Positions 1 to 64,000 of a stretch of 64,000 bases of DNA are shown here, one piece after another. Numbering within the stretch: position 1 is the first letter of the stretch; every line of letters begins with the position of its first letter. The position numbers and the translations under genes are program-made. Under the pieces are notes generated by a model that saw only the letters and a list, made by a program, of their open reading frames with translations, did no database searches and was not told where the DNA came from. The DNA is from Coffea arabica (lineage: Eukaryota > Streptophyta > Magnoliopsida > Gentianales > Rubiaceae), in contig NC_092317.1 in NCBI RefSeq assembly GCF_036785885.1, forward strand, positions 6,264,501-6,328,500, written 5' to 3'.

Positions 1-1103
1 TTTTTGGTTATCTAAATCACCTCAGTTGGGCCAGACCCCTTATGAACCACTCAAATCAAAGCTTGTTTTCTTTGATTTCTTTTCTTTTACGTTACTTGGA
101 TATTTAAGTTGCATCCCTTTCTGAGGGATTTTATTTGAATATAGTATTTATTAGCATAATTAAGAAAATCTCTAAAAATATCCTGCAGAATGCATGGCCG
201 ATGCTGGACCCTTTGGCTATTGCATTAATTGTTGCTAGTAAAAGATTTGATCCATTCGTCCACCACCAACAGTCCTGACTTGTAGATGTCATTTGTGTAC
301 ACACCAAATTTAAGGGTTTTTTTATTTTTTATTTTTTTTTTATTTCGGAGTGTAGATCATCTATACACACCATATATATAAAGCGAGAGAAGGGTGGTTG
401 GGTGTAAACATTTTGTTGTGTACTTTCATATTTACCCTTGCAAAAAATTATACTTATTAACTACCCAAACACACGTTGTCAGCATAACTACCTATTAGCA
501 TTTTTTAATTTACTATTTAAACATATTTTTCAGTATAGCTACTCTTAAGCAGTAAATGCCAACATAACAATCATTCCATCAAACAAATTTAAAAGATTAA
601 AATTTGCATTAATAATGAAAATTTTATACAAAATTCATTCACTATAAATATTAGACATTCCTTTCTTGCACACACATCGAGTGTGCATTTGTTATTAGTA
701 TTATTTACTAGTGGTGATTATGGGACTCATACAAAAGAGTTTACAAGTCTTGTTCTTTGGGCTGTACGAATTTTATTTTACTTTATTTTTGACATTACAT
801 GGCAACTATGGGAGAAGAGAAATAAGTCCAAATGGAGAAATAAGGTTCGTAACTCTACGACGGTCATTTAAACAATTCATCAATCTTTTCCAATTATTTT
901 GGTTAAATACGGATGATGGGTTTTATCATTGTACGATAACAAAAGTGCAGCTAAGGTTTAGTTTATGTTGAGGAGATTTTCTTTTTTCTTATTTTTTTTG
1001 TTTTGTTTTGGTTATATGTTGAGAAGATGAGCTCGAAATTCATTAGACATAGCATGATATTCACTACGATGTTTGATATCAAAGTATCAGTTTGCAAAAG
1101 CAA
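1..1103. repeat. gene-free AT-rich DNA with a MITE-like repeat copy
   Basis: No gene is supported here. Roughly 290-700 looks like one copy of a dispersed repeat. Read on the minus strand from about 690 it contains a GCACACtc-gaTGTGTGTGC palindrome followed by an AT-rich stretch ending in TATAAAATTTTCAT. The same order of motifs recurs on the plus strand at 2545-2630. The two copies are therefore in opposite orientation. I could not define its ends or a target duplication, so the family is unassigned. Confidence 0.4.
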
Positions 1104-1306
1104 TTTTTTTTTTTTTTTATAATCCGAAACATGCCCTGATCCGAACCCTTTGGATCCGAGCCGGCACACCAAATTCGGAGGGAAGCCGACAGCCCCATAC
1201 AGCTTTCCCGGACGAGTCAGGCAGGATATGCGATACAGCGGGCATGAATCGAACTCTGATCAGTAGAAAAACCAGCAACACCCCTCAACCGCTGCGCCAT
1301 ATGAGG
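1104..1306 (-). mobile_element. tRNA-derived SINE
   Basis: Read on the minus strand, the element starts near 1304 with a pol III A-box-like TGGCGCAGCGGT. A B-box-like AGTTCGATTC follows near 1250-1259. It runs through a GC-richer body and ends in a 15-base A tail, seen as T at 1104-1118. This order is the standard layout of a tRNA-derived plant SINE. I could not see a clear target-site duplication. Its GC content stands out from the AT-rich surroundings. Confidence 0.7.
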
Positions 1307-1310
1307 AATC

Positions 1311-2990
1311 AATACTACCAAGGAATCGTCCTGTAATAACAAGTCTTGTTAAGAATTCTCCATCCATACAATAAAATTCTTTTGGGATTATCTGCAATTT
1401 TTGACTCTCTTGTCCTATGATATGCATCCATGTCGCCATTAACTTTATCTTGGTCCTGTTGTAGATTCAAAATGTGATGTAGTTGACGAATCAAATCACG
1501 AACTCCTATAATATTATCCAATTTGCAAATAAGGACAAAATGCAATAGAAACTTTGTCGTACCTATTCAAATTCTCCATCATACCCATCTTCAATGTGTA
1601 AATACACATATTAACTCAATTATAAATCTCCCAAGAGTTTTACAACAGCACATAAGGAAGAAAAAAAAAGTAAAAATTACATACCTATAGCACAGTTTAA
1701 CTCATGAAAATAGCAAATAACTGGTTGGTGTACTTTTGTTGCATAATAGCACCAAAGAAAAATATACTAAATTTTACCAAGAAAACACAATTTGGTATAA
1801 GTTTTGATGTGCACTAATCCAGTAAAAAAATAGTGCATTATATATTGTAAGTCTTACACCAACTAAAGAATATTACTAGAATGATACCAACCAAAGAGAA
1901 TAATGTGACTGTAATAATAGGGGTTTTGTGTAAGAGAATATCCTGCACCATGACACTAAGAGTCATTTGGAAATTATATATAAAAATTGTATAGTGCAAA
2001 TAAAAATTGTACACGTATTAATGTTTTGTCTTTATAGTATTAATGAATCTTGAATTAATTAAACTGTATGGTGCAAATATGCTTTGTTGTAAAATTCTGG
2101 TGCATCTTGCTAGTGTATCTAATGCCTAATCTACTGACAAAGATAAAAAAAATTATTTAAATTTAAGATTCTAATCAGAAAACACAGGAATCCATTAGTT
2201 AATAATCATGTATCCAATGCAGTTAAAGTCAGAGGTCTTAGGTTAAGGTTGGGTTTCTAAGATTAGAGGTTTTGGGTTAAATTCTCTATTTCTTCTATTC
2301 GCTTCTTAAATCACGCCCCTCTCTTACTTTAAAATTTTATTTAATTAAAAAAAACTTGTGATGATCTTGGAGATCACCGAATGCCAAGTCCATTACATTA
2401 TATACTATTAGGTATGGATGAATGACAACTAACTTAAATTTAGATTTGGATACAAATTTTGCATATTATGTATATCATGCATCTTACCATAATGATGTAC
2501 ATGCTACCATTATGTACAAAATTTACTCATTCGTTATTGGTACTGGTGATAGGGCACACCCTATGTGTGTGCCATTTAGGAACAATCACTTTTATATGGA
2601 AGAATTTAATATAAAATTTTCATAAACAAAAAAAAAATCTTTGATCTTTTTAAAGTTTTTTTAATAGAATTTTAATAAACTTAATGGTTACCGTATTTGT
2701 GAGTGGTTATGGGTGAAAATTAGTTACGGTTATGATAATATAGGCAACATGTAATGAGATGATAAAGCCATAATTTCGTGATTGTGAGGGTAAAGTTGAA
2801 AATTCAAAAAGTGACAAAAAATTTTGCATTGAATTCAATGCTCCCTACATACATAGTATAAACTAGTAAGTGAGGTACACACTCTTTTTGCATATTTTAG
2901 AAAAAGGGAAATAATAAAAATATATAGAATAAAAAATTAGTTTAGGAGATTTTTGGAAGGTGATGCAATGCTCATAAGTAAATTAGTTAA
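1311..2990. repeat. AT-rich intergenic DNA with a second MITE-like copy
   Basis: No gene is supported. Positions 2545-2880 carry a GGCACACcctaTGTGTGTGCC palindrome and downstream sequence that match, in opposite orientation, the repeat near 290-700. The remainder is low-complexity AT-rich sequence. I see no splice-compatible coding segments. Confidence 0.4.
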
Positions 2991-3545
2991 TCACTTCATC
3001 AAGAGTGTAGTGATAGTTATGTAGTGGTAGTTGCATAGGAGTGAAAGGTTTTTCAAATAAGATGTGGATAGATAATAATAAATATTGAAAGAGTAACTTT
3101 GGAAGGGTAAATATCAACACTTTTTGTTTACATCAAATCTTTGCTCACGTTGTTTTTAATAATCTCACACTTTATGTGTAGATTGTAGATTGCAGTGTTA
3201 GTTACGTAGGGGTGAGATATTTTTCAAATAAGATGTGGATAGATAATGATAAATACATAAGAGTGAGAGGTTTTTCAAATAAGATGTGGATAGATAATAA
3301 TAAACATTGAAAGAGTAATTTTGGAAGGGTAAATATCAACACTTTTTGCTACATCAAATCTCTACTCACTTTTTTTTTTTTTTGAAATAATCTCACACTT
3401 TATGTGTAGATTGTAGTGTTAGTTACGTAGAGGTGAGATGTTTTTCTGATAAGATGTAAATAAATAATGGTAAATATTGAAAGAATACTTTAAAAAAATA
3501 AATATTAACACTTTTTATTAACACCAAATCCTTATTCATATATAT
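2990..3545 (+). repeat. three degenerate copies of a ~170-200 bp repeat
   Basis: Three consecutive diverged copies can be read. Each contains gtgagagg/atgtttttc, AAATAAGATGTGGATAGATAAT, a tattgaaagag segment, GGAAGGGTAAATATCAACAC and ctttttgtttacatcaaat. The copies start near 3000, 3190 and 3410. The middle copy also has a partial internal repeat of the gatgtggatagataat segment near 3230 and 3285. Copies differ by many substitutions, so the duplication is not recent. No coding potential is seen. Confidence 0.6.
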
Positions 3546-3550
3546 ATATA

Positions 3551-3582
3551 CTAGGGAAGGACAGCCCGCGCGACCCGCGGGG
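3551..3582 (-). mobile_element. Helitron-like 3' terminus
   Basis: On the minus strand a GC-rich hairpin (CCCGCG, five-base loop, CGCGGG; plus-strand 3565-3581) is followed after 10 bases by CTAG (3551-3554), and the next base is T. A hairpin about 10 bases before a terminal CTRR, inserted between A and T, is the usual 3' end of plant Helitrons. The body would extend rightwards. A possible but unproven 5' end (TC next to A on the minus strand) lies near 5761. No Rep/helicase coding sequence is visible, so it would be non-autonomous. Confidence 0.55.
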
Positions 3583-6120
3583 ATTTGGTGCTTGTGATTC
3601 AAGATAATTAATAATTATTGTTTAATATTTTGTAGTATAGGAACTGAAGTATGATGATTTTATCATGTGATTTTAATAGAAAAATCATAAGTTACATAGT
3701 GAGTCAATAAAAATAATATGCAATGAGACATCCTTATCGTTATACTATATAAGAATCCATTGTGATCAAAGGTTATGTTTGAATTTCAACTGCAAAGATA
3801 ATGGTAGTTTAAAAATGTAAGAATGTTTGAAATGTAATTTAAAAGTATCCAAAGGTCTCTTCTAAAACTTATCCAAGATGATAAAACATTTTAAAGTATC
3901 AATTGGACCCTTCATCTCTCGAATCTATATATGTTCGTGAAAGATCCCTCAAGCAATGCTTCTGATTTCTCCCTCGACTTAAGCTCAACCTGAATTATCA
4001 AGTCAAGTTTATACATCAATCACTTTGGACCCGGTCTAATCTAAAATAATTTTATTTTTGACTAATTATTTATATAATTTGATGGGTATAATACGACTTA
4101 ATCACATGTTTCTTATAGAGACAATAATGCCCAAAAATGATAGATAGATAAGAAACTTAAGTGGTCTTTTTCAAAGTTTTGTAGAAACTATTCAGATTTG
4201 GTGTTTTTTGCTAGGGGCATTTTTTTATAATCTCATAAATAAGTTCAAATCTGCATAATTGTTAAAAATCTAAATTGAAACTATCTTGATTATAAAAAAT
4301 TGGTGCAAATAATATTTTCTAAATTTGAAATTGTAGAAAATGGTAACTAAAATAAGAAGAAATTCCTCATATGAATTCGAATTGCAAACTATAGGTAGAA
4401 ACTGCTTAATGATATATTCCAATGTGTACTTGTATAAGTATTCAATATAACATCTCTACTGAATTGACTCGTTTGAACTATGAATAATAGTTGCTTCAAT
4501 CAAATCAAGCAACATTATTTATCATTGTACAACATACAATTATGAGTAAATGAATTAATACAATGCAAGCAAAATGGTGCTGTAGCTAAAGCATTTAAAC
4601 TCATCAAGTTCCACTACAAATTCTTTTAGATAGCATAAAAAGGCAAATTTTTTGTATTTGAAACTATATAAACAGTATAATACAAGAACGGGATCATAAC
4701 ATGGAAAGCAAATAGAGTGCAAATGACATCTTAGTACTATGTAGCATGATTAATTTTCTTTTTTAGTTTCAATGAAGTACAAAATTCTAAGTTAATAAAT
4801 TTTACAATAATAAAATTCCCAATTAAAATAAACACAAGCTAAATTTCAAATCATATTACATGAAAAAATAACTACTTGAACCATAACTGCAAGAATGCAG
4901 TCAACAGATCACTGGAATCAAGAATAATAGGAGAAAGTTCATGAGAAATAAGGTTATTTGACTTAAATAAAGAGATAATACCTTGGTTGAGGAGGAGAAG
5001 ATGATAAAATTGCTTTTATGATTATTTTAGAAAGTGACAACATTATCTCAAATTGTACTTTGACCAGAGACAGAATCTCTGGGATCTACTAAGAAAAACA
5101 ATACAATTAGTCAGTTTTTGGAATTAGAAGTATCAAAAAGCAAACTATATGGAGTTCTTGAATAAACCAATCATTAGAAAAAAAAACTATAATCGAAGAA
5201 GACAAACCCAAAGAACTCACCTCAATTTAAAGGAAAAGTTATGCATTCCACCAAATATTTAATAGCCATAATAAAATCAAAGAGGTGAAACCGAAAAAGA
5301 AGAAAGGGTATCGGCTAAACATGGGGACATAAATATGATAATGATTGTTCAGATAATAATTACGTTAATTAATTGTAATTAAAATCCAATTATGTAAACA
5401 TCCAATTAATTCCTTAACAGATGAGAAAGGTTTAAGGAAATTGGAAGGCTTGGATGTTAGTATAATAAATGATTAAAAGGACTTTTATGTAATTCTATCA
5501 AAATACAAGCTTTATTCAGTTGTACTTGATACTCAACTTGGCATCAAACATTGTAACATACCAAACCTGCCCATAACCTTAAATGTCTGAAAGGCTATAT
5601 AAGTAATTATAGTGAAATTAAAGCTATAATAACTTGTACTCAGTGTTCCAAGTACTCTTCAAACACTCTCACATTCCCAAAATAGCCTCACCCCTGCGGT
5701 TGAAATCTAGTCCTAAACTCGTTCTTATATAATATATATAATATATAATATATATAAGGATATATTATAATCCCACGCTTTATTATACAGTAAGACGTAT
5801 TTTTTGGGAACGGAAGGTTCGATCAATTAGGCAGGACTTAGGAGGCTTAAGTTAATGTGATTGGTGATTATATGGTCACATGGGCCGTCGCTCTGGCCCC
5901 CGAGACAGAGGATTCCTTAAACAGTATCCGAACACGTGTATTTTTCTGCCTAACTCTCCAGCATGGACCCCGTCCCCCCATACTCCAATTTCACCCCGAC
6001 ACTTCAGCTTCTCCATGCGCTATTTGACCAAACTAACCTCCCATAATTCCACCTAACCGCATTCTCCAAATGAATACACATGGTTAAACTAGTAAATCCA
6101 CATCAAACTCCAGGCCACGC
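3583..6120. other. gene-free AT-rich DNA, possible Helitron body
   Basis: No open reading frame of note and no family similarity seen. Up to about 5760 it may be the body of the Helitron-like element that ends at 3551. From 5790 base composition becomes more balanced. It includes an ACACGTGT G-box core at 5934-5941, which may belong to the promoter of the MIR162 locus that follows. Confidence 0.35.
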
Positions 6121-6130
6121 CTTATAATAT
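6121..6130 (+). promoter_or_regulatory. TATA-like box of the MIR162 locus
   Basis: CTTATAATAT lies about 430 bp upstream of the miR162 foldback, in a stretch rich in CACACA and CCC motifs typical of plant leaders. Transcription would then start near 6150. This is inferred from position and motif only. Confidence 0.35.
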
Positions 6131-6223
6131 GACAGCTCACCCACAGACCCAAATCACGCACAAAACACACACAGAGTATCTGTCACTGCAATTACATAAA
6201 CGATTGAGAGCACTGAGCAGCGG

Positions 6224-6301
6224 ATGCAGCAGCTATGGATTATGGGTATACTTTTATCCCATGCCCCCTTTGCCCCCTGTTCTCTATCCCTGATTTGTTA
6301 G
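6224..6301 (+). CDS. short leader ORF in pri-miR162 (25 codons)
   Basis: This is the first ATG in the presumed MIR162 leader. It encodes a 25-residue peptide beginning MQQLWIMGILLSHAPF and ends at a TAG. Short ORFs in primary miRNA transcripts have been proposed to encode regulatory peptides, but nothing in this sequence shows translation. It could equally be chance, or be cut by a splice site near 6245. Confidence 0.2.
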   Translation: MQQLWIMGILLSHAPFAPCSLSLIC

Positions 6302-6552
6302 ATTTTTTGCGGGTTCGCTTATTTTGTTGTGTAAAGTGGGCTGGGAAGAAGACTTTTCTTTTTGGTTGATGAGTACGAGTTTTTCTCCCTGTTTGTAGCC
6401 ATGTATGAATCTCTAATTCTTGAATATCTCAGATCTGTGCTGAAAACCCATTGAAAAGATCTGTGGGAATGCTGATTTTTCGTCGGTTTATGTGATTATT
6501 TCAGTTTCTTTTTTTTGTGTCATGAGTTGGCTCTTGTGGATAGTGGAAGGCT

Positions 6553-6680
6553 TGAGGACACTGGAGGCAGCGGTTCATCGATCTGTTCCCTGAAATCCAA
6601 GCATGAGAAAAAGAGAAAAAAAAAAGAGTATTGGAACAGGAATCGGTCGATAAACCTCTGCATCCAGCGCTTAACCCTTT
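6553..6680 (+). ncRNA. MIR162: miR162 precursor hairpin
   Basis: The mature miR162 sequence is at 6647-6667 (21 nt, starting TCGATAAACC and ending CATCCAG). It agrees with the miR162 sequence I know from Arabidopsis. The passenger strand is at 6562-6583, starting TGGAGGCAGC. The two arms pair over about 22 positions with scattered mismatches and G:U pairs, separated by a loop of about 63 nt. Mature miRNA on the 3' arm and star on the 5' arm matches known MIR162 genes. The arms continue pairing a little beyond the duplex (GTTCCC/GGAAC on the loop side). Known target in plants is DCL1. Both miRNA and star are conserved, so the locus should be functional. Confidence 0.95.
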
Positions 6681-6960
6681 CTCCATTTGCATTCTCTTAT
6701 TATTCTTTCTTTCTTTTACTACCATCATGTTCTTGAACGATCTTTTTCCGTTCATCTTTTTTTTTTTTTTGGTATTTTCTTTGCTGTTTTGTTCTCTTTA
6801 ATTCTTTGGTAAAACGTTTTATGATATTTTTCTTCTTGTGTATTGTGTTTTTTTGTCTTTCACGTTGGATAAAATGGCCTTGTGGAGGAGCGTTGGATCT
6901 CAAAAGTCCAAGTCAAACTCCCGAATAGACATATGGGGAACTGGGAAATAACTCTTTATG

Positions 6961-9130
6961 TATTTTCATTGGTGCATTTTTTTAATTATATATTTGTTTG
7001 TTTCAGTAATCAAAGAGGCCACCACTGAATAATGGTAGACTTTCCCCTACCCAATAATTTACATGCATGCACGGTTGTATTTTTGGGTCGTCCATGATTA
7101 GCTCCCATTAATTACTACTACTACTAGTATTTATTATTTATACTTAGCTTTTGTTGCAAACACCTTATCCTTCCTTGTATATGTATGTACATATTTCTTG
7201 GAGGGTATCATGTGTGTTCTCTAACCTTAATCTGATAAAAGTAACCTATACATGCCATGTAAGTGCAATTAGTTAGTATGTCTATTATTATCTATATATT
7301 AACTACTACTATAATCTAATTATGAAGACAGGAAACTAAACTTTGTGCTGTAGATGATTTGTCACTCTTTTAATTATGTGGGCTCTTTGTTTGGCGGTAC
7401 TTGAGAAGCCTAGCCATTTGGTTGCTTTTTCTATGAAAGGTTGATTTCAGATTAGCTGTAAATCTTGTCAACTGGCAAACCTTTTTCTACATAATTTGCT
7501 AATTTCTATCTAGTTTTGTCACCTTGAAACAGCTTGTTGCCTTGCTAATTGTCCTTGGGAGTTTGTACTGGTATTTGTTTGTATTTCATTAGAGGTAAAA
7601 AGGGTTGCCTCGGGGTTCATTTCACTCTTTCCTATCCTTCTTTTTATCCTACCATGCCCGATTCTTGTCCTTGATAGTTTACTGTAGAAAAAAGAATCAT
7701 GAGATGTTTGAATCGGAATAAGTATGGAATGACATGAATGAAAGGGCTTGTAATTTTGTTTAATGTGCATGGCTTTTGGCTTCTTTCTTGAAATAAAATA
7801 TCCCATAAAATAAAATATTGTAGCTTTTACTAATATTATTGTTGTCTCGTGGGAAAAATTAGCTGAATTGGGGAAATGGAATGAAAATTGAACTCTAGTA
7901 GTAAGGTTTGCCATTACTAGTTCAACACTATCCAAAAGTCAATTAAAATTTTTCAGATTTACAGCAATTTTTTAAGTACTAAATGGAGTTTTACGTTGAG
8001 ATTTTTAACTTACAAAAAAAGATCAAAGTGGTGGTCCAATAGAACCATGACTTCTCTGAACAACCTAAAAAAATCATGCCATTCAATACCCTATAGAGTT
8101 TGGAGGACAAAAAGAGAACCAAATTCTTTTACCAATTGATTGTCATTGTCAAAGGGTGTGCGGTCAAAAGTATATTACTTTGGCGTTGTTCGTTTTGCTT
8201 AAAAGGGAAGCTTAGGTGATGGGGAACACAAATGCCTTGCGTCATTATATTGTGTTCCCATGGAAGTGAGCTACTACAATGGATTATGGATGGGGTGTAC
8301 CAAATTGCCAGAGAATCTATGAAGCTTGAATTCAACCCTTATGGGATCTGGCATCAAATTCGCAATGCCAAAACCTGAAAATTCCAGTCAAGCATTTATT
8401 GGGTCTATCAACCAAATCCAATCCTGTATGGGACTTCATTTGCTTCAAGGAAGATCCTCCTACGCTTGCGTCTTCATCATTCTGATCCATCTAGGGAAAT
8501 GGAATGCTGATGCCCATGATTTGAGGACCATTCAATTTGTGGATAACAAATTCCCACCATCGATATTTCCTTTTCTCTTAGCCCTTTTGCTTCTTCAAAG
8601 TTCTTTTCCTTGACAAAAAGCAACCATCTTTTGAAAGGCAGATGAGGAATTGGTGAAAAAGATTAGGCTGTTACATTACTACAGCAGATTTGTGCTTTTC
8701 TACTTTATATTGGTGCATCCCAAATGAATGATGTGTCGTTGGTGAAATGAGGGTGATAAGAAGTATGAAATGATGCTAGGCATTGACATTAATTTAAGGA
8801 GCCTTGTAGTGGATGGAGCAACGTGACAAAAAGTAAGCCATCTTAATGATGATGGCTACGCTGATGAGATAATTTTAAATATCTATGCGGTTGTGACAAG
8901 TAAAGATAGCAATGGCGTGCTAATAATCGTCACTATTACAATTATTCAGTTCTATATGATGCATTACAAAGTAAGATGGATAGCGATCGCAAATGCATCT
9001 CAAGTGTCAGCTATACAGTAATACTGACTGCATGTTTAATCTGTCATTAGAGAGCAGTGATGTAGATTAAATTGTGCTGGACGATTTTTAATAATTTGTT
9101 AATGAAATTTGATTATCTATAAAAAAAAAA
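6961..9130. other. gene-free intergenic DNA
   Basis: I see no supported gene. Two moderately long frames exist (138 codons at 7519-7935 minus, 95 codons at 8326-8613 plus). Neither has domain-like composition, splice context or similarity I recognise. A short perfect inverted repeat, GGGAACACAA ... TTGTGTTCCC, lies at about 8221-8258 with an 18-base loop; it is too small to call a miRNA precursor. Confidence 0.5.
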
Positions 9131-9282
9131 GTAAATCTTAAAGACGGTGTATACGCTATCACAATTGGATATACGACACATATGCAAATTTTGAGTTTCA
9201 CATTCAAATTCGAATTATGTGTCGTACATCTAATGATGAAAATACATGCACTGTCAGTATATAGAAAATTAATCTTAAAAAA
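9131..9282. mobile_element. short foldback MITE
   Basis: An inverted repeat of GGATATACGACACA and TGTGTCGTACATC arms (about 9165-9230) is embedded between ends reading AAATCTTAAAGACGGTGTATAC and CACTGTCAGTATAT...AATTAATCTT. A related shorter fragment (gtgtatatacatagtcagtatatataagattta) occurs at 46528-46562. No transposase is encoded. Superfamily and exact ends are not resolved. Confidence 0.45.
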
Positions 9283-10821
9283 AATACAGTAATACAGTAA
9301 GAAAGTTTACAAAACATCTCAAGGTACACAGTGAAGAGTATTTGATTTTTTTTTTTTTGGGTTTAAAGAAGATTTCAAGTCTTGTCACAGGAATAGGGAA
9401 AAGAGAAAATTTTGTAAAAAATTCAGAAGGGCTGATATCTGATGTCCCCAAAAACCCATCACCGGATACTAGGCCTGATTTGTTTGTTTTGCCTCAGTTG
9501 GAGTCTTATCCGTTCACACTACTCGCAAAAGGATAAGTTTTTTATTGTTGTTGGACCAGCGGTCCTTTTTGCGGTTAGAAAGTATGAATGTAGATGATGA
9601 CGAAAGTGGGCTGGAGATAACTCCAGTGAATCTCATATATATTAATGAATTCATTTACAAGTGTCAGAAAATCACGTCATTCATGAGTGATGAGTGATAG
9701 ATACTCATATGAAAATATTAAAATCAAGAAGGCGATTATAATTTAGGATGCGTTCCATAAAACTGAAATCTCAAAACTAAAGTTTGAAATCTGAAAATCA
9801 AAGTTTGAATTTATTAAATTATTAAATTATTAAGTATTAAATCTAATACATTTGAATGTATATTACATTTAGTAATAAGTGAATAACTTATCACTTAATT
9901 TTGGGAGTAAGTTTTGTCTAGAATATTTAGTGCCGTTTAATTAATTCAGATGTTCAATTTTTATTATCAAACGGCTTGAATATATAAAGATCTGAATCCA
10001 TTAAGTTTTATGTGTTGAACTGGATTATCAAATAGAGCCTTAGTTTGTGTTATCATGTGCTTGTGACTTTCAATTTTTACCTTTTTTTTATTTTGTGGAA
10101 GACAATTTATTGGGTGATGTAAAATCACCATAGTTTCACGTCATCTAATGGATAAGTTCCAATAATTAGACAAACTCAAAAAAAAAAAAAAAAAAAAAAA
10201 AAGGGATCACCATATTCTCAGATGACGCCATGAAAATGTAACTGATTACCATTTTGGGTAGCAGTTAATTTAGTTTGAATAGGATTTTAGAAACCTCTTA
10301 ATGAAATTGAACTCTAGAAGTAAACTAAACATGAGTTAATTCGAAAATAGTGAAACATAAAGTCATAATTTGAGGGTCAACTGATGGATTAGTGCTTATA
10401 AGTAGCCAAATACTTTGGATTACTTTCATCACATAGTTTGACTTTTCAGGTTAAATCCATTTATAATTTTACATTACCACCGACACTAGAGGAAAAATAT
10501 TCTGCAGCAAATAAATTAAGAAATTAAAGTGATGTTATCTTACTTGAAGAAGAACTAACATAAATCTTATTGGACTTTTAACAGGAAATGGTAAAAAAAA
10601 GGGTGAACTAAAATGCAAACTGGAGGATAAAGCAACCAAGGAAGAAATCTAAAATGGCTCGAAATTGAAATGGATGCTAAACTAGCTGAGGAACATGGAA
10701 AGAAATGCACTGCCAAGAAAAGCACACCTCAAATTCCTATAGTTTCTGCCTTGAACTGGAAGAAAACATGTTTAACTTTCAGGTGAAAGAAGCCTGATTT
10801 AGATTATTAACAAACAGTAGG
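9283..10821. other. gene-free intergenic DNA with poly(A) tract
   Basis: Low-complexity AT-rich sequence. It includes a long A run at about 10175-10202 that could be a retroposon tail, although no SINE body is recognisable beside it. The 10560-10821 part is probably the 3' untranslated region and flank of the downstream minus-strand AP2/ERF gene. Confidence 0.4.
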
Positions 10822-11601
10822 TTATACTAGTTTGTGGTGGGACATTACATTTGTCTGATAAAACAGTGAATTAAACAGAGTCCCCTGAGAATTGTTCTCT
10901 GGTTCTTCTCTTCCTTGACTTAAAGAAGCGCTGAAAGAAGGAGCCACAATAACAGAAGAATACACCTTTGAGCTGCCAAGTGAGATCCCGCGGAGCTCAC
11001 GTTTTTCTTGAGACTGATCATGATCTTCATTTCCAATTATATTATCTTCAACTGTTGTTACAACATGATCAACAGGGCTGCTTTCTCCTTCAACGACACT
11101 CTGATCAGTAAAATTCCGCGTAGATTTTGAAGAATCGAGAGCTGAGGATTTCGCCAGGTTCTTCGTGATGGCATGTTTAAGAAGCTGATAAAGCCTTGGA
11201 TCCTTTCCCAGCAAACTAAGATTTTCTTCGCGAGTATCCATGGTTCCATTGTATGTAAAGTTTGTCTTAGCATTTCTTCCCCTTAGAAGTCTAGATGCAT
11301 TGTCATAAGCCAAGGCTGCTTCTTCAGCTCTGTCAAAAGTCCCCAGCCACAGCCTCAGCTTCTGAGATGAATCCTTGATTTCAGCTACCCATCTTCCCGA
11401 AGGCCTTTGTCTAACTCCTAAAAATCTTCTTCTTCCATGGATGGTAATATTTTCTCGTCTTGGACTTTCCATGTCTACTTGCACTTCAATACTTTCAGGA
11501 GGGGTTGCTGTTGCCATCATAGGCAGCAAGGGTAGACTTGTAAATGGATCTTGGGACTGAGATTGTACTTTTGAGCTTTGAGCGTCCATGCTACCATCCA
11601 T
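10822..11601 (-). CDS. AP2/ERF-domain transcription factor (RAP2.11/ERN-like)
   Basis: A 259-residue protein with one AP2/ERF DNA-binding domain at about residues 59-116 ([18 protein letters not shown] ... [18 protein letters not shown] ... GRNAKTNF). A single AP2 domain, without a second AP2 or a B3 domain, makes it an ERF-family nuclear regulator. The [16 protein letters not shown] form resembles the RAP2.11/ERN branch, an assignment from memory of the family. The N terminus is Ser/Gln-rich and the C-terminal half is acidic and low-complexity, typical of activation regions. I see no EAR repression motif. The start at 11601 is the first clear ATG in the main exon. An upstream 12-nt exon (ATG at 11728, donor after 11717, acceptor before 11622) would add [11 protein letters not shown] in frame, so the true start is open. 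Confidence 0.9.
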
Positions 11602-11729
11602 GGAGATGGGCTTGAGGATTTGCTGCGTATATAAATGGGAATAAACCTATATCAAGTATTAAACAACATTTATATGACAATAATAGGAGATTTAAATAAT
11701 GACACCCTTGGCTTACCTGGTTGATCATA

Positions 11730-14020
11730 TGGTTTAACAAGATAAAAAATATGGTATGATTAAGTATGGCAGATGGCAGACAAATCAGCTCCAGCACACT
11801 GGGGTAGAGAACTTGACAACATTAGGAAGTCATGCATTAATATGCAAAAACTAGCCAGTGTACTTGGTCCATAATTTGGTAAAGACCAAAAGATGAAGCA
11901 AAATTCTTACTAGTTGTACTTGTACAATCAATATGAAATACAAGACTGGATTAATTGTTGCCACTTTTGGGATCAGCTGATTGATAGAGGAGCAAAATCT
12001 TGGGAAATTCTGAAAAGGGTACCAATTTTTTTCCAGTCATCGTTTGTTTCGTCTTCCGAATTTTGCTTTTAGAAATTTAGTTGTATCTTTTGTGATCTAT
12101 ACATTGATGTTATCCAGATGTGAACTTCATTTCCATCAAGTTGCAACTTCCATGGACTGCTATTGAAGTTGCTGATGCCACCCCACTAGTTGTTGATTAT
12201 AATAGTGAGGATTATTCTGATTAATGCTCTTGTAGCTTGCATCCAAGAGCAAGAAACCAAATTAACGCCTCAAAAAAACCACAAAATAGACAGACTTACC
12301 AACGTTTTTATAAAATCTGACTTCAAGACATCCTCTCTCCTTAGAAAGCTTAAAAAATGTTTTAACTCTTGTCACCTAACAAGTGTCATCGTTTGTCTTT
12401 TTGACATGCTCTCAGTATAGAAAACGTTATATTTTTAGCTCATCAACCTGGAGCATAAATCTACAGCAGTTTATGTACTGCAAATTATCAGAAGAAAGCT
12501 GATACTTTCTTGTCAAATTTGTCGCCAACTGTTGATAACCATTTGTTTTTAACATCTCTATTCGCTGAAAGATTAATGTGCTTTCTCCAATGCTTGAATT
12601 TGTGTTGGTTATTCTTTTGTAGTTATCAGGCTATAGGCACCATATGAAAGATCAGGAGATGGAAAAATCATCTACGTCTGACTTCCTGTTTCTTTGTTAG
12701 TTTTTCTTTTCTTTGTTTCCTCATTTGTTGAAAAGAATCTTGCAGCTAATTTTGGTTATGCAAAAGCACAACCCAGAACGGACAGATCAACAACCCTACC
12801 CATCTTTACTTCAAAGTATATCTTTGCTTTGGCATCTTGCAGGGATCCCCGAGGACAACAGATTGGAATTGGATGTTATAGCTAAAGGTCTTAGACACAG
12901 CTCCTAGGACAAAGTTGGTTCGATGAGATTTTAATGGAAATCATAAATAGTGCTGGTTTCAAGTCATTATCTCAGTTTTGATAAAGCATATTATCAATTT
13001 TCTGCGAGAAAGATACTCATTAGATACTACAAAGATGATTACCTAAAGAAAAGCTACATAATTTAATCAGAGAGTAACTTCCTATTACGTTTAGGTACCT
13101 AAATCCCACAGATTGATTTTTGATATGCAGTAATTCAAATTAGAAGGACTTCTATTGGATTACACAGTGTTAATCGAGCTGATTTCAACATGACAATGTA
13201 CATTTTGGACTTCATGGGTTCTGCTCCAGGGCTTCATGCAGTTCGGACCATGTCTAAGAACTGGTGTTAGACTTTCGACATAATTAAAATAAACGTAATA
13301 ACTTTTTCCATCGGGGAGATTGTTTGGGAGAGGAATATCCGAGAATGACTTGTTTTTCAGATTATATAGGTATAAACGAGTAGTATCAGAAACCGAAATG
13401 TCCTCCGTTCTTTGGTGAATTAAAGTTTAGGTCTTAAGCAGGAAACCATCATCCATATCTTTCTTGCATCTCACATCGTCACATTCCTGAACATTTTTTC
13501 TTTTAAACTCAAGGCTTTTCTTAATCTTGAATTACAAACCTAATATTTCTGGTCGAATTTAGGCTGGATTTTTTATACATGCAATATTCCTCAATTTGAA
13601 ACTGGATCTGTCATTTTCACTAAAGATTTATGTCAATCTGAGTTATGTCTGCTTCTATAAATGCTGAAACGATATTGTCAGAGAGGAGATAGTTAAAGAC
13701 AATTGTTATTGCTACTGGAAAAATTCCAAAGCTGAGAGGCTCTTGTTAGCTAATGTATTTGTATTTTGCATTATAACTCTACCTTATCAAAACATAGACA
13801 TCCATAAACTATATATTACTCTTCGTTTTGTATTATAGCTCTACCTAGTCTACTACTGTGTTTACTCCCAGTAAATAAACATTTTGCTGTATTCGCTTTC
13901 AACTGTGAATTTTTGTTCTTCACGTATAACATACCAATGATGGATGGTGTTACAATATTGTCAAGAAGAGAAAAATTACAACAAAGCATTCCTCGATCGA
14001 ACCAGATATCCAAGGATCAA
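11730..14020. other. gene-free intergenic DNA
   Basis: This should include the promoter of the minus-strand AP2/ERF gene (11730 upwards). Short frames near 12190-12420 and 12694-12907 have no recognisable domains. The end of one (residues reading AGIPEDNRLELDVIAKGL) looks mildly protein-like, but I cannot assign it. Confidence 0.4.
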
Positions 14021-15265
14021 TCACCTCCGGTACTGATACCTTTTGAAGTTGAAGTACAAACGTAGGACTCCTTGTCCAAAAGTGCACTTGAACCCCTTCT
14101 TATGGGAATAATCCCTTTGTTTGTTAACTACCCGAAATGCTATGTCTTCATAAGGTGGCCCTGAAGGGAACCTGATGATGCAGGTCTCTAAACTGTTGCC
14201 ATCCTTCTCGATGGCATAAGTCGGAGCTTTCTCTTTATCAGCAAGATCTGGATAGAAAATGTTGAATTTGTACCCTTGTACAATTTTTGGCTGTGGGCTA
14301 TCATGGTCATAGTGGTTGCGTTTGTATTTATTCCACTCATACCCCGTATGAACACGATTAAAATACTGGGGCTTTCTTGGACTGTACTTGGCACGCCACC
14401 AGTAGACCTGTGAATCAAGATTAATTTCATGTTTCCAGCCAAAAATTGCATCACCTTCTTCCATGGCTCCCATTGCTTTCTTCTCAAAGTTATCATCAGG
14501 AGCAGGGGCCCAGCCCCCAATTCTTGGCGATGCTTTTCTGGATTCTCTTCACGCCTTGTACATTGTGGCAAGAGAACTTGAACATCTTTCCCGTCATGAC
14601 AGACTGGGTCCTCCTCTATTGTCAGGCTTTGGACTGAAGTCTATCTCACAGTCTCCGAATTCTATTGGTTTCTCAAGGTGCTGGAGGTGTCTGCTAAGTA
14701 CTTCGGCGTGGATTTCCTCAAGACAAGCCTTACCCTTGAAGATATCAATGCGCCTAAGAAGAACTTCCCAAAATTCGACCACCTTAGCTGTACCAGACTG
14801 CATCTGCGCCTCAACCTGAGACCTTAGAGCTTCCAGTTCGCGATAAGATTTCCCCTGCAGAAGTCTCTGCACATATGATTCGATACTTCAATGCATTCCT
14901 TGCTCTTTGGCAAGCAGTTCAGGAGGAAGTTGCTCTCCACGCACAATGGCTCGATCAGATGAGTCCCTTTTTCTAGCTTCAGATAGTTCCCAATCACAAA
15001 CCACGAGCAGTGGCTGCCAATACTGCATGTGTCTTGGCGTTGCCTTGTCCAAGTCGAGATGCATCTTTATGTCCTCATAAAGGCCTTCCAATTCATGTAC
15101 AGTTAAACCCTTGAAAACCATGTCTGGTTCGTCTATTTCTACATCCAAATCATCTGAACGATAGAGATGCTTAGTAAGTAAATCGATTGGTATACCCGTC
15201 CCTCGCGTAGCCGTTTCCCGGAACCAACCTTGATTTGATCAAGGAGAAACTCTTCTTGCGTCTTA
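14021..15265 (-). pseudogene. CACTIN pseudogene, probably processed
   Basis: Minus-strand reading gives the middle and C-terminal parts of CACTIN, a conserved splicing-associated protein. Segments are EEFLLDQIKVGSGKRLREGR, then VFKGLTVHELEGLYEDIKMHLDLD, KSYRELEALRSQVEAQMQSGTAKVVEFWEVLLRRI, and the C-terminal domain (MGAMEEGD ... QVYWWRAKYSPRKPQYFNRVHTGYEWNKYKR ... FNFKRYQYRR). The frame has one stop directly after EQGMH, another after GGPSLS, and frame changes near 15190 and 14570. No intron-like gaps separate the segments and the N-terminal third is missing, as expected of a 5'-truncated retrocopy. I saw no clear poly(A) tail or flanking duplication, so retrotransposition is inferred. A functional parent should exist elsewhere in the genome. 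Confidence 0.88.
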
Positions 15266-15599
15266 ATAGTTAATAAAGGATATTCTCAAAGGAAGAAGTA
15301 AGTAGCTAGATCACAAAGAGTTGATCCATTTATGATATGCAAACAAAGAAGTAATTAATCAGCAGGTCACCAAAAAAAGAAAAAAGAAATCAGCAGGTCA
15401 CAAAGAATAGGTGTCGACCAAGGATCAAAGTTTTAATTTTCAAGTTCTAACATTTTTGAACAATTTTTTTAGTTCATATTAGTTCATACTTCATATCTTT
15501 CATATTTATGAGCCAGAAACACTAATGCGTAAATCAGTCATTCATGAGACTTTTATATATAGTGTACATTGGCCTAGTAGAAACCATTTTTCTTCCCTT

Positions 15600-16480
15600 G
15601 ATAAGCTAAATAAAATTGTTCAAGACTCCTTCACGCCATATTCTCTCATGGTCGAGACATCCATTTGATCTCCTGACTTTCCAGGCCCAAACATGCTGCT
15701 TAGACATTCATCTAAAACTCCCAGTCCCCCAATGCACCGTAACATCTAAATCTCCTTGATTATGCAAAGCAGGCTCTGGAATTGGATGATTGGGAAATCT
15801 GTTGGTTTTTGCATCAAAATAAATGATGGAGTAGGAATCGTCACTGGTATATTTAACTATCCAATGCAGGCGCCCGTCGAGGAAAGGGCCTGATCTACCC
15901 GACTGGAAGGGAAATTTATCAAATTCAATTTTTTGCTTCTCAAACTAGCAACAAGAACAAGACTTTCAGGTACCTCGGTTGCTTCCTGTTTTCTCATTCT
16001 GCGGATATATAGAACTGCTTTGTGGCCATCAGAGCGCTCTCATCATAACAAAGCCCGGCTAATATTTTTCTGACTGACGAGATTTTGAAGCTCTCATAAA
16101 GATCAATTTGTAGCACTTCGTTGCGACATCTGGTTGAAGGTTCCATAAGCACATGGATATCAAGTTTATCCATCAAGTTATTACCAGTGAGAACACTGAA
16201 GAGCAACAGCCACTCACATGAACTCATCAATCGAAAACATTGGATACTTGGAAGTATTTTGGATTGGTTTTGGAAGTTCCTGAACAAAAACTTGATCGTC
16301 CATAGAATAAAAACAGGCTTTCCTCCCATCATCATGATCAACCCCTGGGATGAGCATGATTAAGGCTCGTTTTCTTCCTTTTCTGGAGACGCTGAATTTG
16401 GGATCGGATATCCAAGACCGCCATTGTTTACAAACGCACATGGATCGCAAAAGAGGCTTCACAGGTAGCCTATACTGCTA
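15600..16480 (-). pseudogene. F-box protein pseudogene
   Basis: The minus strand reads from the second half of an F-box (LPVKPLLRSMCVCKQWRSWISDPKF) into an F-box-associated domain. Recognisable segments are CRNEVLQIDLYESFKISSVRK, then GPFLDGRLHWIVKYTSDDSYSIIYFDAKTNRFP, then LGVLDECLSSMFGPG and MREYGVKES. These are the usual blocks of plant FBA-type F-box proteins, which recruit substrates to SCF ubiquitin ligases. The blocks lie in different frames with stops between them, and the first half of the F-box is absent. The gene is dead. It lies about 330 bp upstream of the CACTIN relic on the same strand; I see no functional link. Confidence 0.8.
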
Positions 16481-16825
16481 CTGCATGCATGATCCAACTC
16501 TACTTCCAAGAACCTGCATGGAATCTGACAGTCAGGAGAGTTGTGGGTAATTTCATTCAAATTGACCGAAGCTATGTTCAAAACCTGTCTCGAGAAATTT
16601 GGCTGATACAGAGTAAAAGTAGTGCTCCAACAAACTGCTATCTTAGATTTGATTTGAAGGAAGCATTAAAATTCTGGGAGTTGCCATGGGAAGTCGATTG
16701 TCAAGTCAATCGTAACATCATAGGCTTTGGGCAATTATTAAGTAGCTTCTTACAAGATGAAAGTAGCCAGCTTCTGAGCACGCAGATTTCGGACCCATCA
16801 TAGGTGCAGTGATGGATTTCTGAAT
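16481..16825. other. unassigned DNA
   Basis: A 104-codon plus-strand frame (16489-16803) overlaps the broken end of the F-box relic. It shows no domain I recognise and is probably chance. Confidence 0.3.
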
Positions 16826-17328
16826 GAAAAAATAGCCAATTTAGTCCGTAAACTTTTTTTTAGTGCCGATTTGGTCCCAAACTTTTATTCATAACCAATT
16901 TGATACGTGAACTTATTTTGCGATTTCAATTAAGGATCTTTATGACGGCGCTATCACTTAAAACTAATATGGCTCCTAATTGACTAGCTAAACAGAGGTA
17001 TTTTGGGAATGTAATAAATCATGTAAGAAGCTTCAAGATTATACTTTAAAGAAGTTTCATCGGGTGATTTTTTACACGATTTAAAAGCTCTGTCTGATAT
17101 TTTTACACAATTTATTTGTTTTATTACATTTTTGTGAGTGATATTTCCAAAAAAACCCTTGTATAGTTAGTCAATTTGGAGCCAAATCAGTTTTAAATAG
17201 TGATGCCACCATAGAGTTCTTAATTAGAACTGTAAAATAAGTTCAAGTATTAAATTGACTAGAAATAAAAGTTAGAAGCTAAATCGGTATGAGCAAAAAA
17301 GTTTAGAGATGAAATTGGCCATTTTCCC
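16826..17328. mobile_element. ~500 bp foldback MITE with long terminal inverted repeats
   Basis: The left end (AAAAAATAGCCAATTTagTC, then TAAACTTTTTT, CCGATTT, AACTTTTATT, AATTTgATAC) is repeated in inverse order at the right end over roughly 120 bp, with perhaps 75-80% identity by eye. The centre is AT-rich and non-coding. Long inverted repeats with no transposase suggest a MULE-like or foldback MITE. I could not find a convincing target duplication. Confidence 0.7.
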
Positions 17329-17717
17329 TTTTTATATTTATCATTTTCTACAAATGGCAGAATATGGTTCTTGACGTTTAGGTAGTTTAACTATGTAATT
17401 TTTTTGTACTAGAAAGATGGTATCTTGAGGAGAAAAAAGAGAAAAATATAAAATAGATTCCGGTAACAAAAGAAATTATTTTTGTATTAAATGTGTGAGA
17501 TGCATTAGCTTTGTAATTAATGCCTAAATTAAAATTGATTTTAGGTTTGATAATATCCGTCCATTGAACTCGCCAATCAAACCTGGGGAGTTTCGTATAA
17601 CATCATTCATATACTTAGGAACGCTCCTTTTGGTTCATGAATTGGATAATGTGGGATTTGTAATCCCATTCAACGCATATAACAAAAGTGCATATAAAAA
17701 GTTGATAGCGGATGCTC
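17329..17717. other. gene-free AT-rich DNA
   Basis: No gene or element recognised. A 73-codon frame at 17564-17785 runs into the following SINE tail and is not credible. Confidence 0.3.
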
Positions 17718-17976
17718 TTTTTTTTTTTCGATATGATAGATTTACAATTTTTGTATTTTTATGCTACGGGAAGAGGAGAACCTGAACAGGTCGAGAAAAA
17801 TTGGAGGGGACTGAACCACCTACTGGTCCAGACGAGTGCACGACGCTCTCGTCTGGAAGCCACTCGAAGTGGCTTGCCACATTTTTTGTGGCCAATGGTG
17901 GGAGGCAAGGTTTGATCCTCAGACCTCCCACTCCACCAACTTTGGTGGTGGCCACTGAGTTAAGAGTGCAAGTAAC
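17718..17976 (-). mobile_element. tRNA-derived SINE, apparently full length
   Basis: Read on the minus strand, an A-box-like TAACTCAGTGG lies at about 17951-17961. A B-box-like GGATCAAACC follows near 17913. The body contains two small hairpins (CCACCACCAAAGTTGGTGG and GTGGCAAGCCACTTCGAGTGGC). The 3' region ends in an A-rich tail, seen as T at 17718-17728. These are the signatures of a tRNA-derived SINE. No flanking duplication is obvious. A diverged piece of the same 3' region lies at 18890-19010. Confidence 0.75.
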
Positions 17977-18008
17977 AATTCAGTTGGCAACCTGCAAATT
18001 GGGGGAAT

Positions 18009-18537
18009 TAGGGATGTAATCGAGTCAAGTCGAGCTCGAGTATTGCTATACTCGAGTATTGCTATACTCGAGCTCGACTCGACCCTTATGTAACTAGGCT
18101 CGAACTCGAGCCTGAGCTCGACTGAGCCTAAAAAATCGTAACTTGAGAAAATCCCTATAAACCCGAGACTCGACTCGATAAGGCTCGACCTTTAGTTAAA
18201 GCCTTATCAAGCCGAGTCTAATCAAGCTTTTTGACTCGACTCGGAAAATGTACAATTCTGCCATTATGGATTTTATTATAAAGAAGAGTATATTGTAAAT
18301 TCAGTATAAATTATACCCATAACAGTCATTTTATAATTATAATATATATATATTATTTAAATATATCCCGACTTGACGAGTAGCTCGACGAGCCACAAGC
18401 CCCAAAATATTGACTCGAAACTCGACTCGAAAGTACGTTCGAATAGCTCGAGACTCGGCTCGAACTCGATCAAATCGAGTTCAAGCCAAGCCATTGACCG
18501 AGCAGCTCGCGAGTAGTTCGGCTCGCATACATCCCTA
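18009..18537. mobile_element. hAT-type MITE filled with GAGCTCG/CGAGTC motifs
   Basis: Terminal inverted repeats TAGGGATGTA (18009-18018) and TACATCCCTA (18528-18537) are flanked by 8-bp near-identical duplications, gggggaat (18001-18008) and gggagaat (18538-18545). An 8-bp duplication is typical of hAT transposons. Both subterminal regions are dense in short CGAGTC, GAGCTCG and CTCGACTCG motifs in both orientations. Such clustered short motifs often serve as transposase binding sites in hAT elements. The centre is AT-rich and non-coding, so the 529-bp element is non-autonomous. Confidence 0.85.
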
Positions 18538-18545
18538 GGGAGAAT

Positions 18546-19337
18546 TGGAGAGAGTAGAAGGGGTAAACTGGCCATCCAGAAACATTTGAAAATTCTGCAA
18601 AGGTGGTTGTAGCTTGTGAGTAGTTTGAGTCTGCAACAAGCAAGTAAAACTTTTCAATATTTGTAAGGTATGAGTCGCCATTGTCTAAACTCTAAACAAA
18701 TAAATAATCTATATATGGTTTACTGAACTTTATACCTAGCAAAATTGACTACGACAAACTCATCTTATTAAGCACGTAAAGGTTCTTCCATTTTTCTAGT
18801 CAAATATGGCCGCCATTTGTTTCTTGTCAAATTGACCATGAGATTAAAAAAAAAACAATAATTCTATCCTGTTTTACTAAAGGATCTTTTTTATTTTTTT
18901 ATACACGATAGATTTTATACTATAACTATTCCTTGTTTACTAGGGGAGGAGGGAGAACCTAAACAAATCAAGAAGAAACCGATGAATCATCACCGATCCA
19001 AACGGGTGTCTATGCACATGCTGGCAAAATATTTCCAAGAAAGACTGAATATTAGAATGTAAGTAAAAAAATTGTGATCCCTGATCTACACTCAAATAGA
19101 GATTTAAAATTACCTTGGTACGCAACTATTCCAAAAGTAGTAAATTATTTACTAAAGGATCTCAACAATGTCAAAACATCATTGGACTAGCACTCTAGTC
19201 AAAATTCGTTACGGAGTTGACTTAACCTGATCTTTTTTGAACTGTCAATTACACCTCAACCACTAACTTTTCAGAACAGTCTGAAAACACTTTTCTTTCA
19301 GGCCTGAAAATCCCTGAAACTAAGTAAAACAACATAC
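18546..19337. other. intergenic DNA with a SINE fragment; upstream flank of the NLR gene
   Basis: Positions about 18890-19010 match the 3' part of the SINE at 17718-17976 (GGGAGAACCTaAACAaaTC after a T-rich tail), truncated and diverged. The rest, up to the ATG at 19338, should hold the promoter of the resistance gene. I see no TATA box that I would defend. Confidence 0.4.
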
Positions 19338-22061
19338 ATGGCTGAACAAGTAGTTATTTTACTATTGGACAAGATTGCTGACTATCTGATTGAGGGAGCT
19401 GCAGGTTTATGGCCAAAGGACTTGAAGCTACGTGATCAGATTGAATGGGTCGAAGGGGAGCTGAGGCGAATGCAGTGCTTCATCAAGGACGTAGATTCAA
19501 GACAAGATGCTGATGAAAGAGTCAAAAATTGGGTTGCAGACTTAAGGGAGGTTGCATATGATACAGATGATATTCTTGACTCTTTTGTTTACAGTCTGGT
19601 ACAAGGACAGCAGAGGGGAGTTCTTGTTACATTTCTCAAGAGGTACTTCCTCTCCTTTAATGAGTTGATCTTATGTCGTAAGTTGAATGATCAGATAAAA
19701 CGAATCAGGATTAGACTCCAAGAGATTAGTGACAGAAAATCCACATACGGAATTGGAAATATAGGAATAGGGACAGAAGGGGCTGGTTTTGCAGCTAGCA
19801 GACTGCAAGAGAGGAGAAGATCATCTGTTCATGTTTGCGAGGATATTGTTGGTCTGGTTGAAGATGTAAAAATAATTGAATCACAGTTGATTCATGGAGA
19901 ATCAAGGCGTTGTGTTGTCTCAGTTGTCGGCATGGCAGGTATAGGCAAGACCACTCTTGCCAAGAGAGTTTACCTTAAATCTGATCTTAAGGAGCATGTT
20001 GATTGCTGTGCTTTTGTTTATGTCTCTCAAAATTTTAGAGCAAGAGAGATATTACAAGAACTGGGGAAAAAATTGATGGGAAATGTAGGAGGAGATTTTG
20101 GAAGAGCAAGCAATGAAGAATTGCGGGAGATAATCTCAAGTTTTTTGGAGAGTAAAAGGTATCTTATAGTTTTGGATGATTTGTGGAATTTTGCAGATTG
20201 GGATGATCTCAAAGCAGCCTTTCCTGAGGAGAAAAATGGGAGTAGAATTCTGCTTACTACCCGTTTTAAAGATGTTGCTCTCTATGCTGACTCGAAAAGT
20301 ACCCCACATGAACTCTGCCTAATGAATGACGAGGATTGTTGGAAATTGTTCTCCAAGATGGTGCAATTAGACCGGGAATCCTCTGCAAGTTTGCCACCAT
20401 GGGCTGAAGAATTAGGTAAGCAGATGCTGAGGAGATGTGGGGGATTACCACTTGCTATTGTGGTGCTAGGTGGCCTGCTGTCAAGAAAAGATGCAACCTT
20501 TAACGAGTGGCAAAAGGTGTTTCAGAGTATGCATTGGCAGTTGAGGCAAGAACCAATGCAATATGGAGATGTGTTGGCCCTGAGTTATATGGACTTGCCA
20601 CACTACTTGAAATCATGTTTCTTATACTTTGGTCTCTTCCCTGAGGATTTTGAAATTTCTGCAAGGAGATTGATGCTGCTGTGGGTTGCAGAGGGATTTG
20701 TGCTGCCAAGAGGTCAACAACCCCTTGAAGATGTAGCAGAAGATTACTTGGAAGAGCTTATTGGAAGAAACATGGTTCAAGTGGCTAAAAGGAAGTCCAA
20801 TGGAAGGATTAAAGCATGCCGAATCCATGACCTTCTCAGAGACCTTTCAATCTCAATAGCCAAGGAGGAACACTTCCTTGATTTCATCCATGGAGATGTC
20901 AATGCTGATTCTGTTACAACAAGATGTCGCAGACTTGGCATTCATTCTGGAGAAATCTCCATTACAGAGAACACTCCAAAAGTTCGTTCATTGTTGTGCT
21001 TTGATTCGGTTGAATCGAATTTCAAACCAAGGAAGGTTAAGCTCTTGCGCGTGCTTGACTTAGAAGGCGCTTACTTAACTCAGCTGGACTCTGAAATAGG
21101 AAATCTCATCCATTTGAGGTACCTGAGTTTAAGAGAAACTTGGTTAAAAAGATTTCCATCAACAATTGGCTACCTTGAGAAGTTGCAAACTTTGGACTTG
21201 AGGTCGACATTGATTAGTCCAATCCCCCTTGCAATTTGGAAGCTGCTGAACCTGCGGTTCTTGTACTTCAATGAACTGAAAGAAATGGTTGTGGATCCAC
21301 CAAAGGATGCAGCTCTAACTCATCTCCAAACTTTGCAAGGGTTATGCATTAGCCAAAAGAGTCGAATTGAGAATGGCTTGGACAAATTGACCAACATAAG
21401 AGAACTGGAATTGCATGGTGAGCTGTATGCACAAGAAGCTGCCTTGGAAAAGTGGATTCTCAACTCAAAGAACCTGGAATGTCTGAAGCTACATGCTAAT
21501 CCAGTTACAGCATTCGTGGTTGATGCTCACACTAAAATTCAGGACTTTGACAGAACCCGTCTTTCGATCCCCAAGTCAACGATGTTTGCAGATCATTTTT
21601 TTCTTTCTAAGCTGCATCTGGACGGATATATCAAGAAGCTCTATGATGTTGAACATTTTCCACCGAACCTTGAGGAGCTATCATTGAAAGACTCCTATTT
21701 GATGGAAGATCCCATGCCAAAGCTGGAGAAGCTGCAGAATCTTAGAGTCCTAAAATTGAAACAATGTGCGTACGTGGGGAAAGAATTAGTTTGCTCAAGT
21801 GGAGGGTTTCCTCAACTGCATTTGCTGAAACTTTCTTTCCTCACATTACAGACTTGGAGGATAGAGGAAGGATCATTGTGCAACCTTAAACAGTTGGAAA
21901 TTGTAGAATGCAAACAACTGAAGATTCTCCCGAGGGGATTGCATCCATTGACTAGTCTGAAGGATCTGAGATTAGGATATATGCCCCATGAATTCGCATT
22001 GAAGGCTCGAGATCGTGCAGGGGAGAACTGGTACAGAATTCATCGCGTGCCTCCATTATAA
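19338..22061 (+). CDS. CC-NB-LRR disease resistance protein (RPP13-like)
   Basis: A single-exon 907-residue intracellular immune receptor that looks complete. An Rx-type coiled-coil covers about residues 1-165, with an EDVID-like VAYDTDDILD at 73-82. The NB-ARC domain follows: P-loop GMAGIGKTT (198-206), kinase-2 YLIVLDDLW (275-283), RNBS-B GSRILLTTR (301-309), GLPL CGGLPLAIVVLGG (367-379) and RNBS-D CFLYFGLFPEDFEI (427-440). The MHD position reads IHD (496-498), a variant common in this subclass. Leucine-rich repeats fill about residue 540 to the end. No TIR or integrated decoy domain is present. The family detects pathogen effectors and triggers hypersensitive cell death; the effector is unknown. 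It stands alone, with no second NLR in the window. Confidence 0.96.
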   Translation: MAEQVVILLLDKIADYLIEGAAGLWPKDLKLRDQIEWVEGELRRMQCFIKDVDSRQDADERVKNWVADLREVAYDTDDILDSFVYSLVQGQQRGVLVTFLKRYFLSFNELILCRKLNDQIKRIRIRLQEISDRKSTYGIGNIGIGTEGAGFAASRLQERRRSSVHVCEDIVGLVEDVKIIESQLIHGESRRCVVSVVGMAGIGKTTLAKRVYLKSDLKEHVDCCAFVYVSQNFRAREILQELGKKLMGNVGGDFGRASNEELREIISSFLESKRYLIVLDDLWNFADWDDLKAAFPEEKNGSRILLTTRFKDVALYADSKSTPHELCLMNDEDCWKLFSKMVQLDRESSASLPPWAEELGKQMLRRCGGLPLAIVVLGGLLSRKDATFNEWQKVFQSMHWQLRQEPMQYGDVLALSYMDLPHYLKSCFLYFGLFPEDFEISARRLMLLWVAEGFVLPRGQQPLEDVAEDYLEELIGRNMVQVAKRKSNGRIKACRIHDLLRDLSISIAKEEHFLDFIHGDVNADSVTTRCRRLGIHSGEISITENTPKVRSLLCFDSVESNFKPRKVKLLRVLDLEGAYLTQLDSEIGNLIHLRYLSLRETWLKRFPSTIGYLEKLQTLDLRSTLISPIPLAIWKLLNLRFLYFNELKEMVVDPPKDAALTHLQTLQGLCISQKSRIENGLDKLTNIRELELHGELYAQEAALEKWILNSKNLECLKLHANPVTAFVVDAHTKIQDFDRTRLSIPKSTMFADHFFLSKLHLDGYIKKLYDVEHFPPNLEELSLKDSYLMEDPMPKLEKLQNLRVLKLKQCAYVGKELVCSSGGFPQLHLLKLSFLTLQTWRIEEGSLCNLKQLEIVECKQLKILPRGLHPLTSLKDLRLGYMPHEFALKARDRAGENWYRIHRVPPL

Positions 22062-22420
22062 ATTGCCTTCATTGGTAAAATCAGATGGCTGCAGCCAAAT
22101 TTTTATGGTGGCCTAATGCTTTCCTGAGTTCTTTTGTCCATCAAAATTCTTTCTTTTACATCTCTTTTATTACCTCTTTTTCATTACTTCCTTCCTTGTA
22201 ACATGTAACAGACTATTGCTTTTATGAAGACCGACTCACTTTACAACCAATCTTCAAATAAACTTCATATTGAAAGATGAAGTTTTTAATTTCAGATATC
22301 TAAAACAAATTAGGCAAAGGTACTATCTACTTTTAAATTGAAATGTTCTGGAAAAAAAAAAAGATCTAAAGCAATTGAATTCATGCTTTTATGTATTCTT
22401 AATAACACTTTTAAGCACTT
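22062..22420. other. 3' flank of the NLR gene
   Basis: T-rich sequence after the stop at 22061, with AATAAA at about 22256-22261 that could serve as a polyadenylation signal. No other gene is visible. Confidence 0.4.
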
Positions 22421-22439
22421 CAACAAACATCCATATCAT

Positions 22440-22528
22440 TTTTTTTTAGTGTAAGTGGGAGGATTCGAACTCGAGACCTCTTGCTTACACTCTCTTCTTC
22501 CCCGTACCACCCAACCCAACCCTCTCTC
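22440..22528 (-). mobile_element. short SINE with a 19-bp target-site duplication
   Basis: An 89-bp insertion is bracketed by perfect copies of caacaaacatccatatcat (22421-22439 and 22529-22547). On the minus strand it carries a tRNA-like 3' half (GGTCTCGAGTTCGAATCCTCCCACTTACACT region; B-box GAGTTCGAATCC) and a 9-base A tail. A long duplication plus A tail is the mark of LINE-driven retroposition. The small size suggests 5' truncation. The perfect duplication points to a recent insertion. Confidence 0.88.
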
Positions 22529-22547
22529 CAACAAACATCCATATCAT

Positions 22548-23089
22548 GGTAAGGAATGAGTAAAGTGAAATGAAGATTCTACTGATTTCACGTGTTTAAT
22601 GGCTAAGTATGGTAATGCATGAACTACCTTCTGGAACCATTATCCTAATGGCTCGTAATTAAGATTTTCACAATGTAACAGCTAGTAACATTTTAAAGAG
22701 CTATAAAACAATGAACAAACTTCCTTTACAGAAAAAAAATACATGATTTTTTTAACAGGTGCCCTAAGCACTGTTAACATCATATTATTCGTCTAACTTA
22801 CTATATATATATATATATACATACATACTAATAATTATTATTTTTTTATATTTATATATTTTATATTTAATATTATTTACCATCTTGTATTTATTTATTT
22901 TTTATAATTAATTTTATATTTTAAAAAATATAACACCTGAATATATTTTAAAGAATGTACGTGGGAACTGAAAAAATAAAATATTAATGTACTAACCTTG
23001 TACAATTGTACTTCAGCATGAGCAGCATACAGCCAACTTTTGTTTCTGGACGAGGGGTGTCCATCTCTCATCCTTAATTCCACGTGTCA
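22548..23089. other. AT-rich intergenic DNA
   Basis: Includes a TA microsatellite at about 22804-22819 and extended AT-rich sequence. No gene is supported. Confidence 0.4.
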
Positions 23090-23099
23090 TGATTTTTGT
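23090..23099 (+). promoter_or_regulatory. G-box in the CAS promoter
   Basis: CCACGTGTCA contains the CACGTG G-box core about 190 bp upstream of the CAS start codon. G-boxes are bound by bZIP and bHLH factors and are frequent before light-responsive plastid genes. Function here is inferred from position. Confidence 0.45.
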
Positions 23100-23289
23100 G
23101 GTTTAGCTGGAACTAAAGTTGCCAGGTAGGATTACATGTACCAATCAGCATTAACTTGACCGTTTTCCAGTTCCGACTTCCGACCACAAATCCCTGTCCG
23201 ACCCACCAACCAACCAATCGACCGATCAAAACACACACACAACACACACTGACTGACTGAAGGAGCGGTGGCAAGAGGCTGAAGGTGTG

Positions 23290-26200
23290 ATGGCCCTCAG
23301 AGCTTCTTCAGCCACCGCTAGACCACAACTTCCTTCTCCTCCACCACTTCCATCTTCTTCTTCACCGTCCAAAACTTTTGTTCCCATTACCAACATCCCA
23401 CCAAGTAGTAATCAGTTTAAGTCCAACCCTTTAGTAGTCTCACTCCCTACTTCGACTGCTCTATCTATACTTACACTCTTCTCAGCTCCATCATATGAAG
23501 CTAGAGCTATTAGCCTCCCTAAGGAACAAATAGTCTCTTCTCTCGATCAGGTAAAAAGTTAGAGAACTCTCTTAAAGCTTTTAGTTGATTTTGGAATTTT
23601 CAATGCATTTTCTTGGAATATTGTTGCTACAATTTCTTGTATTTACTAATTATTGTTTCTAGCATTATGTTTTGATTGGCATTTTCTAGAACCATAGTTG
23701 ACATATTTTTATGCAATATGATCATGTTTGCCAATTTTTGGTGAAATTTGGGATTTTTTTCCCCCAAGTTTTTGACACATTCTTCACAAGGAACTGCAGA
23801 TTTCATGAAAATTTAGGTGTTTTTTTGCTGAAATTTTCAGGTGGAGTCAGCGATTGATCAAGTTCAAGATGTGGGTTCGAGTATATTTGATGTCGCGGGG
23901 AAAGTGATTGGTGCTGCGGTTGAAGTTGTGAAGCCTGGGATTGATGCTGCATTGCCTATTTTAAAGCAGGCAGGAGAGCAAGCTCTGAAGCTTGCTTCCC
24001 CTGCAATTTCAGAGGCATCTAAGAAAGCTCAAGAGGCAATTCAGAGCTCTGGCATTGACACAGAGCCTGTGATAACTGCAGCTAAGGTTTAGTTATCTTT
24101 CCACTTGAAATTCTGCAATTATTGTCGCTATCTGAGCTTATTGAGGTTCATATTATTGGTTCACATAGATTGATTACTTTAACTGAATTCATATGGTGAC
24201 TGAAAGAGGAAAAATGGGGGAAAGAGGAGTGTCACTGTATTTTGAACCATTTTTGTTGACTGACTTGGACTAAAGTATTCTCTTTTGATCTTAAGTTTAA
24301 GGAAATGAATGGATCAAGATGGTGGGATGGAGGGAATATTCAATATCTTGCAATGGACCATGACATTGCTTTACGCTTAGTTTTCTGGGTTTAGAATTGG
24401 ATGACACGGAAAGAGATGATGTACATGGCTAGAAATTGCTAGTGTTTGAGATAAGGATTTGTTTTAGTTAGTGTTCTTTCTAGCTCTAGGTTCAATGTCA
24501 AACAAAGATAGTAAATGAGTGTCAATTACAGTACACCAAAAGAACATTCAGAGTACTTTGTCCGTTTATTTCAGTATACAAGTAAACAACATGAATGTCC
24601 ATTAATTTCCTTTTTACTCTGAAACAAATCTTAAGTTGCCTTTCTATTGGGATTTTAGTTAACAATTTGGTTTTTTTCCTTTCAATAATACGTTTGATCC
24701 TACAATTGGTATTAGAATCACTTACCTGGGGTTCTCTAGCATTTTTGTACTCTTGTTTGCTGCAACATAGTTCAAGTAATTGTTTTGGATAAATTAATAA
24801 CCATTCCCTGGTTCTTAGATAATGATCTCCAGTAAAGTTCCATTGTTTTGAGCTTTTGTTTTTATAGCATGGACTCAGAAAAGTGCATGACTTTCTTTCT
24901 ACTGCAGACGGTTTCTGATGTAGCACAACAAACTACCAAAGTGATTGAAGATGCCAAGCCTGTAGCCTCATCTGCTGTGGAAACCATCTTATCAGCTGAC
25001 CCTATTACAATTGTAGGTGCTGGTGGTGCCCTATTCTTTGCGTATCTCCTGCTTCCTCCTGTAGCCTCATCTGCTGTGGAAACCATCTTATCAGCTGACC
25101 CTATTACAACCAAATTGACTGTTGTATATCTGTATCTGGAGGGCTCGTTACGCTTACAACCAAATTCAATTAGTTAGACCATGTAAACTAATTGATAACT
25201 CAAATTATTAAGCAATAGAAGCATGCATAGTGCTATAGTTGTTATAATCATGACTGCTTGATTCTAGGAAATAAGAAGTAAAGGGTTGGCATGGCTAGCA
25301 TAGCGCTTCTCCCATATGGAGGTGAATGCAGATTATTGAGTTCCAAAGGAAATTGATTCAAAATTGTGCTTACACATATTAGATGTTGCAATTTCTAATG
25401 ATAAAGCCTGCTAATTTGGCAGAAAGTGAAGTTAAATATTGGAAGATGAGTTTACTCGAAAAAGACAAATTAAGGGAAGTAGTTTGATTGAGAAATATGG
25501 TTGGAGGGATTTCACAGTGATGTGCCAAAGATTGTAATGACCTCCTTCCTTTCAAATTGACACATATATCATATCTCACCTTAGAACTCTGCAATGTTTC
25601 CATTCTACAAATTAAGGTGACAGGTCTTCTAACAGAAGTCTTCTAGACAGGGTGGTATATTTTCTTAATCACCATTTTAATCATGCCCAATAGCTGCCAG
25701 TTACTGTTAGGTAGTCATGTTTGGTAAGATAATAGGAGATGTTTGTAATTTTGTGCATCCAATGGTATATGGTCACTTAAATTGTAGTAACTTCATTGAT
25801 GTTCATCAACGTATCTATTTGTACATCCTAGCTTTTTGAAAGAAAGAGTCGATAAGGATATCTGGTACTTTTTTAAATGTGCTGTCTGAATGCACTTAGG
25901 CATCACTATCAGTTAAATATTGATTTGAAAATATTGTTATACAGGTGATCTGACTCCTACTCAGACACTGGATCTAATGTCTACCAAGAATTACATTTTG
26001 ATTGATATTAGACCTGTGAAGGATAAGGACAAAGCTGGAGTTCCTCGCCTTCCATCAAGTGCTAAAAGCAAAATTGTCTCAATTCCGTAAGTAAACTATA
26101 CTTATTACTTCATCCACTAGTTTATGTGGCCCCTAATTAACATTACCCTGCAAGGTTTTTCAGTAATTGGCTGCTTTCTTTTCCATTTACTAGCTCATTA

Positions 26201-26885
26201 GACGGTCTTCCTTGGTGCAACTAAAGTGTCTGAAAATGATTTTACTGCTTCAGAATGTTGATATTCTATTCTCTGTGATAAAATCGTATTCTGATTGAAA
26301 AAAAGAAAAGTATCAGTACTTGTGAGCAATGTTTCATGACTAGGAATAAGGCGACATTTCCATGACTGTGCCAGATTGGAAGAATTACCTAGCAAGCTAA
26401 AAAGTCTAGTGAGAAGTGTAAAGAAAGTAGAAGCTGACTTGGTGGCTTTAAAGATTTCATATCTCAAGAAGATCAATAAAGGTTCCAACATTGTCATCAT
26501 GGACTCGTAAGTTTCTCCTATCCTTGCTTAGAACTTCTCAAACATGTTTGAATTGCATAGAGGGAGACATTGGCAATTCATACATACCTGCGCGCCTGGA
26601 TATGATCTTTCCATCACTGAGCTGCTTTTGATCCATGAAATCTTCAGGTACTCAGATGCTGCTAAGATAGTTGCAAGAACACTTACGAATCTTGGCTTCA
26701 AGAACACCTGGGTTGTGGCTGATGGCTTCTCTGGAAGCAAAGGGTGGTTGCAGAGTCGGCTAGGAGCAGATTCTTACAATGTATCCTTTGCTGAAGTCAT
26801 ATCACCATCCAGAATTATCCCTGCTTCTGCCAGACGTTTAGGTACGACAAGCTCAGCCAAATTGCTTCCGGGAAGTTCTGATTGA
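23290..26885 (+). CDS. CAS: calcium-sensing receptor, chloroplastic (CAS), six exons, exon 3 altered
   Basis: CAS is a thylakoid protein needed for Ca-dependent stomatal and photo-acclimation signalling. Exons: 23290-23550, 23841-24086, 24908 to an unclear end, 25945-26086, 26375-26506, 26648-26885. The start is the ATG at 23290 (MALRASSATARPQ), opening a Ser/Pro-rich transit peptide. Exons 2-3 give the lumenal helical part (VESAIDQVQDVGSSIFDVAGKV ... TVSDVAQQTTKVIEDAKP) and the membrane span VGAGGALFFAYLLLPP. Exons 4-6 encode the stromal rhodanese-like domain (DLTPTQTLDLMSTKNYILIDIRP ... VVADGFSGSKGWLQSRLG). After LLLPP a repeat of ASSAVETILSADPIT replaces the usual WSxISFxxRGYK segment, and the frame ends at 25177. 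Exon 4 needs a phase-1 donor that I cannot place there. A normal mRNA is therefore doubtful, from either a real mutation or an assembly error. Confidence 0.9.
24959..25109 (+). repeat. partial tandem duplication in CAS exon 3 (99-bp offset)
   Basis: About 50 bp at 24959-25010 (encoding PVASSAVETILSADPIT) recurs without change at 25058-25109. The second copy begins exactly where the membrane-span codons end. A further short repeat, TTACAACCAAATT, lies at about 25104 and 25154. Identity of the copies suggests a young event or an assembly artefact. Confidence 0.85.
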
Positions 26886-27608
26886 CTTCCTTTTGGGCTT
26901 GCAAACGCGATTAGACCATGATCCTAGTGTGGTGTTCTTCATGGTCACGCTTTTTGTAAATTGAGTAATTTCCTGTAAAATTTGTTCATCATAGTAACTT
27001 ATCATTTCATGCTCAATGAAGTCTTATTAGAATTTCTGCTTCTTGCCTACAACTACTCCTTCTAAGTTCCAAGGGAAGTCATTCAGCTTTTGTTAAATTA
27101 CAAGTGTCCGAGTGGCCTCATCTCTCAAAAATTTGTGACTGGGGTTTACACCAAGTTTACCAAAGCTCATGTAAATGTAGTACTAGGCAGTAGGCAGTAC
27201 TACCATTGCTTGAATGGCTTTCAAATAAACCCCTAAACACCCCCCCCCCCCAACCCCCCTCTTCTTCCAGGGGGTGCGGAGGGTTAATGAAAGCTAATCA
27301 GGCAGTTGGCAGGCCAAAAAACCCACGGAACAAACTCATAAATCATGACTCGTGGATGGCGTGTTAGTTGCACCTACCTGGTGGAAAATGGCAAAATACT
27401 GATTACTAGGCTGTCCAAATGAAAGAACAGACAAAAAGGTGGTACTACGTTATCAATCAAACACAACAAAAAATGGTTTCCCTGATTTGTCCGCAACATT
27501 CAGAAGAATGTGTGCATGAAGAACCATGATAATTCTTGTGATAAAGTAAATTCACAAAATTAAGACTTAAAGCCAGCATTATAGGTGAAGATCTTCATCT
27601 TCTCTAGA
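26886..27608. other. 3' flank of CAS and intergenic DNA
   Basis: Probable CAS 3' untranslated region, then non-coding DNA with a C-rich run at about 27240-27260. No gene recognised. Confidence 0.4.
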
Positions 27609-28310
27609 AATTAGATAGGGATAATTTCAGAAACCTCCCCTGAGGTTTCTGACACTTTCACTGACATCCCCTGAGGTTCTCAAAATTTCACTTACCTCCC
27701 TTGATAAAAAATTGGGCCCCTTTTCTGACGTCATCAGGGCCAAAATTACAGATATATCCCAAGTAGTTGGGGTTAATTACTACCGTTTATGTTTAAGTTA
27801 CATAATGAATTTTCTTATTCTTTACGTACCTATTCTTGTCATGCAAGATTACACGCCTGACTTCAAATTACGTACTTTGCAAGAAAATGTCTGTGGAGTC
27901 ATTTGTTACAAGACAAGAAGTTCAATCAAATAAGAACAATTTATGTACACAGGTGGGATTGGGAATTCAAGCTTGTCCTTTTTGGTATTTAGGATAATGT
28001 TTTTATATGAACTCAAGGAAGATGGATAGCCTATTTTGCAAGGTTATTAGGTAATTTACCTTTGTGGAATTCTTGATATCAAGCCATTTGATTGCTAATG
28101 TGGACAGGTGGCTTAAGCGCGTAATAAGTGCCATGGATTCGAAGTTCGGCTGAAATATCACATATCGAACGAAGTCTTTATTAGAAACCTAATTAGAAAC
28201 CTATTAGAGTTCAGTGAGCTCTCGTACTAAGCTCCACCGCCAACCCTCCATTTCGAAAAAAAAAGACAAAAGCAAAACAAAAGCAAACACACGAAGCGCA
28301 GAATAACGTT

Positions 28311-29028
28311 GAAACCCGCAAGCGGGATTATGTGTTTTTTCTATTTCAAGGTTAGCTCGCATGCGGGTTAATGTTATATTTGAGCGCGAGAAGAAAAAAT
28401 TGGTAATTAGGCTCTTTGGGCATTATAAGTAAATATTTAAATTAATGGCAGTTTTATTACACCAATATTATTGTATTATCATTATTATGATTATTGTATT
28501 ATTTCTTATGCAAATATAACATTTAATTATTTAAATTTGATTTTATTTTTACAATTTATAAAATTTTTATCACTTATATAATATTTTTAAAACCCTAATA
28601 CATCTAAATTTGATTTTATTTTTCAAATTTATAATATTTTTATTTAAAAAAAATGGGATACGGATAAGATATCCGGTTGGTTCGATTTGCATAGGTGCAT
28701 ATGAGAATATCCGAATACTCCTGAAACCCGCAAGCGGGATTCTGTGTTTTTTCTATTTCAAGGTTAGCTCGCATGCGGGTTAATGTTATATTTGAGCGCG
28801 AGAAGAAAAAATTGGTAATTAGGCTCTTTGGGCATTATAAGTAAATATTTAAATTAATGGCAGTTTTATTACACCAATATTATTGTATTATCATTAGTAT
28901 GATTATTGTATTATTTCTTATGCAAATATAACATTTAATTATCCAAGCAGTTTGATTTTATTTTTACAATTTATAAAATTTTTATCACTTATATAATATT
29001 TTTAAAACCCTAATACATCTAAATTTGA
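28311..29028 (+). repeat. pair of ~305-bp direct repeats inside the MULE-like element
   Basis: The segment starting GAAACCCGCAAGCGGGAT at 28311 and ending near 28613 recurs at 28723-29028. There are only a few differences, including a short substituted patch near 28940. The copies are separated by about 110 bp. They do not begin TG and end CA, and no coding or primer-binding site lies between them. I read this as an internal duplication and not as terminal repeats of a retroelement. Confidence 0.8.
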
Positions 29029-29290
29029 ATCTAATTTTCTACAAGTCATACTTATAAATGCGAAATCTAACAAAAAAGTTAAATACAATTTTTGCAGGTC
29101 AAATTTAACAAATGCGAGCTATTTGCAAAATTTTAAATATTTGCAACATTTTTTAAAACAAAAATTAGAAGCTTTCTGCAAATAATTCCCTACCTCTCAA
29201 AAAATACCAAAATAAAAAAGATAAGAGCTCGCATTTGCTTCCTAGAAATAATTCCCTAGCTCTTAAAAAAGGAAAAAAAAAAATTGAGAA

Positions 29291-29352
29291 GAGCTCGCAT
29301 TCGTGGAATGCGAGCTCAATAACCAGAGCTCGCATTCCACGAATGCGAGCTC
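29291..29352. repeat. nested perfect palindrome of GAGCTCGCATTC arms
   Basis: Positions 29291-29317 and 29326-29352 are exact reverse complements (27 bp, 8-base spacer). Each 27-mer is itself a hairpin (12-bp GAGCTCGCATTC stem, 3-base loop). A third foldback, GCTCGCATTTGTGAA/TTCACAAATGCGA, follows at about 29358-29387. The region could extrude a cruciform or give structured RNA. Confidence 0.9.
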
Positions 29353-30138
29353 TTGTAAGCTCGCATTTGTGAAATTCACAAATGCGAAGACCCCCCTGAC
29401 GGAAATTAAACCCAAAATCACCCCTTTTGTAGAATTTTTTTAAAATTCATCACAAAGTTGGAAATTTCTCAATAGAAATACAACTTGTCTGGATTCCTTT
29501 CACTCTCTGATATCATTACGGTTGCTTTGCGATTACAGCGGCAAAACCTGTTTTTAATGGAGAAAGATGTAGGTGAATTCCATGATTCTCCCCTATGGCT
29601 TGAAGAGGCCATGGTTGCAGCTAAAACTTTTTACTCAGAGCTCTAATTGTAGCACAGCAAATGCACTTGTTATCACTCCAAATTAGTAGCAAAGAATGTT
29701 AATAGCTTGAAACCTCAGAGGTAGTTAAGTTGCTTTGCTTTATATGCTATTGCTACTGAAACAGCAAACCTTCTGGCCGTTGCAATTTGCAGCTAGCCGT
29801 TGCAAAATCTGCCAAATAACTGTTGCATGGCACATCTGGTGCATGCAATTTTTTGTATTGCACTTACCCCCCCTCAACTTTACTAATTAGTCCAAATCAT
29901 TTATTCTTCTTTGAATCTTCTACTAATACAACTTCTGCAAAGGGTAGCTATGGAATAAAAATACCTTCTCACACATGAAAATAATATTTTAATCTGATTT
30001 GGACTGGATTGTTACCACAAAATCAAAAGCAAGGGAGGTAAGTGAAATTTTGAGAACCTCAGGGGATGTCAGTGAAAGTGTCAGAAACCTCAGGGGAGGT
30101 TTCTGAAATTATCCCAATTAGATATTCAATAGTTACTA

Positions 30139-31278
30139 GGGATAATTTCAGAAACCTCCCCTGAGGTTTCTGACAGTCTCACTCACCTCCCCTGAACTTT
30201 GCAAAATATCAGATACCTCCCTTGTCAGATTATTGGACCCTATTTGTGATATCATTGATGATGAATTGACAGATATACCCTCATAACTTATGATATATTT
30301 GAAGCTATTTTTGACAGAATTAGTTAAATGAGTAATAGAGATATAACTTTTGATATAACTTATGATATACCTTCTATTCCACTTTACACTTTTTATTTGT
30401 AGTACAATCACCAATGAAGAGTTTAGCACTAGTGTTTCCTTTCTCTAAAGTCATGTATTTCATTTTTTTTTTTTTGTAAGACAATTATCTAGTGTAACTC
30501 ATTACTTATATTTGGGTAAATTTGGTTTTCAAAAATTCAATGACGTAAATTGTATATTACATTATCTCATAAAGTGATGCGACACAATTTGGGTTATTGA
30601 ATTTTTTGAAAATCGGATCTACCTAAGTTCTAGTATTCAAACGAAGCTTGTTGAATAAATTCGACCAACTACAGTGTGAATTAATATTTTTTTTTTTAAA
30701 ATCTCAACTAAAGTATCTAGCACACAGAGAAAATTGCAAAAAAGAGTTATTAAACTATTGAGAATTTGGTTATTTGATCGTTACATTATTTATTTAACTG
30801 CAATTGCCATTCACTCAATTACCCAAATAGTGAAAATTTTTTTGTGACTTAACTAGTAAAAATTTATACTTTTAATCACTCAAATAATATTTTTTTATGA
30901 CTTAACTAATAAAAATTTATACTTTTAATCACTCAAATTATAAAACTATACATTTTTTTTATATCACCAGAAGTATGTTTCAATTAATTGAATGATCATA
31001 TTAGCTAAATAAATGTCTAATAGCTAAAACAAAAAAATATAAATAGCATTGTAACATTATTTGAAGAAACCATCTGCATTTGTCTCTATCTGGTTCAACT
31101 TATTACTTTTTTTTTTTTGCTTTTGCTTTAGCTCAAGTTGTGGATAAGCAAAAAGGGCATATGTGGAACACAAATATCATCTCACTCCTCAAAATATTTT
31201 TTTAATGCTCATTTTTCTGACATGGGCTGATCTTGTTACTCCAACTATAAGTTCAGGGGAGGTTTCTGAAATTATCCC
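30139..31278. mobile_element. second MULE-like element of the same family, 1.1 kb
   Basis: The left end GGGATAATTTCAGAAACCTC (30139) matches the left end of the neighbouring element at 27618. The right end is GGGGAGGTTTCTGAAATTATCCC (31278). Flanking 9-bp sequences tagttacta (30130-30138) and tcgttacta (31279-31287) agree at 8 of 9 bases. The left inverted repeat has diverged from the first element after about 40 bp and the interior is unrelated AT-rich DNA. No transposase is encoded. Imperfect duplications suggest it is older than its neighbour. Confidence 0.83.
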
Positions 31279-31287
31279 TCGTTACTA

Positions 31288-31669
31288 TAAATCAGATGTC
31301 TAGAGCCAAGATGTTCTGGAACAGGGTGAACTTGCATATAAATTTACTAGACTAGAACCTCTTAATTTTGAAATTGCAATTAAACTTAGTGGATTAGTAC
31401 CTTAATTTCTATCAAAATTAAGTTAATTATCAACCTTATTACTATGTTAAAACAAAAAGAAAAGAAAAGAAAAACCCAGTAAGCCAACCTTTTACTCTTT
31501 TAGTCACTCAGACCCTGGGGACCCAAAAAAAAAAAAATCTTATCAGTCACCTGTTTGAGTAAACAGTAGACTCTATCACACAAATACTGCAAACATTCGT
31601 AGGTGAATCCTCAATTTCTGGAATGTCATCAGTTTATAAGAGAATTTAGTTAAGAAAAAAAAGAAAAGG
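31288..31669. other. upstream flank of the AAE gene
   Basis: AT-rich sequence leading to the ATG at 31670. Presumably promoter and leader. No distinct motif is clear enough to report. Confidence 0.35.
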
Positions 31670-34600
31670 ATGGCTCAGAATTACAAAGCCTTGGATTCAA
31701 TCACCATCTCTGATATTGTATCTCTGGGTATATCCCAAGAAGAAGCAGAACAACTTCAGGAAAAACTCACAGAAATCATTCATACTTGCGGAGCTGCCAC
31801 TCCTCAAACATGGCAAAATATCTCCAAACAGCTTCTAAACCCGGACCTTCCCTTCTCTTTCCATCAGATGATGTATCATGGCTGCTACAAGGATTTCGGA
31901 CCCAACCCGCCCGCTTGGTTGCCTGACCCGTATGTTTTCGTATTGCCTTTGTTTCTGTTTGAATGCTTCTTATGACTTGGAATTTTGTGGGTTCTGATGA
32001 ACATTTGGTATCTTTAATCATGTGAAGAGATGCATGTATTGTTTATTGATTGTGCAAATATTTTAGTTAGTGAAACATCTGTTGTGATGAGAGAAGAAAA
32101 AGATTGAAACTTTGGATGATTTGATGGCAAAATTAGGAAACTTGGAGGTGGTTATTGATTGTGGGGTGATAGTAGCATGTAGCATCACACTAGTACTTCT
32201 ACGCTGAATTTTTTGATAAAGAATGACTGGGTTTTTTTTTAATCTTCTTCTGCATTTTTTAATAAGAAAAAGATTGAAACTTTGTGTGACTTTGATGACA
32301 ATAATTTGGAAAATTGGAAGGTCATTGATACAGCCTTATAGCTATATAAAGCAGTTGAATACACTTCTAGTCGGAAATTTATGTAAAAATAGATTCTTTG
32401 CATTTTTTTTTTTTTGGCTAAATGGCACTTTGGCTACGATTAGAAAACAAAAAGATTGAAATTTTGTGTGACTTTGATGTCGACAATTTAGAAAACATCT
32501 AGGCCATTGATTATAGACTGATAGTTAAATACAGCTGTGTATTACTACCTTATCCTGAAATTCATAATAAAATCCTTGTCTGTTGACTTAACGAGGTTAT
32601 TGTTAGAATGGAAGGAATATATTGAAAGCTGAAGTGAGTTTTGTTTCAATAGTTTACAAGGTTTGGAGGCCAAATGGTTGAAGATTAATTTTTATCCATA
32701 ATGTTGGATCAGTGCTCCAATCCTGAAATTATTTAGAGAATCATTTACTTTTCTTTTATTTCAGAAAATTTAATGACAATACTATTTTTTTCTGACTCAG
32801 GAACAATGCAAAGTTAACGAATGTTGGACAGCTATTGGAAAGCCGTGGAAAAGAGTTTTTGGGATCAAAATATAGAGACCCTATTTCCAGCTTTTCTGAC
32901 TTTCAGGAATTTTCAGTTTCCAACCCAGAGGTGACTTTATGCTTTCTGATAGCATCGTTTAACCTTCAAATCCTTGGCTCCTGCATTGTCAATTTCCTTT
33001 CTCTTCTTTTTGTGTAGGCACGTGTGCATTCTTATTTTTCTTCCTGTATTCCTGTGGATCTCAGGTATACTGGAAAGCTATATTTGATGAAATGAATATA
33101 TCTTTCTCTGTTTCTCCTGAACGTATTTTAGTTGAGAATTCGTCTTGTCCTGGTGGTCAATGGCTTCCGGGAGCCTACATAAATCCAGCAAAGAATTGTT
33201 TAAATGTAAATAAAAAGAGGAATCTGGATGATGTTGTAATATTATGGCGTGATGAAGGAGATGATGAATTGCCCCTTCAAAAGATGACTCTCATGGAGTT
33301 GCGCTCAAGAGTGTGGTATGCTATTGTTCTTTCACTTTATCAGTTCACTTCTGAATTGTTTTCTTCTGTATATTCAATCGAATATTGAGGCTTTTCCTTG
33401 GGATTTATTTCAGAAGGTAGAGGTTTGTAGTATCACTGCAAATCAAACTTCACATAGGATGTAGGCCATCCTGCATTCAGCTTGTATGAACTATTACCTT
33501 GGAAGAAGAATGTTTAGGATTATAAATCTCTCAATACCTAATTGTACACTGGAAGGAGGTAAATGCACATGGTGTGAAGATTAAGGATGGAAAAACAAAA
33601 TACTTGGAGCACTTTTTGTAATTTGTTAGTGGCAACCCTACATAATCCAGCAATGAAATTACACGGACAAATATTTCACTTTAGCAGAATGGGAACTGAC
33701 TGCTAAAAAAGCTACTTGAAGAGTGTATAAAGGCACCACATCATGTGCAAGTACTTACTTTGGTTCTACAGGGGCTAAAGTAGCTGGTTTTCTATTGCTT
33801 TTTGCACTTGAAGATTATATGTAGTGGTAGAAGTTAAGCTCCAGTTGTATATGTAAGTCTTTGCTTTGTTAGAATTGAGGTTGCGGCTACTGGTAGGGGA
33901 CCATGTGTTGAGATTGGGCATAGGTTATTCTTACATACCATCTTTCTGTAAAGCTGCCGTGAATTAGACCAAGATTCCTTATTGATTGAGAGATGTTTTG
34001 TTTCCTAACTTCAGCTTTTTGTACCAAAGAATAGTGAATAGTTCAGAATTGAAAATTAGTAATGTCTATATGTAGCTTATACATTGCAAAGAATCTGTCA
34101 CAAGTGAAGTATCAGTAATGTTATATCTTATTAGCAACTCTTCTATAGGTTAGTTGCATATGCACTTGAAAGACTGGAGTTGGATAAAGGATCTGCAATT
34201 GCTATAGATATGCCCATGGATGCGCATTCTGTGGTGATCTATTTGGCCATTGTGCTAGCTGGTTATGTAGTGGTATCAATTGCTGATAGTTTTGCCCCAA
34301 GTGAAATATCTACGAGGCTCGAGTTATCAAATGCCAAAGCAATTTTCACTCAGGTGAGACCATTAAAAGATCATTCTTCAGTTTGTTGTATTTAGTTGAA
34401 TTATGTGCTTGATCTGAACAGACCTTTTTTGTTTTCTAGTAGGTAGCGGAGTTTGATGAAATTATTGTGTCAATGGTCATAAAAGTGAATTTGTTGCAAA
34501 ACAGTTTTTAGTTTACCACAGTATGATAAGGACAAACAGAGAAGATTGGTTAAAGGGGATGCAGCAGGCTTTTCCACAATAATTTTGTAATCTGTTAGTA

Positions 34601-35766
34601 ATTTATTTTATTAAGCACTTGTTATCCCAGCAGCATAACTGTTCTCCCTGTGATAGGTCTAGTAAACTTAACACCTCCATTTTGGAGATTTTGAGTAACA
34701 TTAGTGTAAAGATGACTTCTGAGTTATACATTTTGGAACTAATCTCAGATTCTGGATAATCTTACAATTCATTTTCCTTTTGTTCCAAGTCTAAATAGTT
34801 TTATGGGATTCCTATTTTCTTGCATAATTTTAATGTAGCCAATGACTTTTCCCAGGATCTCATTCTCCGTGGTGATAGAAAAATACCATTGTACAGGTGA
34901 CCTGTTACTTCTTTGTTTGTGTTTTCCTACTTTTCTTACTATTATTCCTCATAAATGTGTTTGACTCTGCAGTAGAGTTGTTGATGCTCAAGCTCCTATG
35001 GCAATTGTAATTCCTACTAGAGATTCCAGTTTCAGCATGAAATTACGTGCTGGTGACATTTCTTGGCAGGATTTTCTAAACAGGGCTGAAGGGTCAAAGT
35101 AAGTACCTGCTCTCGTGGAGCACTGGGGATATATCTTTACTATGTTTCTAAAGCGCAATTGAAACAAAACCAAGTCTGCTCTCAATTCATATCTTGTGAG
35201 ACAGTATCAAAAAGAGAATAAGTTACCATTGTTTGGTTGGATTTAATTTGAATTCAATGTTCAAATATTTTGGCTCATTGAGGCAATAAAACGTTCTGAC
35301 CTGTCACTTGAGACAGAAAATTGTTAATTATGTGGTTAAATATTTTGGCACGTCTTATTTCAAAGGCTACAATTAACATTTAGAGATCTTTGGGGCTTTT
35401 GTTAATTTTTCTCAAACTATTTTTTCAATCATTTGTTGCTGGAGATGTAAGATTACATGCATATAAGAACCAACTAATGGCTAACAGGATTGAGAAAGTA
35501 TTGTAGTTTAGCAATTTCCATTTTATTTACTTACCAAGTAAAACTCTGAACTATTACAGTTGCTGCTATTGTTGTAATTGCAGAGAAGTTGAGTTTGTTG
35601 CTGTTGAGCAACCAATCGAAGCATTCACAAATATTCTGTTCTCTTCTGGAACAACTGGTAATTAAAATTCTGTCCTGTATATACCAAGGTAGTAACTTGC
35701 ATGATATCCAACAACAGAAATCAGTTAATATCAAGATCTGAAGTTTGTTTGTCTTCTACTTTAGTG

Positions 35767-35798
<32 letters not shown>

Positions 35799-38700
35799 GT
35801 GACACACACACACACACACAAAATTAAGTGATTCCATGGTTCTTTATAGAATAAGGGTGTTTTAAGTCAGCTTGTCTTTTGGGGGATGTGTACCAGAATA
35901 AATGTGTTGCTGTCCACAATTATGGTCAGAAGATCAACTTCTTCTCTTTCTTCTTCACCTTGTTCTCTTCCATAGAGGAACCTGTTTTCCCATCTTGATG
36001 CTTTTTAGTGGACTTGCTACCTAGTATGTCATAAAGCTTAACTTTAATTACTTTATTCAGCAACAGAAACACTGCCACAAAGTAACAGTTGATGAACAAA
36101 ATATGTTATTCATGTTGTAATGCAGTGGAAAAAGTTGAGAGATAAGATGTTGACTAGATGCTTAGCATACTATGTTATGTTCTAGGTGATCCCAAGGCAA
36201 TTCCTTGGACTGTTTCTACACCTCTGAAAGCTGCTGCTGATGGATGGTGCCACATGGATATCCGCGAAGGAGATATTGTTTCCTGGCCAACTAATCTGGG
36301 ATGGATGATGGGTCCTTGGCTAGTTTATGCTTCACTTCTGAATAGTGCTTCCATGGCTTTATATAATGGATCTCCTCTTGGCTCTGGATTTGCCAAGTTT
36401 ATACAGGTAGAGACCATTATTTAGGGTTGGACTTTTTTTCTCATTGATTTTGTATAGTTCAATGACCTGTTAATTTCCATTGTACCGGAAAACTTTGAGC
36501 TGTTTGTTTTTTCATTTATAGTTTGGAATTGATTGAGTTGGCTTTACATATGTCAGTGTCCTTGATTTCCACTTCTCAAGTCAAATATGTACCTATCATA
36601 AGGCATGGACTCAAGCCAGGCGTCTGGTTCAGATTTTCAAAATCTTTCTATGATCCCATGGCTTTGGTTAAGGAATTAGATTCGTGTATAGCTGGGGTAA
36701 GGAGCTGTGCATAATAAATTTCATGGTTGTTTCTGGTTGCTGGAAGGAACCAATTGTTATACTCATAGTTCGAAGACTGATGCTAGAAGTGGGAAAATTG
36801 ATTGAGTCACATGAGAATTAAGAAAATGTACAGCTGCAGTCTCCTAATTTTATACAATGATTGACTAGTTTAAAGACCGTATGATTTACAAAATGGTCAA
36901 CAGTCCAGTAATTGACTTGTAAATCTGTGTCTGGTGTCTTGCCTGCACCTTTTCTCACTTGGTTTAGTTTAAATTCACAAATTGTCTTGTTGTGTAATTT
37001 CTGAAACATGTTTGTCATCTTCTGCTTATAGGATTTCATGCAATTTGTGTAGGATGCTAAAGTGACTATGCTAGGCGTGATCCCAAGCATTGTAAGGACA
37101 TGGAAGACCAAAAATTCTACTGCTAGCTATGATTTGTCATCCATCCGGTAAGTCTAGGTAGCACCTCTGAGATCACTCATTCATAAAGGAGTTGGTTTCC
37201 TTAGCTCAATTTTGTTTATGGACACTTCAACAGTTGCTTTGGCTCTACTGGGGAGGCATCGAGTGTGGATGAATACCTATGGTTGATGGGAAGAGCTCGT
37301 TACAAACCTGTTATTGAGTATTGTGGTGGTACAGAGATTGGTGGTGGATTTATTTCTGGTTCCTTGGTACAGCCTCAATGTTTGGCAGCTTTTAGCACTG
37401 CAGCAATGGGGTGTAGTCTGTTTATTCTTGGGGAAGATGGTTATCCTCTGGTAAGCAGGAGTTAACCTCAACTCTTCATGGTCAAAATATCAGCTGATTC
37501 AACTTGAGCATGCAGCCTTTCTATATTCTGATGTTCAATTATAGTACCCGATTTGAATTTGTTTGATGTGTGCAACTGCGCTTTTTTTGGCAGGGCCAAA
37601 TTGGATATTTTATAGATGAAAATTGACATTATGGTGATTTTGTGGTTTTGGGGGGTTGTCTGAGAGCAAGAAAGAGGGGAGAGATGAGAAGGTTAACAAA
37701 GGTAGCAGGATCTGCTATTAAAGTCTGTAATTGTTGAAGGGGAGTATTATGTTTTTACTGTGAAGTTTCATAATTCCTCCTTGATACACATCATTAAAAG
37801 CGGAATAAACTGAAACAGTTCGAGTCTTTTGTCTGCTTAAGATTATCCACAAGTTAAAAAAGTAGAATTTTATATCACGTTTGCTGGTTTATAAATTCCA
37901 TGATGAACAAGGTTGTTACAATTTATAGGACCTTGCCTAAAATCTAACATTCTTAACCATCTCTGGTAGCCATCTAACGTTGCGGGCACTGGAGAGTTGG
38001 CCCTTGGTCCGACCATGTTTGGAGCTTCAAGCACTCTTCTGAATGCAGACCACAATGAGGTTTACTTCAAGGGAATGCCAGTTTGGAATGGAAAGGTATT
38101 GAAGAATTATATTACTTCTCCATCCTTGCAGGTTGTAAATCTATTTTTGTTACCTTTTGCTCGTTTTATACAGGTGTTAAGAAGGCACGGGGACGTATTT
38201 GAGCGTACCTCTAAAGGATATTATCATGCTCATGGTCGTGCTGATGATACAATGAACCTTGGTGGCATCAAGGTCTCCATCTGGCCTCATACAATTGAAT
38301 TATACTAAGATTTATTTTGTTACTGCTACATGTATATCTCAACTTTTCTTGCATCTTTGCTCTTGACTAGTTTCAGAATCAAGGTACTCGGGTAATGATT
38401 TTCCTTTCGTGCTAGTTGGCTTAAAATACATTATGTTCTCAGGTGAGTTCAGTGGAGATAGAGCGCATTTGTAATGCAGTAGATGGCAATATTGTAGAGA
38501 CAGCAGCTGTTGGGGTGCCTCCTCCTGGTGGCGGCCCTGAGAGACTGGCGATTGCCGTTGTATTCAAGGATCTAGACAGCTCCACAACAGACATAAATAC
38601 GCTGATGCAGTCCTTCAATTCAGCACTGCAGAAGAAACTGAATCCTTTATTCAAGGTAAAAATCCTGGACATTGGTGGTGACAAGCTTACTACCAGTTGT

Positions 38701-38836
38701 ATTTCCTACTAATGTACCAATGGTGCAGGTTTCAAACATCATTCCCCTACCTTCCCTTCCAAGAACTGCAACAAACAAGGTTATGAGAAGGGTTTTGAGG
38801 CAGCAGTTCACTCAGGGTGAAAATTCAAGATTGTGA
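31670..38836 (+). CDS. AAE17/AAE18: peroxisomal acyl-activating enzyme, AAE17/AAE18 type, 14 exons
   Basis: This is an AMP-forming acyl-CoA synthetase-like enzyme of 721 residues, matching the length of Arabidopsis AAE17/18. Exons: 31670-31929, 32801-32930, 33065-33315, 34149-34353, 34856-34896, 34973-35098, 35584-35657, 36186-36406, 37053-37147, 37234-37450, 37970-38095, 38174-38272, 38443-38655, 38729-38836; all phases close. The ATP/AMP signature [17 protein letters not shown] spans exons 7-8. [10 protein letters not shown] lies in exon 10 and the hinge [13 protein letters not shown] in exon 12. The protein ends NSRL, and SRL is an accepted C-terminal peroxisome signal. The family adenylates a carboxylic acid and transfers it to CoA; the natural substrate is not evident from sequence. 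The start at 31670 opens the conserved [17 protein letters not shown]. It appears intact. Confidence 0.95.
35769..35820 (+). repeat. CT/CA compound microsatellite in AAE intron 7
   Basis: A run of CT dinucleotides, interrupted by a short TTT, is followed by CA dinucleotides, between exons 7 and 8. Likely length-variable between individuals. Confidence 0.9.
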
Positions 38837-39954
38837 TGTACAAAATATTTGTGTTCCCAAGAACTTGACCAGAAAACAGAAAGTACAGAATCTGTGTCTT
38901 TAGTAAACAACTTCACCTTTGTCCACATAGAATAAACAGTTTACTACAAGGTGCAATTTGTTCCAAGAAATGATTTTGAGTTGTTAAATTGTAGTCTGTG
39001 TAACATTTTAAAGATTTTCAATATTCATGTGTTGTAATCAAAAAAATAAATAAAAAGGAAAGTTTATTATGGATGCTTATCATGCAGAATACAGAGATAG
39101 AGAAATTAAAAGAGAATGAAGTTTTAGTTGATTTACCATTCTCTCATTTCATAGATTGGTCTTTTCATGAAACCTGAATTGAAGAGGGCAGGATTAAATT
39201 CATGCCCCAACCGAGATAACAAGCTTGGCTTTGTTTAGATAGAGTATTATTCCAAGTAATTACTATGTGAGATAAAAGATCGGTCAATGAAATAAAATTA
39301 AATTGTTTGATATTTTGATGTGATGTACGTGAAATAAATCCAAAATTGTAGATTAAATTATTCTACAACTATGAAGTGTACAATCCTTCAAAATATCAAA
39401 TTTGAGTAAGCCTAATGCTCTTTGTCCCTGACCTTATTTCCATCAAAAAGGTACATTCACTGTTTTAATAAAGAAAATGAAAAAAGAGAATGAATTAAGT
39501 AAATAATGAAAAATTATATTTCCTTTTTTTGGATAATAAAATCTTTAAAAACATTATATTAACCTCTGGAACAAATGGTGTTATTTTCCCAAATGTCTTT
39601 TTCCTGAAAAAAAAAATCAATTTCTATTAAATTAGTGTAATTATTATTATCTCCCAAAAATAAAATGGGAAACGGAAGCAAAAGAATAAAAAATTGACCC
39701 AAAAAAAAAGAAAAAGGAAAAAAGGGAAAAGCGCTTCGCCTGGTATTAGAAAAGCCAAGAAGCGTCAAAGAGCTAGTTCTCTTTCCCTATGCCGCCAAAC
39801 ACCTAAAAACGCGGACGGAGGCCTCCCTCTATCCCTCTTTGGCTTCTATGGCGTCCCATTCATTTTTCAGCTGAAATTAGGGTTCCTCAATTACCCAAAA
39901 TTCATACTAATAATTTTCCACATAAATTTGATAAAAAAAACTGGATAATTTCTG
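38837..39954. other. intergenic region between AAE and CPP1
   Basis: Contains the AAE 3' untranslated region, AT-rich DNA and the CPP1 leader. The frame at 39694-39948 is Lys/Arg-rich because of AAAAG repeats. It ends before the CPP1 ATG and is not a gene. Confidence 0.4.
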
Positions 39955-42441
39955 ATGGCGACAACTCTTCTCTCCTCTAACGCTACCGTTTCCACTCCTT
40001 TTCTCGGCCAGAAACTGTAAGCTTTCAACACTTATCAGCTCCTTTAGTTATTCACAGTATTCCCCAAAGGATTTTGAGGTTTATTTATCAAAAGTTTTAA
40101 TTTTTTGTCTTTTTTTTTTGTAATTTTAGTGCAACTCATAGAGTAAGAGTAAATTCGAAGAAGAGTTCGAGTTGGACGCTTCCGCCGAGATTGTTGAATT
40201 TTAGGAGCCCCAGGTGTGCAGTCGATGCACCATTTGGAGGTGACGTACTTATTATTACAGAAATTTTTTTTCTCCCTGTACTTATTAAATTTCTAGCTTA
40301 TTGATGGATATGGGCTGGCAAAGTTGTTGATTTTGACGAATTTCATTGGGAAAAAAAGGAAGCTTTTGGGCATTAAATTTATTGGAATTCTTCTTTGAGC
40401 AAATTTTTTTGAGCTGCGTTTATTTTGATTCTTACTTGGGAACGTGTAAGCGTAAATTTATGCTTAGCTAGGAAATGCTCATGATGCTATATTTTTTCCC
40501 GTTTTCTTCATTTTCTTTCTCAAGGTATTTGAGGTTGAGTTTCCAGTGGAGACTCTGCTTTTAAGTAGAACCACGATTTAAGTGTTGAACCCTTTTTAAT
40601 GGGTTCGGATTATTAAGGAGACTTTCTTGTATCTGCAGGTAATATTTCAAAATTTCCTAGGATTAATGTCTGGGACCCGTTCAAGCGATTAGGTATAGGT
40701 AGGAATGCTTCCGAGGAGGAAGTATGGAGTGCTCGCAACTTTTTGTTGAGTCAATATGCCGAACATGAGAGGAGTTTTGAGTCAATTGAAGCTGCTTTTG
40801 AGAGAATACTAATGGCTAGCTTTAGGAATAGGAAAAAGACTAAAATCAACTTGAAGAGCCAGCTAAAGAAGAAAGTGGAAGAATCTCCACCTTGGGTTAA
40901 GAACCTGCTTAATTATGTTGAACTTCCTCCTGGTGTGATTATTCTGAGAAGGTTGTTCCTGTTTGGATTCATGGCATGCTGGAGTGTGTTGAATTCTGCT
41001 GATGCTGGACCAGCCTTCCAGGTTTGTTGACTACATCCTGCATACTCTTTTCCAGGAAATTTAATTCTCTTATCCTTATTGGAGGCACCACAACTGTTGT
41101 ACTGTGTGACTTGGAAAATGTTGGTTAGCTAATATAAATGAGTGTGTAAAAGATGATTAGGGCAAAGTTTAAGTTAATTTTCTCTGACCACATAAGAGAA
41201 ATTCATCTCTTGGTTTCCATTGCCATATGTCTGAAAAGTTATGCAATCTGCATGTTATCCTTTGCTACTGATGTTACAGGTATGGCAACCTTAAAAACAT
41301 GAACCTTGATAAAAATGGGGTACAACACTAAGGTTTTTATAGTAACTCATTGACCATGAAACCTGTGGTTGGGATTGCTTAAAAGTAGCATGAACCTGGT
41401 AAAGTATATGAAGATCAATTATCATATGGGTTTTGTCCTTTTTTTTTTTTGTTTTGTTATTATAGCCATTATAGAAGGCAATGAACCCAAGGAACCGGAT
41501 AAAGACGAATTACCCATCTCAAAGAGCTCTTTCATCAGAGTTTTGGCTTCAGAATTAAGTAATAAAATGAAAGAAAAAGGGGTAAACTTGAATACAAAGG
41601 ATAATGTAGAATATTGAGAAAAAGTCTTCCGAGTATGGCTGGGTAGGTTTTTCTTTTCATTTTCAAAACATTTGATCTTTTCCAGGGGTTGAGGATGGGT
41701 CACGTGAAGCTTGAATCTGGGCACTTTCATGAAACTTTTGGGGTTGCACTGCTAGAACAGCACTAACTTTTCTTATTTGTCTAAATGGACAATGGTTATC
41801 CTTTATAATTGACGTCAAGTCGATGAAATCTTTCTGAATTTATTATTCGTTAGAGACAGAGAAATCTAAAAAGGAAGTAAACATATAAATCTGCTATGAA
41901 TTCATTTATTTTCTTACAAGAAGCGACAATTTGACTACTCTTCCTGTAGGAAATAACAAGTGGGCTTATTATCATGTTAAGATGAGACCATCATGATGTT
42001 TATTTTTGGGAATGAATATCACAAATCTTCTTGGTTAAAACTCTTTTGCCAGTAAAATTGAAGATTGAAGGTCTTTCTTATAGATATGATATATGTCTGG
42101 ACAAACAGGTTGCAATATCTTTGGCAGCATGCATATACTTCCTCAATGACAAGATGAAGAGCTTGTTTAGAGCTGGCATTACCGGGTGAGTTTGCGAGAG
42201 CCAGATAATTTCTATCGCATTGCAATACCCCTACAATATTAACTCCTTTTTATGCATTTGTTACTGAAAAGTTTCTTTTCCCCATTGCAGATTTTTGGCT
42301 CTTTTTGTTGGTTGGTTCTTGGGTTCACTATTGGCTCCCATGATTCCAACGGTTTTGGTACATCCAACTTGGACACTGGAACTCCTTACCTCACTCGTAG
42401 TGTATTTCTCCTTGTTTTTAGCTTGTACTTTCCTCAAGTAA
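39955..42441 (+). CDS. CPP1: chaperone-like protein of POR1 (CPP1), chloroplastic, five exons
   Basis: CPP1 is a plastid membrane protein with a J-like domain that stabilises protochlorophyllide oxidoreductase and supports chlorophyll synthesis. Exons: 39955-40016, 40130-40239, 40639-41021, 42109-42185, 42291-42441, giving 260 residues. The N terminus ([21 protein letters not shown]) is a typical transit peptide. The J-like region reads [39 protein letters not shown] linker [15 protein letters not shown] leads into hydrophobic spans ([74 protein letters not shown]). The protein ends in a lysine at 42438, as I recall for homologues. Phases close and the gene looks intact. Confidence 0.95.
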
Positions 42442-43490
42442 GTCTTGAATGTAATCAAATGAACCAACGTCTGTGGCATCAGATGGTCATCCATGAGGCA
42501 AATTCTAACGTCATTCATTGATCCCAATGATACATGTCAGTCATGCTTGTTATCTTGGCCAGTTGAAATTTACTCTAATTGTACTTTGTTGATTTGAGAG
42601 TATTAAAGATATCAATACAGGTATACAATATCAGGTTTATCCATCCGAACTTCTTTAGGTTTTTCATATTTGACAATTCAATTTAATTTCTAATAAATTA
42701 GTATTTGTCATGTGGAGGTTAATAGGGAATGGTAGTTGATTTATAAGGCTTTCCGGTTGCTCTAGATCTTGCTTGCTATGGAGCACCAGTTGGTCTGCCG
42801 TTGCAATCGCTCTTGCGGTAATCATGGGTGCAGAGACAAGTCTCGGATCATCTTGCCCGGAGGATAGTGTAAAAAATAAATAGATAATAAAAGAAATACA
42901 ATTACACCACCCCCTCCCCACCCCACCCCCAAAACAAAAGAAAAATCTCTGTAAGGGAAAATTTAATCTATCCATCGTGTTCTACTCTACTTACTTACTG
43001 GGCTAATTCACATCTGAAGGATAGCAGTTTATATCCCTTTTGGACTGTATATCATAGGCAGGCTAGTTCCAGTAAAAGCAGGTCAAATAGCCATATTCAT
43101 CCTCCACGCTTCTGGCACACTAAATCTGAAGCAGTTCCTAAGTGACCCAAAAAAATAAATAACACATAAGGAAGTTGAAAGGCCAAACTTGCATTCATAA
43201 GAATTAAGGAATCCCATGTCTAATCTAGATTCGATTTATAGAGATACAATCCTTCGAGCAGTTGCCGGAAATGCATATTCCCAAATCAATTTGCTGTTAT
43301 ACGACATGCACCCGACTGTGACAACAATCAAGAAAAGAACGTTTATGCAAAGTATCATCATTTTCCTGATTATAAGTCAAAACAGATACAAGATAACAGT
43401 CAGAATCAAAGAAATCTACCAATGGATATAACGAAATCAGACTGAGTTGAACAACAGAAACAACCACAGAGAGCGCCACAGTCAGAGTGG
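42442..43490. other. convergent intergenic region, CPP1 and tetraspanin 3' ends
   Basis: Holds the 3' untranslated regions of two convergent genes. It has an A- and C-rich low-complexity patch near 42895-42945. No additional gene is seen. Confidence 0.4.
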
Positions 43491-44672
43491 TCAAAGGTAT
43501 CCTCCTCTGTGCTTAGCGTATCCTTTGCTCCTCCGGTTGTTTCTCAGTGCACAGCAGCCAACCGAGTAGACGGCAATCACAAGGACGAGGATGCAAGTAT
43601 TGATGATGGCAAGAGTCTTCCATTCTTTCTTGATGTTGTCAAGGAATGCTGTCTTGCATGATTGGCAATCAAAGCAGAGCTGCGTTTGGACGTTGCTCCA
43701 AGTCCTGCAATCGGCGTCCGGCACGGCTGGCCCTGTTTCCGGCATTGTCCAGAAAGTTGCATTCTTGGACTCGAATCCACAGTATGCTGGAGGCTTGCAA
43801 CAACCCGACTGCGTAATATATATAAACAACATCCTTCAACTTATTATCTGTTATTTAACTGCCGGCATATGAAGATGGTCTTTTACTGATCATAAGAACT
43901 TTGAAATATGGCTTTCATCAAGTTCATAGACCACAAATTAACAGTTTTTTTCTTCCCATTTTTCTGACAAGAATAAATGCGAATGATACCAGAATGACCC
44001 AATAATAACAATTGAGATCTTACACGTTAAAACTTCAAGACAAGTGGACAACCAAGTAATCGACATGCAACGTTCACCTTTCTCTTTTTTTCTTCTTTGT
44101 TTTAGATGGAAATGAGTGGGGAAGAAGATATTAACAGGTAGTATATATGAAAAAAAAAAAAAAAGACATACCTGAATAGGAGGCAGGCCTTTTTGGTAAA
44201 ATTCAGGTGGTTTACCGGTATCAATATTTCGGCAGAAATTGACATCAACCAAACAGCTCTTGATCTCGTCCCAATTTTCAGCATTCACCACATAATTCTG
44301 CAACCACCTTGAGTAATCTCCAAATCTATATTCCTGCACCCCTCGCTTAGACAATACCTTTCCAACACCCTTGTTGGTCACAATTATGGTAAAAATGGTG
44401 AAACAGATCAACCCCAGGATCATCAGAAACAGCACAGCCGAATATAGCCACATGAAAAATGAAAGCCTGCAACATGAACCGATCAATCCAAGCAATGAAA
44501 CCACAAAAAGGGCCAATCCCACGTACAACAAAGGCTTGTGGAGGACTTTTTGGCACAGAGATGAATTACCAGGGTGAATTTGCAACCACATTGAAAACCC
44601 AATGGCCAAAATGGCCATGGCCAAGGTAAGCACATTGAGGATCGTGATGATTATATTGCTTGGACGTGCCAT
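43491..44672 (-). CDS. TET8: tetraspanin (TET8-like), two exons
   Basis: A four-span membrane protein of 272 residues. Exon 1 is 44672-44172 and exon 2 is 43808-43491, with an intron in phase 0. Spans lie at about residues 7-29, 45-67, 72-99 and 228-252. The large extracellular loop has the plant tetraspanin signature GCCKPP at the start of exon 2, plus paired cysteines (CLVDVNFC, CFDCQSC). SCCR after span 2 is also family-typical. Plant tetraspanins organise membrane microdomains, and TET8 marks extracellular vesicles. The assignment to TET8 rather than TET7 or TET9 is by general resemblance. The first exon frame runs on into the intron, but the conserved GCCKPP continuation fixes the splice. 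Intact. Confidence 0.93.
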
Positions 44673-45148
44673 TTTTCTTTTTTGGAAAAATAAATATTAA
44701 GGTTTAGGGTGTTGGGGGATTAATGGTAAAAGGTTTAAACCTTAACGATCCTGTGCTGTAATAATGGTGTTTTTTTTCCCCTCTCCTTTTTTGTGATCAA
44801 GAACGAAGGAGAGATGATTCTGGAGGAAGCCTGGAAGAATTTTGGTGCAAAGGGTGGTAACCAGTTCGGATTTCAACAAGAAACGTAAATAAGGCGTTGG
44901 AGCGAACGGTTGATTTTTGGTTGCGTTAGCAAATTCGAACTGTACATTTGGCCTCCATGCTGCACAAATATTCTAAACTGCCATCAATCATGCTAGGACT
45001 CCAAGAGTTGTGCGTTGGGGGAGTGGGGTGGGCGTTTGAGAGTGTGGCCCACTTGTTTCCACGTCAGTTTACACGTGTCAAGCGGTGGAGTTGCCAAGTC
45101 AGCAAGTTCAAGGTTCCTATAATAATGAGTCAGAGTGCGCGAGTATAT
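44673..45148. other. promoter region of the minus-strand tetraspanin gene
   Basis: Non-coding. Apart from the ACGT-core elements at 45059-45079, nothing specific is seen. Frames here overlap each other on both strands and look like chance. Confidence 0.4.
45059..45079 (-). promoter_or_regulatory. ABRE/G-box pair upstream of the tetraspanin gene
   Basis: CCACGTCA (45059-45066) and ACACGTGTC (45071-45079) lie about 390-410 bp upstream of the tetraspanin ATG. Two ACGT-core elements 4 bp apart resemble an ABA-responsive coupling. This is motif evidence only. Confidence 0.4.
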
Positions 45149-45158
45149 ATGAAGAACG

Positions 45159-45417
45159 GGACTCGGGGCACGGACGGTTGCAGGTGCAACCGTCCCTGCC
45201 AATTTTGGTCATTATCAACTGTCCGTAACTTTTTTTGTACATCGTGTAATTTTTTTTTCACAGGATGTATTTTCACAACAGATAGTGGTGGGTCCCATAC
45301 TTGGCGCGAAAATCGAGTTACATGGTGTAATCTCAGCCGCACAAAAAATTGAGGGCACATCTGGGCCCTTAACTGTGCAGGGACGGTCATACTGATGACC
45401 GTCCCTGCCCCAAATCC
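45159..45417. mobile_element. MULE-type MITE, 259 bp
   Basis: Ends read GGACTCGGGGCACGGACGGT and, inverted at the right, GGATTTGGGGCAGGGACGGT (17 of 20 identical). They are flanked by perfect 10-bp duplications atgaagaacg (45149-45158, 45418-45427). A 9-11 bp duplication points to Mutator-like transposition. Each end also contains its own small hairpin (GGTTGCAGGTGCAACC at the left, GGTCATACTGATGACC at the right). No coding capacity. Confidence 0.88.
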
Positions 45418-45463
45418 ATGAAGAACGTGGGCATAACTATCAGTAAAGTTTGGAACATTTGGA

Positions 45464-46072
45464 CTATGTTTTCAGAATCGGATCGGATATCGACTTGGTC
45501 GAGTTCAGGGGTCAAGGGTTAATGGGTTCAATCGGGTTCGATAGGGGTTGAACCGAATGACGTCATAAATAAAATTTATTTAAAAATTAAAATATTATAT
45601 GTGAAATACTTAATAACATGTTAATATTAATAAAGGTATATTTATATATATTTGATGTTTCAAATATATTTAATAAGAAAATACAAATAAATTAGAGTAA
45701 TCAAGTAGCAATTTATATTATTGAATAAACATTAACAAGTTTAGAATTAAAATTATGGATTTAATTGAAAATAACACCAAACTTTAAGACAACATTTATA
45801 AAGTATGAAATATTTGAGGTATGTTAATAATTTTTAACAACTTAAGGATCAAAACATCATATTTAAAATATTCTGACCTTTCAAAAAAAGAGAGAAAAAA
45901 AAAAAGAGATCGGGTTCATTTTTCCCGTCAAACCGGGTCAAAAACCCGATTTTGACCCTGTTTTGACCTGGTTTGACTGAGTTTTTGATTTTCCAGTTTT
46001 TAGGATTAACTCGGACCGGCCAACTGGTCGGTTTCCGGTTCGACCCGGTCCTATCTGAGTTTAAAAACAGAG
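45464..46072. mobile_element. hAT-type MITE, 609 bp
   Basis: Inverted termini CTATGTTTTCAGAATCGGAT and CTCTGTTTTTAAACTCAGAT (read inward on each strand) are flanked by perfect 8-bp duplications catttgga (45456-45463, 46073-46080). Subterminal regions are rich in CGGGTCGAACCGG, GGTTCAAT and ACCCGG motifs, and the centre is AT-rich. An 8-bp duplication is the hAT hallmark. Non-autonomous. It lies 46 bp from the MULE-type MITE on its left. Confidence 0.87.
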
Positions 46073-46080
46073 CATTTGGA

Positions 46081-46779
46081 TAGATTGACCAAATTAAAAT
46101 CAATTATTATAGTAGTTGGCCATCTGGAGAATTTTAAACCTCGTTTAGATGTAGGTCAAGAAATCAAATCTCTTTACCTATATTCTAAAAGTCGAGGTTT
46201 TGCTGGAAATGTCGTCAGCGGATGCATAGACATCTATTTAGATCGTTGGTGGTTCAGTCTTCTTCGATAGAATAGTATAATTCTATCGTGCCCGTCAGAA
46301 AAAAAAAAAAGGATCAAATTAAACAAATGCTTGATTTTTGGATTAGTTGCCTCCTGAATTCTGAGCCCCACCAGGAAACTAGTTAGGTCTGGTCTTGAGA
46401 GCCAAGTCCTATGTCCTGACCATTTGCTACTCTCAAATTTGTTTTTAACTTTTGACGGTGGGAAAGTTATACGCTCCTAGCATTTAAGTTCTAACTAAAA
46501 CAACTATTTATAGAATTTAACGATAATAGTGTATATACATAGTCAGTATATATAAGATTTACTCTTTTGATTTTCCCTAAGTATTAGAACACATTAGCCA
46601 GCTACATCTTGTTTTGAACGGAAACAAAGCATCTGTTTATGTATCTATATATAAAGTCTCGACCATGGGTTTTGTATCATTTTTATTCTAATTTTGTCTT
46701 TACACGATAAAGTATTATATAACCATCTCGTGCTCCATGCTCTCCACGTATTACATACATAACATGTAGATATCTGCTG
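46081..46779. other. gene-free DNA with a MITE fragment
   Basis: About 46528-46562 matches the end region of the foldback MITE at 9131-9282. No gene recognised. Confidence 0.35.
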
Positions 46780-47064
46780 CCACTATGCTGATTCACTTCT
46801 ATTATATTTATCAAATGTCTTATTACCAACTTCAATTAAGAAATGAGACAATCACAATACTCCGTAATTAATACCTTTGCTCCTCCAACTAATTTATTAT
46901 TCTATGTGTTTTTCATTATTTACCACTATGCTGATTCACTTCTATTATATTTATCAAATGTCTTATTACCAACTTCAATTAAGAAATGAGACAATCACAA
47001 TACTCCGTAATTAATACCTTTGCTCCTCCAACTAATTTATTATTCTATGTGTTTTTCATTATTT
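46780..47064 (+). repeat. perfect tandem duplication of 143 bp, then poly-C
   Basis: The unit starting CCACTATGCTGATTCAC at 46780 is repeated from 46923, and I see no difference between the copies. The second copy ends at about 47064 and a run of 20 C follows at 47068-47087. Identity means a very recent duplication or an assembly artefact; the homopolymer makes the latter plausible. Confidence 0.92.
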
Positions 47065-47087
47065 ATTCCCCCCCCCCCCCCCCCCCC

Positions 47088-48935
47088 AAAATGTGCACAC
47101 ACATTTGGTGCATCTCACCCACTAGTCAGTATTAAAATTGTTTGACTAACTGCACGAAGAGAACAAGTTTTGAAATATGCTGAAATTCAGTAATTAATTA
47201 ATTATTTATTTTTATCAATAGAAAAGCATCTTTGGTGTTTTTTTTTTTTTTTTTTTTGACAAACGAATCTTTGGTGTTTCAATGCTTACTATTTGTTAAA
47301 TTTATATTTTAAATAATTTTAAACAAGGGACAAAATAAACATTTCATACTAATACCTTTTTGGCACGAGTCATATATATATATATATATGTATATATATA
47401 CAAGCGCGCGTGTGTGTGAAATTCGATGAGTTTTCGAGCTTCACATAGTACGCTCAATCTCGACTCATTTGAATTAGTTGATTGAACTCGACTCATTTGT
47501 ACTCGTACAGTAAAATACCCCGATGTACTTTGATCGAGCAAACTTATGAATTAGTTGATTGAACTCGACTCATTTGTACTCGTACAGTAAAATACCCCGA
47601 TGTACTTCTTTTTTCACTGCTTTTTCGGGGAGAAAATCATAAACTCACCTTTCCCAATTTCTTCAGAATATTAGCTCTAATGTTAGCTGTGACATAATCT
47701 AGGACCACAATTAACGAACTGAGAAGTCTTCTTTGTTCGTATCATGATAGCCAATTAGGTGTTTTGAGAGTTATTAATTAATATTTTTGATTAGTTCTTT
47801 TATAAAAGTGATTTGAGTTTGGAAAGCATGGCTCATCCAAAGCTTTTAGTTAGTCTCTGTTTTCAAATCTATGTCCACTTATTCAATTCTAGTATCGAAT
47901 TACTCACTGCTTGATCAACCTTAAGCTCACTTCAACCTTCATTAGCATGTAAATCTCTTTTGTATTCAGGGAATGAATATTCTCTTGAGGGCCTAAAATT
48001 AGTATTACAGAAAAATTGGTTAAACTTTTTTTTTTTCTCAGACCAAATAAATTTGGTGAAACATATATCCTGGCTTGATCTCAATTTAACTTCTCAATTG
48101 TATTCGGTTTTTAGTAGTTTAATTCAATCATTGCCCCTTGTTTTTTACCCAATAAATTCATAAGAAACCCGTTTAATGATAGGACTAATACAAATCGATT
48201 ACAAGCAAATAACATTACAATTACTAAACCCACAATCAGTGGAATGAACACTAACATATAAAATTATACAAAATGCACCTTGAACTAAGACCTGTTCGTT
48301 ACGAGACCAAGGTTCACTAAAATTGCAAAAATCCCATTAATACAAATTGATAAGTAACGAGGAAATTGGACATTTTGACTTCTAATTGCCTGATTACTAG
48401 AAAGTAGTAAAGTGTCAACCAAATGATAAGATAAGAGACACCTAATGTAAAATTTCTTTTTTTTTTTTTTTGGGTTCAAAGACAACTTTTTTTTTGTCCG
48501 ATAAAAAGCTAATTTCATTAACGAATTGCTGGAAACTATCCCGTACGGTTCGATTTAATTTAATATTGAAATCCAAATTGAGATCAATAATCATATCATA
48601 CATTAAACCTCCCATGATCATCCATCTTAATATTTTTTTTGCAGGTTTAAAAAAAAAAAAAAATCTAATAATGCCCTCTCCTTGCAGGTCCCACATTTTC
48701 AAGAAAATAGTTCACGGGCCCTACTTAATTTACACTTGAGCGCCTAAACCCTCTCTTCCCCCGGTCTTCCTCCTGCCTGCCTAACGTCCCCTCTCCAATG
48801 CTCCAACCTCCACCAACCCATACACACAACACACAGTACACGGTACACTCACAAAAGAAGGCCCTTGCTTTCTTGAATTCTTCGCCTCCTTGGCGGACTT
48901 TTCTATAAACCCTCCCACCAACCTTCCCTTTTTAG
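47088..48935. other. gene-free DNA upstream of ENO1
   Basis: Apart from the short duplication at 47471 there are T- and A-rich runs (47239-47258, 48459-48470, 48650-48663) and a TA/GT microsatellite at 47370-47420. No gene is recognised. The last 200 bp are C-rich, as in a plant leader or promoter. Confidence 0.4.
47471..47606 (+). repeat. 59-bp direct duplication, 77-bp offset
   Basis: GAATTAGTTGATTGAACTCG onwards at 47471-47529 recurs at 47548-47606, identical by eye, including CCCCGATGTACTT at its end. Non-coding. Confidence 0.9.
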
Positions 48936-48948
48936 TTTTTATATAATA
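48936..48948 (+). promoter_or_regulatory. TATA box of ENO1
   Basis: TTTTTATATAATA lies about 80 bp before the ENO1 start codon, with pyrimidine-rich patches around it. Spacing would place the transcription start near 48975. Confidence 0.6.
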
Positions 48949-49023
48949 CCCACAAAATCCCACCCACCCACGGCCTACTACTGATCATTTTCACTCCCAT
49001 TTCCATTCCAAGACAAACCAGAC

Positions 49024-51756
49024 ATGGCCTTGGCTCCGACTCCGCTCTCAAAACCATTCTTTTCCACCAAACCCACCTCCCAAACGCCCCTTTTTACGCT
49101 CCCCGCCACCCGGAAAGTTCACACCCGACCCAACACTGTTGTTCGGAGCTCCATAGCCACTGCTCCAGCTGCAGCCACCGTATCAAAAGCCTCTGCGAAG
49201 GTAAAATCAGTGAAGGCTAGGCAGATCATAGACAGCAGAGGCAATCCGACGGTGGAGGTTGATCTTGTAACCGACGGCGCTGATGGTCAGCTGTACAGAT
49301 CGGCTGTCCCAAGTGGGGCCTCTACTGGGATCTATGAAGCCTTGGAGCTTAGAGACGGTGACAAAAGTGTCTATGGGGGTAAAGGGGTCCTTAATGCTGT
49401 CAAAAACATTAATGATATATTGGGTCCCCAGCTCGTTGGTGTTGATGTCAGGTACTGTTTTTTTTTTAATCTTTCTTTTCTGGGTTTTGTTTTTCATGAT
49501 GATTTATTTGTGGGATTTTTTGCTTTTTGATTGATATGTATGTGGTGACAAAGTTTGGAAATTTAATGAAGGATTGACAAAGAATGAATCTTGAATTATG
49601 GTGTGATTTGGGTTCATATGATCAGCTGTTCAGAATAAAAATCTGTGCTGCCTTTCTTCTGTATGTTTATGGCTTTGAGCTATGCAATTGAGTGAATATT
49701 GGATCTTTTTCTAAATGAAGGAATCAGGCTGATGTTGATGCAATAATGCTGGAAATTGATGGAACGACAAACAAATCAAAACTTGGGGCTAATGCAATAC
49801 TGGGAGTGTCTCTTAGTGTGTGTAGAGCTGGTGCAGGTGCGAAGGGAATTGCATTGTATAAGCACATTCAGGAAGTGTCGGGGACAAAAGAGCTTGTAAT
49901 GCCAGTCCCAGCATTTAATGTGATTAATGGAGGTAGTCATGCTGGTAACAATTTGGCCATGCAGGAATTTATGATACTACCTGTTGGAGCTACTTCATTT
50001 GCTGAGGCTCTTCGTATGGGTAGTGAAGGTTAGCAAACTAGCCTTCTTGAAACCGTCCCTGATTGGAAAAAAAAACCTAGATAAAAAAAAAGAAAAATCC
50101 AACTTTGGGTTTTGCAAATCTACGTGAATGAGAGCACTAATTGATTTCTCTACCCTGTTCAAATTCAGTTTATCACACTCTGAAGGGAATTATAAAAGCA
50201 AAATATGGACAAGATGCGTGCAACGTTGGAGATGAGGGGGGATTTGCTCCCAATGTGCAGGACAATAGGGAGGGACTGGTACTGCTCATGGATGCAATTG
50301 AAAAGGCTGGTTACACAGGGAAGGTAGGATGGTCTCGATAGATTTGTCCTTCATTATTCTTATATAGCCTATCTGATACCACTTGTGGATGTGGTTGGCA
50401 CAGATTAAGATTGGGATGGATGTGGCTGCTTCAGAATTCCTTACAAAAGATGGGAAATATGATCTCAATTTTAAGAAACAACCAAATGATGGTGCTCATG
50501 TGCTCACAGACCAGAGCCTCTGTGAACTCTACAAGGAGTTTGTAAAAGATTTCCCTATTGTATCCATTGAAGACCCTTTTGATCAGGATGACTGGAAATC
50601 ATGGGCTTCTTTGCAGTCCTCAGTTGACATACAACTAGTTGGTGATGACTTGTTGGTCACTAATCCCAAAAGAATAGCTGAAGCAATTCAGAAGAAGGCC
50701 TGTAATGCTTTGCTACTAAAGGTAAGTGATTTCTCTATCAGGGCCTCAGTTGTGTTTGTGTAATGTATCTATTTACTGCACTCTTTATTGTTGATGTTCA
50801 TAAGCTAACCTATTTTCTTGAGTTTGGGCATCTCATATGTGGTCCTTGCTTACTATTTGGCCTTCAAAACGTTTGTCAAGTAATTGTATTTGATTTGTGG
50901 AATGAGAAGTTGAAGAGACAGCTATTTATTTTGATGTGCTTATGGTGAATTTTAGAAAACTTTCATGTATCTCTTGCATATTGTGCAATCCTGTTGTAAC
51001 TCCAGCTCAAACTATAATTTGGGTCATGTTTGAATTTCCATGTTTAGATCTGCTTTCTAGTTTCAAACTTGCATTTTTTTTTGTTGGATAGAAAATTGTG
51101 ATAGATGCTTTGGTTCCTATATGATTTATGACGTGAAGCAGTTCTCATGTTTAGGTCATGGGTTGGTTACTTCTTGATGCTTACCTAGTGAGGAAGAACT
51201 TATTTCTATTCTCAAATGTTGCAGGTTAACCAAATTGGTTCAGTAACCGAATCAATCCAAGCAGCCCTTGACTCAAAAACTGCTGGGTGGGGTGTTATGG
51301 TTAGTCATCGTAGTGGTGAAACCGAAGATAACTTCATTGCAGATTTATCTGTGGGTCTGGCCAGCGGACAGGTATTTATACTGACGATTCTTTGTCATGG
51401 GAAATGCATGTTCTTCTACTCTAAATTTTTCACTAACAATTGCATCTTTTGTCGTCTAGATCAAGACAGGAGCACCCTGCCGAAGTGAACGGTTGGCCAA
51501 GTATAATCAGGTCAGAAATTTTTTTTCCCCTTTCCTTTTTGTTTCCATTGGATGCATTTGGCCTGAGGGTGGCGTTAAAGGAAAAATGGCATAATCACAT
51601 CTTGGTTTTGTTTTGTCTAGTTCTTCCATTCTTCTATCATTCTCTACTTGGTGCTTAACAATTTTGTCTTCTTAATTTGGTTACTTGCAGCTTCTTCGCA
51701 TTGAAGAGGAGCTTGGAAATGTTCGCTATGCTGGTGAAGCTTTCAGATCACCTTGA
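49024..51756 (+). CDS. ENO1: enolase 1, chloroplastic, seven exons
   Basis: Enolase converts 2-phosphoglycerate to phosphoenolpyruvate. The plastid isoform feeds the shikimate and fatty-acid pathways in non-green plastids. Exons: 49024-49451, 49721-50028, 50169-50323, 50404-50721, 51225-51371, 51460-51510, 51691-51756, giving 490 residues. The Ser/Thr/Pro-rich N terminus of about 55 residues ([17 protein letters not shown]) is a plastid transit peptide. The enolase core then begins [19 protein letters not shown]. Catalytic motifs are all present: SGASTG loop, [47 protein letters not shown], signature [14 protein letters not shown] and SHRSGETED. The C terminus is [20 protein letters not shown] near 51964 is a likely polyadenylation signal. 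Intact; phases close. Confidence 0.97.
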
Positions 51757-52775
51757 GAAGACAGCAAATTTCAGCTTTATTTGATTATTTTTAGCTTAAA
51801 AACGGATGACTGATGCTGAGCATCCCATAATTGACGATTCAAAGATGATGGCTGGAGGCCATTTTGGTATACTGAACGGCTTCTGATGTGCTGCGACAAG
51901 TTGGAGGATTAGGAGGATTTAGAAATTGTCTGATTGGCCACCTAGGTTAATATCATGAATGAAATAAATAAAACTGTTTGTATTGTGGCCTATGAGATAG
52001 ACAACTCTTTTATTACCCCAGGTGAAGCGCCCGTTGGTGTATACATTTGTACCTCTGCTTTAGTGAATTTTGGTAAATTCTACAAGCTCAATTTTGCTTA
52101 GTAACTTCAGTTTTTTAGTCTTGATTTGCTCAGCATTTCCCCTTGTGCATGCTTTAAGGATCACACACTGCAAAATATGAAGCCTGCATGTATGATCAAA
52201 CTCTAGATGCTTGCTTCTTACCCTAAATATCATCCAAATTAAAATTACGGTGCAGGTTACAAAGACAGATTACTTGAAACTATAAATTTCAGATAAGGCT
52301 CAAGCGAACAAGTAGTACTACCACATCTAGGAAAATGCATTCTGCATACTCTTAGACATGTTCATTAGACTATGCTCAACATGGAAAGAATAATTTGACC
52401 TATTCTTTTTTTTATTATTTTTTCTAATTTTTATCGGTCGTTAACAGCTAATCTAACATAATTTACTTCTACTTTTATTCTAACCTACATGGGAGCAGAA
52501 ATCCAACGGAACCTAGAGAAATTGATGGAGACTAAATCACCATCAAACTAGACGGATGCACTATGCACTGTATGGATTTAGAAAAAGCCACAAGTTGATA
52601 CAACTGATTGGGGGCTCTCCTATACATTGATACTGACTTAGGGTGGCAACATTGGCTTGAGGAATTATTCAAACACATAACAAAACATATAGGGAGTAAA
52701 AGATGCAACTAACAGCAGGAGGAACGTCTTCCACAATTCAACCCCAAACAATGCCATACGATATTTGCTAAACTA
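51757..52775. other. convergent intergenic region, ENO1 and PCO 3' ends
   Basis: 3' untranslated regions of two convergent genes and non-coding DNA. No further gene recognised. Confidence 0.4.
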
Positions 52776-55700
52776 CTACTCTGTTTGAATAGCTGGACCA
52801 GTGTATGTTCCCGAGCGCATGTACAGATCATCTGGTGTATTAATTTCGGCAAGCCATGCGTAATCCTCTTCTTTTCCATTCTGTACCTCATCTCCATCTG
52901 CGGCTGCAAAAAAATTCCAACAATACTTAATATTATTATAGCCCTATGTGTGGTAGCTATGCAACCACTTAATACAATAAGCAGAGTTACTATACATGCC
53001 TCATTAGCATCAGAGTTGAAGAACTTACAGAAGGTGGAATAAGGATAATCATGGTAGTAAGTACATTTTCTGCCAGCTGCTTCCAAGTAAGGAGGTGCAA
53101 GAATGTCGAGCACTGCACAAGGAGTGACTGCAGTAAAACAATGCAGATTGCCTCCACTCTTTGGGTATAAGACAGATGTACTACAAGGTGCTGTCAGAAC
53201 TTTATCAACTGCCAACTTAGCCAATCTCACTGCCAAACAAGGATACTTTAACCAAAATGCTATAGAAAGAAAATAATTAAAGGAGCAGCATTTTACAAAT
53301 AAGCAGCACATGCAACCATGAGGCATCATATTGACTTGGCAGTTAAATTTGCCAATTGACAGGCATTTTTCATCTTGCCAATAATGGACATGTTAAAGAG
53401 AAAGACACTCAATCATTAGGAATTAATTCACCCCACCTCAAAAGAAGCAAATTAATGTTTCAAGAAGACAAAGTTGTTCCATTTACTTTGCAGAAACTCT
53501 GTGGGTTGGAAAATTCCATTTCTGGAACTCCTCCAAATGACTATTTACATGTGTATTTTCAACTATCACAAACTTTGTCACTTCTAACTTCAAAGAGTTT
53601 TTTTGTCTAAAAACTCGAAAGACACTCATTTCATTTGCTCAAAATCTGTAGGTTCAAACACATTTATATTCAGACAGACTAAGTGTACAATATAAGGCAC
53701 GGCAAGAACTTTAGGTGCAAAAAGTCCTCAAGGGTGCTTCCGTAAATTAAACTTTCTTTCTTTCTTTCATTTCATGCCAGATGATACCAAAGGCTTGTGT
53801 GTAATTGGGAAATCCTTATTGAAAAATTTAACTTGCAAGAGAATGAACAATGAATGAATTGGATTGTGACAAACTATCAAAAACCATAAGTAATCCTTCT
53901 TTGATAATCTTGATAATCAATTTGGCACTGGTATAGAATTACACCTGTTGGATGACCTGCTTGCTTGCCTTTCTGGACCAGGGCAGGCTCCACCCAGTCA
54001 TATGCCTTAACATGCAGGGAACCATAGAGTACTTTGCTGAAGACAGTCATCCCAGGGTGGTCATGAAGTGGAATAACTGAGGAAGTGGGGAAACAGAATA
54101 CACACATCTGCATTAAACATCATCAACTTGATCATCAACCTGAACTAGTTCTTGCACCTACAAAGAGAAGAATGCAAGATGCATTGAACAGGTGTAAACC
54201 TACAAATCTCCCTGGGTAAGTGGAAAACGAAATTCAATGCACAAAATTGGGTAATGGGATTAATCAAAAAGTAAATAGGCAGATCATCTGAATATGAGCA
54301 CCAGTAAGAAATCCTATTTGTGGTTGAGGCAAAAATGCAAAAATTGCATCAAACAAGCGCAGGAAAGAGTAATACCCCAGAGCAACTATAACTAACATGA
54401 TCTCTTATCAGCTAAGTACTTAACTATTACACAGTAGGTACACACTAATCACCCGCTGGCACAGCAGAATGCATTCACCAGAAGTTCAGAATAGTAGTTT
54501 GTCTCTTTCATCAGAAGTATACTGCTAACTTACTGTCCCCTACAACAATTTAAATTTTGGGAGAAGTAAATTCTGGTAGGGCACATCTTCTGGCATGCTG
54601 TGGTTAATAAGCACAGAATTGTATCGGGTTAATCAGTTGTTTGAAGCCATAGGACAGAACAGACTAGGAATTTGGGCCTGCTGAAAGAAGCATCATTTAG
54701 CCATCTCAAATTGGCACTAAATGGAGAGAGAGAAGTCATAGTGAAAAACTAATGCCTATGCCATGTTGATGCCAACCAAACAACGTGAAAAACCTATTTT
54801 TGCTTCCCATCGTTGAACAATTTGGCGAGCTATGGCTTAGAAGAAGAAGACAACACAAAAGAGTAAAGTATACACAACATTGGAGGTCCTATGTTGGAAA
54901 CTCATTCCAGTACTAAATGCAACCAATTGTAACAAGCACAAAGAAAGAACTAAGTAATCTTACCGTAAAACTATCTCCCTCATGTATATCCACATAAGTT
55001 ATTGGTTGAGCCCAACGATCTACCCTATTAAATAAATTAAGTCCAAGAAGACCATGACCTCGATCATCCTCTTGGTTTTCGTCTCTGAGACCAACATCTG
55101 CTGGACCAATTGTATCTACAAGTAGATGACAAGATCAGCACAAGGACAAAATAGTACCTGAATAATTCAACTAAAATAAACAACCCCCTCTAAGTTGAGC
55201 ACTCTGATTCCAGGTGACTTTCAGGCCCTATTTACAGCTATAAATTGAAATTGTAACTAAATTATGTGTTTGCATTTGGTTTGATGAAAATTGAAGGAAA
55301 TCGATTGCAAATCGTAATAAAGTGAATGCCACTGGCTTCCACTATGGTCGATAGAAAACTACCATGTATCAAAATCTCTATTCATTTGCAACACGGCAAC
55401 ATTAAGAGCTTAAACTTCATCTACATTGCTCAAAAAAATATCATCCCACATGTCAAAGACACAATCTTTACCATAATCAGCCGCCGAATTCACACTCTAT
55501 GCACATCAATGACAACAACCATATCCCAACTCCTAATGTTGCTAAAAGATTATTAATACTATTATTTTTGTTTTCTTTTACGTTATACTTCACTTTCTTC
55601 TACACCCTTTTACTCCATGCGGAAAAATTACTCAATTATACCAACCAACTTTTCCTTTCATATAAATACAAGCTTTTCACAGTAAATAGAAAAGAATTTA

Positions 55701-56064
55701 ATAACTTCTGCTTAGCATCACCTCAGGCATCCAGATTTATCCCTTCATTTAATTATTACAGATATACTCAAGGATCCAAAGTCCTAGCTGAAAACGGTAA
55801 AATAGCGAAAACCCATTGGTACAAATAATTCTATTTTACCAATAAATCACAAAATATAAACCCGTCACAGTTTCCTATTAAACAAATCACAAAGCACAGA
55901 AAAAGAGAGTATGAAGAAGAAGTACCTAATAAAGAGCAGAGCTTTTGTGTTGCTTTAGAAGAAGGTGGGAGGTTTCCTGAGGACGTAAAAGTCTTTTTAC
56001 AGAGGTCATACAAGGCTTGAATTGAGGAGGAAGAAGAAGAAGAGGAAGAGCTCTTCTTCGTCAT
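52776..56064 (-). CDS. PCO: plant cysteine oxidase (PCO4/5-like), five exons
   Basis: PCOs are iron-dependent thiol dioxygenases. They oxidise the N-terminal cysteine of ERF-VII factors and similar proteins, marking them for N-degron degradation, and so act as plant oxygen sensors. Exons on the minus strand: 56064-55926, 55115-54964, 54107-53957, 53229-53029, 52903-52776, giving 256 residues. The iron-binding histidines are H112 and H114 (IPLHDHPGM) and H177 (GGNLHCF). Other family blocks are [68 protein letters not shown] and the C-terminal [24 protein letters not shown] chose ATG 56064 ([14 protein letters not shown], a run of ten Ser). In-frame ATGs at 56091 and 56133 would lengthen the N terminus. 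Divergent from MIS12, with 914 bp between start codons. Confidence 0.95.
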
Positions 56065-56824
56065 ATTGAAGAGCCTTCGATGCAGGCACATTCTGAGGAG
56101 GGCATGGGCTTCTGGTCCGGAGAATAAAAACACACCCCATTAGATTTTATCAGATGCAGTTTGAGATACTTTAAAGGTTTTGGGGTCAATCTGAAAACTT
56201 AAAATTAATTAAACTACCGGACAAGAACGAGTCAACGTGTCAGGTGATGGCAGCAAAACTTGGGAAAAACATTTTGTACTCCTATAAAATAAAAATTACT
56301 TCTCCATCTCTCCTCCATTTTCTCTTATTAGGCAATTCTACTCTCTCACAGTGAGCGGTAGTAAAAAATTTGTGTCCACTAATCTCTTTTTAAGACATTA
56401 TTGTCTGCAATAATGCCCCTTAATTGTTATCATCATTGAATTATTAAAAGTTTAATTTTGGCTATTAAATTATCTGGGGTTTAAATTTCGAATCATTTTA
56501 TCAGATTTAATTGTTAAATATGATATGTTTGAATGCTAGCATAATTTATAAGATAAAAAGAAAGTGCAAAGTTAAAGATTAAATTTCATGGATTGATTTG
56601 AAATTTAAATTTTAGATAGTTCAATGATTAAAATTAAATTTTTAATAATTCAGTAATCAAAACTCGATAATTTCAAAAGTTTAATGACTATCCGAACAAT
56701 TTGCTCTATTTAATTCGTCTATGCTGCACTACCATCCGAACCGGCGTCGTTTCGGATGGAACTTAACTAGTGAACACTGAACAGTACTCTTGAGTTTCAG
56801 TTTTCAGGGAATCACGAGTGGTGA
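56065..56824. other. divergent promoter region of PCO and MIS12
   Basis: Non-coding. The 56400-56700 part is AT-rich. CCGAACCGGCGTCGTTTCGGATGG near 56738-56761 is an imperfect inverted repeat (CCGAA/TTCGG). No other feature is defensible. Confidence 0.4.
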
Positions 56825-56836
56825 TTTGGCGGGAAA
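56825..56836 (+). promoter_or_regulatory. E2F-type site before MIS12
   Basis: TTTGGCGGGAAA, the consensus E2F/DP binding sequence, lies 143 bp upstream of the MIS12 start codon. In plants such sites confer S-phase and proliferation-linked expression. Its place before a kinetochore gene fits that role. Motif evidence only. Confidence 0.65.
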
Positions 56837-56978
56837 ATCGAAATGGCAAAAACAAGAAGATAATCCGCGAAAAGAAGAAAAAAAATCCCTCATTTCAATT
56901 TCTCTGCACCTAAAAAGTTTTCCTCCGCCTCTATCATTTTCGTCAGTCGAAAAAATTGCAGAAAAAATTTTACAAAAA

Positions 56979-59900
56979 ATGGAAGGCAGCGAAAGCGAAG
57001 CAATTTTCGAATCACTGAATCTGAATCCGCAGCTGTTCATCAACGAAGTCCTCAATTGCGTCGACGATTTAGTGGACGAAGCCTTCACTTTCTTCAACCA
57101 GTAATTATCGCTTTGCCCTTCTTCTGTACATTAATCATCCACAGCTTAATTTAAAAAATGATCATCTTTTCCGTAACCTCTTGGGGTGGAATTCAGGCAA
57201 GCATCAGCGGTTTTGAAAACGGACGGTACGGATCGATCGGATGATTTGACTAAGGTGAATGAAAGTTCAATTTTTTTTGTTTTGGTAGGTATTGGACTTG
57301 GGTAGAGTTTTGCTGTAGTGCGATTGATTTTGCTAATTTTTGGTGAGATTGATAGGGTGTGGCCAGTATAAGGAACATAATTCAGTCCAGTTTGGAAAAA
57401 AGGTTGAGTATGTGGGAGAAGTACTGTTTACGCCATTGTTTTGTTGTTCCAGAAGGATTTTCCTTGCCCAAAGCTGTAAGTTTCTCTGAAATAATTCTTC
57501 TTTTTTGAGTCAATTTGTTTTCTCTGTTGACTGCGCTTTTTGAAGTGAAAATTGGTGAAAACGGTGCCCTTTGAAAGGTTCAGTTCTAAAAGAAGGCAAA
57601 GTTTTGAGCTTATTATTGTAAACGGTGCAGCTAAACAAAATCTCCTTTTTGTACACATTAACTTCATATGGTGTTATCATAAATGAGCTCAAAACCGTGT
57701 CTTGTTTGTAATTAGGCCTTCAAAATGCCTACTTGTCACCAATTTTTTTTTAAACAGTAGATAGCCTCTTAAATTGGTATGTCTCCATGTAGGGGCATAA
57801 CAAAATGTTAACTTTATGACTTCTTTCTGTGGAATGAACATGATAAAGATTGAATTGATATTGAGAGTCTTCCCATAAGCAGTTCAGCTCATGACTGAAA
57901 TAACTTGAAAAAAGTTTAAGTTTTCAGTGTTTGAGTATTACTCTTTGTGATTTTGACAAAGTACAAACAAATAATGAGAATGAGTAAGTCCATTTGGTAC
58001 TCCATGGACGCACCTCACTTGCAAAATAACGAGACCTACTGTCACTTTTTAGGATTTGATGGAATAGTTGAAACCTTTTTTCATCATCATTATTATTATT
58101 CTTTATTTTAGTTCATCAAAGAAATGATACTCTATCCTGTTCGCCACAATGAACTTGAAATATCTTCACTTAAGATGTTATTTCTGAACATAATTCTGTT
58201 AGTAATCTGAACTCAAAAGCTGACTATTCTTTATGAACTTGCTTCTAGAATGGCTCATCTAATGACACTTCAATGGACCTCGACACTGTTGATGATTCAG
58301 AATTGGACAAGCAGTTAGATTCTCTGAGAGACAAGCTCATTTTGGTACGTAGCCTTTGTGCTCTTGAAGTCTGTATGTGCTTTTGTTGAATTAAGGATTT
58401 TGTCTGTGCTGCCTTTTCCTGTTAACATATTTATCCAGGTTGGTAAAGAGTCTGCTCAGCTTAACAGTGAGATCCAATCATTAGAGAGGCAATCAGACTT
58501 AATCAATAGCTCTGCTGCTTCTATCCATGAAGCATTACAGCTATATGAGAAACACTCTATGGATGATATGTTGAAAGGTGCTTCATTTGATCTATATTTG
58601 TATGCAACACTATTTTTTGCAAGTATTTCTAATTATGGTGCTCTAGGACATTATGCTGTAATATATCTAAGGAAACTCTGGTACTGTTCTAATTGTTTAT
58701 GAAGTCAAATTTATAACATAGTGACTGTTTACTGCTCTGATATGGTTCCAAGATTTCTTCAAGGTACTGAGTTGTGGATAAACACACCTGGTGAGACTGG
58801 AAATTGGAGAAAGAGAGTTGTGCAACTATCAGTGGTGTATTAGCAAAGTAGAAGGTGATTTTAGAGTGATTATATTGCTAATAGATATAATAAATGTCAA
58901 AGAAGCCCAGTAGATGCACTTATCTGGCGGACAGATGCATGTTATGTCATTATTTGTCTACTTCCACTGAAGAAGTGTTGTTTAGTGATAAGTTGATGTT
59001 CATATCATTTTTCAGTTGAAAAGAGATATCTGTAGTTGCTTGCATACTTCTTAGTATAGGACTATTGATGATTTAAACCAGGCTTAGAACTAAAATTAAC
59101 AATCTTGTATACCAGAACTGGAGCTTGAGTAGGAAGGAGGTGATATTATAGAGGCCGTAACTAATCTTTGTGAAAAATGGGCTATTACTTCGGTACGATG
59201 AAATGGACACTTACACACTGAGACATGGGTGGAGGGGACAGGTGGGTAAGAAAGAAACAGATGTAGATGGAGGTCGAGCGAGAGAGAGCTTGCCAGATTC
59301 AACTTACCCGAGGGATTACCTTTCAAATGCCATGCATTCTTTAGGATTTAAGATTCATACTAGGAGGAAGTTTGCTCTAGTGGTAAGTTTAGCTATATCA
59401 TTTGTATTTCTTTTTTCGTTAGTGGTTGTATTAGATTTGTCTGGAATAACAGTTGGGCTTGTACCTGGCTTACCTAACTGAGTCTGAAGATGCATCACTC
59501 TTGATATTGATGGAGATGGATGGTAACCTTAGAGATGGATAGTTTTGGCATTTTCATTCGTGCTTTCCCTCGTTTTGATTAGGCTTATCGTCTTGTTTAA
59601 TTTACTGCATTTTGATAGAATATTATTCTTGGCTTTCCTACCAGTACCTGTACAACTACCCACCAATTGAATCATAAGAGATGGATTGATGCAAAGTATC
59701 CTTCCACTGAAGCCTTTAAAATTTCATCCTTCAGCGTTATGATTGACTTCAAGTTCTGCTGATTGCTGGGTGCAATGTATTTCCAAGCATTGGTGTGGAC
59801 TGTACGAATGTCCACCTATTAAATCATAACAAGTGGAGTGTTAGAAAATAAAAGTGACTTAAACCTTAAAACTTCACATACTTTGGCTTTATGTTTGTCT

Positions 59901-60390
59901 TGAAGTTCTGCTGATTGGTGTGTCCACTGTCTTCCAGAATATTGCAATTACTCCAGTCTTTTCATCATAAATCTACAGAATCTAAATAGTAGCAGTCTGT
60001 GGTTTCCTTAATAGCTGCAAACCTTTCAGATGATTATGGATGCGACTGTGGATGGTAAGCTGCATTTTGAGAAATGTTATCCTGTCTTGCAGAGTTGATT
60101 AAATATTCTTCAGAATTCCATGCAAAGGTGGACAAGCTGAGAAGCAGTAGATTTGAGGACATTGAACATGGTAGAGCAGAGAGGATTCACATGCTGAATG
60201 GAGACATCTCCAAAGCTAATCGTCGCTTTGGTGAGCAATAAGCGGTTTATCAAGTTTCAGTTCTTGCACTCTTATTTTGTCAAATTAATTCCCTATATTT
60301 ATGGTCTACTGCTGCTTGTTATTAATAGGGCTTTTCAATGCTAAAATTGAAGAACTGCAAGAACTTTTGGACGACATGAACACTAGGTGA
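56979..60390 (+). CDS. MIS12: kinetochore protein MIS12 homologue, seven exons
   Basis: MIS12 is the core subunit of the MIS12/MIND complex linking centromeric chromatin to the microtubule-binding NDC80 complex. Exons: 56979-57100, 57197-57254, 57356-57475, 58249-58344, 58439-58577, 60093-60230, 60329-60390, giving 244 residues. The plant-type N terminus MEGSESEAIFESLNLNPQLFINEVLNCVDDLVDEAF opens the protein. It is followed by RLSMWEKYCLRHCFVVPEGFSLPKA and a coiled-coil (DKQLDSLRDKLILVGKESAQLNSEIQSLE). The C terminus is LFNAKIEELQELLDDMNTR. The start at 56979 is the ATG that opens the conserved block. The frame upstream of it is open but not conserved-looking. Intron 5 is long (1.5 kb) and contains a 103-codon chance frame. 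The gene is intact. Confidence 0.94.
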
Positions 60391-60805
60391 ATTTCTGCCT
60401 AGTGACTTCATTCCCATTCCTGTAAACAAATGCTATGATACTGCTGTAGTAATTGTAAAATTCTCGTTTTCAGTTTTTATTGCTCATGCAATGTACGAGA
60501 TAGATGATCTTGAACAGTATTAAAACTTTAATCTCGTCATTTCTCATATAAGTTTCGTTTGACATGTTATGAATGTTTTTGCTACCCATGCCAATTGTCC
60601 ATGTAAATTGACTTTGGATTGCCCAGAAGGCTGTGACTCATTAGTTGATTGTAGGCAATTCAATGCAAGGGAATGATAGTGATTCTACTGTATCTTTCGG
60701 CAAAATTAATATCTGTTTATTCTGCTCTTTCTCGGTGGAAACATAACTTATCAACTGTCTAAATTGCTTAGCGTATGGTAGTACACAGCCCACTCAATAA
60801 GTGCC
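60391..60805. other. 3' flank of MIS12
   Basis: Probable MIS12 3' untranslated region and short intergenic stretch before the strictosidine-synthase-like relics. Nothing else recognised. Confidence 0.4.
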
Positions 60806-61310
60806 AGCCTTTTCTAGGTTCAGCCAATACCTCCGAATTATTTTGCAATGAACTTAGATACAAGGAGGAAGAAGCGATCATAAATTGCACTCCTACAACT
60901 CCAGATGGCTGCAAGAAGCAAGCACAGTTACAGTAACCATTGCACTCCTACAACTCCAGATAGCTGCAAGCAAAGTACAGTTTGGTTACAGGATCATATT
61001 TTCACATTCTTGCTGCTGAATCTACTTTGAATGGATTTTTCTGCATCCCTGCACAGAGTGGAAAAATTACAAGTGAAGTTCCGGAATATAAAAAAAGAAC
61101 AAGTTTTCTAGCACAAATAAATGTGCAGATAGATTGAAATAGATCCATGACATAAATGGATTTTCCTGCATCTGTCCACAATTGGCAATTAAATTCACGT
61201 CTATTGACATCAGCGTCTACAGTGACAATGAACATAGGGTACTCCATCTTTAGTAGGTACAAGAGTAGTAGGAAGCCCCCCATAAGCTTCTACAACAGCG
61301 AGGCAATTCT
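60806..61310 (-). pseudogene. strictosidine-synthase-like relic, copy 1
   Basis: On the minus strand, 61300-61210 reads as a decayed exon (GGLPTTLVPTKDGVPYV) matching the GGLATTLVPAEDGVTYR exon of copy 2. 60975-60806 reads QPSGVVGV, then LLVSKFIAK and, after a frame change, IIRRYWLNLEKAGT. This matches GPLGVATSSDAPFLLVSEYLEKRIRRYWLKREKAGT in copy 2. Stops and frame changes break every segment. There is also a short local duplication, ctcctacaactccagat (60889 and 60946). It lies about 660 bp from copy 2 on the same strand, as a tandem duplicate would. Confidence 0.75.
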
Positions 61311-61973
61311 CAAAATCTGGAATGCTATATACAAACAAGTTCGTCACTCTGCCAATTTACGGGGTATAAATTTGTACCTTGTTTAAAATTATGGTGGTAT
61401 CCTAAGCTTACTCTTTCCTCCGTAGCACCTTGTTTATTTGATGAAGTTCCCTTGTTTAATTGAAAATTATGATAGAACACTTAATTTAGCACTTGAATCA
61501 ATATATTAGTTTCTTATATATTCACCAAAATCTTATGTCCTTGACTATAGGAGTAATAATTGTTTCGTTTTTATGCATTTTGCACATGTCTTGGCTGGGA
61601 ATTCAATCATCTTCAGCTGTTTATGCTCTTATACTAATACTATCAGAGTTTGGCCGTCTGAAATGCCACTGAACAGACTTCCCAGGGCCGCGGTACCTAA
61701 ACTTGTATGTGGTTTGTCTATTTTTTTCACCGCCAAACCCAGGTGAATGCATGAATTGTACACGGGGATACAGAAAAGCTTAGCAAACTGCCTTTCATCA
61801 GCTCGAGCTTCATCTGTGAAAGATCAAAATTTGGAAGCATATTATTATGTAGCAAATTTAGCATCGGCTACTAGTCTATACAAACAATCCAGGCTCAAGT
61901 TTACAAAGCATTGCTACTTCAAACCTATGTAGGGGTCTGATCCATGTTGACCAACAAAAGTTTAACTTGGGTT

Positions 61974-63468
61974 TTAGACATAATTTATACCATACTGGCC
62001 GACGAAAGAATATTCCCAACTTCCAACATAGAGTTTCCCATGATGTTCTAGAACAGTTGTAATGCGTTGATTGTACTCTTTACTGAGATCAGCAGCGTCT
62101 AAAATTCCTGCTGAAGGACTGATTTTGACGCCTTGAGGTGCAGTGGTGGTGGAGTCATTACGAGGAATATTCACGGCAACCCAGAACTCTCCTTCTTGAT
62201 TTCTTTAGATCTTGTTTAGGCCTCCAGGAAATGTCAAGAAAATTTCAGAAGTGCCAGCTTTTTCTCGTTTAAGCCAATACCTTCGAATTCTCTTCTCAAG
62301 GTACTCCGAAACGAGGAGGAATGGGGCATCACTGCTGGTTGCCACTCCTAAAGGTCCAGAAGGTTGTGTGAGCAGTACGGTTACTTTTTTGGTTTTCCGA
62401 TCAAATTTTAACAATCGTCCCGTAGAATCACCACTTAGGATCAGGGTTCAAAGTCGTAGTCGCGGTTGCGGTCCACATCGGTTTCGGCATATCGGTCGCG
62501 GTCTCGATGAGACGTAAATTTTTGAAATATTTAATATTTTAAAAATTATAAAAAATATGATAAATAAAAATTATTAAAAATTATTAAAAATAATAAAAAT
62601 TCGAGTTGACTAGGAATGATTCGGTGTGACTCGATCTTTTCAACCCTTCACGGTGACGTTTCGACGAGTCAAGTATCTTGAAATCGTATCGTCCCGATAT
62701 CATATTGGGAGGGCTCGAGACGGTGACGACTCGGCCGAATCGTCTCGGATTCGGACGAGTCTTTGAACCATGCTAAAGATAGATTTTACTGTATCTCCGA
62801 GTCATCTCGGACTCGAACGAGTCTTTGAACCATGCTAAGGATAGATTTTACTGCATCTCTGCATAATGAAGGTGAAGTGTATCATAATGGAAGTTTAACG
62901 AAATCATTTGAGTCCGTACAAGTCATTTGATGGCTGGGATTGTAATCACAGTATATGCCATTGTCTTTCTCAATGTTTTGAAAAATAGTATATATGAGCT
63001 AAAAAAGAAAATGTTGTGTCTTACCAATGTATTCAAATCAAATGTTTTGTTACAAGTTGAAAAAGGTTTGGAATAATGGCCAACTGTTTGCATCATTGTT
63101 TCTCAGTCTCAGCACCTCATTTATAATCCCAAGAAATAAAGCATTATGTCATCGAGCCAGGAGGGGTTTAGATTTTCTTAGGTTTTTAACTACATAAAAT
63201 TGATTTAAGTGTTGAAGTATGTTTGAGTTGGATTTGATTTCACCAAATGCAACCCCCGCATAAAGACAAACGTGGCATACACAAGAATCATGATGAACTT
63301 ACTTTGGACCATATTTTGTCCCAGCATCTGTAAAATAGACAGATCCATCCTTAGCCTTGTCGACTGCAATAAGAAATCGGTAAGTTACTCCATCTTCAGC
63401 TGGGACAAGAGTAGTAGCAAGCCCTCCATGGAATCCTACACGAGCAAGGCCAACGAACGGATCACAAA
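61974..63468 (-). pseudogene. strictosidine-synthase-like relic, copy 2, split by a MITE
   Basis: Minus-strand exons of a strictosidine-synthase-like six-bladed propeller protein. An upstream exon, about 63468-63304, reads LCDPFVGLARVGFHGGLATTLV ... VYFTDAGTKYGPK, with a GT donor at 63302. The terminal exon, 62433-61974, reads LSGDSTGRLLKFDRKTKKVTVLL ... LLVSEYLEKRIRRYWLKREKAGTSEIFLTFPGGLNKI, then RNQEGEFWVAVNIPRNDS ... HGKLYVGSWEYSFVG. One in-frame stop lies after GGLNKI. A hAT MITE (62442-62834) sits inside the exon just before LSGDSTGR, and 5' exons are missing within the window. Family members act in vacuolar or apoplastic metabolism; most SSL proteins do not make strictosidine. More 5' sequence could lie beyond 64000, but local repeats near 63470-63600 suggest rearrangement. 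Confidence 0.82.
62442..62834. mobile_element. hAT-type MITE inserted in an SSL exon
   Basis: Ends read CAGGGTTCAAAG (62442) and, inverted at the right, CATGGTTCAAAG (ending 62834). Flanking 8-bp sequences cttaggat (62434-62441) and ctaaggat (62835-62842) match at 7 of 8 bases, as for hAT insertion. Subterminal DNA is rich in CGAGTC/GACTCG motifs and the centre is AT-rich. The right end is locally duplicated: an earlier CTTTGAACCATG ends at 62772 and is followed by a 62-bp near-copy of element end plus flank. Confidence 0.8.
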
Positions 63469-63469
63469 G

Positions 63470-64000
63470 GTGCTTTATTCACAAAGGTGCTATATACAAT
63501 AAAGGAAGTATTTCGGGATGAATGGAATTGAATGGCGATATTGCCCTCTTCCGTTTCAGCTAGTCTCTTCTCAAAGGTGCTTTATTCACAAAGCATAATT
63601 GTAATTCACAGGGTGGGTGGTAATTTTAAAGGATTGAAAGTGGGCACATCCCTTGTTTTCGTATCTGGTGCTTGAAAAAACAAAAAACCTTTTACCAAAA
63701 GTAGAACGATAACAAAAAAATAAAGCTTCCTCCTAAATGCGAAATTGTAGGAAATCACATAATTGAGCATTTGATAGCTAGGAAATTGATTTCTTTTCAG
63801 TTTTGGTTCTTTGCTATCACGAAACATTATCCTACAAGTCAAGTACAAAATTGGTAGATGAAAATAAATTCAATGTCGAGTGGTTAAGTCACAAAGATCT
63901 GGTAAGTATGCAAACCTGCCTAGAATGTGCACCAGTTTGAGTAGTCACAAAAGGATTTGAAGTGTATAGATGTCTTTCTCCATACCATGAGAATTGTGAG
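63470..64000. other. rearranged non-coding DNA at the window edge
   Basis: CAAAGGTGCTTTATTCACAAAG or parts of it occur near 63466, 63477 and 63572, showing small local duplications at the 5' side of the SSL relic. No gene recognised to the end of the window. Confidence 0.35.

Follow-up and report, generated by a model that had tools for sequence, protein, structure and literature searches.

A MIR162 locus and its surroundings

The stretch of DNA analysed here, the window, is 64 kb long (G000:C8:6264501-6328500) and belongs to a 1.198-Gb Coffea genome in 131 contigs. Its gene content is of the plant type, as judged from the frames that match Pfam and from the DCL1 genes found elsewhere in the genome. 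When the whole window was compared by cmscan with 4227 Rfam families at their gathering thresholds, a single match was obtained, to the MIR162_1 precursor (RF00742) at 6551-6677 on the forward strand. The match covers the full model (positions 1-112) and scores 95.5 bits (E 1.2e-19) against a gathering score of 75. The A-rich loop of the Coffea hairpin is longer than that of the Rfam consensus.

The earlier note had placed the locus in a region without coding genes, and this holds as far as the region was scanned: 11 of the 52 stop-to-stop frames of at least 50 aa in 1-10800 were compared with Pfam and none reached the cut-off, two matches falling short of it (E 0.0058 and 0.055). Of the coding frames recognised, the closest to the hairpin is an AP2-domain ORF at 10822-11646 on the reverse strand. 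Farther along, the Pfam scan identified exons matching the cactin C-terminus (14021-14548, reverse), CPP1-like (40617-41030, forward), tetraspanin (43938-44696, reverse) and enolase (49719-50033, forward). There is also an open frame of 917 aa at 19308-22061 (forward) with Rx_N, NB-ARC, winged-helix and LRR domains, an arrangement of the plant disease-resistance type.

Upstream of the hairpin, inspection by eye revealed a TATA-like motif at 6123-6130 (forward), a possible core promoter, which is unchanged in a second copy of the locus on contig C7 (see below). A splice-site scan, run without a control and suggestive at most, gave candidate donors at 6313 and 6403, upstream of the hairpin, and a candidate acceptor at 7006, downstream of it. 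Alternative splicing of pri-miR162 has been reported in grapevine and is cited for Arabidopsis as well in the grapevine study (PMC2831844). An ATG frame of 25 codons lies at 6224-6301 (forward), also upstream of the hairpin, and by eye C7 retains it with one amino-acid change. It is a possible candidate for a pri-miRNA-encoded peptide.

The foldback and its family

The segment 6540-6690 folds with a minimum free energy of -51.3 kcal/mol (ViennaRNA), the mean of shuffled sequences being -34.93 (z -3.94), and none of 200 shuffles folded as well. The stable foldback that the earlier note expected of this segment is thus predicted. The foldback, including its lower stem, extends over 6542-6687 (forward). 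The mature miR162-3p (21 nt, TCGATAAACCTCTGCATCCAG) occupies 6647-6667 and the star strand, miR162-5p (22 nt, TGGAGGCAGCGGTTCATCGATC), occupies 6562-6583, with the upper stem and A-rich terminal loop between them (6584-6646). The two strands can be read directly on opposite arms at the coordinates originally proposed, and their pairing within a single hairpin is predicted. We take the star to agree with the miR162 star of Arabidopsis.

Plant miRNA loci are recognised by a short foldback, of less than 300 nt, whose miRNA/star duplex contains few mismatches. The Coffea foldback is within this range: it measures 146 nt, and the predicted duplex has three mismatches, all single-base and symmetric (6566/6662, 6571/6657 and 6576/6652). 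Below the duplex, the predicted fold has a 4-by-2 internal loop (6557-6560 and 6668-6669), followed by the lower stem, which ends at 6542/6687. Two details of the initial description need adjustment. The hairpin is indeed present at 6553-6680, the span first given to the locus, but the predicted stem reaches further at both ends. Similarly, the letters and coordinates of the star are exact, but in the predicted fold 6562 pairs with 6666, so that the 22-nt star has an overhang of 1 nt at that end of the duplex and of 2 nt at the opposite end. Plant miRNA duplexes are expected to carry 2-nt 3' overhangs at both ends, and a star of 21 nt (6563-6583) would produce them.

Could the hairpin be an inverted repeat that arose by chance, or a miRNA-like structure from another family? 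We consider the probability of this negligible. The covariance match is family-specific, with an E value of 1.2e-19, and each arm, searched with up to two mismatches allowed, has two matches in the 1.198-Gb genome, one at the MIR162 locus of C8 and one at that of C7, and none as a reversed control. The covariance match and the arm searches refute this alternative, and no point in its favour was found. Taken together, the arms, the fold and the Rfam match far exceed chance expectation. The identification of the locus as MIR162, made originally from the letters alone, is borne out by the passing of the RF00742 gathering cut-off and by the presence of both arms and the foldback. The mature sequence printed for grapevine MIR162 is identical in letters to 6647-6667 (PMC2831844).

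The locus at 6542-6687 is, almost certainly, a canonical plant MIR162 gene, for which transcription, processing and target cleavage are inferred. It is an ordinary copy from a known family with a known mechanism, and its presence is of low surprise. The closest known systems are the RF00742 family, grapevine MIR162 (PMC2831844) and MIR162a of Arabidopsis (Hirsch et al. 2006, as cited in PMC2831844).

A second copy and an upstream insertion

A search of the genome with RF00742, with scores computed for 47 of 117976 first-look candidates, returned four matches. Two are above the cut-off, namely the window locus and C7:6390335-6390468 (94.7 bits), and the other two are reverse-strand echoes of the same loci, below the cut-off. 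A 701-base probe finds the C7 copy with 94% identity across query positions 1-671. In 80 kb of C7, compared with the window for matches above 400 bits, all 22 matches listed are collinear, with identities of 86.9-98.6%. A stretch of about 3.7 kb (27618-31280) is missing from C7, the second such stretch, and the matches that flank it abut there (6413612 to 6413620).

The arms are the same in the two copies: the mature 21-mer is exact at both of its genomic occurrences, the star is likewise identical, and the counts of substitutions are 0/23 for the star arm and 0/21 for the mature strand. The hairpin with its base (6541-6690) has 2/150, both in the loop (2/63 over 6584-6646, with one gap run). 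The counts are 13/404 upstream, 9/389 in the leader, 10/261 in the 3' proximal and 27/511 in the 3' distal segment. The identity of the arms fits constraint, to judge from these sequences, and 44 bases are too few to prove it alone. Other paired stretches of C7 and C8 range from about 97.5% to 100% identical (100% over 3228 bases in L010/L011). Because of this range, C7 and C8 may be the haplotypes of a phased diploid, a better fit than fixed subgenomes.

The collinear region of C7 lacks an AT-rich, high-copy element of 2.2 kb that lies at 3551-5760 in the window. From its end it is about 0.36 kb downstream to the TATA-like motif and about 0.8 kb to the hairpin. The inner part (3600-5690) has at least 38 further copies with at least 97% query coverage and 92-96% identity among the 48 matches listed, a lower bound, 40 of 846 candidates having been scored. 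All six aligned copies share a left end of CTAG next to a GC-rich palindrome, and five of the six share the right end, AAGGA followed by T. Helitrons are recognised by a TC start, a hairpin and CTAG at the end, and insertion between A and T. Read on the minus strand, the element starts with TC, ends with a hairpin and CTAG, and is flanked by A and T; from these termini it looks like a Helitron in that orientation.

The proximity of this element, found only on C8, raises the question of whether the C8 gene is silent or decayed, its hairpin intact yet untranscribed and the miRNA supplied by C7. Because both arms are identical, small-RNA reads from the mature strand would not discriminate between the two copies, and to that extent they would be compatible with a silent C8 gene. 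Nevertheless, we regard silence as highly unlikely. The hairpin and arms are unchanged relative to C7 apart from the two loop substitutions, and C8 retains the 790 bp that separate the hairpin from the element, TATA-like motif included. It is also conceivable that the Helitron-like insertion makes expression of the C8 and C7 copies differ, which would lead to an inherited difference in DCL1 feedback. We think this quite unlikely too.

The DCL1 site and probable feedback

A genome search with a DCL1 fragment led to exons of DCL1 on C11 and C12. One exon ends in GAGCTGGATGCAGAG and is separated by a 71-nt GT..AG intron from the next, which begins with GTGTTATCGATG. The putative junction was placed from the GT..AG ends and the reading frame. 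The joined exons stay in frame (NELDAEVLSMSMDL), and their product of 84 aa matches PDB 7eld (Endoribonuclease Dicer homolog 1, Arabidopsis DCL1; E 4.8e-36). Splicing in silico creates the site CTGGATGCAGAGGTGTTATCGA, in which all 21 miRNA bases are paired and one target base, a G, is bulged. The bulged base in the Arabidopsis site is an A. Pairing of the spliced site with miR162 is predicted at -33.7 kcal/mol, compared to -37.5 for a perfect complement. The split-site pattern occurs twice in the genome, both times in DCL1, and its control gave none. The complementary site that was to be sought in DCL1 of this species is therefore present in both copies once the intron is removed, which supports the miR162-DCL1 reading of the earlier note.

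Since the intron splits the site, a search of genomic DNA for a contiguous one misses the real target, a practical trap for surveys of this kind. Such a search of the whole genome with up to two mismatches gave four matches, none complete (control, none): three have C for G inside an otherwise invariant core, and the fourth is mismatched elsewhere. The left half, as it stands in unspliced RNA, retains a predicted pairing energy of -28.7 kcal/mol, and energy alone therefore cannot show that cutting is confined to spliced RNA.

In Arabidopsis, the miR162 site of DCL1 is formed by the splicing of exon 12 to exon 13 (PMC4429486), and the Coffea site is likewise interrupted by an intron, at the peptide LDAEVLS. 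The same paper describes Salvia miltiorrhiza as having lost the site, whereas Coffea DCL1 retains it.

These elements can be assembled into a scheme. A primary transcript, presumably made by Pol II, would fold into the hairpin, from which DCL1 would excise the 6562-6583/6647-6667 duplex. The 3p strand would then load into AGO1 and guide the cutting of spliced DCL1 mRNA at its site. Such cutting would exert negative feedback on the very enzyme that makes miRNAs. The earlier note had the gene setting the level of the miRNA machinery; by homology, it is better described as probably contributing to feedback control of DCL1. With a miR162 gene and its DCL1 partner site now located in one genome, it is reasonable to assume that the known loop operates here as well.

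The two DCL1 copies (C11:49105179, forward, and C12:32085267, reverse) are oppositely oriented, and their positions on the two chromosomes do not correspond. A genome search with PF03368 (Dicer_dimer) gave seven matches, none at the C11 and C12 DCL1 loci; these matches show that another DCL locus keeps its orientation between C11 and C12. Because the DCL1 copies are opposed while that locus is not, the arrangement suggests that the paired chromosomes differ by a large inversion. One of the seven, L009 (G000:C12:6471659-6471874), has an internal TGA and is without a C11 partner among them; it is perhaps a broken or an intron-interrupted DCL copy.
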